Source: Yoonia sp. | GTDB lineage: Bacteria; Pseudomonadota; Alphaproteobacteria; Rhodobacterales; Rhodobacteraceae | Reading direction: 5' to 3' | DNA: 64,000 bases | Assembly: GCA_023955335.1 (NCBI GenBank) | Contig: JAGSGF010000007.1 | Coordinates: 1 to 64,000, forward strand | Part shown: one piece after another, positions 1 through 64,000 of the stretch | Numbering within the stretch: position 1 is the first letter of the stretch | Layout of the letters: each line of letters starts with the position of its first letter | Translations under genes and position numbers: made by a program | Notes under the pieces: model-generated | What the model was told of the DNA's origin: nothing | What the model saw: the letters and a program-made list of their open reading frames with translations, nothing else | The model's database searches: none

Positions 1-3
1 AGC

Positions 4-972
4 ATGCGCTTCGGCACGCGTTCGCTATATGACAAGCACACCCGCCAAAGCGCCGCAAAACACCAAACGCAGTGGCCCCTTTTTACCCCGCGTATTAGGT
101 CCCTTATTGCTCTGCGATTGACATTCTTTACCAACGATGCTGGCGGGATCATGGATGATCTGATGCTGGCCAACCGTGGTGATCACGTCTTTGTCGTGGT
201 GAATGCAGCGTGTAAGGCCGCTGACATTGCGCATATGCAGACGAACCTTAGCGGCGTTACCGTTGCCGAAATTACGGACCGCGCCTTGCTGGCATTGCAA
301 GGACCGGCCGCTCAGGCGGTCTTGGCGACCCTTGATCCCAAAGCAGCGGACATGCGGTTTATGGATGTGGTAACGCTGTCGCTTGGTGGTGCTGAATGCT
401 GGGTGTCGCGGTCAGGATATACGGGCGAAGACGGCTATGAAATCTCGGTGCCCGCCGCGCAGGCCGCCCAACTTGCGCGGCAGTTGTTGGCGCATGATGA
501 TGTCGCCCCGATCGGCCTTGGCGCACGCGATAGCTTGCGTCTGGAAAGCGGGCTTTGCCTTTATGGCCATGACATCGACACAGACACGACGCCAACGACG
601 GCCTCGCTAAACTGGGCGATCCAAAAGGTGCGGCGCACTGGTGGCGCAAGGCAAGGCGGCTTTCCCGGAGCGGATGTCGTTCTGGCGGAACTTGCCAATG
701 GTGCCGATAACAAGCGCGTTGGCCTGTTGCCCGAGGGGCGCGCACCAATGCGTGAAGGCGTCGTGCTTTTCGCCACAATCGATGATCCGACCCCCATTGG
801 CAAAATCACCTCTGGCGGCTTTGGCCCGACAATTGGTGTGCCGCTGGCCATGGGATATCTGCCAACCGCGCAGGCCAATATTGGCACCACAGTTTATGGC
901 GAACTTCGCGGAAAGCGCTTGCCGCTGACTGTGACGTCGCTGCCTTTCACACCCGCTAATTTTAAACGCTAA
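4..972 (+). pseudogene. gcvT: Glycine cleavage T protein (aminomethyltransferase), N-terminal part missing
   Basis: This is the T-protein of the glycine cleavage system, which moves the aminomethyl carbon from lipoylated GcvH to tetrahydrofolate. From about position 118 the frame is a good GcvT: FFTNDAGGIMDD carries the conserved folate-site aspartates, followed by SRSGYTGEDGYE, GARDSLRLE and the terminal LPFTPANFKR. About 281 residues match, which is what follows FFTN in a normal protein of about 364. The roughly 80 residues that should precede it, including the usual FDVSHMG segment, are absent, and residues 1-41 of this frame do not resemble GcvT. The frame may continue left of the window, but the sequence next to the break is already wrong, so a deletion or rearrangement near 100-120 is likely. 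gcvH follows after 19 bases. The family call is sure; that the gene is broken is likely. Confidence 0.7.
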
Positions 973-991
973 ACTTCACGGAGAGACCAAC

Positions 992-1351
992 ATGAAATTC
1001 ACCGAAGAGCACGAATGGCTACGGATTGAGGGCGACGTTGTTGTCGTCGGCATTACCGAACACGCAACATCACAGCTTGGCGATATCGTCTTTGTTGAAC
1101 TGCCCGACGTGGGCACGACCGTCACCAAAGACGAAGAAATTGTTGTGATCGAAAGCGTCAAAGCCGCCTCGGATATTATGGCCCCGATCGACGGCGAGAT
1201 CGTCGAAGTGAACACGCCCTTGACGGATAACCCCGCCTTGGCAAATGAAGACGCGATTGGCGCAGGCTGGTTCTTCAAGATTAAGCCATCGGACCCGTCC
1301 CAGATGGACGATCTGATGGACGAAGCCGCCTATAACGCCCTGATTTCTTAA
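992..1351 (+). CDS. gcvH: Glycine cleavage system H protein
   Basis: GcvH is the small lipoyl carrier that shuttles the aminomethyl group between the P, T and L proteins. The 119-residue frame has the normal family length and starts MKFTEEHEWL, as GcvH proteins do. The lipoylation motif VIESVKAASD places the modified lysine at residue 57, and it is followed by the conserved APIDGEIVEVN. A GGAGAG ribosome-binding site lies about 10 bases before the ATG. It sits 19 bases after gcvT and 15 before gcvP, so the three are almost certainly one transcript. Confidence 0.97.
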   Translation: MKFTEEHEWLRIEGDVVVVGITEHATSQLGDIVFVELPDVGTTVTKDEEIVVIESVKAASDIMAPIDGEIVEVNTPLTDNPALANEDAIGAGWFFKIKPSDPSQMDDLMDEAAYNALIS

Positions 1352-1366
1352 CTGCCGGAGCCTGCC

Positions 1367-4210
1367 ATGACTTTCACCCCCACAGACTATCTGCCCTATG
1401 ATTTCGCCAACCTGCGACATATCGGACCATCCCCTGCCGAGATGGTTCAAATGCTGAAAGTCGTGGGGGCGGATGATCTTGACGCGCTCATTTCTGACAC
1501 GCTGCCTGCCAAAATCAGGCAGGCGAAACCGCTCGATTTTGGCAAGCCCATGTCAGAGCGCGAGTTACTGCATCACATGAAAGTCACGGCATCCAAAAAC
1601 AAGGTGCTGACCTCGTTGATCGGGCAAGGGTACCACGGCACGGTCACACCACCGGCGATCCAGCGCAATATCCTGGAAAATCCGGGTTGGTACACGGCTT
1701 ATACCCCGTACCAACCCGAGATTTCGCAGGGGCGCCTCGAGGCGCTTTTGAACTTCCAAACGATGGTTTCCGACCTGACCGGTCTTGAAATTTCAAACGC
1801 GTCGCTTCTTGATGAAGCCACTGCGTGCGCCGAGGCGATGACGATGGCGCAGCGGGTCGCCAAGACCAAGGTCAACGGCTTCTTCATCGACGAAAACTGC
1901 CACCCGCAGAATATTGCAGTGATGAAAACCCGCGCAGCGCCTTTGGGGATTGAGATTACAATCGGCAAGCCGGACGATCTGGATGCCGCTGCTGTCTTTG
2001 GCGCGATTTTCCAGTTTCCGGGAACGCACGGCCACCTGCGTGATTTCACGTCCGAGATAGAGAAACTGCACGCGACAAAGGCCATCGGTATTATCGCAGC
2101 TGATCCGCTTTCGCTGACGCTGCTAAAAGAACCTGGTGCAATGGGTGCCGATATTGCCGTGGGCAGTACGCAGCGTTTCGGGGTGCCTGTCGGTTACGGC
2201 GGACCACACGCGGCCTATATGGCAACCAAACAAAGCTATGCGCGTTCCATGCCAGGGCGGATTGTCGGGGTCTCTATCGACAGCCACGGAAACCGCGCCT
2301 ACCGGCTGTCCCTGCAAACGCGCGAACAGCATATCCGCCGCGAAAAGGCGACATCAAACGTCTGTACAGCTCAGGCGCTGTTGGCAGTCATGGCCGGATT
2401 TTATGCGGTGTTCCACGGCCCCGAAGGGTTGCGCGCCATCGCCCAGCGTATCCACCGCAAAACAGCACGTCTGGCTGAAGGGTTGAAAGACGCGGGCTTT
2501 GAAATTCAACCCGCAACATTCTTTGACACAATCACTATTGAGGTCGGCCCGATGCAAGCCGCAGTGATGAAGTCTGCCGTAGATGAGGGTATCAACCTGC
2601 GTAAGGTTGGGACGACCAAGGTCGGGGTCACGCTTGATGAGCGCACCCGCTCTGACACAATTGAATCTGTCTGGCGTGCCTTTGGTATCGACCGTGCGGA
2701 TAAAGACTATACCCCACATTACCATGTCCCTGAAAAGCTGATCCGCACGTCGGAATTTATGACCCACCCGGTGTTCCACATGAACCGGTCCGAGACCGAG
2801 ATGATGCGTTATATGCGTCGCCTTGCGGATCGTGACCTTGCGTTGGACCGCGCGATGATCCCGCTGGGGTCTTGCACAATGAAGCTGAACTCTGCTGCTG
2901 AAATGATGCCCGTGACATGGGACGAATTCTCGCTGCTGCACCCCTATATCCCCCGCGATCAAGCGGCTGGTTACATGGAAATGATTGATGATTTGTCGTC
3001 CAAGTTATGTGATGTGACGGGTTATGATGCGATTTCCATGCAGCCCAATTCTGGTGCGCAGGGTGAATATGCGGGCCTTCTTAGCATCGCGGGTTATCAC
3101 CGCGCAAACGGCCAAGGTCACCGTAACATTTGCCTGATCCCGATGTCGGCGCATGGCACCAATCCGGCCTCGGCCCAGATGGTCGGCTGGAAAGTCGTTC
3201 CCGTGCAGTCAGCAGCCAATGGCGATATTGACATCGTGGACTTCCGCGCGAAGGTAGAACAGCACGCCGACAACCTTGCCGCTTGCATGATCACCTACCC
3301 GTCGACACACGGCGTGTTTGAAGAAACGGTGATTGATGTCTGCCAGATTGTGCATGACCACGGCGGCCAAGTTTATATCGATGGCGCCAACATGAATGCG
3401 ATGGTGGGTCTGTCACGCCCCGGGGATCTGGGCGGCGATGTAAGCCACCTGAATTTGCATAAAACATTCTGCATCCCCCACGGTGGCGGCGGGCCTGGCA
3501 TGGGGCCGATTGGTGTCAAACAGCATCTGGTTGCGCATCTTCCCGGCGATCCAACGACGGGCGAAGGGGCTGTGTCGGCTGCGGCTTTTGGCTCGCCGTC
3601 ATTGCTGCCAATCTCATGGGCCTATTGCCTGATGATGGGCGGCGACGGATTGACCCAAGCAACGCGGGTCGCGATCTTGAACGCCAACTATATCGCAAAA
3701 CGGCTCGAAGGTGCGTTTGACGTGCTTTACAAAGGCCCGACAGGCCGCGTTGCGCATGAATGCATCATCGACACCCGTCCCTTTGCCGACAGTGCCCATG
3801 TCACCGTGGACGACATCGCCAAACGTCTGATCGATTGCGGCTTTCACGCGCCAACCATGAGCTGGCCAGTCGCGGGCACCTTAATGGTTGAGCCAACAGA
3901 GTCCGAGAGCAAGGGAGAACTTGATCGTTTCTGCGACGCAATGCTCGCCATTCGGGCTGAAATCACCCAGATCGAAAACGGCACTGCGGACCCCAAGAAC
4001 AACCCTCTTATGAATGCGCCACACACGATGGAAGACCTCGTGAAAGATTGGGACAGGCCGTACACCCGCGAGACGGGCTGCTTCCCTCCGGGCGCATTCC
4101 GCGTGGACAAATATTGGCCGCCGGTTAACCGCGTGGATAATGTTTGGGGTGATCGCAACCTGACCTGCACTTGCCCACCGATGGACAGTTATTCCGAGGC
4201 GGCGGAATAG
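1367..4210 (+). CDS. gcvP: Glycine dehydrogenase (aminomethyl-transferring), P protein
   Basis: GcvP is the PLP enzyme that decarboxylates glycine and loads the aminomethyl group onto lipoyl-GcvH. At 947 residues it is the single-chain form, with an N-terminal half (about 1-440) and the catalytic C-terminal half. The PLP lysine lies in NLHKTF at residue 699, just before the glycine-rich [12 protein letters not shown] loop. Other family signatures seen are [13 protein letters not shown] and [11 protein letters not shown]. It is intact and closes the gcv operon. A hairpin that also serves the convergent metG follows the stop codon. The intact H and P genes contrast with the damaged T gene upstream. 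Confidence 0.97.
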
Positions 4211-4244
4211 TATCTCGGCCTAGAATAAGTTGATCGCCGACACA

Positions 4245-4278
4245 GAATGCCACGGGTTTAAACGCCCCGTGGCATTTT
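4245..4278. terminator. Bidirectional hairpin between gcvP and metG
   Basis: AATGCCACGGG and CCCGTGGCATT form an 11-bp perfect stem around a nine-base loop, with short T runs on both outer sides. It lies between the convergent 3' ends of gcvP and metG and could end transcription from both. Confidence 0.7.
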
Positions 4279-4281
4279 GCG

Positions 4282-5994
4282 TTATTCGCGGGTACCTGCG
4301 AATTTTTCGGCCCATTCGCTGCGCTCGTCATCTGTGATTTTGCGGAACGTGATGTCGGGTACAGTGAAGGCGTGGCCAATCGGCAAAGCGGAAACGGCTG
4401 TGGCGATATCATCGGGCCAAGCGGCGTCTAACGCGTTCATCGCAGCCAGAATATCGGCGCTCGCATCGGGGATGAACGGCGCGGACAACACACCGTACAG
4501 GCGGCATAGGTTCAGACCCATGCGCACTTGCATCGCCGCCTGATCAGGGTCGGTTTTGAACGTCGACCACGGCGCAACGGATTGCAGGTACTCGTTGCCC
4601 AAAACCCAGATCGCACGCAGGTCTGCTGCAGATTTGCGCACTTCCATGGTGTCCATGTGCCCTTGGTAATCGGCCAGCTTGGCTGTCAGGTCCGCAATCA
4701 ACTGTTCCTCGGCAGGGCCGTATGCGGGGCCATCGGGTACGGCCTCAGAAAATTTGGACCGGCAAAACTTAGTAATCCGACTAACAAAGTTGCCCAGCAC
4801 ATCGGCGAGGTCTTTATTCACATCCGTTTGGAAGTTTTCCCATGTGAATTCAGCGTCTTGGGATTCTGGTGCATGTGACAGCAACCACCAACGCCAGTAA
4901 TCCGCAGGCAGTATTTCAAGCGCTTGGTCCATGAACACACCGCGTCCGCGCGATGTGCTGAACTGGCCGCCGTCATAGTTGAGGTAGTTGAACGACTTGA
5001 TGTAATCGACCAGCTTCCAGTCTTCTTGCATGCCCATGATCGTCACAGGAAAGCCCAGCGTGTGGAACGGCACGTTATCTTTGCCCATGAACTGGGTGTA
5101 GGTGACATCATCCGCGCCCTTTTGGGTCCGCCACCAGCGTTCCCAATTGGTGCCTTTGCCCGCGTCGACCCATTCTTGGGCGCAGGCGATGTATTCAATA
5201 GGCGCATCGAACCAGACGTAGAACACTTTGCCTTCCATGCCGGGCCAGTCGGCCTCGCCGTTTTTGACGGGTATACCCCAGCTAAGGTCACGCGTAATGC
5301 CGCGATCCTGCAGGCCGTCACCGTCGGTCAGCCATTTCTTGGCGATTGACGTGGTCAGGATTGGCCAATCTGTTTTGGTATCAATCCATGCTGCGATCTC
5401 GTCTTTCAACGCGGATTGGCGTAGGTACAGATGTTTGGTTTCGCGGACTTCCAGATCGGTGGACCCGGAAATTGTGGACCGGGCATCGATCAGGTCGGTC
5501 GGGTCCAGCTGCTTGGTGCAATTATCGCACTGATCGCCGCGCGCGCTCTCAAAGCCGCAGTTCGGGCAGGTGCCTTCGATATAGCGATCGGGCAGGAACC
5601 GCCCATCCGCGTTGGAATAAACCTGCTCTTCGGTCACTTCGCGGATCAAACCCATCTCGGCCAGCCGACCTGCAAAAGCTTGGGTTAATGCATGGTTTTG
5701 CGGGCTCGAAGAGCGACCAAAGTGGTCGAACGACAATTTGAACCCAGCCGCGATTTCGGCCTGAATATCGTGCATCTCGGCGCAGTAGTCTGCCACGGGC
5801 TTGCCCGCCTTGGCCGCAGCCAATTCAGCAGGGGTGCCGTGTTCGTCGGTGGCGCAAAGGAACAAAACCTCGTGGCCACGCATGCGCAAGTAACGCGCGT
5901 AAAGATCAGCAGGAAGTTGACTGCCGACAAGGTTCCCGAGGTGCTTAATGCCATTGATATAGGGAATGGCAGAGGTGATCAGATGACGGGCCAT
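4282..5994 (-). CDS. metG: Methionyl-tRNA synthetase
   Basis: Class I aminoacyl-tRNA synthetase that charges tRNA-Met. The HIGH motif appears as HLGN at residues 18-21, followed by the family segment [12 protein letters not shown] zinc-binding knuckle has two CxxC pairs (CPNCG and CDNC). The KMSKS loop is present as FSTSRG, preceded by glutamine instead of lysine. I start at MARHLITSA (570 residues, position 5994) because all family similarity begins there and an AAGGAAG ribosome-binding site precedes it. The frame stays open 48 codons further upstream without conserved sequence. No C-terminal tRNA-binding (MetRS-beta-like) domain is present. It converges on gcvP and diverges from the outer-membrane protein gene. 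Confidence 0.95.
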
Positions 5995-6136
5995 TGGGGG
6001 AACTTCCTTGTAGGTTTGTGCCGTTTTAACGGGGGTTTCCGCTGGTTGCCAGACGCCATGGCCATGCAGGGGTAGAAAAACCAAGGGCAGGGGCTTATTA
6101 TCACGCCAGAGCAGACCAAAAATAATGAGGCGAAAC

Positions 6137-6598
6137 ATGAAAATTTCAGTGATTGCACTGGCTGTGGCCCTGACGGGTGGCGCAGCACACGCACAAGATA
6201 TCTATGCGGGTGTCGCATTTGACTATGGCAAACCCCACGCTGGAGATGACCAAACAGCCGCATCGCTGTTGGCTGGCGTGTCCTATGATGTTGGCACATT
6301 GTCCTTCGGTGCAGAGGTCGAATACGGGGCATCAGCAACCTTTGGCGGTGACTATGACACGGCACGCTTGCGTCTGATCGGTGCCTATGACTTTGGCGGT
6401 GTGACCGCTTTGGCCAGCATCGGCGGGACCCGTTATGATGCGGGTGCGGATACATTCAACGGGTATAATTATGGGATCGGCGCGCAGATGCCAGTCACGG
6501 GTGCGCTTGATGTGCGGGCTGAAATCATGCGCGACATGATGGATGATTACGGCACAAACGTCACAACCACACGTGTCGCGGCGATCTATTCTTTCTGA
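6137..6598 (+). CDS. Small outer-membrane beta-barrel-like protein
   Basis: A 153-residue secreted protein. [19 protein letters not shown] is a clear Sec signal peptide with an AHA cleavage site. The mature part has alternating polar and apolar strands (for example [33 protein letters not shown]) and ends with AAIYSF, a terminal aromatic residue typical of outer-membrane barrels. The size fits an eight-strand porin-like or OmpA-like barrel. I choose the second ATG because the GAGGCG before it is a ribosome-binding site and the signal peptide starts there. Its 3' end overlaps the convergent MFS gene by 13 bases. The specific function is not known. Confidence 0.75.
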
Positions 6599-7821
6599 GA
6601 CCGTTCACGCGTCCGGCCCAGCAGTCGTCCGATGACGAAGCTGGTACGCGGTGCATAAACATAGCGCGTCCGCTCTGATGGGGCGGCGCGGACCCGCATC
6701 CGGCTTAGACCGAATATGACCAGCACAATATGACCTACTGAAATGAACGTGAACAGGGCGCCTGGTCCGAATGCTGCGATCAGTTTCGACGTCGTGTAGG
6801 GGGCTGCGATTGCCCCAACCGCATAGAAAAACATCAATGCCGCTGACAGTTCGACCCGCTGGTCGTCTGTCGCAAAATCATGCGCGTGCGCTGTCGCCAC
6901 GGAATACACCGGAAATGTAGTAAGCCCGAACAGGACGGCAGACAACATCACGGCAGTCGTTCCCATTTGGGACGACGCAACGGTTAGCGCGCATGACACT
7001 ACGGCAGCTATGGACAGGCCAATCAGCACCCATCGCCTGTCATATTTATCAGCGAGCCATCCCATTGGGTACTGCGCGAGCGCACCACCCGCGACGAATG
7101 CGGCCAAAAAGTAGCCGATTTGGTCGGCACCTAATCCGACCTCTTGGCCATATATCGGCCCGACCATTCGGAATGAAGCGCTGGAAAGCGCCGCCACAAG
7201 CACGCCAGCAACAGCGAGCGGCGATGCCCGCCACGCAAGCATTGGGCGCAGCCGTGTTGTTGAAGGGGTCGCGGGTTGCTGTACCTTGGTTAATGTGAGT
7301 GGCAAAAGCGATGCGCAGCACAGGATCGTCAGGATGTTGTAGGCGATATAGGTCTCCATATTCGCCAGCGCCCCAATCATAAACTGTGCTGCGAATGACG
7401 CGCCCATATCGGCGATCCGGTAACTTGCCATGGCGCGTCCGCGCGTCTGGTTGGTGACTTTCGCCTGCAACCACGCCTCGATCACCGTATAGCACCCTGC
7501 GACGCAGATGCCGGATGCGATGCGGAAGATGGCCCAATAGGCCGGATCAGTCACCAGAACATGGGCTGCCAACCCGATTGCGCCCAATGCGGTAAAACTC
7601 GCATAGGCGCGGCTGTGTCCGACGGTGCCCAACAAACGCGGTGCCCACCAACATCCGATGAAGAAGCCAAAGAAATGGGCCGACCCCAAGAAGCCGACTT
7701 GGCCATTGCTAAACCCAGCCGACAGCCCTGTCAGCGCATCAAGCGGCCCCACGCCCCCCGATGAAAGTTGCAAAAGTGTGACCGACAAAAACAGCGATCC
7801 GAATGAAATGAGCATACGCAT
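6586..7821 (-). CDS. MFS transporter
   Basis: A 411-residue polytopic membrane protein of the major facilitator superfamily with about 12 hydrophobic segments. The cytoplasmic loop between the two halves (residues about 200-215) and the motif-A-like GWLADKYDRRWV after the eighth segment are visible. TFPVYSVATAHAHD resembles the YcaD-type MFS branch. The C-terminal tail is basic and polar. The substrate cannot be told from sequence. It overlaps the convergent outer-membrane protein gene by 13 bases and is transcribed away from the aldo/keto reductase gene, with about 130 bases between their starts. Confidence 0.85.
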   Translation of the reverse strand: MRMLISFGSLFLSVTLLQLSSGGVGPLDALTGLSAGFSNGQVGFLGSAHFFGFFIGCWWAPRLLGTVGHSRAYASFTALGAIGLAAHVLVTDPAYWAIFRIASGICVAGCYTVIEAWLQAKVTNQTRGRAMASYRIADMGASFAAQFMIGALANMETYIAYNILTILCCASLLPLTLTKVQQPATPSTTRLRPMLAWRASPLAVAGVLVAALSSASFRMVGPIYGQEVGLGADQIGYFLAAFVAGGALAQYPMGWLADKYDRRWVLIGLSIAAVVSCALTVASSQMGTTAVMLSAVLFGLTTFPVYSVATAHAHDFATDDQRVELSAALMFFYAVGAIAAPYTTSKLIAAFGPGALFTFISVGHIVLVIFGLSRMRVRAAPSERTRYVYAPRTSFVIGRLLGRTRERSQKE

Positions 7822-7949
7822 AATGCAACCGTGCGCCTGCGATCAAAGACGCGCAATGTGAAATCCGACAAGGTATGTCGCAATGTGCCCCCTTGCCCTT
7901 GGAGCGCGGCACGTTAGCTTGGCCGCAACATCGCAGAAAGGTTTTCCTG

Positions 7950-8993
7950 ATGAAAATGATACCGCTTGGCCGTACTGATATTGAAGTCTCTGACTGGTGC
8001 TTGGGCACAATGACCTTTGGCAACCAAACGCAACAGGCTGATGCGCACAAACAGATTGATATGGCATTGGATGCGGGCCTGAACTTTACCGATACCGCCG
8101 AGATGTACCCGGTCAATCCAATTTCAGCCGAAACTGTGGGGAATTCGGAGCGTGTGATCGGGGATTGGATCAAAGCCACAGGTCGCCGGAACGAATTGGT
8201 AATCGCGACCAAAGTATCGGGCGACAATCCCGGTTGGGTCCGTGATGGAAAAGGTTATGATGGGGCGATGATGGCGGAGGCGATTGATACGTCGCTTGCC
8301 CGCCTGCAAACCGATGTCATTGATGTGTACCAGATGCATTGGCCGATGCGCGGGTCCTATATGTTCCGGCAAAACTGGACCTATGATCCGTCGCGCCAAG
8401 ACAGGCAGCGAACCCTGGACCATATGATGGACGTTTTGGGAGCATTGGACAGGGCTGTGAAAGCCGGGAAAATCCGCGCGATTGGGATGTCGAACGAAAG
8501 CGCATGGGGCATGACCAAGTGGGTGGATTGTGCTGAGGCGGCAGGATTGCCGCGCATGGCGTCTGTGCAAAACGAATATTCACTGATGTGCCGATTGTAC
8601 GACACGGACATGGCAGAGATGGCGGTGAACGAAGACGTGACGCTATTGTCGTTCTCGCCGTTGGCGACTGGTTTGCTGACAGGCAAGTATCAGAACGGAG
8701 CGGTGCCGGCAGGCAGCCGCTTGGCGATTGGTGGCAATCTTGGCGGACGAATGACCGCGCGGACATTGCCTGCGGTGCAAGCGTATATCGATGTCGCGAC
8801 CAAGCACGGTCTTGATCCTGCGCATATGGCGATGGCGTGGCAACGGTCTCGGCCATTTGCCGTTTCGGCGATTTTTGGGGCGACCACGTCGGTTCAATTG
8901 GCGCATTTGCTTGTAGGTCGCGACTTGGAATTATCCGCCGAGGTTTTGGCCGATATTGATCAAGTGCACCGCGCCCATCCAATGCCCTATTAA
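7950..8993 (+). CDS. Aldo/keto reductase (Tas/YghZ-like)
   Basis: NADPH-dependent oxidoreductase with a TIM-barrel fold. The catalytic tetrad can be read: Asp in NFTDTAEMY, Tyr in the same segment, Lys in VIATKVSG and His in VYQMHWP. GNLGG and the IFGATTSVQL segment fit the cofactor site. At 347 residues it matches the Tas branch, whose physiological substrate is usually unknown. I start at MKMIPLGRTDIEV because a GAAAGG ribosome-binding site precedes it; the frame runs 25 codons further upstream without conserved sequence. It lies 171 bases before the carnitine operon, in the same direction, but separated from it by an extragenic repeat. Confidence 0.9.
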   Translation: MKMIPLGRTDIEVSDWCLGTMTFGNQTQQADAHKQIDMALDAGLNFTDTAEMYPVNPISAETVGNSERVIGDWIKATGRRNELVIATKVSGDNPGWVRDGKGYDGAMMAEAIDTSLARLQTDVIDVYQMHWPMRGSYMFRQNWTYDPSRQDRQRTLDHMMDVLGALDRAVKAGKIRAIGMSNESAWGMTKWVDCAEAAGLPRMASVQNEYSLMCRLYDTDMAEMAVNEDVTLLSFSPLATGLLTGKYQNGAVPAGSRLAIGGNLGGRMTARTLPAVQAYIDVATKHGLDPAHMAMAWQRSRPFAVSAIFGATTSVQLAHLLVGRDLELSAEVLADIDQVHRAHPMPY

Positions 8994-9065
8994 AAGGGGC
9001 GCGCAAGCGCACATGACATTTTGATTGGCTCAACGCTGATGGTCGCGGACTTGGCTAAGGGCGTA

Positions 9066-9097
9066 GCCTCCGGCGGACATATTTGGGCTCGGAAAAA
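9066..9097 (+). repeat. Dispersed extragenic element, copy 1
   Basis: Reads GCCTCCGGCGGACATATTT followed by GGGCTCGGAAAAAT. The first 17 bases are identical, in inverse orientation, to a copy at 58274-58306, and a diverged copy lies at 62298-62327. It sits between the aldo/keto reductase and BKACE genes and does not code. Confidence 0.75.
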
Positions 9098-9164
9098 TAT
9101 GTCATCGCTTGCGCTTGGTGAGGGAATCGCAGAACGTCCGATCAGATTATCAGGGAAGAATGTC

Positions 9165-10079
9165 ATGCCACTGCAAATGAACCGTGAGGTGTTTATCACC
9201 GCTGCCGTTACTGGATCAGGTAGCACGCAAGACCGGAGCCCGCATGTGCCGCGGTCACCCAAGCAGATTGCCGAGAGTGCAATTGATGCGGCCAAAGCCG
9301 GTGCTGCGATTGTGCATTGCCATGTGCGTGACCCTGAAACGGGTGCGCCTAGCCGTGATCTGGCCTTGTACCGCGAGCTGACGGACCGTGTGCGTGACGC
9401 CGAAGTTGATGTTGTCCTGAACCTGACGGCTGGCATGGGTGGCGATATCATCTTTGGTGGTATTGAAGCACCGTTTCCGACGGTTGCCGGTACAGATATG
9501 GTTGGGGCGACTGAGCGTGTGGCCCATGTGGCCGAATGTCTGCCGGAAATTTGCACGCTTGATTGTGGCACGATGAATTTCGCCGAAGCCGATTATGTCA
9601 TGACCAACACGCCGGGTATGTTGGTGGCGATGGGCCGGATGATGACGGCTTTGGGTGTGAAGCCCGAGATCGAGGCCTTTGACACCGGTCACCTTTGGTA
9701 CGCCAAGCAACTGGTCAAGGATGGCGTCTTGGATAGTCCCGCGCTTGTTCAGCTTTGCATGGGCGTGCCTTGGGGCGCGCCTGATGACCTCAATACATTT
9801 ATGGCGATGGTTAACAACGTGCCTGACGACTGGACGTTCAGTGCGTTTGGTTTGGGCAGATCACAGATGCCGTATGTCGCTGCATCTGTGTTGGCTGGCG
9901 GGAATGTCCGTGTCGGGTTGGAAGACAACCTGATGCTGGATCGCGGCGTCTTGGCGACGAACGCGCAATTGGTTGAGCGTGCCGCTGGAATTGTCGAAAA
10001 CCTCGGGGCGCGGGTGATTGGGCCTGACGACGTGCGCGAGAAGCTTGGTTTGGTCAAACGCGCACCGGTTCATAAATGA
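9165..10079 (+). CDS. BKACE-family beta-keto acid cleavage enzyme (probable 3-dehydrocarnitine cleavage)
   Basis: Members of the BKACE family (DUF849) condense a beta-keto acid with acetyl-CoA and split it, giving acetoacetate and a new CoA ester. Family marks: FITAAVTGSG at the start, the metal-binding HCHVRDPETG, NLTAGMGGD, and the EAFDTGHLWYAKQL and GLEDN segments. Because a carnitine dehydrogenase/thioesterase fusion lies three genes downstream, the likely substrate is 3-dehydrocarnitine, giving betainyl-CoA plus acetoacetate; this is inferred from context. I start at MPLQMNREVF (304 residues), preceded by GGGAAG. The longer open frame begins inside a non-coding repeat. The stop overlaps the lipocalin start as ATGA. 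Confidence 0.85.
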   Translation: MPLQMNREVFITAAVTGSGSTQDRSPHVPRSPKQIAESAIDAAKAGAAIVHCHVRDPETGAPSRDLALYRELTDRVRDAEVDVVLNLTAGMGGDIIFGGIEAPFPTVAGTDMVGATERVAHVAECLPEICTLDCGTMNFAEADYVMTNTPGMLVAMGRMMTALGVKPEIEAFDTGHLWYAKQLVKDGVLDSPALVQLCMGVPWGAPDDLNTFMAMVNNVPDDWTFSAFGLGRSQMPYVAASVLAGGNVRVGLEDNLMLDRGVLATNAQLVERAAGIVENLGARVIGPDDVREKLGLVKRAPVHK

Positions 10080-10621
10080 GGGCGCTTTGGGTGCTGGCAC
10101 TTCTCGCGGCGTGTTCGGAACCGTTTGAGGGTGAACAGATTGGTGGCTTTGGTGATGTCTACCGCGATTTGGACGCGCCAATTGCGTCGAAGGCTGTGTT
10201 CGATGCCGAGCAGTATTTGGGAACTTGGTACGAGGTTGCCCGATATCCGGTGTTTTTTGAACGCGGATGCATCGGTGTGACCGCCACATACGGCATGCGT
10301 GCTGACGGAGCGATCTCCGTGCTGAACATTTGCCGGAACCCTGACGGGTCTGTCAAAAGCCGGATTGAAGGCAAAGCCGAGATCGTGGGTCCTGCGCGCC
10401 TGAAGGTAAGCTTTCCGTCCGTCCCGTTTGGTGCATCCGATTACTGGGTACTTTGGGTCGACGAAGGGTACCGTACAGCTGTTGTTGGTGCTCCGAATGG
10501 TAAATCCGGCTGGATTCTGAACAGAGATCCACAGATTCCGGCCGATCGGCTGAATGCAGCACGTGAAGTTCTGGATTTCAACGGGTATGATTTAGATCGA
10601 TTGATGGAGGTGCCACAATGA
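10076..10621 (+). CDS. Lipocalin-family lipoprotein (Blc-like)
   Basis: A 181-residue protein with a short signal and lipobox LAAC (Cys at residue 13), so probably a lipid-anchored envelope protein. The lipocalin signature GTWYEVARYP is present, followed by the family's CIGVTATY, and VLWVDEGYRTAVVG and GWILNRDP near the end, all as in Blc-type lipocalins that bind fatty acids or lysophospholipids. It overlaps BKACE by four bases (ATGA) and the next gene by four, so it is translationally coupled inside the carnitine operon. Why a lipocalin sits there is unknown; carrying long-chain acyl groups released from acylcarnitines is one speculative idea. Confidence 0.88.
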   Translation: MRALWVLALLAACSEPFEGEQIGGFGDVYRDLDAPIASKAVFDAEQYLGTWYEVARYPVFFERGCIGVTATYGMRADGAISVLNICRNPDGSVKSRIEGKAEIVGPARLKVSFPSVPFGASDYWVLWVDEGYRTAVVGAPNGKSGWILNRDPQIPADRLNAAREVLDFNGYDLDRLMEVPQ

Positions 10622-10884
10622 AGCGTTATGTTTTCGGATGTGTATTGGCCTTGGCCGCTTGTGACGAGGCTGCGATGACAACTGCCGGCGGTGGCGGGGG
10701 CTTTCGTGAGCTCCTGGTGATTGGGTCATCTATGACGTTTGAGCAATGCCGTACGCGTGGTGGCTTGATCATTCGTGATAGCGGCAGCCCGATGGTTGCC
10801 TGTGATCCAAATGTCATTCGTGCGCCTGTTCCTGTTGATGATTTTGACAACCCGACATCAAATACTGCTGCGTCTGGCGCATAA
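10618..10884 (+). CDS. Small putative lipoprotein in the carnitine operon
   Basis: An 88-residue protein that starts MKRYVFGCVLALAACDE, a lipoprotein signal with lipobox LAAC and an Asp after the cysteine. The mature part holds a five-glycine stretch, then two cysteines in FEQCRTRGGLIIRD and MVACDPNV that could form a disulfide. I do not recognise a named family. Its start overlaps the lipocalin stop (ATGA) and the dehydrogenase fusion starts 15 bases after it, so it belongs to the same operon. Function unknown. Confidence 0.72.
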   Translation: MKRYVFGCVLALAACDEAAMTTAGGGGGFRELLVIGSSMTFEQCRTRGGLIIRDSGSPMVACDPNVIRAPVPVDDFDNPTSNTAASGA

Positions 10885-10899
10885 ATAAAGGAGAACACG

Positions 10900-12354
10900 A
10901 TGGGGAAATCGGCAGCCATAATCGGCGGCGGAGTCATTGGTGGTGGCTGGGCAGCGCGTTTTTTGTTGATGGGGTGGGATGTACGGGTTTTTGACCCTGA
11001 CCCGGATGCGCAGCGTAAAATCGGCGAGGTGTTAGACAACGCGCGGCGGTCTTTGCCCGGCTTGTCCGATGTTGATCTTCCGCAAGAAGGTACGTTGTCG
11101 TTTCACGACGTAATGTCCGAGGCTGTGGACGGCGTTGCCTGGATTCAAGAAAGCGTGCCTGAGCGTCTGGAGTTGAAGCGCAAAGTCTACCAAACCTTGC
11201 AGGAACACTGCCCTGTTGATGCGATCATCGGTTCGTCCACCTCTGGGTTTAAGCCGTCTGAATTGCAGGGCTGTGCGACACGGCCAGAACAGATTGTGGT
11301 CACCCATCCGTTTAATCCGGTCTATCTTTTGCCTTTGATTGAACTGGTTCCGACGGATCAGAACCCGCCCGAGATGGTGGAAAAGGCTAAGGATATTCTG
11401 ACCAGTGTTGGGATGTACCCGCTGCATGTCCGCGCCGAAATTGATGCACATATTGCTGATCGTTTCCTGGAGGCGGTATGGCGCGAGGCGCTTTGGCTGA
11501 TCAAGGACGATATTGCGACCACGGAAGAAATTGACAACGCGATCCGCTATGGGTTTGGCTTGCGCTGGGCGCAGATGGGCCTGTTTGAAACCTACCGCAT
11601 TGCAGGCGGCGAGGCGGGCATGCGCCACTTTATCGAACAATTTGGCCCATGCCTGTCATGGCCATGGACCAAGCTGATGGATGTGCCAGAGCTGACAGAG
11701 GACCTGATTGATAAGATCGCAGGCCAATCTAACGACCAATCGGGCCATATGACCATTCGAGAGTTGGAACGCGCACGCGACAATAACCTTTTGACGATCC
11801 TGCGCGGGCTTAAGGCGCAGGACTTTGGTGCGGGCGCGTTGCTGAACGCGCAAGATGTCCGCTTGGGTCAACCTGCCGCGATGCCCGCTGATGTATCCGT
11901 GCCGTTGGAAACCATTCGCCGTGCCATTCCGTTGGATTGGACCGATTACAACGGGCACATGAGCGAGGCGCGTTATTTACAGGCCTTTGGTGATGCGACT
12001 GATCGGCTGATGGAAATCGTGGGCTGTGATGCGGATTATATCGCCAAAGGCGGCAGCTATTTCACCGCCGAGACCCACATCCGACATTTGGATGAAGTCC
12101 ACGCTGGCACGCGCATCCACATCGACACCCAAGTCCTTTTGGGGGCTGGCAAAAAGATGCATCTGTTCCACCGGATGTATGCGGATGATCGGTTGCTTGC
12201 GACGGGTGAACACATGCTGATCCATGTCAGCCTTGCAACGCGCCGTGGGTCTGAGCCGGCGCCAGATATTGCTGCCAAGCTGGGCCAGATCGCTGACGCA
12301 CATGCGACACTGCCCTTGCCCGAAGGGGCAGGCAAAGCCATTGGTGTCAGGTGA
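10900..12354 (+). CDS. lcdH: L-carnitine dehydrogenase fused to betainyl-CoA thioesterase
   Basis: A 484-residue two-domain enzyme. Residues 1 to about 320 form a 3-hydroxyacyl-CoA-dehydrogenase-like unit with the NAD-binding GGGVIGGGWAARF, an ESVPERLELK loop and HPFNPVYLLPLIELVP, matching L-carnitine dehydrogenase, which oxidises carnitine to 3-dehydrocarnitine. Residues about 330-484 are a hot-dog thioesterase with DWTDYNGHMSEARY. Such fusions are known from carnitine degradation, where the second domain hydrolyses betainyl-CoA to glycine betaine and CoA. With BKACE upstream, the whole three-step path from carnitine to glycine betaine is covered. AAGGAG precedes the ATG. The stop overlaps the next gene (GTGA). 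Confidence 0.88.
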   Translation: MGKSAAIIGGGVIGGGWAARFLLMGWDVRVFDPDPDAQRKIGEVLDNARRSLPGLSDVDLPQEGTLSFHDVMSEAVDGVAWIQESVPERLELKRKVYQTLQEHCPVDAIIGSSTSGFKPSELQGCATRPEQIVVTHPFNPVYLLPLIELVPTDQNPPEMVEKAKDILTSVGMYPLHVRAEIDAHIADRFLEAVWREALWLIKDDIATTEEIDNAIRYGFGLRWAQMGLFETYRIAGGEAGMRHFIEQFGPCLSWPWTKLMDVPELTEDLIDKIAGQSNDQSGHMTIRELERARDNNLLTILRGLKAQDFGAGALLNAQDVRLGQPAAMPADVSVPLETIRRAIPLDWTDYNGHMSEARYLQAFGDATDRLMEIVGCDADYIAKGGSYFTAETHIRHLDEVHAGTRIHIDTQVLLGAGKKMHLFHRMYADDRLLATGEHMLIHVSLATRRGSEPAPDIAAKLGQIADAHATLPLPEGAGKAIGVR

Positions 12355-13106
12355 CCCGCGCGTTGATCACTGCAGGTGCGTCGGGTATCGGCCGCGCGAT
12401 GGCGCAGGCTTATGCGGACGCCGGATTTGAGGTCTGGGTCACAGATATTGATACCGATGCGTTGAATGCGTTGCCGGAGGCGTGGCACTGCCATGCGGTA
12501 AGCGCAAATGATGAACCGGCAGTTGCCGCATTGTTTGCGCAGGTCGATGCTGCTGGCGGGCTAGATGTGCTTTGCGCAAACGCGGGCATTGCAGGACCAA
12601 CGGCAGCGATTGAGGACGTGGACCTGACTGACTGGCGGGCGTGTGTTTCTGTCAATTTGGAAGGCGCGTTTTTGGCGACCAAATACGCGGCTCCGATGAT
12701 GAAATCGGCGGGCAAGGGGGCGATTATCTATACGTCGTCGACGGCGGGTATCTATGGATATCCGAACCGTGCGCCATATGCTGCGGCCAAATGGGCGATC
12801 ATCGGGTTAATGAAAACCACTGCAATGGAATTGGGCCCGTTCGGTATCCGGGCCAATGCAATCTGTCCCGGTGCCGTCGAAGGTGACCGCATGGAAGGCG
12901 TGCTGGCGCGCGAAGCTGTGGCTAAAAACATGACCCGTGATCAAGTCTATGACGGCTACGCGGCAGGGACATCCATGCGCAGCTTTGTCGACGCATCTGA
13001 CATCGCCAACATGGCTGTTTTCCTCGGCACGGATGTATCACGCATGGTGTCAGGGCAGGTCATCTCGGTCGATGGTCACACCGAAAACCCTGACCCAAAG
13101 GTTTAG
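12351..13106 (+). CDS. Short-chain dehydrogenase/reductase
   Basis: Classical SDR of 251 residues. The cofactor loop is GASGIGRAMA, the structural NAG motif is CANAGIAGP, and the active site has SSTAGIYG with Tyr in PYAAAKWA (YxxxK). It starts with GTG, overlapping the stop of the dehydrogenase fusion by four bases, so it is coupled to the carnitine operon. The substrate is not evident. It may act on a carnitine-related hydroxy acid or reduce the acetoacetate product to 3-hydroxybutyrate; the latter is a guess from pathway position. Its end overlaps the convergent XRE regulator gene by four bases. Confidence 0.85.
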   Translation: MTRALITAGASGIGRAMAQAYADAGFEVWVTDIDTDALNALPEAWHCHAVSANDEPAVAALFAQVDAAGGLDVLCANAGIAGPTAAIEDVDLTDWRACVSVNLEGAFLATKYAAPMMKSAGKGAIIYTSSTAGIYGYPNRAPYAAAKWAIIGLMKTTAMELGPFGIRANAICPGAVEGDRMEGVLAREAVAKNMTRDQVYDGYAAGTSMRSFVDASDIANMAVFLGTDVSRMVSGQVISVDGHTENPDPKV

Positions 13107-13963
13107 GAAAGCGCGACGAGCAGTTTGTCTATGAACAGCCCGACACCACGCGACGGAATGGATGCTGCGCGGACGAGCCCGTCAAAGTGTTCCGTCATCG
13201 CGGCAATCCTGTCGCGGTCGCGGAACACCAAATAGTTTTGCCCCAAATATATCACAGCCAAGAGCGGTCCAAAGACGGTGACGGGCGCAGAAAATAACTG
13301 TCGGTGGTCAAACAGATGAAGCCGCATTGACGGATACAGTTGGGTATTCAAATCGCGCAGATTTTCCAATTGTGCGCGGCGCAAGGCCACGGGAATTCCG
13401 GTATAGTACCCCTCGGCACGGGCGAAACTGGTCAACTCGCATTCTGAAAATGCAATTTCATAGTCTGACCTTGCCTGACGCATCCATTCTAACCGATCAC
13501 GGCTGGCACCGACCGCCTGATCGGTGGTTTTGCCCAACGATGGCGCGTATTCCCACCGCAGCATCGCATCGATTTTGAGCATATCAGGCAAACCCGCAGG
13601 GACATGCCGGATTTTGTAGCCTTCCGCCTCTTGGTGCCACGCAAAAATCGCATCATCAATTAAAGTGCGGGGCGCGTGGGTCATCGACATGGCCGCGGCG
13701 ACCAACTCTGCGGCTTGTTCGGGGTGATCGGACAGGCCCAAAAGCCAATCGGCGCTTACACCTAAAGCGGCAGCACATCCGGCAACAAGCTGGGCATTGG
13801 GCAGTCGTGCTCCGGTGTCTTTGAGCAGTTGAGACAGCGTGGATCGATCCACACCTGCTTGTCGCGCCAATTTGCTTTGATTTGATCCGGCAAGCGTAAT
13901 GGCCGTTGCCAACCGACTGCGAAACAAGGCAGCTCGGGCGTTTTTGTCGATATTTGTCATCAT
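13103..13963 (-). CDS. XRE-family transcriptional regulator facing the carnitine operon
   Basis: DNA-binding protein of about 286 residues with an N-terminal Cro/CI helix-turn-helix (QSKLARQAGVDRSTLSQLL, then LPNAQLVAGCAAALGVSADWLLG). The following 200 residues contain no recognised enzyme motif and may sense a ligand. The end overlaps the carnitine operon's last gene, convergent, by four bases. Regulation of that operon is plausible from position but not shown. No clear ribosome-binding site separates the start choices; I use MMTNIDKNARAALF, while an ATG six codons upstream (13981) is possible. Confidence 0.8.
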   Translation of the reverse strand: MMTNIDKNARAALFRSRLATAITLAGSNQSKLARQAGVDRSTLSQLLKDTGARLPNAQLVAGCAAALGVSADWLLGLSDHPEQAAELVAAAMSMTHAPRTLIDDAIFAWHQEAEGYKIRHVPAGLPDMLKIDAMLRWEYAPSLGKTTDQAVGASRDRLEWMRQARSDYEIAFSECELTSFARAEGYYTGIPVALRRAQLENLRDLNTQLYPSMRLHLFDHRQLFSAPVTVFGPLLAVIYLGQNYLVFRDRDRIAAMTEHFDGLVRAASIPSRGVGLFIDKLLVALS

Positions 13964-14044
13964 TGGGGTATTTATGCACAAACTTTGATATTTGTGAACT
14001 GCTGTCTAACTGCGCATTTGATTGGTGATGGCATAGGGTAACTT

Positions 14045-14917
14045 ATGGATCACAAATTTGCTTGGCCAACTCTTGCGCTTATTATCATTGTTTACGCGGC
14101 TTGGGGGGGATTGCTTTTTGTGGACCCTTGGTGGATCGCCAGTCCAGTTTTGGGGGTCACAATCGCCCTGCAGGCGTCGCTTCAGCACGAAGTATTGCAT
14201 GGGCATCCATTTAAAAGTGCGCGTAAAAACATGGCACTAGTCTGGTTGTCCTTGTCGGTCGTCATCCCGTTTACGCGGTTTCGCGATACGCATTTGGCCC
14301 ATCACCAAGATGCGCTGCTGACTGACCCCTACGACGACCCCGAGACCAATTTCCTTGATCCGCTGGTTTGGAATAGATTGCCGCGATTGGTGCAAGGCGT
14401 GCTGCTGTTGAACAATACATTGTTGGGGCGGTTGGTCATTGGGCCGATCATTGGGTTGGTCGCGTTTACGCAAGGCGAATGGCGCAACCGGACCCCCGCA
14501 ACGATGCGCCAATGGGCCGGACATTTACCTGCAATTGGTGGGGTGCTTTGGTTTGTCAGCCTTAGTCCGTTGTCATTGTGGACCTATGGTTTTGCGGTCT
14601 ATCTGGCGTTGTCTATCCTCAAGCTGCGTACGTTCTTGGAACATCAATCGGCCGAGCGGGCATCCCACCGAAGCGTGATCGTTGAAAGAGGAGGCCTGTT
14701 CGGGTTTCTGTTTCTGAACAACAACCTACACGTCGTTCATCATATACACCCAAAGGTACCTTGGTACCGGTTGCCACAGCTTTACCGCGCCAACAAAGCG
14801 CATTATTTGCGTCGTAATGGAGGGTATGTTTACCCGTCTTATGGCGCGATTGCCCGCGCCTATGCGTGGCGCAGAAAAGATCCGGTTGCGCATCCGCTCT
14901 GGCAAAAGAAGCCCTAG
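14045..14917 (+). CDS. Membrane fatty acid desaturase family protein
   Basis: A 290-residue integral membrane di-iron enzyme. The three histidine clusters are visible: HEVLHGH (about residue 43), HLAHHQ (about 82) and HVVHH near residue 234, with hydrophobic segments between. NNNLHVVHH and PWYRLPQLYR near the end are typical of the desaturase/carotene-hydroxylase-like group in Rhodobacteraceae. It probably introduces a double bond or hydroxyl group into a membrane lipid or related chain; the substrate is not determined. The EamA gene follows in the same direction after 17 bases. Confidence 0.87.
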   Translation: MDHKFAWPTLALIIIVYAAWGGLLFVDPWWIASPVLGVTIALQASLQHEVLHGHPFKSARKNMALVWLSLSVVIPFTRFRDTHLAHHQDALLTDPYDDPETNFLDPLVWNRLPRLVQGVLLLNNTLLGRLVIGPIIGLVAFTQGEWRNRTPATMRQWAGHLPAIGGVLWFVSLSPLSLWTYGFAVYLALSILKLRTFLEHQSAERASHRSVIVERGGLFGFLFLNNNLHVVHHIHPKVPWYRLPQLYRANKAHYLRRNGGYVYPSYGAIARAYAWRRKDPVAHPLWQKKP

Positions 14918-14934
14918 GCGCGTTAAGAGCGATC

Positions 14935-15837
14935 ATGGAATTATGGATACCGATCACGCTCGGTGCGGCGCTGGCGCAGACCTTGCGGTTTATGTTGCAA
15001 AAGCAATTGAAAACCACACATCTGTCGACGGCAGGCACGACATTTGCGCGGTTCGTGTATTCGGCACCGCTGGTGGCGCTGGTTGCTTGGGCCTATGCCG
15101 CCATTTCAGGGCAGGGCGTGCCAACGGTGCCGACACAGTTTTTCGCCTATGCAATACTTGGGGGCGTCACCCAAATCCTAGGCACGGTATGTGTGGTCGC
15201 CTTGTTCATGCACCGGAACTTTGCCGTCGGGATCACGTTTAAAAAAACCGAAGTTTTGCTCAGTGCGCTGATTGGTTTTGCGGTGCTCGGTGACGTCATA
15301 AGCTTGCCGGCTTTGGGGGCGATTTTGATTGGGCTGGTCGGTGTTGTGTTGTTGTCTGACCCGCCACGCGCACAAGGATCTTGGCTGACACGTGTGTTGA
15401 ACAAAGGAACAGCACTTGGGCTGATGTCCGGCCTGATGTTTGGATTTTCGGGCAACGGATACCGCGGTGCATCGCTGTCTATTGCGGATGGTGATGTGCT
15501 TTACCGCGCGTTGATCACCTTGGCATTTGTCACAGCATTCCAAACTGCGATTATGACTGTCTGGCTGGTTTGGCGAGAAAGCGGAGAGATCATGCATGTG
15601 TTGCGTGCATGGCGGGTCGCGGGACTTGTCGGGTTGGCATCGATGGCCGGATCGCTGTGTTGGTTTACCGCGTTTACCTTGCAAAACGTGGCTTACGTCA
15701 ATGCGCTTGGACAGATTGAATTGCTGTTCTCGCTGATCATTGGCGCGTTTGTTTTTGGTGAAAAGATTGGGCCACGGGAATGGCAGGGATTGCTGATTTT
15801 GACAGCAAGCATCGTTGTGCTGGTGCTTGTCACCTAA
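14935..15837 (+). CDS. EamA/DMT-family transporter
   Basis: A 300-residue membrane protein with about ten hydrophobic segments and the internal duplication of the drug/metabolite transporter superfamily. The second half contains NALGQIELLFSLIIGAFVFGEK, the usual EamA signature (about residues 257-278). I start at MELWIPITLGAAL because the frame upstream overlaps the desaturase gene and has no membrane character. Substrate unknown. The 3' end overlaps the convergent NUDIX gene by four bases. Confidence 0.85.
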   Translation: MELWIPITLGAALAQTLRFMLQKQLKTTHLSTAGTTFARFVYSAPLVALVAWAYAAISGQGVPTVPTQFFAYAILGGVTQILGTVCVVALFMHRNFAVGITFKKTEVLLSALIGFAVLGDVISLPALGAILIGLVGVVLLSDPPRAQGSWLTRVLNKGTALGLMSGLMFGFSGNGYRGASLSIADGDVLYRALITLAFVTAFQTAIMTVWLVWRESGEIMHVLRAWRVAGLVGLASMAGSLCWFTAFTLQNVAYVNALGQIELLFSLIIGAFVFGEKIGPREWQGLLILTASIVVLVLVT

Positions 15838-16514
15838 AGCGGTGACGTGCCGTTCAGCCGATGAACAAGATGCTGTTCGTCTTCATTTGCAAAAAACGGC
15901 ACTGACGTGGGCGGCCCGACGTTGGGCAGGTATCCCATCAATTCAGCAAGCACGACTTGGGTGATGAATGGCAGATCAAAGTCGCGGGCTTTTGCGAGTG
16001 GCACCCATTGCAGATGAGAAAGCTCGTCTTCTGCCCCTGAAAAATCGTCAGGATCGGTGCAAAGATCATTTGCATCGGCCAGCAAAAACCGCGCATCAAA
16101 TCGGCGCGGTGCGCCGGTTGGTGTCACTGCGCGAAAGAAAAATGTAAGTGCGGCGGCGTTGGGTATGTGACCGGTCGCGGCAAATCCTCGCCAGCCTTGG
16201 GGTGGTGTGGGCCAAGGTGCGGCGTACCCCAAAACCTGCCCTGTTTCTTCCCAAAGTTCCCTTACCGCAGCAGCCGCAATGGCCGTGGGCGACAAGGTTG
16301 AGCGGTCGGATAATCGTGATGCACAGGCGATAGGCAGGGCTGTTGTTGCTACACTTGCATCACTTGGGTCGATTGCTCCGCCGGGAAACACGAATTTACC
16401 TGGCATGAATGCGGCTTTTGCACCGCGTTGGCCCATCAATACGGCAGGGTCTGTTGACCTGTTGCGCACGATGATCATCGTGGCGGCGTCGCGAATGGGC
16501 ACGTCGGGGGGCAT
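15834..16514 (-). CDS. NUDIX hydrolase
   Basis: NUDIX pyrophosphohydrolase of about 226 residues. The Nudix box is split by an insertion: FPGGAIDP at the start, then a stretch of about 35 residues, then AAVRELWEETGQVLG, whose REL-EE core binds the metal. This arrangement is seen in the larger RNase-L-inhibitor-like or CoA-type NUDIX proteins. I use the start MPPDVPIRDAATM, one base after the DUF983 stop. ATGs further upstream overlap DUF983. It is probably co-transcribed with DUF983. Substrate unknown. Confidence 0.82.
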   Translation of the reverse strand: MPPDVPIRDAATMIIVRNRSTDPAVLMGQRGAKAAFMPGKFVFPGGAIDPSDASVATTALPIACASRLSDRSTLSPTAIAAAAVRELWEETGQVLGYAAPWPTPPQGWRGFAATGHIPNAAALTFFFRAVTPTGAPRRFDARFLLADANDLCTDPDDFSGAEDELSHLQWVPLAKARDFDLPFITQVVLAELMGYLPNVGPPTSVPFFANEDEQHLVHRLNGTSPL

Positions 16515-16515
16515 G

Positions 16516-16896
16516 CTATGTATGGCCAAATCCATGCATCCGTCTGGACCACTGGATGGCGACAACAAGCCCTTTCATGCGGGGCAAAAGATATAAAGAC
16601 AGGCCGACACAAAAAACGCTGAACACCGTTGCCATCACCAACGGCTCTGGCCGAAAATTGGACCATGTGATGTGGATGAGGACCGCAAGCAGGTGGCCGA
16701 CCACAAGAATCGTCAAATATGCAGGGCCATCGTCCGCGCGGTGATGGTGGAAATCTTCGCCACACACAGGGCATTCATCCACAACCTTAAGGTAACCATC
16801 AAACAAATGCCCTTCACCGCAATTGGGGCAACGGCGGCGAAGCCCGCGCAATATGGCAGGTTTGGTCGGACGGTCGATGATGGCGTGATCGGTCAT
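16516..16896 (-). CDS. DUF983 zinc-ribbon membrane protein
   Basis: A 126-residue protein with the DUF983 layout: an N-terminal zinc ribbon with two CxxC pairs (CPNCGEGHLFDGYLK and CPVCGEDF), then two hydrophobic segments (about residues 55-75 and 85-105). The family is widespread in Alphaproteobacteria and often near cytochrome oxidase or NUDIX genes; its role is not known. I start at MTDHAIIDRP, six bases after a TGAGG ribosome-binding site. The NUDIX gene follows at once. Confidence 0.88.
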   Translation of the reverse strand: MTDHAIIDRPTKPAILRGLRRRCPNCGEGHLFDGYLKVVDECPVCGEDFHHHRADDGPAYLTILVVGHLLAVLIHITWSNFRPEPLVMATVFSVFCVGLSLYLLPRMKGLVVAIQWSRRMHGFGHT

Positions 16897-17090
16897 GGCG
16901 GGCCTCATTGTGGAACCTTGGCAGTTGATGAGCCTTTTAATCCCGTTTGGAAAGCCCGTTGCGGTCAATTGCGGCCCAATGCCGCAAGTGATCAAAACTT
17001 TTCAAAGAAAGTGCGACGGAAAGTTTTCGGGGCTGCGTTCAAGGAGGGTCAACAGCGCAAACGATGCGCAAACCTACAAAGGATTGAAAA

Positions 17091-17561
17091 ATGAAATCGA
17101 CAGTATTGATCGCCGCAATGGCCGCAGGCCTGACTTTAACCGCGCTGGACGTCTCGGCTGCGGGACGTGGCCTGCAACATGATGCACCTGATTTTGCGAC
17201 ATTGGACATTGATGGCAGCGGAACAGTAACCGTGGCCGAAATTGAGGCTGCAGGCCAAGCCCGCTTTGACGCGGTAGATACCGACGGCAACGGTGCTTTG
17301 TCAGTGGAAGAAATGGTTGCAGCACGCGACAATGGCGCATCTCGACGCGCTGAGCGTATGATTTCCCGGATGGACGAGAACGGCGACGGTGAATTGCAAG
17401 CCGACGAGATGACCCGTCGTGGGCCAGATGCAGAGCGCATGGTGTCGCGGGCTGACACCAACGACGACGGCGAAATTTCTGAAGAGGAATTTGATGCGGT
17501 CGTCAAAAGGCATGGCGACCGCGACCACAAGGGCCACAGAGGTGGCAAAGACCGCGGATAA
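17091..17561 (+). CDS. Secreted EF-hand protein
   Basis: A 156-residue exported protein with a signal peptide ending near VSAAG (about residue 25). Four calcium-binding loops follow: DIDGSGTVTVAE, DTDGNGALSVEE, DENGDGELQADE and DTNDDGEISEEE. All have Asp at position 1 and Glu at position 12, so all should bind calcium. The tail is basic and histidine-rich (RHGDRDHKGHRGGK). An ECF sigma operon starts 73 bases downstream in the same direction. An envelope calcium or metal sensor role in that system is inferred from position. Confidence 0.88.
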   Translation: MKSTVLIAAMAAGLTLTALDVSAAGRGLQHDAPDFATLDIDGSGTVTVAEIEAAGQARFDAVDTDGNGALSVEEMVAARDNGASRRAERMISRMDENGDGELQADEMTRRGPDAERMVSRADTNDDGEISEEEFDAVVKRHGDRDHKGHRGGKDRG

Positions 17562-17634
17562 TGAACCAAAGGGTGAGGCGCATCAGTGCCTCATCCGTTG
17601 CTGTGTTGGACGAGTGTGGATAAGATTATAACAT

Positions 17635-18219
17635 ATGACGACCCAACTGGGATCTTGGCGCGACGCACCCGACGCCGCATTGCTGCTGGCCTATGCCCAA
17701 GGGGACATGGATGCAGCGCGCGTGTTAACGGCGCGTGTGTTGCCACGGGTTCTGGCACAAGCAACGCGGATGTTGTCGGATCGCGCTGAAGCCGAGGATG
17801 TATCACAGGACGCGTTGATGCGGCTGTGGAAGATCGCGCCCGATTGGCGTCAGGACGAGGCACAAGTCACAACGTGGTTGTACCGCGTGACGGCCAATCT
17901 GTGTACGGACCGGCTGCGCAAGCGGCGCAATGTTCCGCTCGACGAGATTGCGGAACCTGCCGACCCACAGCGCAGTGCGCCGGGCCAGCTTCAAGACAAA
18001 GCACGATTTTCGGCGTTATCGGATGCGCTGGCCCAAATGCCAGAACGGCAAGCGCAAGCAGTGTCGCTGCGACATCTCGAAGGTTTGTCCAACCCGGAGA
18101 TCGCCGATGTAATGAATATCAGCCTGCGATCGGTCGAAAGCCTGACCGCACGTGGTAAACGGGCATTGACGGGCATTTTGCAAGGGCGCAAAGCTGAGTT
18201 AGGATATGATGATGACTAA
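17635..18219 (+). CDS. ECF-type RNA polymerase sigma factor
   Basis: A 194-residue sigma-70 family factor with region 2 (DRAEAEDVSQDALMRLWK, then TWLYRVTANLCTDRLR) and region 4 (ALAQMPERQAQAVSLRHLE, then SNPEIADVMNISLRSVE). No region 1 or 3 is present, so it belongs to the extracytoplasmic-function class. The next gene overlaps it by 14 bases and encodes a small membrane protein, and a third gene encodes a periplasmic metal-sensor-like protein. The arrangement matches an envelope stress or metal response unit, with the downstream products as likely control proteins. Confidence 0.92.
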   Translation: MTTQLGSWRDAPDAALLLAYAQGDMDAARVLTARVLPRVLAQATRMLSDRAEAEDVSQDALMRLWKIAPDWRQDEAQVTTWLYRVTANLCTDRLRKRRNVPLDEIAEPADPQRSAPGQLQDKARFSALSDALAQMPERQAQAVSLRHLEGLSNPEIADVMNISLRSVESLTARGKRALTGILQGRKAELGYDDD

Positions 18220-18562
18220 ATCTGATAGCGATATGATTGATGCCCTGTTTGCGCAGGCCCGAACGCAGTCGCCTGCGGTGTCTGATGATTTGATGGTGCG
18301 TGTTCTGGCGGATGCTGCTGATATGCTTGTGCACCCCGTCGTCGCGCCCAAACCAGCCTTATGGCCTACGTTTATGGAATTGATCGGCGGTTGGCCGTCT
18401 GTGGGCGGATTGGCGATGGCAGGCGTCGCTGGTATTTGGGTGGGCGTCGCGCCACCTGCGTCCGTGACAACATGGGCCGCTGATCTGATCGGGTCGCCTG
18501 TTTCGATTGATTTGCTCAGTGACACCAGTGACTATTTTGCGGAAGGCTTGCTTGATGGATAA
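18206..18562 (+). CDS. Putative anti-sigma-type single-pass membrane protein
   Basis: A 118-residue protein. The first 65 residues are polar with an acidic helix (SDSDMIDALFAQ), followed by one hydrophobic stretch (SVGGLAMAGVAGIWVGVA, about residues 74-91) and a short tail ending in SDYFAEGLLDG. No named family is recognised. The overlap with the sigma gene (14 bases) and the next gene (8 bases), together with a cytoplasmic segment followed by one membrane segment, fits an anti-sigma factor. That role is inferred. Three ATG codons stand in a row at the start, so the exact first residue is uncertain. Confidence 0.7.
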   Translation: MMMTKSDSDMIDALFAQARTQSPAVSDDLMVRVLADAADMLVHPVVAPKPALWPTFMELIGGWPSVGGLAMAGVAGIWVGVAPPASVTTWAADLIGSPVSIDLLSDTSDYFAEGLLDG

Positions 18563-19007
18563 TGAAAAATCGAAACCTAGGACCCTTGCGCGGATCGTAT
18601 TGGTTGTATCACTGGCGTTAAATGTGGCGGTCATCGGGGCTGTTGCCGGGCTTGCAGTGTCGGGGCGTAGCAACGACGGACCACCACAGCGGATGTCGTT
18701 TGAATTTGGACCTTTGGGGCGTGTTCTTGACCGCGATGATCGTCGCGCAATCAGCGCCGCAATGCGCCGCAATGGACCGCGGCCATTGTCGCGGGACGCA
18801 ATGAAGGCGCAGCTTGGGGCGATTGCGCGGGAATTGAGAGCAGAACCGTTTGACCCTGTCGCGCTTGCTGGGTTGATCGCCGAGTTGCGTGATCGGTCAA
18901 CGCGCGTGCAGCAAAATGCACAGACTGCTTTTGTCACGCATTTGGCCGCTATGTCAGCGGCTGATCGGGCAGCGCTTGCCGACAAATTGGAACGCCGCAA
19001 GCCTTAG
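18555..19007 (+). CDS. Periplasmic heavy-metal-sensor-like (Spy/CnrX-type) membrane protein
   Basis: A 150-residue protein: a short basic cytoplasmic start (MDNEKSKPRTLAR), one membrane anchor (IVLVVSLALNVAVIGAVAGL), then a helical periplasmic domain rich in Arg and Ala. The periplasmic part, with repeated helices such as RDAMKAQLGAIARELR and MSAADRAALADKLERRKP, resembles the Spy/CpxP/CnrX-like fold that binds metals or unfolded proteins. Its ATG lies inside the end of the previous gene. Together with the ECF factor it probably forms a signalling unit. No metal-binding His or Cys cluster is visible, so what it senses is open. Confidence 0.78.
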   Translation: MDNEKSKPRTLARIVLVVSLALNVAVIGAVAGLAVSGRSNDGPPQRMSFEFGPLGRVLDRDDRRAISAAMRRNGPRPLSRDAMKAQLGAIARELRAEPFDPVALAGLIAELRDRSTRVQQNAQTAFVTHLAAMSAADRAALADKLERRKP

Positions 19008-20395
19008 GATGCGAGCCGTTCGCTCATCGCGACCTTGTCACGTCCGGCTGATTTGGCTGCATAAAGCGCCTCGTCCGCATGGTGGCACATCGTGTCGATT
19101 TGGATGCGATTCAGCCGTTGAAGCCCACCAACCGCAACGCCCACGGACATGGTGACATTCAGCTCTGGCTGACCGGACCCAAGCGAGAATGGGCGCGCCG
19201 AGATCAATTTACGTAGCCGGTCGGCGGCAACATGGCCTTGTTCGTTATTTGTATTTGGCATGGCGACCATAAACTCTTCGCCACCAATCCGCGCCACAAG
19301 ATCAATCGCACGTAAGTTTTCGCGCAATCGACGGGCAATTTCGACGAGAACTTTATCCCCTGCGGGATGCCCGTAGCTGTCGTTGATCGACTTAAAGTAG
19401 TCAATATCTAACATCATCACAGCAAATTCGCGTTGTGACACGCGGGCCTGTTCGGCCATGCGGGACAAATGCGGTTCAACATAGCGCCGATTATAGAGCC
19501 CCGTAAGCGGGTCGGTAACAGCCGCATGCAAGCCGTCGCGCACTGTGTCGCGTAATTTGTCATGCAACAGCTTTTGTCGCACCAACGCCTTAGCCCGCAA
19601 CACCATTTCACCATCTGAGATATCAAGGCTCACGGCGTCATCTGCACCAAGGTCCAAAACCATTGCTGCGATATCGGGCTCGTTGTGCGGCAGAATTACA
19701 AACAGTGTAGATAGACGCGTTTCTGCGCGCGACCGCAGGTCAGAAATCAGCCGGAAAACAGCCCGTCCACCGTCATTGTCTTTCGTGCCATCAATCACAA
19801 ATAGGTCGGGAACCGGTGCGACTGAATTGGCAAGGACGGTGTCGGTTTCAAGCCGCGTTACTGGAACCGTAAGACCGCTGTTCAATTGGGCAGCAAGGGC
19901 ATCGCTGCTCACGACATGACGCGACAAAAGCGCCACATGCGCGGTCGCATCAAAATTCCCACGGGCTTCTTCAAAGCCAAGTGCGCGACTGGTGCCGTCC
20001 CGCAGCATCAATTCGTGGCGTGCATGTCGCACGCGCAGTAACGACCGAATGCGTGCTAAAAGGAGCGCGTCATGGATTGGTCGCGGAAGAACATCATCGG
20101 CGCCGGCATCAAGGGCAGCAAACCGCGCCCGCGCTGTATCGGCCACCCCAACGGAAATAATTGCGATCTCAGCGGTGTCCGGATTCTCTTTTAACTCGCG
20201 ACAAAATCCATGCCGGTCTTCGACTGGGTCGGACAAATTGATCAGGATCAGATCGGGTTTTTGGCGTGCAATCGCCTCTTCCGCGTCTTTGCGTGATCCA
20301 CATGCTTCCACGCTGAATTGAGCGGCAAGCATTTTGACTTTCAATACGATCCTGTTCGTGGGAACAGTATCGACAATTAAAATGCGACCGGTCAT
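19004..20395 (-). CDS. pleD: PleD-like response regulator with GGDEF diguanylate cyclase
   Basis: A 463-residue protein with two receiver-like domains (about 1-120 and 150-280) and a GGDEF domain (about 290-460) that makes cyclic di-GMP. The active loop reads GGEEF, and RAID, five residues before it, is an intact RxxD inhibitory site. The first receiver looks unable to accept phosphate: the usual acidic pair is DT and the phosphoacceptor Asp of PDLxLLD is Asn (PDLILINLSD). The second keeps an Asp in PDLFVIDGTK. It diverges from DUF3572 and overlaps the convergent sensor gene by four bases. Confidence 0.9.
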   Translation of the reverse strand: MTGRILIVDTVPTNRIVLKVKMLAAQFSVEACGSRKDAEEAIARQKPDLILINLSDPVEDRHGFCRELKENPDTAEIAIISVGVADTARARFAALDAGADDVLPRPIHDALLLARIRSLLRVRHARHELMLRDGTSRALGFEEARGNFDATAHVALLSRHVVSSDALAAQLNSGLTVPVTRLETDTVLANSVAPVPDLFVIDGTKDNDGGRAVFRLISDLRSRAETRLSTLFVILPHNEPDIAAMVLDLGADDAVSLDISDGEMVLRAKALVRQKLLHDKLRDTVRDGLHAAVTDPLTGLYNRRYVEPHLSRMAEQARVSQREFAVMMLDIDYFKSINDSYGHPAGDKVLVEIARRLRENLRAIDLVARIGGEEFMVAMPNTNNEQGHVAADRLRKLISARPFSLGSGQPELNVTMSVGVAVGGLQRLNRIQIDTMCHHADEALYAAKSAGRDKVAMSERLAS

Positions 20396-20491
20396 ATCTA
20401 TGATCCTTCCAAGTGATTTCTACCACGCTGACGAGGCCACTTTGGGGTCAAAAAGTTAAAGAAGAGTTTCCGTAAACGTAAGGTTTTAATC

Positions 20492-20770
20492 ATGTCACCA
20501 GAAAATGCGCAGACAATTGCCTTGCAAGCCCTTGGTTGGCTGGTTGGCAATGACGAGCTTTGCCCCGTGTTTTTGGGTGCCACTGGCGGATCTGTTGACG
20601 ATCTGCGCACACAAGCCGCCGTTCCCGCGTTTCAGGCGGCTGTCCTCGATTTCTTAACGATGGACGATTCGTGGGTGATGGAATTCTGCGATTTGCATGG
20701 CTTGAAATATGACCAGCCCCTGATGGCACGCTACGCATTGCCCGGCGCAGAGGCCGTACACTGGACCTAA
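20492..20770 (+). CDS. DUF3572 family protein
   Basis: A 92-residue protein of the alphaproteobacterial DUF3572 family, recognised by ALQALGWLVGNDELCPVFLG near the start and ALPGAEAVHW at the end. No catalytic motif is known. In this group it commonly sits beside pleD, as here, where the two genes diverge over about 95 bases. The 3' end overlaps the convergent dehalogenase gene by four bases. Function unknown. Confidence 0.85.
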   Translation: MSPENAQTIALQALGWLVGNDELCPVFLGATGGSVDDLRTQAAVPAFQAAVLDFLTMDDSWVMEFCDLHGLKYDQPLMARYALPGAEAVHWT

Positions 20771-23700
20771 AGCTGAACGGTGATTTCACCATCTGGGTCT
20801 GCGGCGCGGCTTTGACAAAGGATCATCGTGTTTTGCCGCTGTGCCTGTGACAGTACAAAATCGCGATGTTCCACGTTTCCATCGATTACGGTGCATTTGC
20901 ACACGCCACACAGGCCATCGGCGCATTTCACATCGACATGAACGCCTGCGCGCTGCAGTGCGTCTGAGGCAGCTTCATCGGCAGTGACGTCAATTCTACG
21001 CCCGTCGGGCAGCCGTATCGCAAACGGGTGGTTTGCATAGTCAGGCGCGTCAGGCACAGCGAAATATTCCAGGTGTCGCTGGTCTTCGGGAAACCCGTTC
21101 TTGCTGGCGGCATCGATAACGGCCGACATATACAGGTCAGGACCGCAGGTATAAACATGCGCACCAACATAGGGCTTGAGCGCGAGGTTTAAGTCAGCGC
21201 GCGAGCCTTCATCGCTAATATGAAGATGAACGTGCGCAGCCCAAGACTGTTTTTCCAGCAAGGCGACAAATCCGGCATCGGCCCGTGTGCGCACGCTATA
21301 GTGCAGGTCAAATGGGCGCCCCAATGCATGCAAACGATGCGCCATCGCGATCATGGGTGTGACGCCGATCCCACCACCCATCAAATAGCTGTGCACCGCG
21401 TCCTCAATAAGTGGGAAATGGTTGATCGGCTTGGACGTAAACACGCGACGGCCTTTTGTGAAAATGCGGTGCATAAGCTTTGATCCACCGCGCCCCGTGT
21501 CCTCTCGCAGGACGGCAATCTGGTACGATTTGCGGTTCGCGGGGTCACCTGACAACGAATACTGCCGAAAAAATTCGGGGGCGACGACAACGTCAATATG
21601 TCCGCCTGCGGTGAACGGAGGCAAATCTGCGCCGTTTGGGTCGGACAGTTCATAGAGCGTGATACCGTCCGTCAGCGGATCAGCTTTGGTCACGATCAAC
21701 TGCAAAACGGGGGTATCGCCGGAATCTGCCGTATAGACATGCTCTGGCGGGGTGCCAGCGGCGCGGCGTACGCGATGTTCATGGGCTGTGATCATCCCGG
21801 CATAGGCTTGAATGCCGGCCTCGCGGTCCATCGGGAATGGCCACGGATAGGGGGGCGGCGCAAGCGGTGCGGGGTAAACCGCCAGCGTTTGGTCCGCGAA
21901 CTTTAGGTCAAGATCAGGCTGCAAGTCGCGCGCATTCACCGGATCGCGGGCAGGGTGGTATGCGCCATCATCGACCATTTCCAGATCCCACCACCATTTT
22001 TTCACGGCATTGATCGACCCGTTACCAAACTTATCATCCAATGCGGCCAATGCTTTGGCCGCTTTGGGGACCGCCATCGCAAGCTTGCGAAAAGGGGCTT
22101 CGGCGAACAGACCTTCAAGGTTCCACGGGCAAGTTTTCATACAGCGCCCACACATCGCACCATTCTTTTGGCTGACGCGGTAGGTTGTGCATTTCTGGCT
22201 GTCGGATTTCCAAATCTCGTATCCGTTGAACATCAGTTTCGGGCCTGCGGTGATCGCACCTGACGGGCATTCACGGGCGCATTTGTTGCAGGCTTCACAG
22301 AACTTTTGCAGCCCAAAATCAATCGGTTTATCATGGGCCATCGGCATATTTGTGGTGACGATGCCGGATTTCAGTCGCGGGCCAAGGAACGGATTTAGGA
22401 TGACCTCGCCGATACGGCTGACTTCACCGAGACCGGAAAGCAACAGCAGCGGCGGGTGCAAAACCTCGTCATCCATCACCGAATGGACGCGGGCTGTATA
22501 GCCGAGGGTGCGAATGTGTTGGGCCAGAACGCCCCCAAGCAGCGAAAACCGAAGGTAAGCCCGCATAGATTGGGCGCATGCGATCCAGTCGTCGCCAGAC
22601 GCGCCTTCCATTGTCTCGTGACCTTGGTCGATGATCATGGAAATGGCGTTGGAGTGGTAAGGCGTGATTACCTCGCCCGTCGCATCGTGGCTGTAGTAGG
22701 CGTAATCTGGACAAGCAGACAGGCCGACGGCATCAACGCCAAGAAAATAAAGTGCAGCTTTGATGTTTGTGGCATTTTCTTCGGGATTTTTAGCGCTTTT
22801 TTGTGTGGCAGCTTCACCGTCTTGTAGGACCGTCAGTGCGCCCAATGATGGGCGAAAGGCAAAGGCACTTGCGGATTTGCGCACGTAGTTGCCGTTCTTT
22901 GTGGCCTCTTGCACAGGTTTTCCCAGATCGCCGAACAAGGCGCGGGCAAACAGATTTGCGCGTTTGGGGACGCGGGCCACATTAGGCGCATCGATATATG
23001 TGGTGGGGTCGTCTACACGTTTGAGGGTTTCAAACGGATGCGGGCCAGCCTTAAAATCCCGTTTGGCATAGACGTCGGCGGTGCGGGCTGATTTTGCATG
23101 ATCGCCAGTGCCCATCCGGTAGCTGACGGTTGGCTTTTGTCCCGCAACGATCGGTTTATCGGCCGCAAAATCCAAAGTGGTCGTGACCGCGGCTAAGCCA
23201 AACCGGTCACCGGTGAACGGATTGACCAGATTGCCATCTTGCCCCGCAACAAGGCCAGCACATACCGCCAATGCACCCAAATGCACGTCGCTTGCCGCCA
23301 TCGAATGGGCCCGCGCGTCGTGTCCCAACGTGCGGATATAACTGGCCAAGGTCACAGCCGTTTCGATCCCGCGCAGGCAGCTGCGTTGGGGCAAAGCATC
23401 TTTGATCCAGTCCGCGCCATCTTCGTCTGATCGCGGGGCGCGCGGGTTGGCATATAAAAAGACGATTGCGTGGGTATGGTGCCGGCAATCGGCGGCGGGC
23501 AGCGCCATGCTTTCGCGCAAACCTGCCATGATGACGTCGATACCAGCGGCCAGCGTTTTGGGCTGCATTATGCGCAGTCTATCTGCCAAACGGCCCACGT
23601 CAGGGTTGATAATCGGGGCGTCCAGCCATGTGGATGCAGGGATTTCACATGTCCCAACCATATCGGCATCGCAGAAATAGCCAAATGATTTAAGGTGGTT

Positions 23701-23952
23701 AGCCCGTTCTTGCAGATCAGTCGGGATCTCTGCGGCTTCTTTCTTGACCATCCCGTCGCGCGTGGCATCCAGCATCGCTTGATAATCCTGCATCGCGTTC
23801 ACGATACTGGCAGGGTCATCCGGGCGTCTGAACGACAGACCGGTCATGGGCGCCAGATGCGAGAGGTCGCAGACATCCGTCCGGTGAAGTTTTTCCAACG
23901 GGTAGGGACCAAGATGCATAGGGCGGGAACGGTAAGACCTGAGTTTGAGCAT
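20767..23952 (-). CDS. Self-sufficient catabolic reductive dehalogenase (cobalamin, Fe-S, fused flavin/ferredoxin reductase)
   Basis: A roughly 1060-residue cytoplasmic fusion. Residues 1 to about 690 are a reductive dehalogenase: two related vitamin-B12/nitroreductase-like halves (each with an IRTLG-Y/H-A-R segment), then two [4Fe-4S] sites, CEACNKCARECP (about 550-562) and CTTYRV followed by CGRCMKTCP (about 587-611). From about 760 on it is a phthalate-dioxygenase-reductase-like module: RQYSLSGDP for flavin, GGGIGVTPM for NAD(P)H, and a C-terminal plant-type [2Fe-2S] site, CADGLCGVCKC, with a later Cys. This is the BhbA/NpRdhA-type layout, which removes halogen from aromatic compounds using NAD(P)H. 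No Tat signal and no membrane-anchor gene are present. Start uncertain: MLKLRSYRSR is used; 23919 and 24006 are alternatives. Confidence 0.9.
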   Translation of the reverse strand: MLKLRSYRSRPMHLGPYPLEKLHRTDVCDLSHLAPMTGLSFRRPDDPASIVNAMQDYQAMLDATRDGMVKKEAAEIPTDLQERANHLKSFGYFCDADMVGTCEIPASTWLDAPIINPDVGRLADRLRIMQPKTLAAGIDVIMAGLRESMALPAADCRHHTHAIVFLYANPRAPRSDEDGADWIKDALPQRSCLRGIETAVTLASYIRTLGHDARAHSMAASDVHLGALAVCAGLVAGQDGNLVNPFTGDRFGLAAVTTTLDFAADKPIVAGQKPTVSYRMGTGDHAKSARTADVYAKRDFKAGPHPFETLKRVDDPTTYIDAPNVARVPKRANLFARALFGDLGKPVQEATKNGNYVRKSASAFAFRPSLGALTVLQDGEAATQKSAKNPEENATNIKAALYFLGVDAVGLSACPDYAYYSHDATGEVITPYHSNAISMIIDQGHETMEGASGDDWIACAQSMRAYLRFSLLGGVLAQHIRTLGYTARVHSVMDDEVLHPPLLLLSGLGEVSRIGEVILNPFLGPRLKSGIVTTNMPMAHDKPIDFGLQKFCEACNKCARECPSGAITAGPKLMFNGYEIWKSDSQKCTTYRVSQKNGAMCGRCMKTCPWNLEGLFAEAPFRKLAMAVPKAAKALAALDDKFGNGSINAVKKWWWDLEMVDDGAYHPARDPVNARDLQPDLDLKFADQTLAVYPAPLAPPPYPWPFPMDREAGIQAYAGMITAHEHRVRRAAGTPPEHVYTADSGDTPVLQLIVTKADPLTDGITLYELSDPNGADLPPFTAGGHIDVVVAPEFFRQYSLSGDPANRKSYQIAVLREDTGRGGSKLMHRIFTKGRRVFTSKPINHFPLIEDAVHSYLMGGGIGVTPMIAMAHRLHALGRPFDLHYSVRTRADAGFVALLEKQSWAAHVHLHISDEGSRADLNLALKPYVGAHVYTCGPDLYMSAVIDAASKNGFPEDQRHLEYFAVPDAPDYANHPFAIRLPDGRRIDVTADEAASDALQRAGVHVDVKCADGLCGVCKCTVIDGNVEHRDFVLSQAQRQNTMILCQSRAADPDGEITVQL

Positions 23953-24018
23953 GGTGTTGACACCGTCCGCGCTCCGTTGCTTGGTGTCAACAACGACCCT
24001 GCCCAAAAGGACTGCAAA

Positions 24019-24714
24019 ATGATCAAAGGCATCATCTTTGACAAGGACGGCACCTTGTTTGATTTCAACGCGACTTGGGGGGCATGGACACGGGGTATGA
24101 TCGCGTCCGAAGTGGGGGGTGATCCTGCGCGCATTGCCGCGATGGCCGACCTGTTGGGCTATGATCTGGACGCCGGTGTGTTTTTACCAAGCAGCATTGT
24201 GATCGCCGAAACGGTATCTATCGTTGCGGATGCGATGTTGGGGCTTTTGCCTGATGTGACAAAGCCGGAGTTGATTGGGCGCATGAAAGACGCGACCAAA
24301 CATGTGCCTCAGGTGGAACCGACGCCGTTACGCCCTGTGTTAGAAGCATTGCGCGACATGGGTTTGACGCTTGGCGTTGCCACCAATGACGCTGAAGAGC
24401 CTGCACACGCCAATTTGGCCCATGTCCGTGACATGTTTGATTTTATCGCCGGTTTTGACAGTGGCTTTGGCGGCAAACCTGCGCCGGGTCAGTTGTTGGG
24501 GTTCTGCGCGCAGACAGGCCTCGACCCTGCGGCGTGTATTATGGTTGGCGACAGCTTGCATGATTTGGACGCGGGTCGTGCGGCGGGCATGATGTGTGTT
24601 GGTGTGCTGACAGGACCTGCGGACCGGGCCGAGCTTGCGCCGCGCGCGGACGTTGTGCTGGGCACCATCGCGGAATTGCCAGCGTGGGTTGCTGGGCAAA
24701 ACACCATCCGATAA
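24019..24714 (+). CDS. HAD-family hydrolase (phosphoglycolate-phosphatase-like)
   Basis: A 231-residue HAD hydrolase. Motif I is FDKDGTLFD, motif II lies in LGVATNDAEE (threonine), motif III lysine is in GFGGKPAPGQ, and motif IV is MVGDSLHDLDAG. A helical cap lies between motifs I and II (about residues 15-90), as in HAD-IA phosphatases. The start ATG follows AAAAGGA. It diverges from the dehalogenase gene with only about 65 bases between the two starts, so the two may share control. Whether it acts on a phosphate ester or a haloacid cannot be told; the phosphatase reading fits better. Confidence 0.88.
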   Translation: MIKGIIFDKDGTLFDFNATWGAWTRGMIASEVGGDPARIAAMADLLGYDLDAGVFLPSSIVIAETVSIVADAMLGLLPDVTKPELIGRMKDATKHVPQVEPTPLRPVLEALRDMGLTLGVATNDAEEPAHANLAHVRDMFDFIAGFDSGFGGKPAPGQLLGFCAQTGLDPAACIMVGDSLHDLDAGRAAGMMCVGVLTGPADRAELAPRADVVLGTIAELPAWVAGQNTIR

Positions 24715-24723
24715 CAAAAACGA

Positions 24724-24738
24724 CATATCTTGTCGCTA
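24724..24738. promoter_or_regulatory. Short perfect dyad upstream of the MttB-family gene
   Basis: CGACA, a five-base centre TATCT, then TGTCG. The dyad lies between the HAD stop and the MttB-family start. There is no T run after it, so an operator or chance dyad is more likely than a terminator. Confidence 0.3.
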
Positions 24739-24804
24739 GCGCGATGTGAAAACTTCCTAGGCCTGCCAAGCTTGGTGAAACGGGTTTGAGCAAGAGGCAA
24801 GATC

Positions 24805-26358
24805 ATGGCTGATACACCACGCAAACGGGGCGGTGGCCGCGCAGGGAACGCAAGCCGCAGAGGGTCTGCTGTGATCGACCAGATGCCGTGGCGCATCCCC
24901 GTCAATACGGACAATCCGACAGAACCGCTTGGCCCCGAAGGTGTCGCCGCGATCCACAATGGTGCGATGACTATTCTCGAAGACATCGGCATTGAGTTTC
25001 TGAACGAAGAAGCCCTTGCTCTGTTCAAAAAAGCAGGCTGTACCGTCAACGGAACCAACGTGCGTATGGGCCGCGACTGGGTGATGGAAATGTTGGGCCA
25101 CGCGCCTGCACAATTTGACATCACACCGCGTAATCCAGACCGTAAGATCACCATTGGCGGCAAACATATACTGTTTGGCAACGTGTCGTCGCCTCCGAAT
25201 TATTATGACCTTGAAATCGGCAAAAAGGTCACGGGCAACCGCGAGCAATGCGCCAATCTGCTGAAGCTGACGCAGTACTTTAACTGCATCCATTTTGCGG
25301 GCGGGTATCCGGTTGAACCACAAGATATTCACGCCTCTGTCCGGCACTTGGACGTGCTGTATGACAAGTTAACGCTGACTGACAAATCCATGCACGCCTA
25401 TAGCCTTGGCCGCGAACGCGTCGAAGACGTGATGCAGATGGTGCGTATCTCAGCGGGGCAAACCGAGGACGAATTCGAAGCCAAGCCGCATATGTACACC
25501 AACATCAACTCGACCTCGCCGCTTAAGCACGATGTGCCGATGATCGACGGATGCTTGCGCTGTGTGCGGCGTGGGCAGGCGGTTGTTGTGACACCATTTA
25601 CGCTTGCGGGTGCGATGGCCCCTGTGACGATGTCAGGGGCGGTGACGCTTTCGATTGCCGAAGCATTGTCCGCCATTGCGCTGTTCCAATACGTCCGCCC
25701 CGGTGCGCCCTGTGTCATTGGGACGTTCACCAGCAACGTGGACATGAAATCTGGCGCGCCTGCCTTTGGTACACCAGAATACATGCGGGCCACCCAAATG
25801 ACGGGGCAGATGGCGCGGTTCTACGGGCTTCCTATGCGGGCATCTGGTGTCTGTGCGGCCAATGTGCCTGACGGACAGGCCATGTGGGAAACATCCAATT
25901 CATTATGGTCTGCCGTGCAGTCCGGCACCAACATGGTCTACCACGGCGCGGGCTGGCTCGAGGGTGGGTTAATCGCCTGTCCGGAAAAATTCATCATGGA
26001 TTGCGAAGTTATCCAGATGATCCAACGCTACATGGAACCAGAAATCGTGGCGACAACGCCAGATGACATCGCCATCGACGCAATCCGCGAAGTGGGGCCA
26101 AACGGCCATTTCTTTGGGATACAACATACCCAAGATCGATACGAAGACGCATTTTATGCACCGATTGTGTCCGACTGGCGTAACTTTGAAGCATGGGACG
26201 AGGCTGGCGCGGAGTGGACAGCCGAACGCGCCCATCACAAATTCAAAGACATCATAAACACGTTTGAGGCCCCAGCTATGGATGAAGGTATCCGCGAAGA
26301 ACTGCAAACTTTTGTGGCAAAGCGCAAAGAAGAAGGCGGCGCACCGACGGATTTCTAA
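24805..26358 (+). CDS. Trimethylamine methyltransferase (MttB) family protein, non-pyrrolysine type
   Basis: A 517-residue protein of the MttB superfamily (COG5598). Family segments include AMTILEDIGIEFLNEEAL near the start, GNVSSPPNYYDLEIGKK, TPFTLAGAMAPVTMSGAV and MVYHGAGWLEGGL. The frame is uninterrupted and has no in-frame amber codon, so it is not a pyrrolysine enzyme. Characterised non-pyrrolysine members demethylate quaternary amines such as glycine betaine or carnitine and pass the methyl to a corrinoid protein. No corrinoid-binding partner or activator is encoded in this window. AGAGG precedes the ATG. The N-terminus has an unusual basic, glycine-rich stretch (RKRGGGRAGNASRRG). The substrate is inferred as a methylated amine. 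Confidence 0.87.
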   Translation: MADTPRKRGGGRAGNASRRGSAVIDQMPWRIPVNTDNPTEPLGPEGVAAIHNGAMTILEDIGIEFLNEEALALFKKAGCTVNGTNVRMGRDWVMEMLGHAPAQFDITPRNPDRKITIGGKHILFGNVSSPPNYYDLEIGKKVTGNREQCANLLKLTQYFNCIHFAGGYPVEPQDIHASVRHLDVLYDKLTLTDKSMHAYSLGRERVEDVMQMVRISAGQTEDEFEAKPHMYTNINSTSPLKHDVPMIDGCLRCVRRGQAVVVTPFTLAGAMAPVTMSGAVTLSIAEALSAIALFQYVRPGAPCVIGTFTSNVDMKSGAPAFGTPEYMRATQMTGQMARFYGLPMRASGVCAANVPDGQAMWETSNSLWSAVQSGTNMVYHGAGWLEGGLIACPEKFIMDCEVIQMIQRYMEPEIVATTPDDIAIDAIREVGPNGHFFGIQHTQDRYEDAFYAPIVSDWRNFEAWDEAGAEWTAERAHHKFKDIINTFEAPAMDEGIREELQTFVAKRKEEGGAPTDF

Positions 26359-26361
26359 GCG

Positions 26362-27237
26362 TTACCGGCCAGTCACGCAGGCCACGACCGTATCGGCCAT
26401 CGCTTGTAACGTGTTGATATAGTGATCGGCCCCAAGCGGAATATTGGCCCCCATGAGGTCGATCATGCCCGTGTTGGCAGACGTGCCTTCCACAATAACG
26501 GCGGTCCAGCGGTCACCAATCTCTGGGTCAGCCAAAACGCACGCCACGTCGGTGCGTTCACGAAGCTGCGCTATATGCGCTGGACCGGGTGAATTGGCGG
26601 CGGCATCGGCAATCGTGGCAACGCTCATCAGGTCAAACGCGTCCTCGAAATAGCCGTAAGCATCGTGGGGCCAAATGATGGACTGTCCGGCGGCTGGTGC
26701 AAGCTGTGCTTTGAGCGTGTCGCGCAGCTGCTCAAGCTCGGTTGCGTAGTTTTTGGCGTTTGCTTGGTAGGAGTCAGCATTCGCAGGATCAATATCTGCA
26801 AGTTGGTTCGCAATGTGCCCGACCCAGACGGCAGTGACCGCAGGATCAATCCACGCGTGTGGATCATAATCCCCATGATCATGGTCATCTTCGCCGTCAT
26901 GATGTGTCAGTTCACGGCGGTCCCAGCCCGTCGTTTCAAGCAACTCAAGTGTGGTTGCACCCGTTGCCAAAGTTGCAATCGGATCAGCCAACCAAGGGGT
27001 CAAATCGTGGCCAACCCAAATGATCAGCTCTGCGTCCGATAAGGCCCGCGCATCGGATGGGCGCAGGGCATAGCTGTGGGCGTCTGCGCTTGGCGGCAAC
27101 AACAGCGTTGGCGCGCCAATGTCGCCCATTACTGCCGACACCAACCCATGTATTGGGGCCATGTCGGTCAGAACACTGGGCGCTGCCACACTTTGTGAAG
27201 CGCAGGTCAATACGGCGAAAATGGCTGCAAGGCGCAT
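26362..27237 (-). CDS. znuA: Zinc ABC transporter substrate-binding protein
   Basis: Periplasmic zinc-binding protein of the cluster A-I family, 291 residues. The signal peptide ends near QSVAA (residue 18). The histidine- and acid-rich loop HHDGEDDHDHGDYDPHAW (about 112-129) is typical of ZnuA. Other metal-site segments are PSADAHSYALRPSDAR, IIWPHDAYGYF and VLADPEIGDR. It diverges from zur-znuC-znuB over a palindromic operator, so the importer is split between two transcripts that share one control site. Confidence 0.95.
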   Translation of the reverse strand: MRLAAIFAVLTCASQSVAAPSVLTDMAPIHGLVSAVMGDIGAPTLLLPPSADAHSYALRPSDARALSDAELIIWVGHDLTPWLADPIATLATGATTLELLETTGWDRRELTHHDGEDDHDHGDYDPHAWIDPAVTAVWVGHIANQLADIDPANADSYQANAKNYATELEQLRDTLKAQLAPAAGQSIIWPHDAYGYFEDAFDLMSVATIADAAANSPGPAHIAQLRERTDVACVLADPEIGDRWTAVIVEGTSANTGMIDLMGANIPLGADHYINTLQAMADTVVACVTGR

Positions 27238-27275
27238 GTGATCTTGTCCTTCGGGTTAAATCTCAGTAAGGGGTG

Positions 27276-27289
27276 TATGTTATAACATA
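27276..27289. promoter_or_regulatory. Candidate Zur operator
   Basis: TATGTTATAACATA is a perfect 14-base palindrome, of the AT-rich type bound by Fur-family zinc regulators. It lies in the 57-base gap between the divergent znuA and zur genes, only six bases before the zur ATG, where binding would block both promoters. Confidence 0.72.
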
Positions 27290-27294
27290 ACGGG

Positions 27295-27786
27295 ATGCGC
27301 AAGATGTCTTCAGACCCAATCGGATTCACGGCCCATGATCACACGCATTGCGTAAAATCGGCGCTTGCTGCAGCCCAAGCGGTTTGTATCCAGCGCGGTG
27401 TGCAAATGACGCCGGTGCGCTTGCGTACGCTCGAGATTATGTTGGAAGAACACGCAGCTATGGGAGCCTACGATGTACTCGCGCGCCTGAATGCAGAAGG
27501 GCTGGGGTCCAAACCACCTGTGGCATACCGTGCGCTGGGATTTTTGGTGGATCAAGGGTTTGTGCACCGGATTGAACGGCTTAATGCGTTCATCGCCTGC
27601 GCCCACCCAGAGGACGCGCATAATCCAGCATTCATGATCTGCCGTAGCTGTGGAACCGTGGCCGAGGCGCAGGCCCAGTCTGGCACATTTGTACAATCAG
27701 CGGCCCAAACCGGCTTTCAAATCGAACAGACCGTGATCGAGGCCGAAGGGCTTTGCCCGTCTTGCCAGCCTCAGGTGCAGCCATGA
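27295..27786 (+). CDS. zur: Zinc uptake regulator, Fur family
   Basis: A 163-residue Fur-family repressor. The winged helix lies in about residues 35-90 (VRLRTLEIMLEEHAAMGAYD), the dimer-interface metal site includes AHPEDAHNP, and structural zinc is held by CRSCG and CPSC (two CxxC pairs). It begins the operon zur-znuC-znuB, divergent from znuA, so it is probably autoregulated through the palindrome in front of it. The frame has a second ATG at 27304; neither start has a strong ribosome-binding site, which fits a very short leader. Confidence 0.92.
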   Translation: MRKMSSDPIGFTAHDHTHCVKSALAAAQAVCIQRGVQMTPVRLRTLEIMLEEHAAMGAYDVLARLNAEGLGSKPPVAYRALGFLVDQGFVHRIERLNAFIACAHPEDAHNPAFMICRSCGTVAEAQAQSGTFVQSAAQTGFQIEQTVIEAEGLCPSCQPQVQP

Positions 27787-28511
27787 CCGCGCTTTTGTCA
27801 GCGGCCGGGATCACGCTGCGGCATGGTCAAAATGCGGTTCTGGAAAACGTGAGCCTTGAGATAACTGCGGGCGAGATCGTGACAATCGTTGGGCCAAACG
27901 GGTCTGGTAAATCGTCATTGTTGCGGGTGCTAATCGGGGCGCTAACCCCGCAGGCGGGGACAGTGACGCGCAAGGCGGGGTTGAAGATTGGTTATGTCCC
28001 ACAGAAATTACACATCGATCCTACGATGCCGATGACGGTGCGCCGGTTCTTGGATCTGCCAAAGCGGGTCGATACGGATGCGGCGATGCAAGCATTGATG
28101 ACGGCGGGAGTGCCGGAAACAGCCAATCGGCAGATGACTCAATTATCAGGCGGACAGTTCCAGCGGGTGCTTCTGGCACGCGCACTGCTCGGCAAGCCCG
28201 ATGTTCTGATGCTGGACGAGGCAACGCAAGGGTTGGATCAGCCGGGGTCGGCACAGTTTTACCGTCAAATTGAAGAGGTGCGCCGCGACCTTGGTTGCGC
28301 CATTTTGATGGTCAGCCACGAATTGCACGTTGTCATGAGCGCGTCTGACCGCGTGATCTGTCTGAACGGGCATGTATGTTGCGAAGGGACGCCAGATGTT
28401 GTCTCTGCGGCGCCTGCGTACCGCGAATTGTTTGGCACCGGCACAGGCGGCGCGCTTGCGCTTTACCGGCATGAACACGACCACCATCATCATCACGAGG
28501 ATGCGCAGTAA
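27783..28511 (+). CDS. znuC: Zinc ABC transporter ATP-binding protein
   Basis: ATPase of the zinc importer, 242 residues. Walker A is GPNGSGKSSL, the signature is LSGGQFQRVLLARAL, Walker B is VLMLDEATQGLD, and the switch histidine is in MVSHELH. The C-terminus is histidine-rich (HEHDHHHHHED), often seen in zinc transport proteins. The ATG overlaps the zur stop (ATGA). It partners with ZnuB and ZnuA. Confidence 0.95.
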   Translation: MTALLSAAGITLRHGQNAVLENVSLEITAGEIVTIVGPNGSGKSSLLRVLIGALTPQAGTVTRKAGLKIGYVPQKLHIDPTMPMTVRRFLDLPKRVDTDAAMQALMTAGVPETANRQMTQLSGGQFQRVLLARALLGKPDVLMLDEATQGLDQPGSAQFYRQIEEVRRDLGCAILMVSHELHVVMSASDRVICLNGHVCCEGTPDVVSAAPAYRELFGTGTGGALALYRHEHDHHHHHEDAQ

Positions 28512-29308
28512 TGCTTGATGATTTTATGTTTCGTGCGGGGCTGGCGGCCCTTGGGGTGGCGATGGCCGCTGGGGTGTTAGGGTGCTTTGTCGTTTGGCGA
28601 CGGATGGCCTATTTTGGCGATGCAACGGCGCATGCGGCGGTGCTTGGTGTGGCAATGGCGCTGATGTTCGGCTGGTCGATTTTTGCAGGCGTTGGTCTTG
28701 TGGCACTGACAATGGCTGTTTTGATTTACGGGCTGACGGGACGAGGTCAATCGGTCGACACGATACTGGGCGTTTTGTCCCATGGGGCACTGGCGACGGG
28801 ACTTGTGGCGGTCACGCTGATCCCAGGTCAACGGATTGACTTGGATGCATACTTATTCGGTGATGTTCTGACAGTGACGCGCATGGACGTTGCGATCATC
28901 TGGGGTGGGGCCGCGTTGGTGATGGGGGTCTTGTGGGCGCATTGGACAGCGCTTTTGACCGCGACATTGAACCCTGATCTCGCAAGCGCATCGGGGATAA
29001 ATCCGCGGCGCGAGCACTTGATCCTAACGCTTTTGCTGGCCGCCGTGGTTGCTGTTGCGATCAAGGTTGTGGGGGCGTTGCTGATCACGGCATTGTTGAT
29101 TATTCCAGCCGCTGCTGCGCGCGGTTTTGCACGCACGCCTGAACAAATGGCGGGCTTGGCTGCGGCGCTGGGGGCGATTTCGGCGGTCAGTGGGCTGCGG
29201 GTCGCCGTGATGTTGGATACGCCTGTGGGTCCGACAATCGTCTGCGTGGCAGCCGGGCTTTTCGGGGTTGGTACAGGCGTGGTCAAGCTACGGTCGGTCG
29301 GCGTCTAG
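28511..29308 (+). CDS. znuB: Zinc ABC transporter permease
   Basis: Inner-membrane channel of the zinc importer, 265 residues with about eight hydrophobic segments. It matches the ABC-3 permease family, with [16 protein letters not shown] near residue 37, [12 protein letters not shown] and [20 protein letters not shown] near residue 185. It shares one base with the znuC stop (TAATG) and overlaps the convergent dtd gene by four bases. Confidence 0.95.
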
Positions 29309-29742
29309 ACGTCCAACCAAAGTGTGACAGGGCCGTCGTTGACCAACTCAACCGCCATGTCGGCGCCGAATTCGCCCGTCGCGACCGTGATATCCAACGC
29401 CTGCATGTCAGCGATAAACTTTTGGTACAGCGCACGGCCGTCGTCGGGTGAGGCGGCCATGGAAAACCCCGGCCTGTTGCCACGCGACGTATCGGCCGCA
29501 AGCGTGAACTGAGACACGATCAGCGCGGACCCACCTACGTCTGTAAGAGATAGGTTCATCTTGTCTGCGTCATCTTTGAAAATGCGCAGCTTTGAAATTT
29601 TGGCAGCAAGCTGTGTCGATTGGGCGGGCGCGTCACCCTTCATTGCGCAGACAAGGACCAAAAGGCCCTGTTCAATCGCACCGATTGTTTGACCATCGAC
29701 GGTCACGCACGCGCGGGTGACGCGTTGAACCAGAGCTCTCAA
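29305..29742 (-). CDS. dtd: D-aminoacyl-tRNA deacylase
   Basis: A 145-residue proofreading enzyme that removes D-amino acids (and glycine) from mischarged tRNA. The two active-site motifs are clear: SQFTLAAD (family SQFTLY/A) and [11 protein letters not shown] near the C-terminus, the cross-subunit Gly-cisPro loop. RALVQRV at the start is the usual N-terminus. It overlaps the sugar kinase upstream by four bases, so the two are co-transcribed, and overlaps convergent znuB by four. Confidence 0.96.
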
Positions 29743-30644
29743 AGCTCGGATGCCCAGGGCGGATTGGCACCTGCGCGGGACACGGTGATGGCTGCGACCT
29801 TTGCACCAAAGGCGGCGGCTTGCGTCAAATCGGACATCGCTGCACGGGGCAGGGCTGCTTTGGTCAGCAGGCCTGCGGCGTGCAAATCGGCCATAAACCC
29901 TGCGCTGAACGTGTCGCCTGCACCGACGGTATCCACGACCTCTGCCTTTTGGGCTGGCACATGCGCAGTGTCATCGCGCGTCAGAACGGTCACACCTTCG
30001 GACCCACGTGTAAGCAGAATAACCTGCACGTTGGTGCCTTCAAAAAGAGCGGCGGCATCGGTGCCACCAGTGATCCACTGCAGATCTTCGTCGGATGTTT
30101 TGATGATGTCGGCGGATGCGAACACGCTTGTCAGACGGGCGCGATATGCGGCTTCGTTTGTGATAAAACCGGGGCGGATATTGGGGTCGATCATCGTGAC
30201 AGCGGTGCCTGACACGCGGTCCATTAACGCGGCATAGGCACTGGCGCAGGGTTCAACGACAAGGCTGATCCCACCAAAGAAAACAGCGTCGGTTTGCGTT
30301 TCAGGCAGATCGGCGGGCTGCAACATACGGCCGGCTGTATTTTCATCGTAAAATGCATAAGACGCATGGCCATCGGTGAGCGTGACAAAGGCCAAGGTGG
30401 TCGGACGATCCGCGATGTGTGCCGGGCTGCTGTCGACTTTTGATGCGGATAGCTCAGCGCGCAGAATGTCGCCAAACAAATCCGATGACAGACCAGAGAA
30501 AAATTGCACCGGCGTGCCTAGTCGGCCCAAAGCAATGGCCGTGTTAAACACCGACCCACCCGCATGGGGGGCAAAGGCTGCGCCACCAGTCGTGGCCGCG
30601 CACGGCAACATATCGATTAAGGCTTCGCCCGCACAAAGGATCAT
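29739..30644 (-). CDS. PfkB-family carbohydrate kinase (probable fructokinase)
   Basis: A 301-residue ribokinase-family sugar kinase. The N-terminal signature [15 protein letters not shown] and the C-terminal signature [17 protein letters not shown], with the catalytic Asp, are both present. The start [13 protein letters not shown] matches fructokinases in this group. It likely phosphorylates fructose or another ketose. It is coupled to dtd (four-base overlap) and follows the zinc-ribbon gene after 16 bases, so it may be read through from the stress cluster upstream. Confidence 0.87.
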
Positions 30645-30660
30645 TTCAGCTCTCCGTTAT

Positions 30661-31791
30661 TCACTGACTGTTAGCGATAACATATCCTGCAATAAGCGCA
30701 ACAATCAGACCAAGCAGAACTGCAAATGTAATTTTCCAAGCGGAATAGGGGCGTTCACCCTGCACGCGGCCAGTGCGGCCATTCACGACAAACCGAAACG
30801 TGCGGCCACGGTATTTATACGCAGCCAACCAGACAGGGAGCAGGATATGCTTGAAGGTCACATCGGCCACGGCGGTGTCCACCTCTGACACGCGCTGTTC
30901 GTCCCCGCCAATGTCGTATTTGACGTCGCGCAGGATCATGCGGTCCATGAAATCACGGGCCTCAGTGAAACCATCGGTCAGCTCAACCTGATACCCTTCT
31001 GCACGAAAGCCTGCCAGATAGTCTGGTTTATAGGGTTCTAGCGCCGACAAATCCCACGGCTCTAAACCGTCCGTATATTTCTTGGGTAGGCTTTGGGATG
31101 CAAGCACGAGCACATCGTCAAAGAACCGTCCAACACGGCCCGACGCAGGACGCCAGCGTGTTTTGCGCACGCGGACTTGCCGGGGTTTGCCATCGCGCAT
31201 GACCGTGCGGGTTTCGTAATAATGGGTGCCGCGTTGGCCACTGTACTTGCTTTTGGTGTCGGCATCGAATGTCCAATAAGGCACGTAAATACCGTTCATC
31301 TTGCGCCCCTTTCGGGCGTACTCCATCAGGCCATTTGGCGCGAACCACAGGCTGCCAAGCCAGTCGGTCAAGGCTACACCTGCAGCTGTCTCATCCATCG
31401 CAAAAGGAAGCAGTCCTCGTGGTTTGATATGGCGGTGTGTGCCTGTACCGCTAACCACGGGGGTTGCGCAGAACGGACATTCGGCGGCGTGCATATCGGC
31501 GTCAAATTCGGTCGTCGCCCCACAATTTGGGCAGGTTGAGACACGCGTTTCTTCGATCTCTTCTTCTGATAGCTGATTGGCGACAGCGACACGAAAATCC
31601 AGTTCTTTGATGCCGCCGCGCGCATGGCGTGTGCCCTCAATCGGCTGTGCATTGCCGCAGTGATCGCACTGCAATTGATGTGCAGTGGGATCAAAGCGCA
31701 GGTCAGACCCGCAGGTGTCACACGGGAAGCGATGTTCAACGGTCATAGGGGGGGCGGCAGTGCCTTTGGAGCTTTGATCCACGGTGGTCAT
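30661..31791 (-). CDS. Zinc-ribbon membrane protein of the TelA/SPFH cluster
   Basis: A 376-residue protein with two treble-clef or TFIIB-type zinc ribbons at the N-terminus: FPCDTCGSDL with CDHCGNAQP (about residues 24-45), and CPNCGATTEFD with CPFCATPV (about 87-110). A large middle region contains YVPYWTFDADTKSKYSGQRG, and one membrane helix ends the chain (ITFAVLLGLIVALIAGYVIA). This layout is known in proteins encoded beside SPFH and TelA genes. The biochemical role is unknown. It starts directly after the stop of the SPFH gene. Confidence 0.8.
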   Translation of the reverse strand: MTTVDQSSKGTAAPPMTVEHRFPCDTCGSDLRFDPTAHQLQCDHCGNAQPIEGTRHARGGIKELDFRVAVANQLSEEEIEETRVSTCPNCGATTEFDADMHAAECPFCATPVVSGTGTHRHIKPRGLLPFAMDETAAGVALTDWLGSLWFAPNGLMEYARKGRKMNGIYVPYWTFDADTKSKYSGQRGTHYYETRTVMRDGKPRQVRVRKTRWRPASGRVGRFFDDVLVLASQSLPKKYTDGLEPWDLSALEPYKPDYLAGFRAEGYQVELTDGFTEARDFMDRMILRDVKYDIGGDEQRVSEVDTAVADVTFKHILLPVWLAAYKYRGRTFRFVVNGRTGRVQGERPYSAWKITFAVLLGLIVALIAGYVIANSQ

Positions 31792-32892
31792 TTACCCGGC
31801 AGGGGGAGGTGGTGGCATAACGGTGAACAGTTGCGCCAGTTCAGATACATCCTCGGCGCGCTTCCAGCCGTCTTGGCCTTGCGTCCAGACCATGCTGTCG
31901 CGGGTCATGCCGCCGTCGGTGACTTTGCGGCCCATTGCCGCCTTGGAAAACGGCCCTGTGATGTCGCCTGCAACGGCAATATGCCAAACATGTTCAACCG
32001 GCGGGGGCGGGGGCGGCGGCGTTGGGGCCGCACCCCAAGGACCAGATTGCATTTGCGTGCCCATCGCCATGCCCATTCCCATGCCAAGACCAGCCCCCAT
32101 GCCGCCTCCGCCATTGGGGTTAGACGCTGCAGCTGTCATCGCCTCGGATGTGGAATACTGCATAAAGTTGCCCAGATCACCGGCGATCCCCATGGAGGTC
32201 CGCTTGTCCAAAGCCGCCTCAACTGCGGGAGGTAGGCTGATGTTTTCGATATATAGCTCGGGGATGGTCAGGCCGTATTGCGCCATTGTCGCTGAAATGG
32301 CCGTGGCAACCAGCTTGCCCAGATCAGCAGTATTTGCAGCCATATCCAGAACCGGAATGCCAGACGATGCAATTACGCGGCTGAATTCTTGCACGATGAT
32401 GTTGCGAACCTGAAAGCTGATCTCATCCATCGTGAACTCACCGTCGGTGCCGACGATTTCGCGCAAGAACACGGCCGGATCAGACACTTTGACCGTATAT
32501 GTGCCATATGCACGAATACGTGTCGGACCAAATTCAGGGTCGCGCAGCATAATCGGGTTTTTAGTGCCCCATTTCAGGTCAGAAAAACGGGTCGTGTTGA
32601 CATAGTAAATTTCGGATTTGAACGGGCTTTTGAAGCCGTGATCCCAGTGGTTCAGGGTCGTCAGGATCGGCATGTTGTTGGTTTCCAACATATACAGGCC
32701 GGGTGTGAATACATCGGCGAGCTGGCCTTCGTGGATGAAAACAGCAGCCTGTCCTGTCCGCACGGTCAGCTTTGCGCCGTATTTGATCTCGTGGGCTTCG
32801 CGTTCAAACCGCCAAACCATTGTGTCGCGCGTGTCGTCAGTCCATTGGATGACGTCGATGAACTCACCGCTTAGAAAATCGAAAATGCCCAT
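31792..32892 (-). CDS. SPFH-domain (YdjI-type) protein with C-terminal GYF_2-like domain
   Basis: A 366-residue protein. Residues 1 to about 240 form an SPFH/band-7-like domain of the bacterial YdjI group (MGIFDFLSGEFIDVIQW, GLYMLETNNMPILTTL). A glycine/methionine-rich linker (GMGAGLGMGMGMAMG) and a proline run follow, then a C-terminal GYF_2-like domain (WHIAVAGDITGPFSKAAM, with MVWTQGQDGWKRAED). It has no signal peptide, so a cytoplasmic membrane-associated scaffold is likely. It sits between DUF2927 and the zinc-ribbon gene in the TelA cluster. Confidence 0.85.
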   Translation of the reverse strand: MGIFDFLSGEFIDVIQWTDDTRDTMVWRFEREAHEIKYGAKLTVRTGQAAVFIHEGQLADVFTPGLYMLETNNMPILTTLNHWDHGFKSPFKSEIYYVNTTRFSDLKWGTKNPIMLRDPEFGPTRIRAYGTYTVKVSDPAVFLREIVGTDGEFTMDEISFQVRNIIVQEFSRVIASSGIPVLDMAANTADLGKLVATAISATMAQYGLTIPELYIENISLPPAVEAALDKRTSMGIAGDLGNFMQYSTSEAMTAAASNPNGGGGMGAGLGMGMGMAMGTQMQSGPWGAAPTPPPPPPPVEHVWHIAVAGDITGPFSKAAMGRKVTDGGMTRDSMVWTQGQDGWKRAEDVSELAQLFTVMPPPPPAG

Positions 32893-32922
32893 GTGTTCAG
32901 GCTCCTTTGGTCAAATATGGGG

Positions 32923-33876
32923 TTAGCTCGTACTGCCGTCCACCAATTCAGTTGCGATTTGGCGCACAATGGGTGCGGCCTCGGCGGCGTCCATGCCGTT
33001 GCGCAGGCGTGGGTCGTAAAGCATGCGCAGCAACATTTCGTCATGTGTGGTCAACAGGCCAAACTCTTCGTCATCATTAAAGATCGACGGACGGGCCGCT
33101 GGGCTATCATTGGGCAGGCCAAGCCCTTGGGCCAATTCTTCGTGGATGCACGATTTGCGCAACAGATCAGGGTGTTCGCCGCGAATAACGGCAATTGCTT
33201 TGCTGTAGGTCGATTTGCCGGCCTCGGAAAATGCAACGACGATGCAAAGCTGATTGGACGGCAAACCAAGGATTGCGCGCATGGAGCTTGGTGCGATACC
33301 GGGGACCAATTGGCGCAAACGGGCTTCTGATCCGCGCCGGTCGCCTTCGTTTAAGAACATGACGTAGAAATTTGGATTTGCGTCCGACATCGTAATCGGA
33401 TGCCCCGTTACGCGCGCCAGACGCTTTGCGTATTTAGTAACTTCAGCGCGGTCGGTCATGCGTCGATCGGCAGGGATCGTATCGCCAAACTCAACCGTCA
33501 TGCGGACGGGGCCAGTCCATCTGCTTAGGTTTGACGCGGTCGCCTGTGCACGCAGAAAGTTGCCATCGCTGACGTATTCATCAAACAATGCGATCCGCAC
33601 AAAATTGCGTGCAAGCTGGGTATCTGTGAACGGGGTATCAGGCCCGCCGCCATCAACCCGCAGCAACCCGCGACTGACCAGACCATCTTCGATCCGTGTG
33701 TAATATGTGCGTAGCGCGTCACTTTGCGTTGATGGGGCGGCAATGATCGGGGCGGGTGGGGCGACCCTGACTTGCGGACGAACAACTGCCGCCTGCACGT
33801 CAGGCGCAGGTGGCGCCGTACACGCAGACAGCGCCAAAAGGCCCGCCAGTACAAAAGAACCGCCCCGAAGCGTCAT
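32923..33876 (-). CDS. DUF2927 lipoprotein
   Basis: A 317-residue protein with a lipoprotein signal (lipobox LSAC, Cys at residue 19) followed by a proline/alanine linker. The DUF2927 domain spans about residues 100-290. It includes CIHEELAQGLGLPND, an HEE-type motif that resembles a zinc-metalloprotease helix; whether it is active is not known. It starts directly next to the stop of the TelA-like gene and lies 30 bases before the SPFH gene, so it belongs to the same transcript. Confidence 0.82.
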   Translation of the reverse strand: MTLRGGSFVLAGLLALSACTAPPAPDVQAAVVRPQVRVAPPAPIIAAPSTQSDALRTYYTRIEDGLVSRGLLRVDGGGPDTPFTDTQLARNFVRIALFDEYVSDGNFLRAQATASNLSRWTGPVRMTVEFGDTIPADRRMTDRAEVTKYAKRLARVTGHPITMSDANPNFYVMFLNEGDRRGSEARLRQLVPGIAPSSMRAILGLPSNQLCIVVAFSEAGKSTYSKAIAVIRGEHPDLLRKSCIHEELAQGLGLPNDSPAARPSIFNDDEEFGLLTTHDEMLLRMLYDPRLRNGMDAAEAAPIVRQIATELVDGSTS

Positions 33877-35067
33877 TTATGCGCCCGCCGCTGTGCCGAT
33901 GGTGTCGCCAGTGCCAGTCTTTCGGGCTTTGGCGGATGCCAGCGTTGTCTTTAACTCTGCCTCCATCTTTTTCAGCTCTGCTTCGGCCTCAGCGCGCTTG
34001 CGCTTACCTTCGTCAGCGATCTCAAGGCTTTCGTTGATCGTAGCGATCAAGTTGGCGTTGGCGTCTTTCACAGCGTTGATATCGAATACACCACGTTCCA
34101 TTTCCTGACGGATAACCTTGTTGGCATCGCGCAGGTTTTGGGCGTTTGACGTAAGCAGATCGTTCGTCAGGTCATTGGCATCGCGCACCGCTTCGGCAGC
34201 TTCGGCAGAGCGTTGGATGGTGACGGCTTGGGCCAGTTGGGTTTCCCAAAGCGGGACCGTGTTGACCAAGGTGGAATTGATCTTGGTCACCAGCGACTTG
34301 TCATTTTCCTGCACAAGACGGATTGATGGCAAGGATTGCATCGTCACCTGACGGGTCAGTTTAAGATCATGCACGCGGCGTTCCAGATCATCGCGGGCAG
34401 AGCGCATGTCGCGCAATTCCTGGGCCATCATGACCGCCTTATTCTCGGCGGCCTTTGATACCTGTAATTCCTTTTTGGGAATGACTTTGGTGTCCAATTC
34501 GTCGAGCTTGGCTTCGCCTGCAGCGATATAAAGCGCCAATTCGTCGTAGAACTGCAGCGTTTTGTCATACAGAACATCAAGGCTTTCGATGTCTTTAAGC
34601 AGCACATGTTCGTGGCGCAGTAGATCATCGGTGATGTTGTCTATCTGGCCCTGAACATTCTCGAACTTAGCAACAAACTTGGCCATTGGGGCTGCGCGGC
34701 CCAACAGTTTCTCCCACCAAGACCGCTTGCGGCGGACGTCCAGCTCGGACACGGAAAATCCGCGAATTGTGCTGACGATGTTGCGCAGGCTGTCACCGGC
34801 AGGGCCGATATCTTTGTTGCGTACACCGGCCAACATGGCTTGGCTGATCTCTTGCAGTTCGGCCTGAGCACCCGACCCAAAGGACACAATTGAATGGGTA
34901 TTAGACATGTCGACTTCGGCCATACGGCGCTTAATCTCAGCGGTCGTCGGCTTGTCAGCAGCAGCCATTGTGACCAGCTCGCCCTTTGGTTCTGCCAAAA
35001 TAACAGCTGTTACTTTTTCAACTTCGGCCAGCGCGGCCTCGGCTTTTTTACGGATCGTATCAGACAT
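33877..35067 (-). CDS. TelA-like toxic anion resistance protein
   Basis: A 396-residue soluble, strongly helical protein of the TelA/KlaA family (PF05816), associated with tellurite and cell-envelope stress resistance. Family segments: IVSFGSGAQAELQEISQAML near residue 60, a coiled-coil-rich middle with DVLYDKTLQFYDELALYI, QSLPSIRLVQENDKSLV and ETQLAQAVTIQRSAEAAEAV. Close coupling to XpaC upstream (15-base gap) is the usual partner arrangement. The mechanism is not known. Confidence 0.92.
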   Translation of the reverse strand: MSDTIRKKAEAALAEVEKVTAVILAEPKGELVTMAAADKPTTAEIKRRMAEVDMSNTHSIVSFGSGAQAELQEISQAMLAGVRNKDIGPAGDSLRNIVSTIRGFSVSELDVRRKRSWWEKLLGRAAPMAKFVAKFENVQGQIDNITDDLLRHEHVLLKDIESLDVLYDKTLQFYDELALYIAAGEAKLDELDTKVIPKKELQVSKAAENKAVMMAQELRDMRSARDDLERRVHDLKLTRQVTMQSLPSIRLVQENDKSLVTKINSTLVNTVPLWETQLAQAVTIQRSAEAAEAVRDANDLTNDLLTSNAQNLRDANKVIRQEMERGVFDINAVKDANANLIATINESLEIADEGKRKRAEAEAELKKMEAELKTTLASAKARKTGTGDTIGTAAGA

Positions 35068-35082
35068 ATATTGTCCCCTTTA

Positions 35083-35955
35083 CTATTTTATACGCACGCC
35101 TTCGCGGCGCAAACGGTCGCGCAGCACTTTGATTTCAATATCCATGTCGCTTTTGTCATCGAGCAACATCTTATTTGTGCGGGCCGCGAAATTCTGCTCA
35201 AGGTCGCCAAGTAGCGCCTCGTAGTCAGTGCGGGCCGCTTGGTTTTTTGATCGGCGGTAGACATCGACAAACTTGATCGTCGCGTCCTTCGCACCCATCA
35301 AATAGACGCCCAAAAACTTGCGGGCACCGGTTAGGTCACGCGGATCTTCTTCGACCGTGCGGATCATCTTGCGAGCGGCGGCTTGGAACGCGCCAACGCG
35401 GATGTCGAGCGCGCGGTCGCCCAACCCGTCAATCTGGTCTTTCATAACCGACAAATGCAGCTCGGCCTCGTCCACGACGCGGGCGACGCGGTCTTGTTGG
35501 AATGTGTCAATGCCTTCCATGCGTTTATCGCGCATCGGGTCCAGGCCAAATGCAGCGACATGCACGGCAACACCTGCCGCACCGTAAAGCAGCGCAGATA
35601 GCATGTTCGCATCATGGGCAAACGATGCCAGCGCTATGCCGACCCCCGTCAATGCAGACGCGAGCATCTTGCGCGGAACGGCAGGGCGGCGGGCGACCTT
35701 GCGGGCGTTGTACGCCGCCTCGGCGCGCAGACCTTCGCCCAGCAACCAAGCGGCTGCGACCAGCGCGCCAGCGCCCATAAGCCCGGTTATCAAGGCCACC
35801 GGTCCGTCGGAAAACGTCGTCGCCACCAGCACAATCGCGGGCGGGAACAACACGCCAGCACGGCCAGCGCTTGCATCTACCTCGCGGTCATCAATCACCA
35901 CTTCAGATGCATCCGACCCGTCAGGGCTAAATTTTCCACCGAATTTTTTGGCCAT
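35083..35955 (-). CDS. XpaC-like (5-bromo-4-chloroindolyl phosphate hydrolysis family) protein
   Basis: A 290-residue protein with four hydrophobic stretches grouped between residues 35 and 135, then a helical C-terminal cytoplasmic domain (MEGIDTFQQDRVARVVDEAE onward). It matches the XpaC family, whose name comes from an indirect phenotype and not from a known enzyme. XpaC genes regularly pair with telA, as here. A 28-codon membrane-peptide gene ends one base before its start. Confidence 0.85.
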   Translation of the reverse strand: MAKKFGGKFSPDGSDASEVVIDDREVDASAGRAGVLFPPAIVLVATTFSDGPVALITGLMGAGALVAAAWLLGEGLRAEAAYNARKVARRPAVPRKMLASALTGVGIALASFAHDANMLSALLYGAAGVAVHVAAFGLDPMRDKRMEGIDTFQQDRVARVVDEAELHLSVMKDQIDGLGDRALDIRVGAFQAAARKMIRTVEEDPRDLTGARKFLGVYLMGAKDATIKFVDVYRRSKNQAARTDYEALLGDLEQNFAARTNKMLLDDKSDMDIEIKVLRDRLRREGVRIK

Positions 35956-35956
35956 A

Positions 35957-36043
35957 TTAAAGCGCCCCCAGCCAGCCAGAGGTCACGCCGTACAGCAAAA
36001 CGATCAGAACGACATATGCGCCGCGTTGGATGGATTTGGACAT
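35957..36043 (-). CDS. 28-residue single-pass membrane peptide
   Basis: A short frame, MSKSIQRGAYVVLIVLLYGV then TSGWLGAL, with a very good ribosome-binding site: TAGGAGGT, five bases before the ATG. The sequence has a basic start and one hydrophobic helix with a GWLGAL end. Its stop lies one base before the xpaC start codon, so it is translated just ahead of it. The strong initiation site, position and membrane character support a real gene. I know of no named family. It could be a small subunit of the XpaC/TelA complex; this is inference. Confidence 0.7.
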   Translation of the reverse strand: MSKSIQRGAYVVLIVLLYGVTSGWLGAL

Positions 36044-36085
36044 GTCGACCTCCTAGGCTAAGCAGTTAAGCATGAATGCGCGCGA

Positions 36086-36937
36086 TTACGAATGTTTCTG
36101 CAACGCTTTGCGTTCCAAGTTCAGCTTGCGCGAATACCCAGACTGAATGATTTCCACGGCGACCAGCACGACCACAGAGAAGTAGAACGTCGATTTGGAC
36201 ATCGGAATGATTTCCTTGCCAAAGACTTTTATATTCAACGCCTCGTTATGCATCGCGTGACCAGCCGCAGGGCCAGATTCACCCAGCAGAACAACACCGA
36301 CGATCAGCAAGATGAACAGTCCAAGCACTTCGTACATGCGGTTCTTTTCTAAAAACTTTGTGACGCCGTCAGCCAGCAAAAGCATTGCCAGGCCCGATAG
36401 GATGATCGCTGTTGCCAAGATCGGGAACACATCGGTGATTGCCAATGCTGATAGGACACTATCGAACGAAAAGATTAGGTTCATAATCACAATCATCATC
36501 ACAACCCGCGTCGCTGACTTGCCGGTTTTCCCCGAGACGTCGTGATCTAGTTGATCAATCGACAGCATGTGACCGATCTCTTTTACAGCCGTATACATGA
36601 TGAAAATACCGCCGATGATGAACACGCAGGTGGCAAAGTTCACGCCGCCTTCGATCACGCCTGTCCAGTCAAAGATATGGAACGGTGCGGACATCGCATC
36701 AATTAGCTGGATCATTGCAAACAGCAAGACGACCCGCAATGCGACGGCAATTAAGATGCCCCACATACGCACAGATTTTTGCTGGGCGACTGGTGCGCGT
36801 TTACTCTCGATTGAGATATAAAGCAGGTTGTCAAAACCCAAAACCGCCTGCAAAAAGCAAAGCATGATCAGGTTGGTCGCATTTTCGAGTGTTAAAAGGT
36901 CAGCCACGGTCGTTTTCCCCAGTAAATTTGTTGCCAT
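36086..36937 (-). CDS. TerC-family integral membrane protein
   Basis: A 283-residue polytopic membrane protein with about eight hydrophobic segments. The TerC family's two acidic membrane motifs are present: GFDNLLYISIES (about residue 34) and FSFDSVLSALAIT (about residue 155). These families are linked to metal (manganese) export and tellurium resistance. I start at MATNLLGKTTVADLL; the frame extends ten codons upstream with no family similarity. It lies 42 bases before the small peptide gene and likely heads the cluster with XpaC and TelA. Confidence 0.87.
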   Translation of the reverse strand: MATNLLGKTTVADLLTLENATNLIMLCFLQAVLGFDNLLYISIESKRAPVAQQKSVRMWGILIAVALRVVLLFAMIQLIDAMSAPFHIFDWTGVIEGGVNFATCVFIIGGIFIMYTAVKEIGHMLSIDQLDHDVSGKTGKSATRVVMMIVIMNLIFSFDSVLSALAITDVFPILATAIILSGLAMLLLADGVTKFLEKNRMYEVLGLFILLIVGVVLLGESGPAAGHAMHNEALNIKVFGKEIIPMSKSTFYFSVVVLVAVEIIQSGYSRKLNLERKALQKHS

Positions 36938-36976
36938 ATAACATGCACAACGCGGGGCGCGCAGCAAGGTTCAACC

Positions 36977-37783
36977 TTAGCGCTTTTTCCCCGTTGGTAC
37001 GTTGCGCTTGGGCCGATTGACCACTCTGCGCTTGGGTGCGGGCTCCGGGCGCGCGCCAAGGCCAAGCTGGTCGCGGACGACACGGCTTTTGACTTCTTCG
37101 ACATCACCTTGCTTTAGGTCACCCAATTGGAACGGGCCATAGCTCACACGGATCAAGCGGTTCACGACCACGCCGATGGCTTCCATCGTGCGGCGGATTT
37201 CGCGGTTTTTACCTTCGCGGATCGACACAGTCAGCCAAGCGTTGGCCCCTTGTTGGCGATCAAACGTGACGATCATCGGCTGATAATGGATGCCTTCGAC
37301 GGTTATGCCTGCGCGCAGTTCGTCCAGACGCGCCTCGGACACGGACCCGTTGATACGCACGCGGTAACGGCGCAGCCAGCCCGTGGATGGCAACTCTAGT
37401 TTTCTTTTGATTTCCCCGTCGTTTGTCAGCAACAACAACCCTTCGGAGTTGATATCAAGACGACCGATCGACATGACGCGCGGCATGGTTTCGGGCAGGG
37501 CGCCAAACACCGTCGCGCGGTCTTTTTCGTCGCGCTCCGAGGTCACCAAACCAGCGGGTTTGTGATAAATCCAGATGCGGGCTTCTTCCGGTGCGCCGAC
37601 GCGTTTGCCGTCGACAACAATCTTGTCATCAGCGGTCACGTTCAACGCAGGCGATGTGATCGTCTTGCCGTTGACCGATACGCGGCCTTCGATGATCATT
37701 GTCTCGGATACGCGGCGGGATGCGATGCCTGCGCGGGACAATACTTTGGCGATACGGTCGCCCTTTGGGGTGTCATTTGTCAT
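36977..37783 (-). CDS. rluB: 23S rRNA pseudouridine synthase, RluB-type
   Basis: A 268-residue RsuA/RluB-family enzyme that makes pseudouridine in 23S rRNA. An S4 RNA-binding domain comes first (RIAKVLSRAGIASRR), and the catalytic Asp is in SIGRLDINSEGLLLLTNDG. The motif EGKNREIRRTMEAIG follows near residue 195. The tail is basic (KRRVVNRPKRNVPTGKKR). I start at MTNDTPKGDR, since the upstream frame overlaps the frameshifted methyltransferase and is not conserved. It lies 10 bases after that gene. Confidence 0.92.
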   Translation of the reverse strand: MTNDTPKGDRIAKVLSRAGIASRRVSETMIIEGRVSVNGKTITSPALNVTADDKIVVDGKRVGAPEEARIWIYHKPAGLVTSERDEKDRATVFGALPETMPRVMSIGRLDINSEGLLLLTNDGEIKRKLELPSTGWLRRYRVRINGSVSEARLDELRAGITVEGIHYQPMIVTFDRQQGANAWLTVSIREGKNREIRRTMEAIGVVVNRLIRVSYGPFQLGDLKQGDVEEVKSRVVRDQLGLGARPEPAPKRRVVNRPKRNVPTGKKR

Positions 37784-37793
37784 ATATAATGCC

Positions 37794-38583
37794 TTACGGG
37801 GCGGGCGCGTCCGGCGCAATCGGCTTTGTTCCCGCCACAGACGTCGCACAGCCAAAAAAGTGGCGTTTGAACGAAACATTCAAGCCTGCGGCACGCAAAG
37901 CATCAGCCATATGGGCGCAATCGCCAAAGTTTCGGGTATACGTACCAATCATGCTAAAGTCTTGGGCACCTTGCAGAAAAACCCGCTCCAACCGGGGCAG
38001 GACACGATCAAGGTAGGCACGATAAAGCGGGCGGAGCAGCCATCCTTTAGGATCAGACGTCTCGATCAAGGAAAAGCAGCCGCCCTCGCGGAGAATGGAG
38101 AATGCGGGCAATTTGGCGGGCAAGCACAGTTTGCTGATCCGCGTTGAATGTTTTTAGCCCAAATGTCGCGACAACCATATCAGTCGAAGTCGCGGGCAAG
38201 TCAGTTTCCAGTGCATTGGCGTTTAAATGGGCAACCTGACGGGACCGAGTTTGTTGCAGGCGGGTCACAGCTTTTTTGTGCACAGCCGCCGAAATATCGA
38301 TTGCAGTAATCTGAGCGCGTGGAAACGCATCAAAAATATGCGGCCAAATTTCTCCAGTTCCTGCCATAAGATCAACGACTTGCGGGGATTTGTTGGCATG
38401 TTTCGTAACCTGACCATTTTGGATGCGGGCGATCTGAGATTGACCACGCAGACGGTCCACGCATTGCCGTCGCCAAAGCCAGACAAAGCCAAATGAAGAT
38501 ACCGCGCTCCACCGCTGATAGCGCAGGGAACAGCGGTCAAATAGGGCGGCGACGTAGGTCGGGTCATAGATATCGTCGGTCAT
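37794..38583 (-). pseudogene. Class I SAM-dependent methyltransferase (UbiE-like), frameshifted
   Basis: Two overlapping frames together make one methyltransferase. The first (from MTDDIYDPTYVAALFD) holds the SAM motif VVDLMAGTGEIWPH and the acidic loop ITAIDIS, and ends out of frame after RQIARIL. The second continues REGGCFSLIETSDPKGWLL to the normal C-terminus. The cause is visible: the 7-mer GGAGAAT is present twice in tandem at 38090-38103 (plus strand). Removing one copy restores ARIL-REGG and a 260-residue protein. Otherwise both parts look well conserved, so the break is recent, reversible by slippage, or a sequencing error. It lies just upstream of rluB and diverges from tadA. Confidence 0.85.
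38090..38103. repeat. Tandem duplication of GGAGAAT
   Basis: Two adjacent copies of the 7-mer GGAGAAT inside the methyltransferase reading frame. The extra seven bases shift the frame; one copy would keep it open. Confidence 0.9.
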
Positions 38584-38647
38584 TGGACCACATTGGCTGC
38601 GCAATTGGGGGGTTGCAAGGCAAGGTCGCCATAAGGCATGAAAACCT

Positions 38648-39094
38648 ATGACATTTACCAGCCATATGGATGCGGCCATGGCCGAGGCAATCGCGGCGGG
38701 GGACCGTGGCGAAGTGCCTGTTGGTGCCGTGATCGTCGGACCGCAAGGGGTTGTTTCCAAAGCCGGAAACCGAACAAGAGAGCTGAATGATCCGACGGCT
38801 CATGCCGAGGTCTTGGCGATCCGTGCGGCGTGTCAGGCGCTGGGGCAGCGGCTATCGGGCTTTGATCTTTACGTTACCTTAGAGCCGTGTCCGATGTGTG
38901 CCGCCGCCATTTCCAATGCGCGGATCGGCCGACTGTATTACGCAGCGTCAGACCCAAAGTCAGGAGGCATTGCACAGGGCCCACGCGTGTTTTCCCATGC
39001 CCAGTGTCATCACAAGCCCGAGGTTTACGATGGCATCGGCGCCGCAGCGTCAGAGGCGTTATTGCGTGATTTCTTCGCCAAACAGCGCGGATGA
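38648..39094 (+). CDS. tadA: tRNA adenosine deaminase / nucleoside deaminase
   Basis: A 148-residue zinc-dependent deaminase. The zinc and catalytic motifs are HAEVLAIRAA (His and Glu) and PCPMCAAAI (two Cys). The sequence NDPTAHAE matches TadA, which makes inosine at the wobble position of tRNA-Arg; a plain guanine or cytosine deaminase of the same fold is less likely. It diverges from the frameshifted methyltransferase over 64 bases. Confidence 0.92.
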   Translation: MTFTSHMDAAMAEAIAAGDRGEVPVGAVIVGPQGVVSKAGNRTRELNDPTAHAEVLAIRAACQALGQRLSGFDLYVTLEPCPMCAAAISNARIGRLYYAASDPKSGGIAQGPRVFSHAQCHHKPEVYDGIGAAASEALLRDFFAKQRG

Positions 39095-39192
39095 TCGGCG
39101 GAAGTATCGCATGCGGCGCTAAGTCGCTTGTGAATGTGCGCTTGCTTGTCATATCCCGTTTTTGGAATGTTTAACTTGATAGGATGGCCGTA

Positions 39193-39768
39193 ATGCAAAA
39201 GCGAACAGTCGGGCTCGTGGCCCTTGGTGCGGTCGTGCTGATTGCGGGCAGCGCGTTTGTCGGGGTGCGGTCCATGGGTGGCATGCATAATACGATGTCA
39301 AACCTGATGGGTGAAAAGATGATACATAATGTCATCGGCACCCCGATGCTGAACGGCGTCGATACGCAAGATCACGAGGTTGCTGAATTGCGTGCCATGT
39401 TCGAGAACCACAAAGAACTGACACGGAAGGTTGAAAATCTGCCCGACGGTATCCGCACAGTGACCGAGACTGACAACCCAGATTTGCGCGAATTGCTTGT
39501 CAGCCACGTCGCGGGCATGATCCAGCGCGTCGATGACAAGCGTGACCCTCAAATCCCAATCCAAAGCCAAACCTTGGATGTGTTGTTCGAAAATCCAGAG
39601 GCTCTGGTGACCGAGATTGAAATGACGGCGACGGGGATCGCCGTTGTGCAAACGTCAGATGATCCTGCCGTCGTCGCAGCCTTGCAAACACATGCCGCTG
39701 AGGTCAGCGACTTGGCGGCGCGCGGTATGCAATCGGCCCATGAGGCGATGCAAGCGCGTAACCATTAA
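39193..39768 (+). CDS. Membrane-anchored hypothetical protein with internal duplication
   Basis: A 191-residue protein with one N-terminal membrane or signal segment (TVGLVALGAVVLIAGSAFVG), then a soluble part. The soluble part seems to hold two related units, each with a GI-x-TxTxDDP/NP-type segment followed by LxxHxA: GIRTVTETDNPDLRELLVSH and GIAVVQTSDDPAVVAALQTH. The paired histidines suggest metal or haem contact, but I recognise no named family. I use MQKRTVGL because AGGA precedes it at the right distance; an ATG three codons earlier is possible. It overlaps the convergent DUF2189 gene by four bases. Confidence 0.72.
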   Translation: MQKRTVGLVALGAVVLIAGSAFVGVRSMGGMHNTMSNLMGEKMIHNVIGTPMLNGVDTQDHEVAELRAMFENHKELTRKVENLPDGIRTVTETDNPDLRELLVSHVAGMIQRVDDKRDPQIPIQSQTLDVLFENPEALVTEIEMTATGIAVVQTSDDPAVVAALQTHAAEVSDLAARGMQSAHEAMQARNH

Positions 39769-40532
39769 GGGCGCGTTACGGCCTTATAGAGGTGCCATGT
39801 TGCGTGGCCCAAAATCGGCATCGCGATGAACAGGCCTAAAAAGGCGGGAATCATCGCGATGATCGTGACTGTGCCGATGAATGCACCCCAGCCAAAATAG
39901 ATGACCGGCCGTGCACGCACGGCTTGGAAGGATGTGATCATCGCAGTCACAAAATCCACGTCGCGGTCAAGAAACATGGGCATACCCAGTACGGACAGCG
40001 CAAAGGTCAGACCTGCGAAAGCCGCACCAACAACGGTACCAAACCCGAACATTTTTAAACCGTTAGTGGAAAAGTAGACTTCTGTGGACCCGGACACATT
40101 TGTCATGGGCGAGAGTCCCAAGAACAGAGCAAAGATCATATGGCCAAGGAAAAACCAAAACAAAAATAAGATCACGAGGATTACTGCAAGCCACGGCAAT
40201 TGCCCAACTTTATGTGCCCAGACGACGCCTGTAATTTCGCGCAGGTTCAACGGCTCACCTGCGGCGCGTCTGCGGCTGGTCTCGTAGAGCCCAAGGGCCG
40301 CAAATGCCCCGATAAGTGGGAAGCCCATGACGGCCAGTACGAGCCAGAATGTTGTCCCTGTGGTATAGGTAATCCATGCCATGATTAGACCCACAAAGAC
40401 GTAAAAACTGGCGAAGAACAGGCCGGGTACAGGGGCCGCTGCAAAGTCTTTTGCACCGGCGCGCAGGCTTTCGCGGATATCTGCCGTCGTGATGGGTCGC
40501 ACCGATGGCGCACCGTTTGGTCTGTCGTGCAT
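39765..40532 (-). CDS. DUF2189 membrane protein
   Basis: A 255-residue membrane protein with five to six hydrophobic segments, matching the DUF2189 family of Alphaproteobacteria (ESLRAGAKDFAAAPVPGLFF, LYETSRRRAAGEPL, then AITSFQAVRARPVIYFGWGAFI). No function is known. The start MHDRPNGAPSVRPI fits the family. The open frame runs 125 codons further upstream, through a stretch that includes a LysM-like remnant and is not part of this protein. Confidence 0.83.
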   Translation of the reverse strand: MHDRPNGAPSVRPITTADIRESLRAGAKDFAAAPVPGLFFASFYVFVGLIMAWITYTTGTTFWLVLAVMGFPLIGAFAALGLYETSRRRAAGEPLNLREITGVVWAHKVGQLPWLAVILVILFLFWFFLGHMIFALFLGLSPMTNVSGSTEVYFSTNGLKMFGFGTVVGAAFAGLTFALSVLGMPMFLDRDVDFVTAMITSFQAVRARPVIYFGWGAFIGTVTIIAMIPAFLGLFIAMPILGHATWHLYKAVTRP

Positions 40533-40682
40533 TGCTGGCCTCCCCGATGTTGCAGCTATGCGATTTGACCCTGATGCGGGCGTCTCTGCATTGACCTGGA
40601 TCAAGGTGGTGGGTGCCAAAACGGGCAGCACGGGGTGGCCTGTTTCGATTTGCGACCGCAGCCAAGCGATGTACGCTTGGGG

Positions 40683-40775
40683 TAGAGTGCGCAGTATCTG
40701 ACCTGGATAGATCTTGTCAGGGTGTGTCAGCATTGGCTTTGCCCATGGTTTCTTGATCACACGCTTTGCCCGCAT
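40683..40775 (-). pseudogene. Possible remnant of a LysM-domain protein C-terminus
   Basis: The minus strand reads KPMLTHPDKIYPGQILR here, close to the C-terminal end of LysM domains such as in BON/LysM proteins (typical ending KPMLxxPDKIYPGQxLRIP). No intact LysM start, signal peptide or stop fits around it, and the frame runs on into DUF2189 leader sequence. It looks like the tail of a decayed gene. The match is short, so confidence is moderate. The rest of the 457-base gap from 40533 to 40989 shows no other recognisable feature. Confidence 0.45.
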
Positions 40776-40989
40776 CTTTTTGCAAGGCTCCAAAGCCCAT
40801 GGACGTAACCGCGCAGTATTCAGTTCCGGCGATATTTGCCAAACATGGTTAATATTGCTGAACTGTCCCGAAAATACACAGTGTGCGTAATGATAAACTT
40901 GCGCCAAAATTCCCTGTCCAACCCTTGCAGGGCGGGGGCCGCGCGGGTAAACGCGAGGTCAAACTTATCCCCCATCCGGAGGCCCGCCC

Positions 40990-41277
40990 ATGTCGATCGA
41001 CACCGAAACCGCCCGCCGCGTCGCCAAATTGGCCCGCATCAAGGTCGAAGATGACGCGTTGCCAGCACTGGCGCAGGAGTTTTCGGCCATTCTGGGCTTT
41101 ATTGAACAACTCAACGAAGTTGACGTAGAGGGCATTGAGCCAATGACGTCTGTCACCCCGCAGCGCCTCAAGCGCCGCAAGGATGTGGTGACGGATGGCA
41201 ACCAGCAGGCCGCCGTGTTGAAAAACGCCCCTGATGCCCGTGAAGGGTTTTTTGCTGTGCCTAAGGTGGTTGAATAA
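40990..41277 (+). CDS. gatC: Asp-tRNA(Asn)/Glu-tRNA(Gln) amidotransferase subunit C
   Basis: GatC is the small subunit that wraps GatA and helps assemble the amidotransferase which converts Glu-tRNA(Gln) and Asp-tRNA(Asn). The 95-residue frame has the family's [11 protein letters not shown] start and [11 protein letters not shown] core, and ends [17 protein letters not shown] ribosome-binding site precedes the ATG. It shares one base with gatA (TAATG). Confidence 0.95.
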
Positions 41278-42758
41278 TGACTGATTTGTCCAAGCTAACG
41301 ATCGCCTCTGCCCGTGACGCACTGCGCAAGGGTGATATGTCTTCCGCCGAATTGACCAATGCCTATCTGGGCGCGATTGAAGGCGCTGGCGCATTGAACG
41401 CCTATGTCCATCACACGCCCGAGATCGCAAAAGCACAAGCCGCCGCTGCTGACGCAAGGATTAAATCCGGCGATGCGCCTGATATGTGCGGTATTCCACT
41501 GGGCATCAAAGATTTGTTCTGCACCAAAGGTGTCCCGTCGCAGGCCGCGTCGGGCATCCTTGCCGGCTTTAAGCCCGCGTATGAATCCACAGTCACAACC
41601 CAGTTGTTTGACGCAGGTGCGGTGATGTTGGGTAAGCTCAACATGGACGAATTCGCCATGGGGTCTTCCAACGAAACTTCTGTTTATGGCGACGCCGTGA
41701 ACCCGTGGAAGTTTGATGACCGCGAATTGACCCCGGGTGGATCGTCCGGTGGGTCTGCTGCTGCTGTTGCGGCTGATCTTTGCCTTGGTGCCACAGGGAC
41801 CGACACAGGTGGGTCGATCCGTCAGCCTGCTGCCTTCACGGGCATTACCGGCATTAAGCCAACATATGGTCGTGTGTCCCGTTGGGGTGTCGTCGCGTTT
41901 GCGTCATCCCTTGATCAGGCTGGTCCGATGACCAAAGACGTCCGCGACAGCGCCATTATGCTCGAGGCGATGTGTGGTCACGATCCAAAAGACAGCACCA
42001 GCATGGACCTGGCAGTGCCTAATTTCGAGGCCGCTTTGACGGGTGATATCAAAGGCAAGGTCATTGGTATTCCAAAAGAATATCGCATGGACGGTCTGCC
42101 TGTAGCGATTGAAAAGCTATGGGAAGACGGTACTGCAATGCTAAAGGACGCGGGCGCGATCATTCGCGAAATCACGCTGCCGCATACCAAGTACGCTTTG
42201 CCTGCGTATTATGTGATTGCCCCAGCTGAGGCGTCGTCGAACCTTGCGCGCTATGATGGTGTGCGCTTTGGCCACCGTGCCAAGCTCGACGCTGGTGACG
42301 GTATCACCGAGATGTATGAAAAGACCCGCGCCGAAGGCTTTGGCGCCGAGGTGCAGCGCCGCGTGATGGTTGGGACTTACGTTCTGTCTGCCGGGTTCTA
42401 TGATGCCTATTACAACCGCGCCCGTAAGGTCCGTGCGTTGATCAAGCGTGACTTTGATCAGGTGTTTGCGGCTGGTGTCGATGCAATCCTGACGCCTGCG
42501 ACGCCGTCTGCTGCGTTTGGACTTGGTGAAATGGTCGATGCCGATCCGATCCAGATGTATCTGAACGATGTGTTCACCGTGACAGTCAACCTTGCAGGTC
42601 TGCCCGGTATTGCTGTGCCTGCTGGTTTGGATGCCAATGGCTTGCCGCTTGGCCTGCAGTTGATTGGTCGTCCGTGGGAAGAGGGCGATCTGCTGAATGT
42701 CGCCTATGCACTTGAGCAGGCTGCTGGATTTGTGGCCAAGCCGCAAAAGTGGTGGTAG
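41277..42758 (+). CDS. gatA: Asp-tRNA(Asn)/Glu-tRNA(Gln) amidotransferase subunit A
   Basis: The glutaminase subunit, 493 residues, of the amidase-signature family. The Ser-cisSer-Lys triad is readable: Lys in [11 protein letters not shown] (about residue 78), cis-Ser in [13 protein letters not shown] (about 153), and the nucleophile Ser in [13 protein letters not shown] (about 177). It releases ammonia from glutamine for GatB. gatC is coupled upstream; gatB is not in this window. Confidence 0.97.
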
Positions 42759-42795
42759 AGCCCGTAAAACCGTTGGTTTAGAATAGGTGAGTATC

Positions 42796-43506
42796 GTGAA
42801 AGCACTTGGATTTGCAGTAATCGGAATGGTCATTTTGCAGGCCTGTACCCCGCCGGTTCCTGCAAGCAATGCAGGACCGGGATTTAAAAGCGCTACCGAT
42901 TTTGCCATGGAACGTGCCCGCCGTGATGCCGCCTTGGCTGCATCCGGCTCCACGACATTCACCGCCTCTACGCCTGTTCAAACGGGTGGGATTGGATCGT
43001 CTGATCTGGCCGCTGCTGGCATCGGTCAAGCGGCGCCTATCGGTGCGCCGTTGTCGGCGATGACGCAAACGGTTGATGTCGCTGCTACTGCGCCTGCACT
43101 GGCCGCCAACAATGGCGCCATTTCGGACGAGCAAGATTTTGACGCTGTTGCGAATCGCGAATCGATTGCGTCGGATGCGCAGCGGCGCGCAGCCCAAGCC
43201 GCAGTCCGTGAGCAGGTCCAACCAACTACACTGCCGACCCGGCCTGCAAACACGGGCCCCAATATTGTTGAGTATGCATTAAATGCACCCAACCGGATGG
43301 GCCAAGAATGGTACTCGCGGTCCATCTTTGCGACCCAAGGCCGGTTTCAGCGCAATTGTGTGAAATACATGTCGCCGGATGCCGCGCAGCGCGACTTTTT
43401 GGCAAGTGGCGGTCCTGACCGCGACCGCAAAGGCCTTGATCCTGATGGCGATGGCTTTGCCTGCGGGTGGGATCCTGCACCGTTCTTGTTGGCAGCAGGC
43501 CACTGA
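42796..43506 (+). CDS. Lipoprotein with C-terminal excalibur-type calcium motif
   Basis: A 236-residue protein with a lipoprotein signal (MVILQAC, lipobox LQAC). The middle is low-complexity, rich in Ala, Thr and Ser. The C-terminal part holds RFQRNCVKYMSPDAAQRDFL and then DRDRKGLDPDGDGFACGW, an excalibur-like calcium loop (DxDxDGxxC). I choose the GTG at 42796 because TAGGTGAG precedes it; a GTG three codons earlier is possible. The amidase gene follows, and its start overlaps this gene's end, so both may act at the cell wall. Confidence 0.75.
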   Translation: MKALGFAVIGMVILQACTPPVPASNAGPGFKSATDFAMERARRDAALAASGSTTFTASTPVQTGGIGSSDLAAAGIGQAAPIGAPLSAMTQTVDVAATAPALAANNGAISDEQDFDAVANRESIASDAQRRAAQAAVREQVQPTTLPTRPANTGPNIVEYALNAPNRMGQEWYSRSIFATQGRFQRNCVKYMSPDAAQRDFLASGGPDRDRKGLDPDGDGFACGWDPAPFLLAAGH

Positions 43507-44186
43507 CACGCCTTACCCACCCGTCGCCCAATTTTGGGCCGCGCAAGGGGGGGGCTGTGCCGTCGATCATCGTTATTCATTATACCGCCATGCCGGACAC
43601 GGCGGCAGCCTGCCGCACGCTGTGCAACCCTGACAACGAAGTCTCGGCCCATTACCTGATCGCCCCTGATGGGGAGGTCATGTCGCTTGTCGCCGAGGAT
43701 ATGCGCGCGTGGCATGCGGGCGCTGGGCGGTGGGGCGATGTAACCGATGTGAACTCTGCGTCCATTGGCATTGAACTGTCGAATGACGGGTATTCGCCAT
43801 TCTCTGCGCCGCTGATGGATAGCCTCAGCGATCTGCTTGCAGGCATGATGAGCCGCTGGGATATTCCGGCGCATTGCGTCATTGGGCACGCCGACATGGC
43901 GCCAGGCCGCAAGATCGACCCTGGCGTGCGATTCGACTGGCAGCGCTTGGGGCGGATGGGCTTGGCTGTCTGGCCGAACCCTGTTGATCCGGCGGCTTTG
44001 GATCAGTTTGTTCCGCTGATGCACCGTGCGGGATTTACCGCGACCAATGACCCTGATCTGGCGCTGCACTGCTTCCGTTTGCATTACCGTCCGCATGCCC
44101 ATGGGCCGCTGTGTGCGGCTGATATGGCCTTGCTTACTGATCTGGCACAGCGATTCCCCGTTGACGCAAAGCCGCCCACCACGTAG
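43467..44186 (+). CDS. N-acetylmuramoyl-L-alanine amidase (amidase_2, AmiD-like)
   Basis: Zinc amidase that cuts the bond between MurNAc and the peptide stem. Zinc ligands and catalytic residues appear in IIVIHYTAM, AWHAGAGRWG and CVIGHADMAPGRKIDPG; NSASIGIELSNDG is also typical. No signal peptide is seen, so it may act in cytoplasmic recycling of anhydromuropeptides. The start is unclear. The only normal start in frame is GTG at 43467, 40 bases inside the previous gene, but family similarity begins about residue 13 at TRLTHPSPNFGPR, right after a CTG that overlaps the upstream stop (CTGA, 43503). Confidence 0.88.
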   Translation: MGSCTVLVGSRPLTRLTHPSPNFGPRKGGAVPSIIVIHYTAMPDTAAACRTLCNPDNEVSAHYLIAPDGEVMSLVAEDMRAWHAGAGRWGDVTDVNSASIGIELSNDGYSPFSAPLMDSLSDLLAGMMSRWDIPAHCVIGHADMAPGRKIDPGVRFDWQRLGRMGLAVWPNPVDPAALDQFVPLMHRAGFTATNDPDLALHCFRLHYRPHAHGPLCAADMALLTDLAQRFPVDAKPPTT

Positions 44187-44193
44187 CAGCGGC

Positions 44194-44570
44194 AATGCGG
44201 GTGGTCGGATGGTCGCGGGGTGGCAACATCTCGAGGAAAGTCCGGACTCCAAGAAAAGCACGGTGCTGGGTAACACCCAGCGGGGGTAACCCTAGGGAAA
44301 GCGCCACAGAGAACAGACTGCCTTCTATATGGAGGTAAAGGTGAAACGGTGGGGTAAGAGCCCACCGCGGATGTGGTAACACAGACGGCACGGCAAGCCC
44401 CACCGGGAGCAATGCCAAATAGGGGGCTCGTGTCGCTTGCGACGTGGGTGCTTGGACCACAGAGACCCGGGTTGGCAGCTAGAGGCTGGTTGGTAACAAT
44501 CAGTCTAGATGAATGATCATCTCGGGGCGGCAACGCCCTAGACAAAATCCGGCTTACAGACCACCCGCAC
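44194..44570 (+). ncRNA. rnpB: RNase P RNA (class A)
   Basis: Catalytic RNA of RNase P, about 375 bases. The ends pair: GCGGGTGGTC at the 5' side with GACCACCCGC at the 3' side (helix P1). Universal segments are present: GAGGAAAGTCCGGACTCC with CACGGTGC, GGGTAACCCTAGGGAAAGCGCCACAGAGAACAG-type core (around 44283-44320), GGTGAAACGGTGGGGTAAGAGCCCACCG-type P10-P12 region, and the AAATCCGGCTTACAGACC 3' end. It lies directly after the amidase gene. TTTTAT follows the 3' end. Confidence 0.95.
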
Positions 44571-44609
44571 TTTTATACGCCGCTGTGTCGCCGTTGCGGC
44601 GCTTTGCGG

Positions 44610-44637
44610 TTGACTCGGCACCGCACGCGGGTAAAAG
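44610..44637 (+). promoter_or_regulatory. Possible sigma-70 promoter of rpmG
   Basis: TTGACT, a 16-base spacer, then TAAAAG, about 65 bases before the rpmG start and after the rnpB 3' end. It is a fair match only. Confidence 0.35.
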
Positions 44638-44701
44638 GCAGCTTAAATAGATATGAAAGCGTCGCGCATTGCGTGGCCCTAACCCAAAAGAGAGATGAGA
44701 C

Positions 44702-44869
44702 ATGGCGAAGCCTACCACCATCAAAATCCGCCTGAACTCCACTGCGGGGACTGGCCATTTCTACGTAACGAAGAAAAACGCCCGTACCATGACCGAGAAA
44801 ATGGTTGTGCGTAAGTATGACCCGGTTGTACGCAAGCACGTGGAATACAAAGAAGGCAAGATCAAGTAA
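44702..44869 (+). CDS. rpmG: 50S ribosomal protein L33
   Basis: A 55-residue ribosomal protein: [20 protein letters not shown] at the start and YKEGKIK at the end, the usual L33 frame. It is the cysteine-free form, lacking the zinc-binding CxxC pairs. It stands alone between rnpB and a terminator, with a possible promoter of its own. Confidence 0.95.
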
Positions 44870-44893
44870 CTGATCGCCTCTTATTCGAATTTG

Positions 44894-44926
44894 AAAAGGG
44901 TCGTGCAGAAATGCGCGGCCCTTTTT
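44894..44926 (+). terminator. Terminator after rpmG
   Basis: AAAAGGGTCGTGC pairs with GCGCGGCCCTTTT (two G-U pairs) around a six-base loop and ends in a T run. Confidence 0.8.
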
Positions 44927-44961
44927 GCTGTGGTGTGAACGGTTGTCATTTAGCCAATCAA

Positions 44962-44996
44962 CAAAAAAACGGGGCCGGTGCATCAGCACCGGCCCC
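44962..44996 (-). terminator. Terminator of the Bax-inhibitor-1 gene
   Basis: A perfect 11-bp stem GGGGCCGGTGC / GCACCGGCCCC with loop ATCA. On the minus strand it is followed by seven T residues, so it serves the gene at 45024-45743. Confidence 0.92.
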
Positions 44997-45023
44997 ACTA
45001 TTGTTTCAAACCTGTTGGTTTGA

Positions 45024-45743
45024 TTATTCGCGGCCACCCATGAACATCAGCAGGAACTGGAACATGTTGATGAAATCAAGGTAGAGGCTAATCGCGCCCA
45101 TAACGGCCGCTTTGCCCAACCATTCGCTATCGCCATGCGAGGCGTGTGCAATGTAGTCATTCTTGATTTTTTGTGTGTCATAAGCGGTCAGACCAGCAAA
45201 GATCAGCACACCAATTGCGGACACAGCGAACATGATCGCTGGGGACTGCAGCCAGATATTCACGATCATCGCGACAACCAAACCAATGACGCCCATGATC
45301 AAGAAACCACCCCAGCCAGAAATGTCTTTCTTTGTGGTATACCCATAAAGCGACAAGCCAGCAAAAGCGATCGACGTGATTAGGAATGTCTGTGCGATCG
45401 AAATCCCTGTGTAGACGACAAAGATATAAGACATCGAGACGCCCATCATCGCGGAGAACGCGTAAAAGAACAGCTGCGCACCTGCGGCGGACATGCGGTT
45501 AAGCATCGCGCTGAACGCGAAAATCATGATTAACGGTGCAAACATCACGAGATAACGGGTCATGCCTGTGAACAGCGTTTGCATCAACGCGGCATTATTG
45601 CCCACAGCCCATGCGGCCGCGAACGTGAGCAACAGACCTACGGACATTGTGCCGTAGACTTTATTCATATGGGCGCGAAGCCCTTCATCGATCTCAGCAG
45701 TGCGAACACTGCCCGCCGTGCGGATCGTATCAAATTGAGCCAT
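45024..45743 (-). CDS. Bax inhibitor-1 / YccA family membrane protein
   Basis: A 239-residue membrane protein with seven hydrophobic segments. The family signature is MSAAGAQLFFYAFSAMMGVS followed by GLTAYDTQKIKNDY, whose Asp pair forms the pH-sensing site in related proteins. Members act as calcium-leak channels or as regulators of the FtsH protease. GGAGG precedes the ATG, and a strong terminator follows the stop, so it is a single-gene transcript. Confidence 0.93.
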   Translation of the reverse strand: MAQFDTIRTAGSVRTAEIDEGLRAHMNKVYGTMSVGLLLTFAAAWAVGNNAALMQTLFTGMTRYLVMFAPLIMIFAFSAMLNRMSAAGAQLFFYAFSAMMGVSMSYIFVVYTGISIAQTFLITSIAFAGLSLYGYTTKKDISGWGGFLIMGVIGLVVAMIVNIWLQSPAIMFAVSAIGVLIFAGLTAYDTQKIKNDYIAHASHGDSEWLGKAAVMGAISLYLDFINMFQFLLMFMGGRE

Positions 45744-45818
45744 TTCAGACCTCCAGTAAGCGCTGTGGTGCCATCAGCGGCAACCTTGCTCACAATATTG
45801 GTTGAATTGGCTCTGTTT

Positions 45819-45859
45819 TCAAGAGGATCAGCGCATACAAGTGGCGAAAATCCTCTTGA
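45819..45859. repeat. Inverted repeat between Bax-inhibitor and DUF1127 genes
   Basis: TCAAGAGGAT and ATCCTCTTGA form ten perfect pairs around a 21-base loop. No T run follows on either strand, so it is not a typical terminator. It lies just after the DUF1127 stop codon and may protect or end that mRNA. Confidence 0.5.
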
Positions 45860-45883
45860 TTGTGTTCGAATGTCGCGGTTAGG

Positions 45884-46093
45884 TCACCGTGTCCAATGCG
45901 CTGGAGCATCCCAAACGGGCCGTGCAGCCTCTGTGGCGGCTTGTGCGGCGCTAATCCCGATGTCGCAAAGCTGCTGCGCGTCCAGTCTGGCCAGATCGCG
46001 CCGCTGCCGTCCAAGGGCGCGCCACGCGGACAAACGTGTCCAAAGGTTAGAGCGGGGGCGTGGGGTGCAGATGTTCAGGCTTAGGTCTGACAT
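45884..46093 (-). CDS. DUF1127 small protein
   Basis: A 69-residue basic protein with the DUF1127 signature RQRRDLARLDAQQLCDIGIS, found in many Alphaproteobacteria, where members affect RNA turnover or phosphate and carbon metabolism. AAAGGA precedes the ATG at good distance. It diverges from the LysR gene over a shared 115-base region that contains an inverted repeat, so control by that regulator is possible. Confidence 0.85.
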   Translation of the reverse strand: MSDLSLNICTPRPRSNLWTRLSAWRALGRQRRDLARLDAQQLCDIGISAAQAATEAARPVWDAPAHWTR

Positions 46094-46138
46094 ATCATGT
46101 CCTTTCGTGATGCTATTTCTGATTCATATTTGAATGCT

Positions 46139-46196
46139 TGATGTATTGCGTCTTTCGACATATAAGTGAAACGAATATTTGTTGGGCGATACATCA
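46139..46196. promoter_or_regulatory. Inverted repeat in the LysR/DUF1127 divergent promoter region
   Basis: TGATGTATTG at 46139 and CGATACATCA ending at 46196 pair at nine of ten positions, 38 bases apart. Paired half-sites in a divergent region next to a LysR gene suggest an operator. Confidence 0.4.
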
Positions 46197-46207
46197 GGAT
46201 AATTGAT

Positions 46208-47086
46208 ATGGCGCGAAATCTGGATTTAACGGCCCTGCGGTCCTTTGTGGCAGTGGCGGACGCGGGTGGGGTCACACGGGCGGCGGGGTTTCTGAACTTG
46301 ACGCAATCTGCGGTCTCTATGCAGCTCAAGCGATTGGAAGAGGGGCTTGGCGTTGCGTTGCTAGACAGGTCTGCCCGTACCATTGCGTTGACCCCAATGG
46401 GCGAACAATTGTTAAGCTATGCCCGCCGGATGCTAGAGCTGAACGACGAAATCTATGGCCGCATGACATCAACCGATTATGAAGGCGAGATCACGGTTGG
46501 CGTCCCGCATGACATTATCTACCCCGCAATTCCGCTCGTATTGCAGCGCTTTGCCCAAGCTTACCCACGTTTGCGGATTAAGCTGTTATCGTCCAACACC
46601 AACCAACTTAAGGCGCAACATGCGCGCGGCGATGTGGATTTGATCCTGACGACTGAACCCGAAGGCACGCCCGGGCATCAGACCCTGACAACACGCAAGA
46701 TGATCTGGATAGGTGCACCAAACGGGCAGGCGGGGCGGGCGCGTCCGTTGCGGCTCGCGTTTTCAAGCGTATGTCTATTTCGGACCATCGCACAGCGCAG
46801 CTTGGACGCCGCAGGTATTTCTTGGGAAATGGCGATCGAAGGCGACGGGCAAACCGCGATTGAGGCGACGGTCAGCGCGGATTTGGCTGTGCACGCAAGC
46901 CTTGAGGGGACCGCGCCCAGCTTTCTGTCGCGGATTGATGCCAGCGCTGGATTGCCGCCTTTGGGCGAGATGGAGATCAATCTTTACCGTGGTGATGCGG
47001 GCGCGGGCCCCGCGTTGGATGATCTGGTCGGGATGATTACATCTGCATACCGCATGGGTCGCTTGCCGCAGGTTGTGTCCGCCTGA
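46208..47086 (+). CDS. LysR-family transcriptional regulator
   Basis: A 292-residue regulator. The winged helix-turn-helix covers residues 1-65 (DLTALRSFVAVADAGGVTRA, then LTQSAVSMQLKRLEE). The effector domain follows and contains GEITVGVPHDIIYPAIP. I start at MARNLDLTAL, with AGGATA in front. It diverges from DUF1127 and is followed, convergent, by a quinone oxidoreductase gene eight bases away. Its effector is unknown. Confidence 0.92.
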   Translation: MARNLDLTALRSFVAVADAGGVTRAAGFLNLTQSAVSMQLKRLEEGLGVALLDRSARTIALTPMGEQLLSYARRMLELNDEIYGRMTSTDYEGEITVGVPHDIIYPAIPLVLQRFAQAYPRLRIKLLSSNTNQLKAQHARGDVDLILTTEPEGTPGHQTLTTRKMIWIGAPNGQAGRARPLRLAFSSVCLFRTIAQRSLDAAGISWEMAIEGDGQTAIEATVSADLAVHASLEGTAPSFLSRIDASAGLPPLGEMEINLYRGDAGAGPALDDLVGMITSAYRMGRLPQVVSA

Positions 47087-47093
47087 TCCCGGC

Positions 47094-48065
47094 TTACGGC
47101 GACGCCCGCATTGTCACCACGACCTTGCCCGTGGACTTGCGCGAGCGGAGCAATTCGAGCGCTTCATGTGCATGGGCTAGCGGTAAAACGTGGCTGACGT
47201 GCGGCTTTAATTGGCCCGCAGTGAACATGTCCATCAGCGTGTTAATGCTGTTCATCACGGTCTGCGGCGCAAACTTCAGGTATCCGCCCCAGTAGAACCC
47301 GAGCACGTCGATGTTTTTGACCAAGATGATATTTGCAGGCACTGGAGGTACGTCTCCGCTGGCAAACCCGATGACGATCATGCGCGCCTTTGGATTGCAG
47401 GCCCGCATCGCTGATTTGAACCCGTCACCGCCCACCGGATCGTAGACCACATCAGCCCCACCCAGCGCCTTTACTGCGTCGGTGAAATCACCCTGCGTGC
47501 TGTCAATCACGTGATCTGCCCCTGCCTCGCGTGCAACCGCAAGCTTATCTGCGCCGCGCGCAACTGCGATGACTTTTGCGCCTAAGGCCTTACCGATTTC
47601 GACAGCAGTAAGCCCGACGCCGCCAGCAGCGCCCAAAACCAAGAGCGTTTCGCCCTTTTGCAAACGCGCCCGATCCGTCAACGCCAAATGGGATGTACCG
47701 TAGGCCACATAAAACCCTGCGGCGACGTCAGAGGGCATATCATCGGGAACTGGCAAGCAGTTTGCCGCTGGAAAAACACCAAATTCGGCCAATCCGCCAG
47801 ATCCTCCAAACACCGCGACACGGGTCCCTATGGCTGGTGTATCGACGCCGTCGCCAAGGGATACGACTGTGCCACAAACCTCCATCCCCAATGAAAACGG
47901 GGGCTTGGGCGTATCTTGATAGGTGCCTTTCGCCATTAAAAGATCGGCAAAGTTTAACCCGCATGCGTCGATTTTCAATAGAACCTCACCTTTAGCCGGT
48001 GTCGGTTGGTCTATGGTGGCAAGCTGTGCACCGTCTGCAAAATTATCTACCTGAAATGCGCGCAC
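47094..48065 (-). CDS. NADPH:quinone oxidoreductase family protein (zinc-independent MDR)
   Basis: A 323-residue medium-chain reductase without zinc ligands. The substrate domain starts MRAFQVDNFADG and has CGLNFADLLMAKG and GMEVCGTV. The Rossmann motif is VLGAAGGVGLTAVEIGKALG. It probably reduces quinones or reactive enones with NADPH. I start at GTG (48065) because AGAGG lies six bases before it; the longer frame would use a TTG six codons upstream, which overlaps that ribosome-binding site. Confidence 0.9.
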   Translation of the reverse strand: MRAFQVDNFADGAQLATIDQPTPAKGEVLLKIDACGLNFADLLMAKGTYQDTPKPPFSLGMEVCGTVVSLGDGVDTPAIGTRVAVFGGSGGLAEFGVFPAANCLPVPDDMPSDVAAGFYVAYGTSHLALTDRARLQKGETLLVLGAAGGVGLTAVEIGKALGAKVIAVARGADKLAVAREAGADHVIDSTQGDFTDAVKALGGADVVYDPVGGDGFKSAMRACNPKARMIVIGFASGDVPPVPANIILVKNIDVLGFYWGGYLKFAPQTVMNSINTLMDMFTAGQLKPHVSHVLPLAHAHEALELLRSRKSTGKVVVTMRASP

Positions 48066-48180
48066 GTGATGCCTCTCTGCCAATTGCTTGACGTTTTCGA
48101 TTGCGTTTTAGCTATTTTACTGGCCCGATCTTGAACAATTGTCGACCAAAATCTGTTTCGTAAGTAAGAAATTAGCTTTT

Positions 48181-48202
48181 TACCTGTCTTTAAGGTCAGG
48201 TA
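48181..48202. repeat. Small inverted repeat upstream of the XRE gene
   Basis: TACCTG and CAGGTA, ten bases apart, in the 264-base gap between the quinone oxidoreductase and XRE genes. The rest of that gap shows nothing recognisable. Confidence 0.3.
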
Positions 48203-48329
48203 GGGCGCTGCAACCGTTGCGTGTTTTGGCGCCGGGGTGGCACACAGAATGATACCGAGGCGCTCGCTCATTTGATTTGCGATTTGTTGCTTCACCAGAA
48301 ATTGAAATATTGAAGTTAGGAATAGATCT

Positions 48330-48707
48330 ATGAAGCATCCTGTTGACGTCCATGTCGGTAAACGAATTCGCCAGCGCCGCTGGATGAATGGCACCACCCA
48401 ACAACAGTTGGCAGAGGCTGTTGGGATCAAGTTCCAGCAAATCCAGAAATATGAAACAGGCATGAACCGCGTAAGTGCATCCCGTCTTTGGGACATTGCG
48501 AATGTGTTGACCGTGCCTGTGTCCTTCTTTTTTGAGGGTTTGGACGACTCCGCCGCCCAAGCCAGCACAGGCGACGTGCCAAGCGATGTCTTGACAGACA
48601 AGGAAGCGTTGGAGCTGTTGCGGTCGTATTATGCCATTCCAGAAAACCAACGTCGTCGTTTATTCGATTTGGCCCGCGTTCTGAGCGAAGCCCCGAAGGC
48701 TGCTTGA
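48330..48707 (+). CDS. XRE-family transcriptional regulator
   Basis: A 125-residue DNA-binding protein. The Cro/CI-type helix-turn-helix spans residues 10-65 (GTTQQQLAEAVGIKFQQIQK, then MNRVSASRLWDIANVLTVPV). The C-terminal part (TDKEALELLRSYYAIPENQR) is conserved in the widespread alphaproteobacterial group of short XRE proteins. The inositol-monophosphatase-like gene lies 60 bases downstream in the same direction, a common pairing in Rhodobacteraceae. Confidence 0.9.
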   Translation: MKHPVDVHVGKRIRQRRWMNGTTQQQLAEAVGIKFQQIQKYETGMNRVSASRLWDIANVLTVPVSFFFEGLDDSAAQASTGDVPSDVLTDKEALELLRSYYAIPENQRRRLFDLARVLSEAPKAA

Positions 48708-48767
48708 CCAGCGAGGCATCTCCGCGGTACCGATTGCCGATCAATAATAAGCAATCGGGGACGCGAG

Positions 48768-49586
48768 ATGCTCTCAATAGATAAAGCCACGCAGGAAGAT
48801 ATTGTACGCGTCGCGCATTTGCTTGCAGATACCGCGCGCGTTCAAACTCTACGTCTGTTTCGCGTCCCTGGTCTTGTTGCAGACAACAAATCCAAGGCAG
48901 ACACCGCTTTTGATCCGGTCACAGAAGCGGACCGCGCGGCAGAAGCTGCGATGCGCGCAATCCTAGAGGTTGAGCGCCCGGATGATGGTATTTTGGGCGA
49001 AGAGATGGGCACCAAGGCTGGGACCTCTGGCCTGACGTGGGTGCTTGACCCGATTGACGGCACGCGTGGTTATATTAGCGGAACACCGACATGGGGTGTT
49101 CTGATCGCCGTGTCAAATGCTGCTGGTCCGCAATTTGGCATCATAGACCAGCCCTATATTGGCGAGCGCTTTGTCGGGGGATTTGGCCACGCCACGTTGA
49201 CTGGCCCGCACGGCACAACCCCCTTGGTCACCCGTACCCGTACCCAGTTCCCCGATGCGATCTTGCTCTCCACGTTCCCCGAAGTGGGCACGCCGTTAGA
49301 GCGTCGCGCGTTTGAAGCCGTGTCCAAGGCCGTGAAGCTGACCCGTTATGGTATGGACTGTTACGGCTATGCATTGCTGGCTGCAGGGCAGGTCGATTTG
49401 GTGATCGAGGCTGATTTACAACCTTACGATATCCACGCTCCGATTGCCGTAATCAAAGCCGCCGGAGGCATTGTATCAAACTGGCAGGGCGGAGCTGCGC
49501 ATTTGGGAGGTCGCATTATTGCGGCGGCAAACGCGGATGTGCACTCGGTCGCATTGGCTGCATTACAAGAAATCATTGATGGCTGA
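48768..49586 (+). CDS. Inositol monophosphatase family protein (histidinol-phosphatase-like)
   Basis: A 272-residue Mg-dependent phosphatase. Metal ligands are in GEEMG and DPIDGTRGY, and the C-terminal Asp is in PYDIHAPIAVIKAAGG. The sequence matches the HisN-type subgroup that removes phosphate from histidinol phosphate in Alphaproteobacteria, but sugar- or inositol-phosphate activity is possible. Its last eight bases overlap the start of the amidohydrolase gene (ATGGCTGA). Confidence 0.87.
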   Translation: MLSIDKATQEDIVRVAHLLADTARVQTLRLFRVPGLVADNKSKADTAFDPVTEADRAAEAAMRAILEVERPDDGILGEEMGTKAGTSGLTWVLDPIDGTRGYISGTPTWGVLIAVSNAAGPQFGIIDQPYIGERFVGGFGHATLTGPHGTTPLVTRTRTQFPDAILLSTFPEVGTPLERRAFEAVSKAVKLTRYGMDCYGYALLAAGQVDLVIEADLQPYDIHAPIAVIKAAGGIVSNWQGGAAHLGGRIIAAANADVHSVALAALQEIIDG

Positions 49587-50919
49587 CGTCATTTTGCGCG
49601 GTGCGGATGTTGTTTTGACGATGGATGATGCGCGCAGTCGCCTGCGCGGCGTTGATATTCATCTGTCTGGCGGTGTCATTGCGGCGATCGGTGCTGATCT
49701 GGCCGTTGAAGGTGCCGAAATTGTCCATGTTGCGGGCTGTGTCGTCACCCCCGGGTTGGTCAATACCCACCATCATCTATACCAAACACTGACCAAGGCT
49801 GTGCCGGGTGGCCAAGATGCGCTGCTGTTTGGCTGGCTGCAAACGCTCTACCCGATCTGGTCCCGATTTGGCCCCGAAGAGATGTATATTTCTGCCCAAG
49901 CCGGCTTGGCGGAGCTTGCTTTATCGGGCTGCACGATGACGTCGGATCATCTGTATTTATATCCAAACGGGTCCCGCTTGGATGATACCATCGCTGCCGC
50001 ATCCGAGGTTGGATTGCGGTTTCACCCCACGCGCGGCGCCATGAGCATCGGGATCAGCGATGGCGGTTTGCCACCAGATTCGCTGGTCGAAGCAGAGCCC
50101 GCCATTCTTGACGACTGCATTCGGGTCATTGATGCGTTTCATGACCCAAAAGAGGGCGCAATGGTCCGTGTCGGCGTTGCCCCGTGCTCTCCGTTTTCCG
50201 TTAGCCGTGATTTGATGCGCGATGCCGCCATATTGGCCCGTGACAAAGGTGTCATGATGCATACCCATCTGGCCGAGAACGACGAAGATATTGCGTATTC
50301 CTTGGAAAAATTTGGCTGCAGGCCCGGTCAATATGCCGAGGATTTAGGCTGGACTGGTGATGACGTTTGGCATGCCCATTGCGTCAAGCTTGATGGCCAA
50401 GAAATTGATCTATTTGCAAAATCAGGCACAGGCGTCGCCCATCGTCCGTGTTCGAATTGCCGCCTTGGGTCAGGGATCGCGCCTGTCCGCCAGATGCGCG
50501 ATGCTGGCGTTAAGGTTGGCCTTGGGGTTGATGGATCTGCCAGCAATGATACTGGCAACCTGATGGGCGAGGCCCGCCAGACCATGCTGTTACAGCGTGT
50601 TCAAAATGGCGCGGATGCCATGTCCGCAGATGAGGCGCTTTTTATTGCCACCCGCGGCGGAGCTCAGGTGCTTGGACGGGCGGATTGTGGCCAGATTGCC
50701 GTCGGTCAGCGCGCAGACATTGCGATCTGGGACGTCACAGGTATAGAATCAGCCGGAAGCTGGGATGCCGCTGCATTGGTGTTGGCGGGCCCTAACAAAG
50801 TGCGTGATCTGTTTGTTGAAGGCCGCCGCGTTGTCGCAGGCGGTCGCATGATGACAGTCGACTTGGGCGCGGTCATTGGCCGCCAAAACACATTGGCCAA
50901 AAAGTTGGCGTTAGGATAA
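49579..50919 (+). CDS. Probable 8-oxoguanine deaminase (amidohydrolase family)
   Basis: A 446-residue metal-dependent amidohydrolase. The metal ligands are in TPGLVNTHHHLYQ, MMHTHLAENDED, WHAHCVKLDGQE and GVDGSASND. The segment DALLFGWLQTLYPIWSRFGPE and the SNCRLGSG motif match the 8-oxoguanine deaminases of the AtzB-like group, which convert 8-oxoguanine to urate. Hydroxyatrazine-type activity is an alternative. It starts at MADVILRGAD, overlapping the phosphatase gene. A guanine deaminase gene lies 460 bases after it on the opposite strand, which supports a purine role. Confidence 0.83.
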   Translation: MADVILRGADVVLTMDDARSRLRGVDIHLSGGVIAAIGADLAVEGAEIVHVAGCVVTPGLVNTHHHLYQTLTKAVPGGQDALLFGWLQTLYPIWSRFGPEEMYISAQAGLAELALSGCTMTSDHLYLYPNGSRLDDTIAAASEVGLRFHPTRGAMSIGISDGGLPPDSLVEAEPAILDDCIRVIDAFHDPKEGAMVRVGVAPCSPFSVSRDLMRDAAILARDKGVMMHTHLAENDEDIAYSLEKFGCRPGQYAEDLGWTGDDVWHAHCVKLDGQEIDLFAKSGTGVAHRPCSNCRLGSGIAPVRQMRDAGVKVGLGVDGSASNDTGNLMGEARQTMLLQRVQNGADAMSADEALFIATRGGAQVLGRADCGQIAVGQRADIAIWDVTGIESAGSWDAAALVLAGPNKVRDLFVEGRRVVAGGRMMTVDLGAVIGRQNTLAKKLALG

Positions 50920-50922
50920 TTC

Positions 50923-51390
50923 ATGCGCGTACTTGCAATGATCTTGGGGCTCGCGGCCTGTGTGCCTATCCCTATCCCTATTCCGATGGTGACGGTATCA
51001 TCGTCGCAAGTGCGCACATTGGCTACAAGTCAGGCCGCTGATCCGGGCTTTGATGCCCAACTGCAAAATGTACGTGGCAAACCGATTGCCCATAATGCTC
51101 AATTGGCTGCCGTGGCCCGTGCCCATGCTGCCGATATGGCCGCGCGGGGCTACTTTTCGCATATGTCGCCCGAGGGGCGGGGCTCTGGTGCCCGTGCGGC
51201 TGCGGCGGGTGTTCCGTCCTGCGGCATCGGGGAAAACATTGCGCAAGGGCAGACGTCTTCTGCTGAAGTATTTGCGGGCTGGATGGGATCAAGCGGTCAT
51301 CGCCGCAACATGATAAACCCCCGCATGGCGAGCTACGGCCTTGGCCGTTCAGGGGATACTTGGGTGTTGATGCTGTATCAACCCTGCTGA
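50923..51390 (+). CDS. CAP-domain (SCP/PR1-like) lipoprotein
   Basis: A 155-residue protein with a lipoprotein signal (LGLAAC) followed by an unusual PIPIPIPM repeat. The CAP domain follows: ARAHAADMAARGYFSHMSPE, GIGENIAQGQ, and GWMGSSGHRRNMINPRMASYG, with the conserved His and Glu residues of the cavity. Bacterial members are secreted and little understood. It starts four bases after the deaminase stop and overlaps the convergent guanine deaminase by 13 bases. Confidence 0.88.
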   Translation: MRVLAMILGLAACVPIPIPIPMVTVSSSQVRTLATSQAADPGFDAQLQNVRGKPIAHNAQLAAVARAHAADMAARGYFSHMSPEGRGSGARAAAAGVPSCGIGENIAQGQTSSAEVFAGWMGSSGHRRNMINPRMASYGLGRSGDTWVLMLYQPC

Positions 51391-52670
51391 CGCACGCCTG
51401 CAATCCAGACATCCCGAATGGCCCGATCATCGCCCATCATGATGGTGGGGAACAGCGCGTCCCAAACGTCTGTAGCCCGCGCGTGTCGCTGTGCGATTGC
51501 GGGGGTGGACGCAAGGTTTAGAACAGTGATGTCTGCAGCCGCCCCAGCGCCCAAATGTCCGATTTCTCCGGATTTGTGCAGGGCTGCTGCGGACCCTTCG
51601 GTCGCCATCCATATCAATTGTGCAGGATGCAACGCTGAGCCGCGCAGTTGTCCGATTTCATAAGCTGCAGCCATTGTTCGCAACATCGAAAACGACGATC
51701 CGCCGCCCGTGTCGGTGGCCAGTCCTGTGCGGATGCCCCGCGCCGCAAGCCCGAGCGTGTCGAACAATCCTGATCCGATGAACGTGTTGGATGTGGGGCA
51801 GTGGACAACGCCCGCGCCAACTTCGGACAGCCGGTCAATTTCGCGCGGTTCTAAGTGGATACAATGTCCGTAAATACCCTTTTTGCCCAACAACCCGTGG
51901 GTCTCGTAGGTATCCAAATAATCACGTGCGGTCGGGAACAAATCCCGCACCCATGCGATCTCGTCGTGCTGCTCAGAAAGATGCGTTTGCATCAGGCAGT
52001 CCGGGTTTTCGGCCCAAAGCGCGCCAAGCGCCGCCAGCTGATCTGGTGTCGAGGTCGGCGAAAACCGCGGCGTGATCGCGTAGGTCCCCCGCCCGACGCC
52101 GTGCCATTTTTCCAACAAGGCTTTGCTCTCGTCATAGGCCGATTGGGGCGTGTCGCGCAGGGTGTCTGGTGCGTTCCTGTCCATGCAGGTTTTGCCTGCG
52201 ACCACGGCCATGCCGCGTGTGGCGGCCGCGTCAAAAAACGCATCCACGCTGGTCGGGTGGATCGTGCAAAAACTGGTAAGCGATGTGGTGCCATGTGCGA
52301 TCGCCAAATCACAGGTCCTGCCTGCTATCTCGGCTGCATAATCTGCGTCACCAAACTGCGATTCTTCGGGGAAGGTATAGGTGTTGAGCCAATCAATTAG
52401 CTGCTTACCCCAGCTCGCGATCATCGCCGTTTGTGGGTAATGCATATGCGCATCGACAAAGCCCGCTGTGATCATGTCGGTCCCGTAATCGGTGACCTTG
52501 GCGTCAGGGTGGGCGGATTTCAACGTGCTTGCGTCATCGACCGCCATGATCTGGCCATCCACGACCAACACACCACCCGCAGTGTTTACATGTGCGCAGT
52601 CTTCCCATGCATCAACCAACGGCAGGCCTGTAAAACGCAGTGTCGTTCCCAATATAAGCTGTTTTGTCAT
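51378..52670 (-). CDS. guaD: Guanine deaminase
   Basis: A 430-residue zinc amidohydrolase that converts guanine to xanthine. Metal ligands lie in GFVDAHMHYPQ, MQTHLSEQHDE, YGHCIHLE and GLATDTGGGSS. The segment WLNTYTFPEESQFGDADYA is typical of GuaD. Together with the 8-oxoguanine deaminase it suggests salvage or breakdown of guanine-type purines toward urate. No xanthine dehydrogenase gene is in the window. Confidence 0.93.
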   Translation of the reverse strand: MTKQLILGTTLRFTGLPLVDAWEDCAHVNTAGGVLVVDGQIMAVDDASTLKSAHPDAKVTDYGTDMITAGFVDAHMHYPQTAMIASWGKQLIDWLNTYTFPEESQFGDADYAAEIAGRTCDLAIAHGTTSLTSFCTIHPTSVDAFFDAAATRGMAVVAGKTCMDRNAPDTLRDTPQSAYDESKALLEKWHGVGRGTYAITPRFSPTSTPDQLAALGALWAENPDCLMQTHLSEQHDEIAWVRDLFPTARDYLDTYETHGLLGKKGIYGHCIHLEPREIDRLSEVGAGVVHCPTSNTFIGSGLFDTLGLAARGIRTGLATDTGGGSSFSMLRTMAAAYEIGQLRGSALHPAQLIWMATEGSAAALHKSGEIGHLGAGAAADITVLNLASTPAIAQRHARATDVWDALFPTIMMGDDRAIRDVWIAGVRQQG

Positions 52671-52788
52671 CTTATCACCTTAGGCTGCGCAGCCGCGTGC
52701 TGCAAATCACCAGAAATTGGCTTACCCCCGCTTGTGCGATGTTCGCAAGCCGTTATGTTGCGCCAAGACATGCAAAGGATGCCCTGCA

Positions 52789-54165
52789 ATGACTGATGTA
52801 CCTGACAACATCGACGACGAGGCCTTTGGTGTCACAGACCGTCTGATCGCCGATGTTATGAGCGCGGTTGAGACGGGACAATCCATTTATGTCCAAGCCC
52901 TGCTTGATCCGCTGCACCCTGCCGATATTGCCCACCTGATTGAACAGATCGACAACCGTAAGCGCCGTGATCTGTTGAGCGTGTGGAAAGGGGGCATGGA
53001 CGGTGATGTCCTGTCCGAGCTGGATGAAAAGCTGCGTGAAGAGATCATCGAAAGCCTTGATGCGTCCGAATTTGCCGACGCGGTCCGCGAACTGGAAACT
53101 GATGACGTTGTTGATCTGGTTGAATATCTAGACGAGGAACAACAAGAGGCCGCACTGGATGCGCTGGATGCTGGCGACCGTGTCGCGGTTGAACAGGCGC
53201 TGTCCTACCCAGAGGAATCCGCTGGTCGTCATATGCAATCCGAGCTGGTCCGCGCGCCGGATCATTGGACCGTTGGCGAGGCGATTGATTATTTGCGGTC
53301 GGATGATATCGACCTGCCGGATCAGTTTTACCACGTGATCCTTGTTGATCCCCGCCTTAAGGCCGTGGGTTATGTCACGCTGGGGCGGTTGCTGTCATCG
53401 CGCCGCGATGTTGCGTTGTCGGAGATTGTCGAAGACACATTTCGCACCTTCCACGTCAATCAGGACGTCGAAGATGTCGCTCAAGCGATCAACCACTATC
53501 ACATGATCACCGCCCCCGTGGTCGATGACAACGACCGGATTGTCGGTGTGATCACCATCGATGATGCTATGGCGTTTCTGGAAGAAGAAGCTGAAGAAGA
53601 CATCTTGCGCCTTGCCGGTGTTGGCGAAGGGTCGCTGTCTGACCGCGTGATACAGACGACCCGCCAGCGGTTTCCGTGGTTGGCCGTGAACCTTGTGACT
53701 GCGATCTTTGCGTCGTTGGTGATTTCGATGTTTGAAGAAACGATCTCGGGCTTTGTTGCCTTGGCTGTCTTGATGCCCATCGTTGCATCCATGGGCGGGA
53801 ACGCGGGTACCCAGTCGTTGACGGTGGCCGTGCGCGCGATTGCGACCCGCGATTTGACCGGCTCAAACGTGTGGCGCGTTATTCGCCGTGAGGCCCTTGT
53901 TGGGTTTGTAAACGGTATGATCTTTGCCATCGTCATGGGTGTCGTAAGCGCTGTTTGGTTCGGGACTCCGATGCTTGGCGTCGTGATCGCTGTGGCGATG
54001 GTGATCAACATGGTTGTCGCCGGCCTTGCAGGCACGATGGTCCCGGTTCTGCTTGAAAGGGTCGGCGTTGACCCCGCACTGGCGTCAGGCGCATTTGTGA
54101 CCACCGTCACGGACGTCATAGGATTTTTCGCATTCTTGGGATTGGCATCAGTATGGATTCTTTAA
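52789..54165 (+). CDS. mgtE: Magnesium transporter MgtE
   Basis: A 458-residue channel: N-terminal helical domain (PLHPADIAHLIEQIDNRKR), two CBS domains (about residues 140-265, including HMITAPVVDDNDRIVGVI), a plug helix, and five membrane helices. The channel signature is MPIVASMGGNAGTQSLTVAVR, which holds the Mg site region. I start at MTDVPDNIDD after AAAGGA. No Mg riboswitch-like leader is apparent in the 118 bases upstream. The 5-FTHF cyclo-ligase gene overlaps its 3' end by 13 bases. Confidence 0.95.
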   Translation: MTDVPDNIDDEAFGVTDRLIADVMSAVETGQSIYVQALLDPLHPADIAHLIEQIDNRKRRDLLSVWKGGMDGDVLSELDEKLREEIIESLDASEFADAVRELETDDVVDLVEYLDEEQQEAALDALDAGDRVAVEQALSYPEESAGRHMQSELVRAPDHWTVGEAIDYLRSDDIDLPDQFYHVILVDPRLKAVGYVTLGRLLSSRRDVALSEIVEDTFRTFHVNQDVEDVAQAINHYHMITAPVVDDNDRIVGVITIDDAMAFLEEEAEEDILRLAGVGEGSLSDRVIQTTRQRFPWLAVNLVTAIFASLVISMFEETISGFVALAVLMPIVASMGGNAGTQSLTVAVRAIATRDLTGSNVWRVIRREALVGFVNGMIFAIVMGVVSAVWFGTPMLGVVIAVAMVINMVVAGLAGTMVPVLLERVGVDPALASGAFVTTVTDVIGFFAFLGLASVWIL

Positions 54166-54707
54166 CAGAACGCAAAAACGCAGCGCGCAAAGCGGCGTTT
54201 GCCCGCCGCAAAATCGCGCATGTCAGTGGGGTCGGCACGGCGGCGCATCTGAGCGCGTTTCTGGCAGGCCACCGCGGTGTACCGCTTGCGGGATACATGG
54301 CGATGCGCACCGAAATCGACCCGACACCCGCGATGGAAGAGGCGTCTGCGCACGGTCCCGTCGGTGTGCCTGTGATCCTTGGGGCAGGGCAGCCGCTCAA
54401 GTTCCGCCGATGGGAACCGGGGGTAGAGATGATTGCGGGTGAATTTGGCGCGTTGATCCCTGCAAAGGGTGATTGGATGACCCCTGAAATCGTCATCGTG
54501 CCTTTGGTTGCCTATGATTTAACGGGCGGGCGGCTTGGCTATGGCGGCGGGTTTTATGACCGTACCCTCGAAGGGCTGCGGGCGACCCAAGCCACGCTTG
54601 CCATCGGTTTTGCCTATGCGGACCAAGAGGCGGATAATCTTCCGTTAGAACCGACAGACCAGCCGCTTGATCTGATAATCACAGAGCTTGGCCAGACCAC
54701 GTTTTAA
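54153..54707 (+). CDS. 5-formyltetrahydrofolate cyclo-ligase
   Basis: A 184-residue ATP-dependent enzyme that converts 5-formyl-THF to 5,10-methenyl-THF. The ATP-site region with KNAARKAAFARRK is at the N-terminus, and the family signature LVAYDLTGGRLGYGGGFYDR lies near residue 120. 5-formyl-THF inhibits enzymes of glycine/serine C1 metabolism, so it fits with the gcv genes, though they are far apart. Its start lies inside the end of mgtE. Confidence 0.93.
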   Translation: MDSLTERKNAARKAAFARRKIAHVSGVGTAAHLSAFLAGHRGVPLAGYMAMRTEIDPTPAMEEASAHGPVGVPVILGAGQPLKFRRWEPGVEMIAGEFGALIPAKGDWMTPEIVIVPLVAYDLTGGRLGYGGGFYDRTLEGLRATQATLAIGFAYADQEADNLPLEPTDQPLDLIITELGQTTF

Positions 54708-54782
54708 AGGGCTTGTTCGACCAAGATCTGAAAACTCAAATTTCTAGTAGAAGAAATGCGCAGTTGCCCGTAACAGGGGCTT

Positions 54783-55598
54783 ATGAAGATACTTTTCCTA
54801 GGTGATGTGATGGGCCGCGCAGGCCGGACGGCGGTGGTCGACCACCTGCCACGGCTGCGGCGTGATTGGCGACTTGATTTTGTAGTGGTCAACGGTGAAA
54901 ACGCGACAGGTGGCATGGGGCTTTCGGGCGCACATGCCAAGACGTTGCTGGATGCGGGTGCTGACGTGCTCACGCTGGGCGACCATGCGTTTGATCAAAA
55001 GGACATGATGACCTTTGCGGCGGGCGAGCCACGCATCATCCGTCCGCTGAATTTCTCTAAGGCTGCACCCGGTGTCGGTGCCCGCGTATTTCCGGCCACC
55101 CAAGGACGCAAAGTGCTTGTGACCCAAGCGTTGGGCCAAGTGTTTATGAAACGCCCCTTTGATGACCCGTTCTCGGCGCTGGATGCGGTGCTGCGCCAAT
55201 ACCCGATGGGTGGCGCCGTTCAGGCAAGCCTTGTGGACATTCACTGCGAAGCCACATCCGAAAAGATGGCCGTCGGTCATTTTTGTGATGGCCGCGCAAG
55301 CGTCGTGGTTGGCACGCACACCCACGTGCCGACAGCCGATGCGATGATCTTGTCTGGCGGGACTGCGTACCAGTCCGATGCGGGCATGTGTGGCGATTAC
55401 AATTCGGTTATCGGCATGGATAAGGCCGAGCCTTTGCGCCGCTTTATCACGGGCATGCCAAAGGAACGGTTCACGCCTGCTGCATCAGAGGCCACGCTGT
55501 CGGGTCTGTATGTTGAAACCGATGACCGGACAGGCAAGGCCACGCGGGTCGAAATGGTCCGGCAGGGTGGGCGATTGTCTGCTGCTGGCCCTGCATGA
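54783..55598 (+). CDS. ymdB: YmdB-family metallophosphoesterase
   Basis: A 271-residue protein of the YmdB/TIGR00282 family, a di-iron phosphodiesterase. Metal ligands appear in FLGDVMGRAGRTAV, VNGENATGGMG, LTLGDHAFDQ, DIHCEATSEKMAVGHF and GTHTHVPTAD. In Bacillus, a member hydrolyses 2',3'-cAMP and affects biofilm development. Its stop overlaps the EamA start (ATGA). Confidence 0.92.
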   Translation: MKILFLGDVMGRAGRTAVVDHLPRLRRDWRLDFVVVNGENATGGMGLSGAHAKTLLDAGADVLTLGDHAFDQKDMMTFAAGEPRIIRPLNFSKAAPGVGARVFPATQGRKVLVTQALGQVFMKRPFDDPFSALDAVLRQYPMGGAVQASLVDIHCEATSEKMAVGHFCDGRASVVVGTHTHVPTADAMILSGGTAYQSDAGMCGDYNSVIGMDKAEPLRRFITGMPKERFTPAASEATLSGLYVETDDRTGKATRVEMVRQGGRLSAAGPA

Positions 55599-56494
55599 AC
55601 GAACGCGCAGGTCTAACGGTCATTCTGGTGTTTCTTGGCGCGGGCTGGGGCATGACCCAACCGCTGACCAAGATCACAGTGGACGCAGGATATCTGCCGC
55701 TAGGGCTTATTTTCTGGCAACTGGCGATTGGGGCTGTACTGACAAGTACCTTGCTGCTGATCCAGCGCAAACCGCTGCCGCTATCGGCCAAGACAGTCGC
55801 GTTTTTCGCAATGATCGCCCTGATAGGGACGCTGATCCCGAATACGGCCAGCTACCGTGCCGCGTTTTTTCTGCCTGCGGGGGTCATGTCGATTGTGATC
55901 GCCACCATTCCGATGCTCGCCTTTCCAATTGCGCTTGCGCTGGGCACTGATTGGTTCACATGGCGGCGCATCGGAGGGCTGTCGTTGGGGCTTTTGGGGG
56001 TCAGTCTCATCGCATTCCCCGAAGCCAGCCTGCCGGACCGCGCCATGGTTGCAATCCTGCCTTTGGCCCTTGTCGCCCCGCTTTGCTATGCAATCGAGGG
56101 CAACATCGTCGCCAAATGGGGCACAGGTGGGCTTGATCCCGTGCAATTGCTTTGTGGTGCATCGTGTCTGGGGACTGTTGTTGCATTGCCGCTAGCATTG
56201 TCCACAGGGCAGTTCATTGATCCGCGCCCGCCCTACATTCTTGCAGATTTTGCGTTCCTTGTGTCGTCGTTGATCCATGTGTCAGTCTATATTACCTACG
56301 TTTGGCTTGTCGGACGGGCAGGGGCCGTGTTCGCGGGGCAGGTGTCGTATCTCGTGACCGGCTTTGGCGTCATCTGGGCGATGATCTTATTGGGCGAGCG
56401 ATATTCCGGCTGGGTCTGGGCCGCTCTGGTATTGATGCTATGCGGGATCGCACTTGTGCGCCCACGCCACGTTGATGATAGACTGGACCCATGA
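55595..56494 (+). CDS. EamA/DMT-family transporter
   Basis: A 299-residue membrane protein with ten hydrophobic segments in two repeats of the EamA fold. The first repeat begins VILVFLGAGWGMTQPLTKI. The second ends WAMILLGERYSGWVWAALVL, a typical family close. It overlaps both neighbours by four bases (ATGA), so ymdB, this gene and the SLC13-type gene form one unit. Substrate unknown. Confidence 0.88.
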   Translation: MNERAGLTVILVFLGAGWGMTQPLTKITVDAGYLPLGLIFWQLAIGAVLTSTLLLIQRKPLPLSAKTVAFFAMIALIGTLIPNTASYRAAFFLPAGVMSIVIATIPMLAFPIALALGTDWFTWRRIGGLSLGLLGVSLIAFPEASLPDRAMVAILPLALVAPLCYAIEGNIVAKWGTGGLDPVQLLCGASCLGTVVALPLALSTGQFIDPRPPYILADFAFLVSSLIHVSVYITYVWLVGRAGAVFAGQVSYLVTGFGVIWAMILLGERYSGWVWAALVLMLCGIALVRPRHVDDRLDP

Positions 56495-58272
56495 TTGATT
56501 TGGTTTCTCTGTCGCAGGCGCAAGGCGCCTTGCTTACGTTGGTGGTTGTCGCCGCGATGTTTGTGATGTTCCTGCGTGAAGTTTATCCAACCGAAGTCGT
56601 CGCCCTGATCGGCGTATCCACGTTATTGGTCACAGGTGTGTTGTCGTATGATGATGCGGTCATGGCTCTGGCCAACCCGGCCCCTTGGACGATTGCGGCG
56701 ATGTTCATCATCGTGGGGGCTTTGGTGCGGACAGGCGCGTTGAATGCGTTGACCCAATTGGTTGAACGTCAAGCGGTTAAAAACCCAGCCCGCGCCATCG
56801 GGGGCGCATTGGTGTTTGTGGCCTTTGCCAGTGCGATTATGAACAATACGCCGTTGGTGGTTGTGATGATCCCTGTCTTTGTCCAACTCGCACGGACCTT
56901 GGGCACATCAGCGTCCAAGCTGCTGATCCCACTGAGCTATGCCGCGATTGTTGGGGGGACGATGACCCTGCTGGGAACCTCGACCAACTTGCTGGTTGAT
57001 GGTGTGGCCCGTGCATCGGGGATGAAGCCGTTTGGTATTCTGGAAATTCTGCCGGTCGGTTTGGTCGTCGTCACATGGACGTTTATCTATCTATATTTCG
57101 CGGGGCCTCGCCTGCTGCCTGATCGGGCAAGCATGGCGACCTTGCTGTCCGACCGGTCCAAAATGCGGTTCTTTTCCGAGGCGGTCATTCCACCCGAAAG
57201 TAACCTGATCGGGCGCGACGTTATGAGCGTGCAATTGTTCAAACGCGACGGGGTGCGCCTGATCGATGTCATCCGTGGCGATGCGTCGTTACGGCGCGAC
57301 CTGCAGGGGGTCGTCTTGCAAAAGAACGACCGTATTGTGCTCCGCACGGCCATGTCTGAATTGCTGTCCCTACAAGCAACCCCGGAACTGCGCCGCGTCG
57401 ATCAGGTGTCTGCGGTTGAAGCTACAACGGTCGAAGTTCTGATTACACCCAACTGCAAGATGGTCGGCCGCACGCTTGGGGCGATGCGCCTGCGCCGCCG
57501 CTATGCGGTCTATACGCTGGCCGTACACCGCCGCGATACCAATATCGGGAGCCAAATGGACAGTCTGGTCGTCCGTGTGGGGGATACGCTGCTGCTAGAA
57601 GGCTCGCCCGAGGATATCTCGCGACTTGCCAATGATATGAACCTTGGTGATGTGTCCAAACCGTCTGAGCGGGCCTTTCGCCGCGGCCGTGCATGGGTTG
57701 CAATTGTAACCTTGCTGTCGATCGTGGTCCTTGCCGCGCTGAACGTCGCTCCCATTTTGATGCTCGCGATGGTTGGTGTGACTGTCGTTCTGATGGCAGG
57801 ATGCATCGACGCAGAAGAGGCATTTTCATATATAGATGGACGCTTGCTTGCATTGATTTTTGCGATGCTTGGCGTTGGAGCCGCCCTGCAATCTTCGGGC
57901 GCAGTTGCAATGATCGCGGACGTCATATCGCCTGTGATGACCGTGCTGCCGCCGTTCTTTGTAGTGCTTTCGGTTTATCTGCTGTCATCGCTCCTGACCG
58001 AATTGGTTAGCAATAATGCGGTCGCCGTGGTGATGACACCCGTGGCGATTGGGTTGGCCACAGCGCTGGGCGTTGATCCGCGTCCGCTTGTGGTGGCCGT
58101 GATGATCGCGGCAAGCGCCAGCTTTGCGACACCGATCGGGTACCAGACCAATACGTTGGTCTACGGCCCCGGCGGATATAAATTCGCGGATTTCCTAAAA
58201 TTCGGAATCCCTCTAAACCTGTCGCTCGCACCTATCGTAAGCTTTGTGATCCCGATGATCTGGCCGCTCTGA
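56491..58272 (+). CDS. SLC13/DASS-type transporter with RCK-C domains
   Basis: A 593-residue transporter. The membrane part is split by a central cytoplasmic insertion (about residues 205-395) containing two TrkA-C/RCK-C-like units (SNLIGRDVMSVQLFKRDGVR and CKMVGRTLGAMRLRRRYAV). The membrane halves hold the family motif SYAAIVGGTMTLLGTSTN and its C-terminal counterpart FATPIGYQTNTLVYGPGGY. Such proteins carry sulfate, dicarboxylates or similar anions with sodium. Substrate not determined. An extragenic repeat follows the stop. Confidence 0.9.
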   Translation: MIDLVSLSQAQGALLTLVVVAAMFVMFLREVYPTEVVALIGVSTLLVTGVLSYDDAVMALANPAPWTIAAMFIIVGALVRTGALNALTQLVERQAVKNPARAIGGALVFVAFASAIMNNTPLVVVMIPVFVQLARTLGTSASKLLIPLSYAAIVGGTMTLLGTSTNLLVDGVARASGMKPFGILEILPVGLVVVTWTFIYLYFAGPRLLPDRASMATLLSDRSKMRFFSEAVIPPESNLIGRDVMSVQLFKRDGVRLIDVIRGDASLRRDLQGVVLQKNDRIVLRTAMSELLSLQATPELRRVDQVSAVEATTVEVLITPNCKMVGRTLGAMRLRRRYAVYTLAVHRRDTNIGSQMDSLVVRVGDTLLLEGSPEDISRLANDMNLGDVSKPSERAFRRGRAWVAIVTLLSIVVLAALNVAPILMLAMVGVTVVLMAGCIDAEEAFSYIDGRLLALIFAMLGVGAALQSSGAVAMIADVISPVMTVLPPFFVVLSVYLLSSLLTELVSNNAVAVVMTPVAIGLATALGVDPRPLVVAVMIAASASFATPIGYQTNTLVYGPGGYKFADFLKFGIPLNLSLAPIVSFVIPMIWPL

Positions 58273-58273
58273 C

Positions 58274-58306
58274 TTTTTCCGAAGTAAAAATATGTCCGCC
58301 GGAGGC
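58274..58306 (-). repeat. Dispersed extragenic element, copy 2
   Basis: Inverse copy of the element at 9066. ATATGTCCGCCGGAGGC is identical over 17 bases, and TTTTTCCGAAG on the outer side matches the CGGAAAAA end of copy 1. It starts one base after the SLC13-type gene's stop. The remaining gap to yebC shows no other feature. Confidence 0.75.
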
Positions 58307-58402
58307 ATGGTTTTGGAAAAAAACCAATCAACAACACCCGCTTGATCCATGCCCCCGATGTGGCATAAGACGGACAAAATCAAAGACGAATAGGATATCG
58401 AC

Positions 58403-59149
58403 ATGGCTGGCCACTCAAAATGGGCGAATATTCAGCACCGCAAAGGGCGTCAAGACAAACTGCGCTCTAAGCTGTTTTCAAAATTGGCCAAGGAAATCAC
58501 CGTGGCTGCCAAGATGGGCGACCCTGACCCTGACAAAAACCCGCGTCTGCGGATGGCCGTCAAAGAAGCGAAATCTTTGTCTGTGCCAAAGGATGTGATT
58601 GATCGCGCGATCAAAAAATCCGAAGCTGGCGAAGGGGATAACTATGACGAGATCCGTTACGAAGGCTATGGCCCCAACGGTGTGGCCGTGATCGTCGAGG
58701 CGATGACCGATAACAAAAACCGCACCGCGTCTGTGGTTCGGTCCACGTTTTCCAAAAACGGTGGCAACTTGGGTGAAACCGGATCGGTCGGCTTCATGTT
58801 CGACCGCAAAGGCGAGGTGGTTTACCCCGCATCCGTGGGCGACGCCGACACCGTAATGATGGCCGCGATTGAAGCAGGGGCCGATGACGTGCAGTCGGAC
58901 GAAGACAATCACGTGATCTATTGCGAAGATACCGAGCTGAATGAGGTGGCCACCGCCTTGGAAAAAGACCTTGGCGAGTCTTTGTCGACCAAACTGATCT
59001 GGAAACCCAACATGACCACCGAACTGGACATTGACGGGTTCACCAAGCTGATGAAGCTACTGGATATTCTGGAAGAAGACGACGACGTGCAGCGGGTCAC
59101 GACGAACATGGACGTGTCTGACGACGTTATGGCCTTGTTCGAAGGCTAA
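58403..59149 (+). CDS. yebC: YebC/PmpR-family protein
   Basis: A 248-residue protein of the YebC/TACO1 family, starting [18 protein letters not shown], the universal family start. [20 protein letters not shown] in the middle is also diagnostic. Members bind DNA as transcriptional regulators or assist translation of proline-rich stretches. It stands alone downstream of an extragenic repeat. Confidence 0.96.
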
Positions 59150-59234
59150 GCGGTGATTGCATTGTGGATATTGGGGCGTGGTCAGCGATGGCCGCGCCCT
59201 TGTTATTTGTCGTGCCGCCTGTCACGGATTGTTT

Positions 59235-60164
59235 ATGCAACAAGCCCGCGCCTCACGCCCCATGCTGGGTATTTTCTGGATGGTCCTGACTGGCCTGATG
59301 TTCGTCGGGGTTACGGCAATTGTGAAATATGTGGGGTCTGATTTACCTGCTGCTGAAGGTGCGTTTCTGCGGTATTTGCTGGGCCTTGTTTTCGTTATTC
59401 CGATGATCCGTCCTATCTTGCGGGCGCGGTTGGACCGGCGGCAGGTCATGCTATTCAGTCTGCGCGGTATTGTGCATACGGGCGCCGTCATCCTTTGGTT
59501 TTATGCGATGTCGCGCATTCCATTGGCTGAAGTCACCGCGATGAATTACCTCAGTCCAGTATATGTGGCCATTGGCGCGGCGCTGTTCTTGGGCGAACGT
59601 TTGCCACCGCGCCGCCTGATTGCTGTGGGTGTGGCCTTACTCGGGGCGATGATCATTTTGCGGCCCGGCATGCGTGTCCTTGACCCCGGCCATGTCGCGA
59701 TGTTGTTCACAGCCCTTGGATTTGCTGCGGGTTATCTGATTGCCAAACTGATGTCCGGCGAAGTGTCTGCCGCCGTTGTTGTCGGTATGTTGTCGATCAC
59801 TGTCACGATCGGGCTGGCGCCGTTTGCCTACGCAGTTTGGGTGACACCGACGCTGCCCCAAGTTGGTTGGATGTTTTTGGTCGCTTGTTTTGCGACTGCT
59901 GGCCATTACACCATGACCTTGGCCTTTGCCGCGGCCCCATTGACCGTCACGCAGCCGGCAACGTTTCTGCAGCTTGTTTGGGCGGTCATCTTGGGGGCTG
60001 TCATTTTCGCGGAACCCATCGATGGCTGGGTCATTCTCGGCGGCGTTGTGATTATGGCATCGGTTAGCTTTATCACATGGCGCGAGGCAGTCGCGCTGCG
60101 TAAAAGCCGGCAGTCTGCACCTGCGACCAAAGCCGACATTCAGGCTGATGTTTTTATTGATTGA
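59235..60164 (+). CDS. EamA/DMT-family transporter
   Basis: A 309-residue membrane protein with ten hydrophobic segments and two EamA repeats (FWMVLTGLMFVGVTAIVKYV, LAEVTAMNYLSPVYVAIGAA, and VTQPATFLQLVWAVILGAVI). It resembles the RhaT/RarD-like S-adenosylmethionine-type carriers in length, but substrate is unknown. I start at MQQARASRPM. The BetI operator candidate overlaps its last codons. It may be separate from the bet operon that follows. Confidence 0.87.
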   Translation: MQQARASRPMLGIFWMVLTGLMFVGVTAIVKYVGSDLPAAEGAFLRYLLGLVFVIPMIRPILRARLDRRQVMLFSLRGIVHTGAVILWFYAMSRIPLAEVTAMNYLSPVYVAIGAALFLGERLPPRRLIAVGVALLGAMIILRPGMRVLDPGHVAMLFTALGFAAGYLIAKLMSGEVSAAVVVGMLSITVTIGLAPFAYAVWVTPTLPQVGWMFLVACFATAGHYTMTLAFAAAPLTVTQPATFLQLVWAVILGAVIFAEPIDGWVILGGVVIMASVSFITWREAVALRKSRQSAPATKADIQADVFID

Positions 60165-60178
60165 CGGGTCAATAAAAA
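60151..60178. promoter_or_regulatory. Candidate BetI operator
   Basis: TTTTTATTGA and TCAATAAAAA pair perfectly over ten bases around an eight-base centre. The inner part also contains ATTGAC-GG-GTCAAT. It lies about 40 bases before betI, where a TetR-type BetI dimer would repress its own operon. Confidence 0.62.
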
Positions 60179-60215
60179 TCCGAAATATGTGCGCCAGTGT
60201 TTGATGGGGTAAATT

Positions 60216-60785
60216 ATGCCGAAATTAGGAATGGAACCGATCCGCCGCGCCGCCCTTGTTAAGGCGACGATAGCGGAAATTGGTGCAGCTGGATCACTGG
60301 ATGTGACCGTGAGCCGGATTGCAAAGCGTGCGGGCATGTCTTCTGCATTGGCCCATCATTATTTTGGCGGAAAGAACCAGATATTTGAGGCAGCAATGCG
60401 TCAGATTCTGCGCGATTATTCCGCCGAGGTGCGCACCGCCTTGGCCGCAGCTACAGACCCCGCCGCCCGCGCACGAGCAATTGTGCATGCGAACTTTGCG
60501 CAGTCTTGCTTTGATCCCGCCACGGTGTCTGCATGGATGACGTTCTATGTGCAGGCGCAAACTAATCCTGATGCGCTACGCCTTTTGCGTGCTTATCAGC
60601 GTCGGTTGCGGTCCAATTTGACCCATGCGCTGCGCACGCTTTGCGATGACCCGCGCGGGGCCGCCGATACAATGGCCGCATTGATTGATGGCCTGTATAT
60701 TCGTGCGGCGCTGACTGCCCCCGATGCAAACCCGGAGCGTACCGCCTTGGCCGCGCTTTCTACACTGACCAAAGGTGCCGTATGA
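60216..60785 (+). CDS. betI: Choline-responsive repressor BetI (TetR family)
   Basis: A 189-residue TetR-family repressor. The helix-turn-helix lies at residues 25-45 (VSRIAKRAGMSSALAHHYFG), and the N-terminal MPKLGMEPIRRAALVKATI is characteristic of BetI. It releases its operator when choline is present. A dyad upstream is a candidate site. It overlaps betC by four bases (ATGA) and leads the operon betI-betC-betB. Confidence 0.95.
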   Translation: MPKLGMEPIRRAALVKATIAEIGAAGSLDVTVSRIAKRAGMSSALAHHYFGGKNQIFEAAMRQILRDYSAEVRTALAAATDPAARARAIVHANFAQSCFDPATVSAWMTFYVQAQTNPDALRLLRAYQRRLRSNLTHALRTLCDDPRGAADTMAALIDGLYIRAALTAPDANPERTALAALSTLTKGAV

Positions 60786-62290
60786 CCCAACCGAATATCC
60801 TGATTATCATGGTGGACCAGCTGAACGGGACGTTGTTCCCTGACGGCCCGGCTGACTGGTTGCATGCGCCTAATCTTAAGGCGTTGGCTGCGCGGTCGAC
60901 ACGGTTTGCAAATGCCTACACGGCGTCGCCGCTATGCGCCCCTGCGCGGGCCTCGTTTATGTCCGGCCAATTGCCCAGTCGCACAGGCGTCTATGATAAC
61001 GCCGCCGAATTTGCGTCGTCGATCCCGACCTATGCCCACCACTTGCGCCGTGCCGGATACCAGACCTGTTTGTCAGGCAAGATGCACTTTGTCGGCCCTG
61101 ACCAAATGCACGGGTTCGAGGACCGCTTGACGACTGATATCTACCCCGCCGATTTTGGCTGGACCCCAGATTACCGCAAACCCGGTGAGCGGATTGATTG
61201 GTGGTATCATAATATGGGCTCTGTCACTGGTGCAGGCGTGGCCGAGATTTCCAATCAAATGGAATATGACGATGAGGTCGCATATCACGCGACCCGCAAG
61301 CTCTATGATTTATCGCGCGGGGGCGATGCCCGCCCATGGTGCCTGACCGTCAGCTTCACACATCCGCATGATCCGTATGTCGCCCGCAAAAAGTACTGGG
61401 ACCTGTACGAGGATTGCGAACATCTTATGCCTGACATCGGCCCGATCCCCTATGCCGACCAAGACGCCCATTCGCAGCGTATTTTGGACGCAAATGACCG
61501 TGATAACTTCAATATCACCGAAGATCACATCGTTCGCGCGCGCCGTGCATATTTTGCAAACATCAGCTACATCGACGATAAAGTCGGCGAGATCTTGCAA
61601 ACGCTGAAAGACACTCGCCAAGAGGCTAAGATTATCTTTGTGTCCGATCATGGCGACATGCTTGGCGAACGCGGGCTATGGTTCAAGATGTCGTTTTACG
61701 ATGGATCTGCGCGCGTACCGCTGATGATCTCGGCACCAGAAATGGAACCGGGCCTGACGACCACCCCTGTCAGTAGCATCGACATTTTGCCCACCCTTTG
61801 TGATCTGGCGGGCGTTGATATGAACGAGGTCATGCCGTGGACCGACGGTCAATCCATCGTGCCACTGGGGCAGGGGGCTGACCGATCCGAACCTGTTGCG
61901 ATGGAATATGCCGCCGAAGGGTCATATGCGCCGCTGGTGTCGTTGCGGTATGGCAAGTGGAAATACAATCGCTGTGCGCTTGATCCTGATCAATTGTTCG
62001 ATATGGACGCAGACCCGCACGAGCTGACCAATCTTGCGGATCACCCTGATCATCAAGGCACCGTCACCCAACTGCGTGCCAAATCCCAAGCCCGTTGGGA
62101 TCTCGACACATTTGATGCGGCCGTGCGTCAATCTCAAGCTGGCCGGTGGGTCGTCTACGAGGCGCTACGCAACGGGTCCTACTATCCTTGGGACTATCAG
62201 CCGCTGCAAAAAGCGTCCGAGCGGTACATGCGCAACCACATGGACCTGAACATCCTTGAAGATAATAAACGTTTCCCACGCGGTGAATAA
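60782..62290 (+). CDS. betC: Choline-sulfatase
   Basis: A 502-residue type I sulfatase that hydrolyses choline-O-sulfate to choline and sulfate. The formylglycine signature is [12 protein letters not shown], with the modified Cys at residue 52 (CxPxR). Metal-site residues are in [11 protein letters not shown] and [15 protein letters not shown]. The choline-sulfatase C-terminal region is present ([20 protein letters not shown]). It lies between betI and betB, so choline-sulfate can be used as an osmoprotectant source. A diverged extragenic repeat follows. Confidence 0.96.
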
Positions 62291-62297
62291 TCGCCTC

Positions 62298-62327
62298 GCT
62301 TTTTTCAAAATACTCCCCCCGGAGGGC
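62298..62327 (-). repeat. Dispersed extragenic element, diverged copy 3
   Basis: GCTTTTTTCAAAATACTCCC followed by CCCGGAGGGC: an inverse, diverged copy of the element at 9066 and 58274. Its GGAGGG lies five bases before the betB ATG and serves as that gene's ribosome-binding site. Confidence 0.6.
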
Positions 62328-62330
62328 CCC

Positions 62331-63782
62331 ATGATTATCCAGCCAACAGCCTCTCATTTCATTGATGGTCACTATGTCGAAGACACTGCCGGTGATCCGA
62401 TCCCTGTGATCTATCCGGCGACGGGCGAAGTCATCGCGACGCTCTACAGCGCGACCCCGGCAATTATCGATCAAGCCCTCGCATCGGCCAAGCGTGCACA
62501 AAAAGAATGGGCTGCATGGACCGCCACCGACCGTGGCCGCGTGTTGCGCCGTGCCGCAGATATCATGCGCGATCGTAATCATGATCTTTCGGTTTTAGAA
62601 ACTTATGACACGGGCAAACCCTATCAGGAAACATCTGTCGCAGATGCCACATCAGGGGCCGACGCGTTGGAATACTTCGGCGGTCTGGCGGCCAGTATCA
62701 CCGGTGAGCATATTCAGTTGGGCGAAGATTTCGTCTATACTCGCCGCGAACCGCTTGGTGTTTGCGTGGGTATCGGTGCGTGGAACTATCCGACCCAAAT
62801 CGCCAGCTGGAAAGCCGCCCCTGCATTGGCTTGCGGCAACGCAATGGTGTTCAAACCATCCGAGACAACGCCGCTTTGCGCGCTGAAAGTTGCGGAAATC
62901 TTACTGGAGGCGGGGGCTCCGGCAGGTGTTTACAATGTTATCCAAGGCTATGGCACGGTCGGCGCTTCGCTTGTCACTGACGCGCGGGTTGCCAAAGTGT
63001 CGTTGACAGGTTCCGTGCCAACGGGCCGCAAAGTCTATGCCGCTGCTGCGGCCGGTATCCGTCATGTCACGATGGAACTGGGCGGCAAGTCCCCGATTGT
63101 CATTTTTGACGATGCTGATCTGGAAAACGCTGTGTCTGGCGCGATCTTGGGGAACTTCTATTCCTCTGGCCAAGTCTGTTCCAATGGCACCCGCGTTTTT
63201 GTACAAAAGGGTATCAAAGAAGCGTTTCTTGCCCGCATGGTGGAACGGCTCAAAGGCGTGAAAATGGGCGACCCACAGGACCCGGACGTGAACTTTGGCC
63301 CGATGGTGTCAGAAAAGCAGCGCGACATTGTTGCTGGCTATATCGAAAAAGGTGTAGCCGAGGGCGCACGTTTGATCGCGGGCGGTGCAATCGTCGCGGG
63401 GGGGGGATATTTCATCGAACCCACCGTCTTTGCCGATGTGACGGATGATATGACAATCGCACGCGAAGAAATCTTTGGCCCCGTTCTCTCGGTCCTTGAT
63501 TTTGACACCGAACAAGAGGTGCTAGCACGCGCCAATGATACCGAATTTGGCCTAGCCGCAGGTGTCTTTACCGCCGATCTGACCCGCGCCCACCGGATGG
63601 CCGCAGGGTTCGAGGCGGGCACATGTTACATCAACACGTATAATCTTGCCCCCGTAGAGGCCCCGTTTGGCGGGTCAAAACAGTCTGGCGTCGGGCGTGA
63701 AAACTCCAAAGCCGCAATTGAACATTATTCGCAAATCAAGGGCGTCTATGTGGCCATGGGCGACGTGGAGGCACCATTCTAA
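62331..63782 (+). CDS. betB: Betaine-aldehyde dehydrogenase
   Basis: A 483-residue NAD(P)-dependent aldehyde dehydrogenase that makes glycine betaine from betaine aldehyde. The catalytic Cys is in [11 protein letters not shown] and the general base Glu in TMELGGKSP. The cofactor loop is [13 protein letters not shown], and [20 protein letters not shown] fits the BetB group. The start ATG follows GGAGGG. The upstream frame overlaps betC and is not conserved. Its stop shares a base with the next gene (TAATG). betA (choline dehydrogenase) is expected further right but is outside the window. Confidence 0.96.
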
Positions 63783-64000
63783 TGGTACAAACAACAACAC
63801 GTTTGCCGCTAAAGCCCGTTGATTACGTCAAATGGATTGCGACCGCCATCCAATTGATTGGTTACGGCTTAACCGGCCTGAACTATACTCCGTGGAACAT
63901 CTATGCGTTCCTTGTTGGGATATTCTTATGGTTCGCTGTCGGTTTTATGTGGAAAGACCGCGCCATCATGGTGGTGCATGTTGGCGCATTTATATCGCTT
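63782..64000 (+). CDS. Small membrane protein of the bet operon, partial
   Basis: Open frame of 73 codons to the end of the window without a stop. It starts [20 protein letters not shown] and has two hydrophobic segments (AIQLIGYGLTGLNYTPWNIY, then FLVGIFLWFAVGFMW). Its ATG overlaps the betB stop by one base, so it is co-translated. Small membrane proteins occur at this place between betB and betA in Rhodobacteraceae; no function is established. The C-terminus is cut off. Confidence 0.75.
   Translation, partial: MVQTTTRLPLKPVDYVKWIATAIQLIGYGLTGLNYTPWNIYAFLVGIFLWFAVGFMWKDRAIMVVHVGAFISL

Follow-up and report, generated by a model that had tools for sequence, protein, structure and literature searches.

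What does the long fusion gene in this Yoonia genome encode, on what might its product act, and how did it come to stand without a regulator of its own? We addressed these questions in the window, meaning the whole 64,000-nucleotide stretch analysed, in the remainder of the genome assembly, and in homologous loci from related bacteria. The following features define the gene and its product:

20767..23952, minus strand: rdhA–reductase fusion gene, 1061 amino acids, with its ATG at 23952 and its stop codon ending at 20767
21748..23952, minus strand: dehalogenase part, residues 1-735, from alignment to 4ras
20767..21720, minus strand: phthalate-dioxygenase-reductase-type part, residues 745-1061, with RQYS and GGGIG motifs and a plant-type [2Fe-2S] site
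22264..22299, minus strand: first [4Fe-4S] motif, CEACNKCARECP, residues 552-563, fitting CXXCXXCXXXCP
22126..22152, minus strand: second [4Fe-4S] motif, CGRCMKTCP, residues 601-609, fitting CXXCXXXCP

The first-pass annotation had read this gene as a self-sufficient reductive dehalogenase with two [4Fe-4S] sites and a fused reductase, and our searches bear this out. The protein scores 207.2 bits against the NCBIfam "reductive dehalogenase" model TIGR02486 (cut-off 160.35), and phmmer searches of the PDB matched residues 3-104 and 153-732 to NpRdhA (4ras, E 4.1e-162) and residues 750-1052 to phthalate dioxygenase reductase (2pia, E 3.7e-48). The reductase part carries RQYS at 796 and GGGIG at 859, which we take to be the FMN and NAD(P)H motifs, along with a Fer2 match of 38.1 bits and a plant-type C-x4-C-x2-C-x27-C arrangement at 1010-1046 (C1010, C1015, C1018, C1046). 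As the annotation had also noted, there is no sign of Tat export, a mark of the respiratory reductive dehalogenases, the pattern [ST]RRxF[LI]K being absent from residues 1-60. A second TIGR02486 match in the N-terminal half (23140-23715, minus strand) reaches only a weak 34 bits, under the cut-off, and agrees with the 4ras alignment; it may mark a vestigial domain like that of NpRdhA, a duplicate of the cobalamin-binding domain.

The identification of the protein as an epoxyqueuosine reductase, which the annotation had named as one way to be wrong, was rejected: the QueG model TIGR00276 reaches 28.5 bits, where its cut-off is 200. One other weak match to the reductive dehalogenase model lies elsewhere in the genome, on contig C56, and is presumably QueG. 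The Pfam Dehalogenase model PF13486 left the protein unmatched at E values up to 1 and had no match in the window's genome or in 14 control genomes; because it likewise misses BhbA and the Ruegeria TM1040 enzyme, we attribute this failure to a gap in the Pfam model, and PF13486 does not define the catabolic RdhA subfamily. The 1061-codon frame is intact and the gene is under purifying selection, with dN/dS of 0.064-0.102 against five relatives (five of six comparisons), although the synonymous distance is already high (1.74-1.75) for three of these five; the sixth, L042 (Tranquillimonas alkanivorans), gave no estimate because its synonymous sites are saturated.

The residues expected to carry out catalysis were located by alignment to NpRdhA, with roles as described for that enzyme (PMC7565698):

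22555..22557, minus strand: codon of Tyr466, equivalent to the proton donor Y426 of NpRdhA
22369..22371, minus strand: codon of Lys528, equivalent to K488 of NpRdhA
22177..22179, minus strand: codon of Arg592, equivalent to R552 of NpRdhA, a phenol oxygen contact

The catalytic Tyr and Lys on which the first-pass annotation hinged are thus conserved. Together with F335, S462, M463, and the eight [4Fe-4S] cysteines, Tyr466, Lys528, and Arg592 are identical in the window protein and at each of 86 aligned loci with a homologue, which encode 81 distinct proteins (87 sequences with the window's own), and the same six residues are reported as conserved between NpRdhA and JtRdhA (PMC10463259). Elsewhere the pocket departs from that of NpRdhA (F290 to L334, K307 to T351, F310 to Y356, P311 to V357, A419 to C459, and N452 to V492), so the substrate and halogen may differ.

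Characterised examples of self-sufficient catabolic RdhA enzymes already exist, including the marine JtRdhA (PMC10463259), and comparison with these places the window protein among them. The annotation had described a layout of BhbA and NpRdhA type, of which the first half stands. BhbA of Comamonas sp. 7D-2 (WP_015585978, on pBHB) has the same one-chain layout in 1071 amino acids, is identical to the window protein at 522 of 1052 positions (49.6%), scores 203.3 bits with TIGR02486, also over the cut-off, and agrees with it in the catalytic residues and cysteines. NpRdhA of Nitratireductor pacificus (PDB 4ras, 6zxu, 6zy0), although 49.5% identical (200/404) over window residues 209-618 and sharing the Tyr, Lys, Arg, and cysteines, has no fused reductase: the 704-residue chain of 4ras reaches residue 732 only (see also PMC10463259). 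JtRdhA of Jhaorihella thermophila (WP_104007082), a marine self-sufficient RdhA-PDOR fusion with the conserved residues of the window protein, is reported to be NADPH-dependent, to work in air, and to take brominated and iodinated phenols (PMC10463259). Ros_A3X954, from a marine Roseobacter sp., is likewise a catabolic reductive dehalogenase without a Tat signal and debrominates 2,6-dibromophenol; its [4Fe-4S] motifs fall within residues 283-345, compared with 552-609 here, and the accessible part of the report describes two [4Fe-4S] clusters and mentions no reductase part, which would make it a shorter kind of enzyme (PMC13101508).

The genomic background suits such an enzyme. CtaD is present, its 672.9 bits lying narrowly above the cut-off of 670.75, in keeping with the aerobic-type genome proposed in the annotation, and the cobalamin genes for which it had suggested a search are represented by the B12 synthesis genes CobQ and CobN. 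PobA and PcaH both score over their cut-offs on contig C82 (rdhA is on C22), and the genome has PobA and PcaHG, suited to a 4-hydroxybenzoate product. Around rdhA itself, the conserved neighbors are as follows:

20492..20770, plus strand: DUF3572 gene, convergent, overlapping the rdhA stop by 4 bp
24019..24714, plus strand: HAD-family hydrolase gene, divergent, conserved in position
24805..26358, plus strand: MttB-family methyltransferase homologue

The DUF3572 gene is accompanied on its side by a GGDEF response regulator (PleD-type), the HAD and MttB-family genes stand on the other, and no transporter or ring-cleavage gene adjoins rdhA. The breadth of rdhA homologues across the family and their common chromosomal place in the window's clade are new here: a homologue is present in 151 of 394 family genomes (about one per genus, the window's own included), the HAD gene lies beside rdhA at 58 of 74 testable named loci (a count made without L070, L071, and L072, which lack a stop), and many members of the window's clade share the same place. 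Full-length homologues occur in 26 of 35 congeners; rdhA is broken into a pair of overlapping frames in one congener (G017), and in G033, a second congener, a copy is interrupted by an internal TAG. We considered whether rdhA might be functionally tied to its HAD and MttB neighbors and did not adopt the idea: among the 16 loci with enough upstream sequence and no HAD neighbor, MarR is adjacent in 11, though 9 of these 11 belong to Leisingera and close kin and therefore represent few independent cases.

The second finding that is new here concerns this MarR gene, which accompanies rdhA in about half of the relatives, mostly with a palindrome before it. After exclusion of rows shorter than 900 residues or duplicating another, which applies to the MarR counts and tree and to the palindrome and spacing analyses, a MarR gene stands directly upstream of rdhA in 50 of 102 unique relatives; the remaining 52 were scored as lacking it by tblastn, which could miss divergent MarR genes, and L080, with MarR more than 550 bp from rdhA, was not counted as adjacent. 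The MarR label requires 11 changes on the tree, so the pairing is not strict, and tblastn found no MarR in the TM1040 region or adjacent to BhbA. Before marR, the palindrome TTGACA-N-TGTCAA, scored as at least 11 of 13 positions at unique loci with the divergent L149 left unscored, occurs at 41 of 49 loci, compared with 42 of 4900 shuffles; a good palindrome is missing at the other 8, and the motif also appears in Aminobacter, of another order. An in-frame marR ATG follows 2-5 bases past the palindrome in 34 of the 41, and the marR stop lies within 38 bases of the rdhA start in 38 of the 41. From this arrangement we infer that TTGACA-N-TGTCAA is a candidate MarR operator in the relatives. MarR control would have precedent, in that the accessible portions of the sources describe the MarR proteins Rdh2R of Dehalococcoides (PMC6299228) and BhbR2 of Pigmentiphaga kullae H8 as controlling dehalogenase or bromo-hydroxybenzoate genes (PMC12016517); BhbR2 binds TTGATT-N5-AATCAA (PMC12016517), and the candidate here, TTGACA-N-TGTCAA, lies beside a self-sufficient catabolic rdhA. 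A full-text search, most subscription papers lying outside its reach, gave among the matches listed no paper on MarR beside a self-sufficient rdhA.

The window has no MarR-kind regulator beside rdhA, in agreement with the annotation, and because 50 of the 102 relatives have one directly upstream, this state is probably derived. The 66-bp divergent gap between rdhA and the HAD gene contains the following:

23985..23990, minus strand: TTGACA, a putative -35 element for rdhA, lying 17 bp upstream of the half operator
23957..23967, minus strand: GACGGTGTCAA, candidate remnant (right half) of the relatives' MarR operator, 4 bp before the start codon
23955..23992, no strand: perfect 10-bp inverted repeat TGTTGACACC / GGTGTCAACA, 18 bp apart

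A third point that is new here is that, from this layout, the window rdhA looks to stand behind a former marR promoter with half of the palindrome remaining, and MarR seems to have been lost from beside rdhA in the window's lineage. No close MarR was found in the window's genome (best match 36% over 67 amino acids), though with a 95%-complete assembly its absence is not certain. The perfect palindrome TTGACA-N-TGTCAA is absent from the genome as well, which is not unusual in itself, since a reversed control pattern is likewise absent; the exact form TTGACAC-N20-GTGTCAA occurs in the assembly only as this repeat. TTGACA is the sigma-70 -35 consensus, and the repeat sits between two divergent genes, so that it might be merely two facing -35 boxes, or an unrelated regulator's site common to the HAD gene, and no remnant of a MarR operator. 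We regard this as possible but lean away from it. In its favor, TTGACA is kept throughout the window's clade (23 unique members) and the whole repeat in 15 only, being missing in 8. Within those 15, however, ACGGTGTCAA beside the start codon is kept in every member and the preceding G in 14, against variable letters in the spacer, and ACGGTGTCAA lies 17 bp from TTGACA, the same spacing at which TTGACA or a one-letter variant precedes GACANTGTCAA in 17 of 41 marR promoters (TTGACA at 17 bp was not seen in the other 24).

Taken as a whole, we consider it quite probable that the window protein belongs to the BhbA/JtRdhA kind, being a self-sufficient catabolic reductive dehalogenase located in the cytoplasm and probably tolerant of oxygen, with an electron path, substrate, and MarR history as proposed here. 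Its sequence, domains, conserved residues, purifying selection, and chromosomal place, as well as the B12 and ring-cleavage genes, are directly supported by our data, whereas activity, electron path, halogen, and substrate are extrapolated from NpRdhA and JtRdhA; the literature searched contained no report of activity for this protein or for members of its syntenic clade. By analogy with these enzymes, it probably debrominates or deiodinates naturally occurring phenols; the algal bromophenol suggested in the annotation is a speculative candidate. Hydride from NAD(P)H would pass to FMN, and single electrons would then travel through the [2Fe-2S] and the two [4Fe-4S] clusters to base-off cobalamin. 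The substrate, a phenol with bromine or iodine ortho to the hydroxyl (such as a 3-bromo-4-hydroxybenzoate or a bromophenol), would lie above the cobalt, where Lys528, Arg592, and Ser462 would hold the hydroxyl; the halogen would then pass to cobalt and Tyr466 would supply a proton. The dehalogenated phenol could serve as a carbon source, with a 4-hydroxybenzoate product passing through PobA and PcaHG. In about half of the relatives, MarR bound to TTGACA-N-TGTCAA at its own promoter would regulate both its own gene and rdhA. Deletion of marR in the window's lineage would have left rdhA to be transcribed from the former marR promoter, and its expression would probably be constitutive or otherwise controlled.

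The same class of enzyme might instead serve in detoxification, taking bromine or iodine off inhibitory algal or sponge phenols or halogenated tyrosine derivatives whose products go unused, and we give this reading somewhat less than an even chance. The window rdhA stands alone on C22, apart from pobA and pcaHG on C82, in contrast to plasmid-borne BhbA, whose neighbors are ligA and a gene for an extradiol dioxygenase, and to the Nitratireductor OM-1 copy near pobA, and a common chromosomal place would fit a general protective role; yet PobA and PcaHG are available for a 4-hydroxybenzoate product, and gene position says little in either direction. That the dehalogenase fold has been re-used for a non-halogenated substrate, as in the action of QueG on epoxyqueuosine, appears unlikely. 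QueG and RdhA do form one cofactor class (PMC10463259), there is a weak TIGR00276 match, and the literature searched contained no enzyme assay from the window's clade, but the reductive dehalogenase score of 207 bits against 28.5 for QueG, the presumed QueG on C56, and the invariance in 87 of 87 sequences of the residues by which NpRdhA holds its halophenol all argue for a dehalogenase. Least likely is that the gene is without function in the window's lineage, as a catabolic gene that has decayed or is passing through horizontally: the missing regulator gene and the interrupted frames in two congeners could be read in this way, but the open frame, the low dN/dS, the 26 congeners with full-length homologues, and the recurrent HAD neighbor speak against it.

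Beyond the single gene, it may be, at slightly under even probability, that reductive debromination is an old and largely vertical trait of marine Rhodobacteraceae, based on one rdhA in a common place under ancestral MarR control, with Yoonia/Loktanella having lost marR from start codon to start codon and rdhA having taken over its promoter. BhbA, by comparison, is carried by a conjugative plasmid, where transposases and ring-cleavage genes surround it. If this picture is true, Yoonia/Loktanella rdhA would be made without MarR, as if halogenated phenols were steady rather than occasional in the niche. In the literature examined, self-sufficient dehalogenases have mainly been shown as tools against pollutants; the presence of a homologue in 151 of 394 family genomes, and the common chromosomal place in many of the window's clade, point to a natural role in the marine bromine or iodine cycle. 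MarR and its palindrome offer a handle on that role, as a ligand found to alter the binding of MarR could reveal what the natural substrate is.

The fusion of a reductive dehalogenase and a reductase in one chain, proposed in the first-pass annotation, was confirmed at the stated coordinates, where the open reading frame is intact. Residues ~1-735 exceed the cut-off of the reductive dehalogenase model TIGR02486 (207.2 bits against 160.35) and match NpRdhA of Nitratireductor pacificus (4ras) at E 4.1e-162, and residues from ~745 onward, which include a plant-type [2Fe-2S] motif, form a reductase of the phthalate dioxygenase type. In line with that annotation, a pattern search of the first 60 residues gave no Tat signal. 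NpRdhA itself had been counted among enzymes with the fused layout, wrongly, as it carries no reductase according to the 4ras match and the available text of PMC10463259. The features central to this analysis are as follows:

23952-20767, minus strand: rdhA, intact, 1061 residues
23953-24018: 66-bp gap between the HAD gene and rdhA, with the perfect inverted repeat TGTTGACACC / GGTGTCAACA

An alignment of the window protein and of 86 full-length homologue loci (81 distinct proteins, some genomes having been reached through two collections) to residues 209-618 of NpRdhA places the catalytic residues. The residues conserved between NpRdhA and JtRdhA of Jhaorihella thermophila (F291, S422, M423, Y426, K488 and R552; available text of PMC10463259) correspond to F335, S462, M463, Y466, K528 and R592 of the window protein, all identical in 87/87 aligned sequences, as are eight cluster cysteines. 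The catalytic Tyr and Lys sought by this comparison are therefore present as Y466 and K528; in NpRdhA, the accessible part of PMC7565698 describes Y426 as the proton donor and K488, R552 and S422 as lying near the phenol oxygen. The pocket walls differ from those of NpRdhA (F290 to Leu, K307 to Thr, F310 to Tyr, P311 to Val, A419 to Cys, N452 to Val), and the exact substrate is therefore not readable from the sequence.

Identity to the window protein is 49.6% (522/1052) for BhbA of Comamonas sp. 7D-2, 49.7% for the enzyme of Nitratireductor sp. OM-1, 58.8% for Aminobacter sp. SS-2016, 62.9% for Ruegeria TM1040 and 64.7% for Jannaschia sp. M317. JtRdhA is a marine self-sufficient enzyme, NADPH-dependent and active in air as well, whose substrates are bromo- and iodophenols and which chloro analogues inhibit (PMC10463259, in part), and a shorter debrominase of a roseobacter is already known (PMC13101508, in part); the window enzyme is therefore a further representative of a known kind. 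The Pfam Dehalogenase model (PF13486) matched neither the window protein nor BhbA nor the Ruegeria TM1040 enzyme, and Pfam-based surveys may therefore undercount such BhbA-type self-sufficient dehalogenases. The dN/dS of rdhA was 0.064-0.102 against five relatives, a sixth comparison (Tranquillimonas alkanivorans) being saturated.

Full-length homologues occur in 26 of the 35 congeners searched, the best copy lying at 75-91% identity in 19 of these and at 62-64% in seven. Across the family, sampled at about one genome per genus, a homologue is matched at E 1e-100 or better in 151/394 genomes, the window's own included, and in 142 of the 347 better assemblies, some of the matches being partial. 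One more congener beyond the 26, G017 (C2:1477513-1480691), has the gene divided between two overlapping frames that cover query residues 1-779 and 777-1060, through either a frameshift or a natural split. Congener G033 has three copies (C1:305737-308925, C2:1283008-1286202 and C2:3377488-3380622) that are 58-63% identical to the window's; one of them contains an internal TAG, and each has a MarR gene ~3 kb away (41-42% to that of T. alkanivorans).

Synteny was scored in the 77 loci with a complete ORF among 80 (L009-L088) that are the best-scoring 80 of 252 candidates and so biased to the window's own clade: a divergent HAD gene lies at most 1.3 kb upstream of rdhA in 58 of the 74 for which the sequence extends far enough, MttB on its far side in 43/71, a convergent DUF3572 gene downstream in 50/71, and the GGDEF response regulator PleD in 47/67. 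At 66% identity or less, five of 17 loci (L077, L079, L083, L084 and L114, with L084 and L114 probably one genome) have the HAD neighbor and 12 have none, the flanks of L112-L119 spanning only ~1.5 kb. One contig binned as Pimelobacter (Actinomycetota) carries a Rhodobacteraceae rdhA locus with the same neighbors, probably a binning error. The window's MttB-family protein (24805-26358; PF06253, 735.7 bits) scores 285.2 bits under the trimethylamine model, against a cut-off of 525, and rdhA and MttB are thus two neighboring genes that are both presumably corrinoid-linked.

Elsewhere in the window, a BKACE enzyme, a 3-hydroxyacyl-CoA dehydrogenase-thioesterase fusion, a short-chain dehydrogenase and an HTH regulator (9021-13981) make up what we take to be a likely carnitine/betaine catabolic cluster. 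Consecutive genes for a BetI-type regulator, a choline-sulfatase-like protein and an aldehyde dehydrogenase (60216-63782) resemble a choline sulfate-to-betaine operon. A TelA-family gene adjoins a PF10112 gene (33877-35955); the PF10112 name mentions a halogenated dye substrate, which gives no reason to tie this gene to dehalogenation.

The HAD-rdhA gap, 66 bp in the window, is often ~600 bp in other loci, where it contains a MarR-family gene immediately upstream of rdhA and in the same orientation (PF12802 over cut-off in 3/3 tested). In a FastTree phylogeny of 103 unique rows including the window, MarR is adjacent in 50 and not adjacent in 53, as judged by tblastn with four MarR queries at E 1e-4, which a divergent MarR may escape. 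The label changes 11 times on the tree, against a mean of ~35 in shuffles. The window falls in a clade of 24 rows, none with MarR (support 99; supports are local, with a long-branch warning for L150/L089), nested in an 88-row clade where MarR accompanies 48 of the 87 other rows. Aminobacter, of another order, shares the marR-rdhA arrangement, and Jannaschia has a divergent MarR. Our full-text search found no literature on MarR beside a self-sufficient rdhA among the matches listed, and the one apparent mention in PMC10463259 is the word 'marred'; the available parts of two papers describe a MarR activator of bromo-hydroxybenzoate genes (PMC12016517) and a negatively regulating marR gene that goes with rdh clusters of Dehalococcoides (PMC6299228).

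Before marR, a palindrome TTGACA-N-TGTCAA stands in 41/49 unique loci at 11 or more of 13 positions (42/4900 dinucleotide shuffles), a descriptive count since the pattern was derived from the same loci; it is perfect in 21, and its most distant copy, in Aminobacter, has 12/13. An in-frame marR ATG follows 2-5 bases past it in 34/41 loci, and the marR stop lies -2 to 38 bases from the rdhA start in 38/41 (60, 66 and 71 in the other three), spacing as in an operon. TTGACA or a one-letter variant precedes GACANTGTCAA by 17 bp in 17/41 loci, 15 bp in 5/41 and 18 bp in 2/41. Towards rdhA, the window reads TTGACA, 17 bp, GACGGTGTCAA, 4 bp, ATG. Its repeat, TTGACAC-N20-GTGTCAA, occurs once in the assembly and is kept in 15/23 unique clade members, TTGACA in 23/23. 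Neither a perfect TTGACANTGTCAA nor the reversed control pattern is present in the window's genome, and the search there for a close MarR gave a best match of 36% over 67 residues (E 1e-6 or better); with the assembly 95% complete, absence of MarR is likely, not certain. These data suggest that marR was deleted between the two start codons, so that rdhA would now be read from the marR promoter, of whose operator one half remains.

Cobalamin synthesis genes, for which the first-pass annotation proposed a search, are represented by CobQ and CobN over cut-offs, so B12 synthesis by the organism is likely. CtaD, a marker of aerobic respiration, is just over cut-off, and PobA and PcaH lie together on contig C82, with a second, weaker match beside PcaH that is presumably PcaG. 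None of these genes singles out a natural halophenol. With PobA and PcaH the organism could use the 4-hydroxybenzoate released from brominated 4-hydroxybenzoate.
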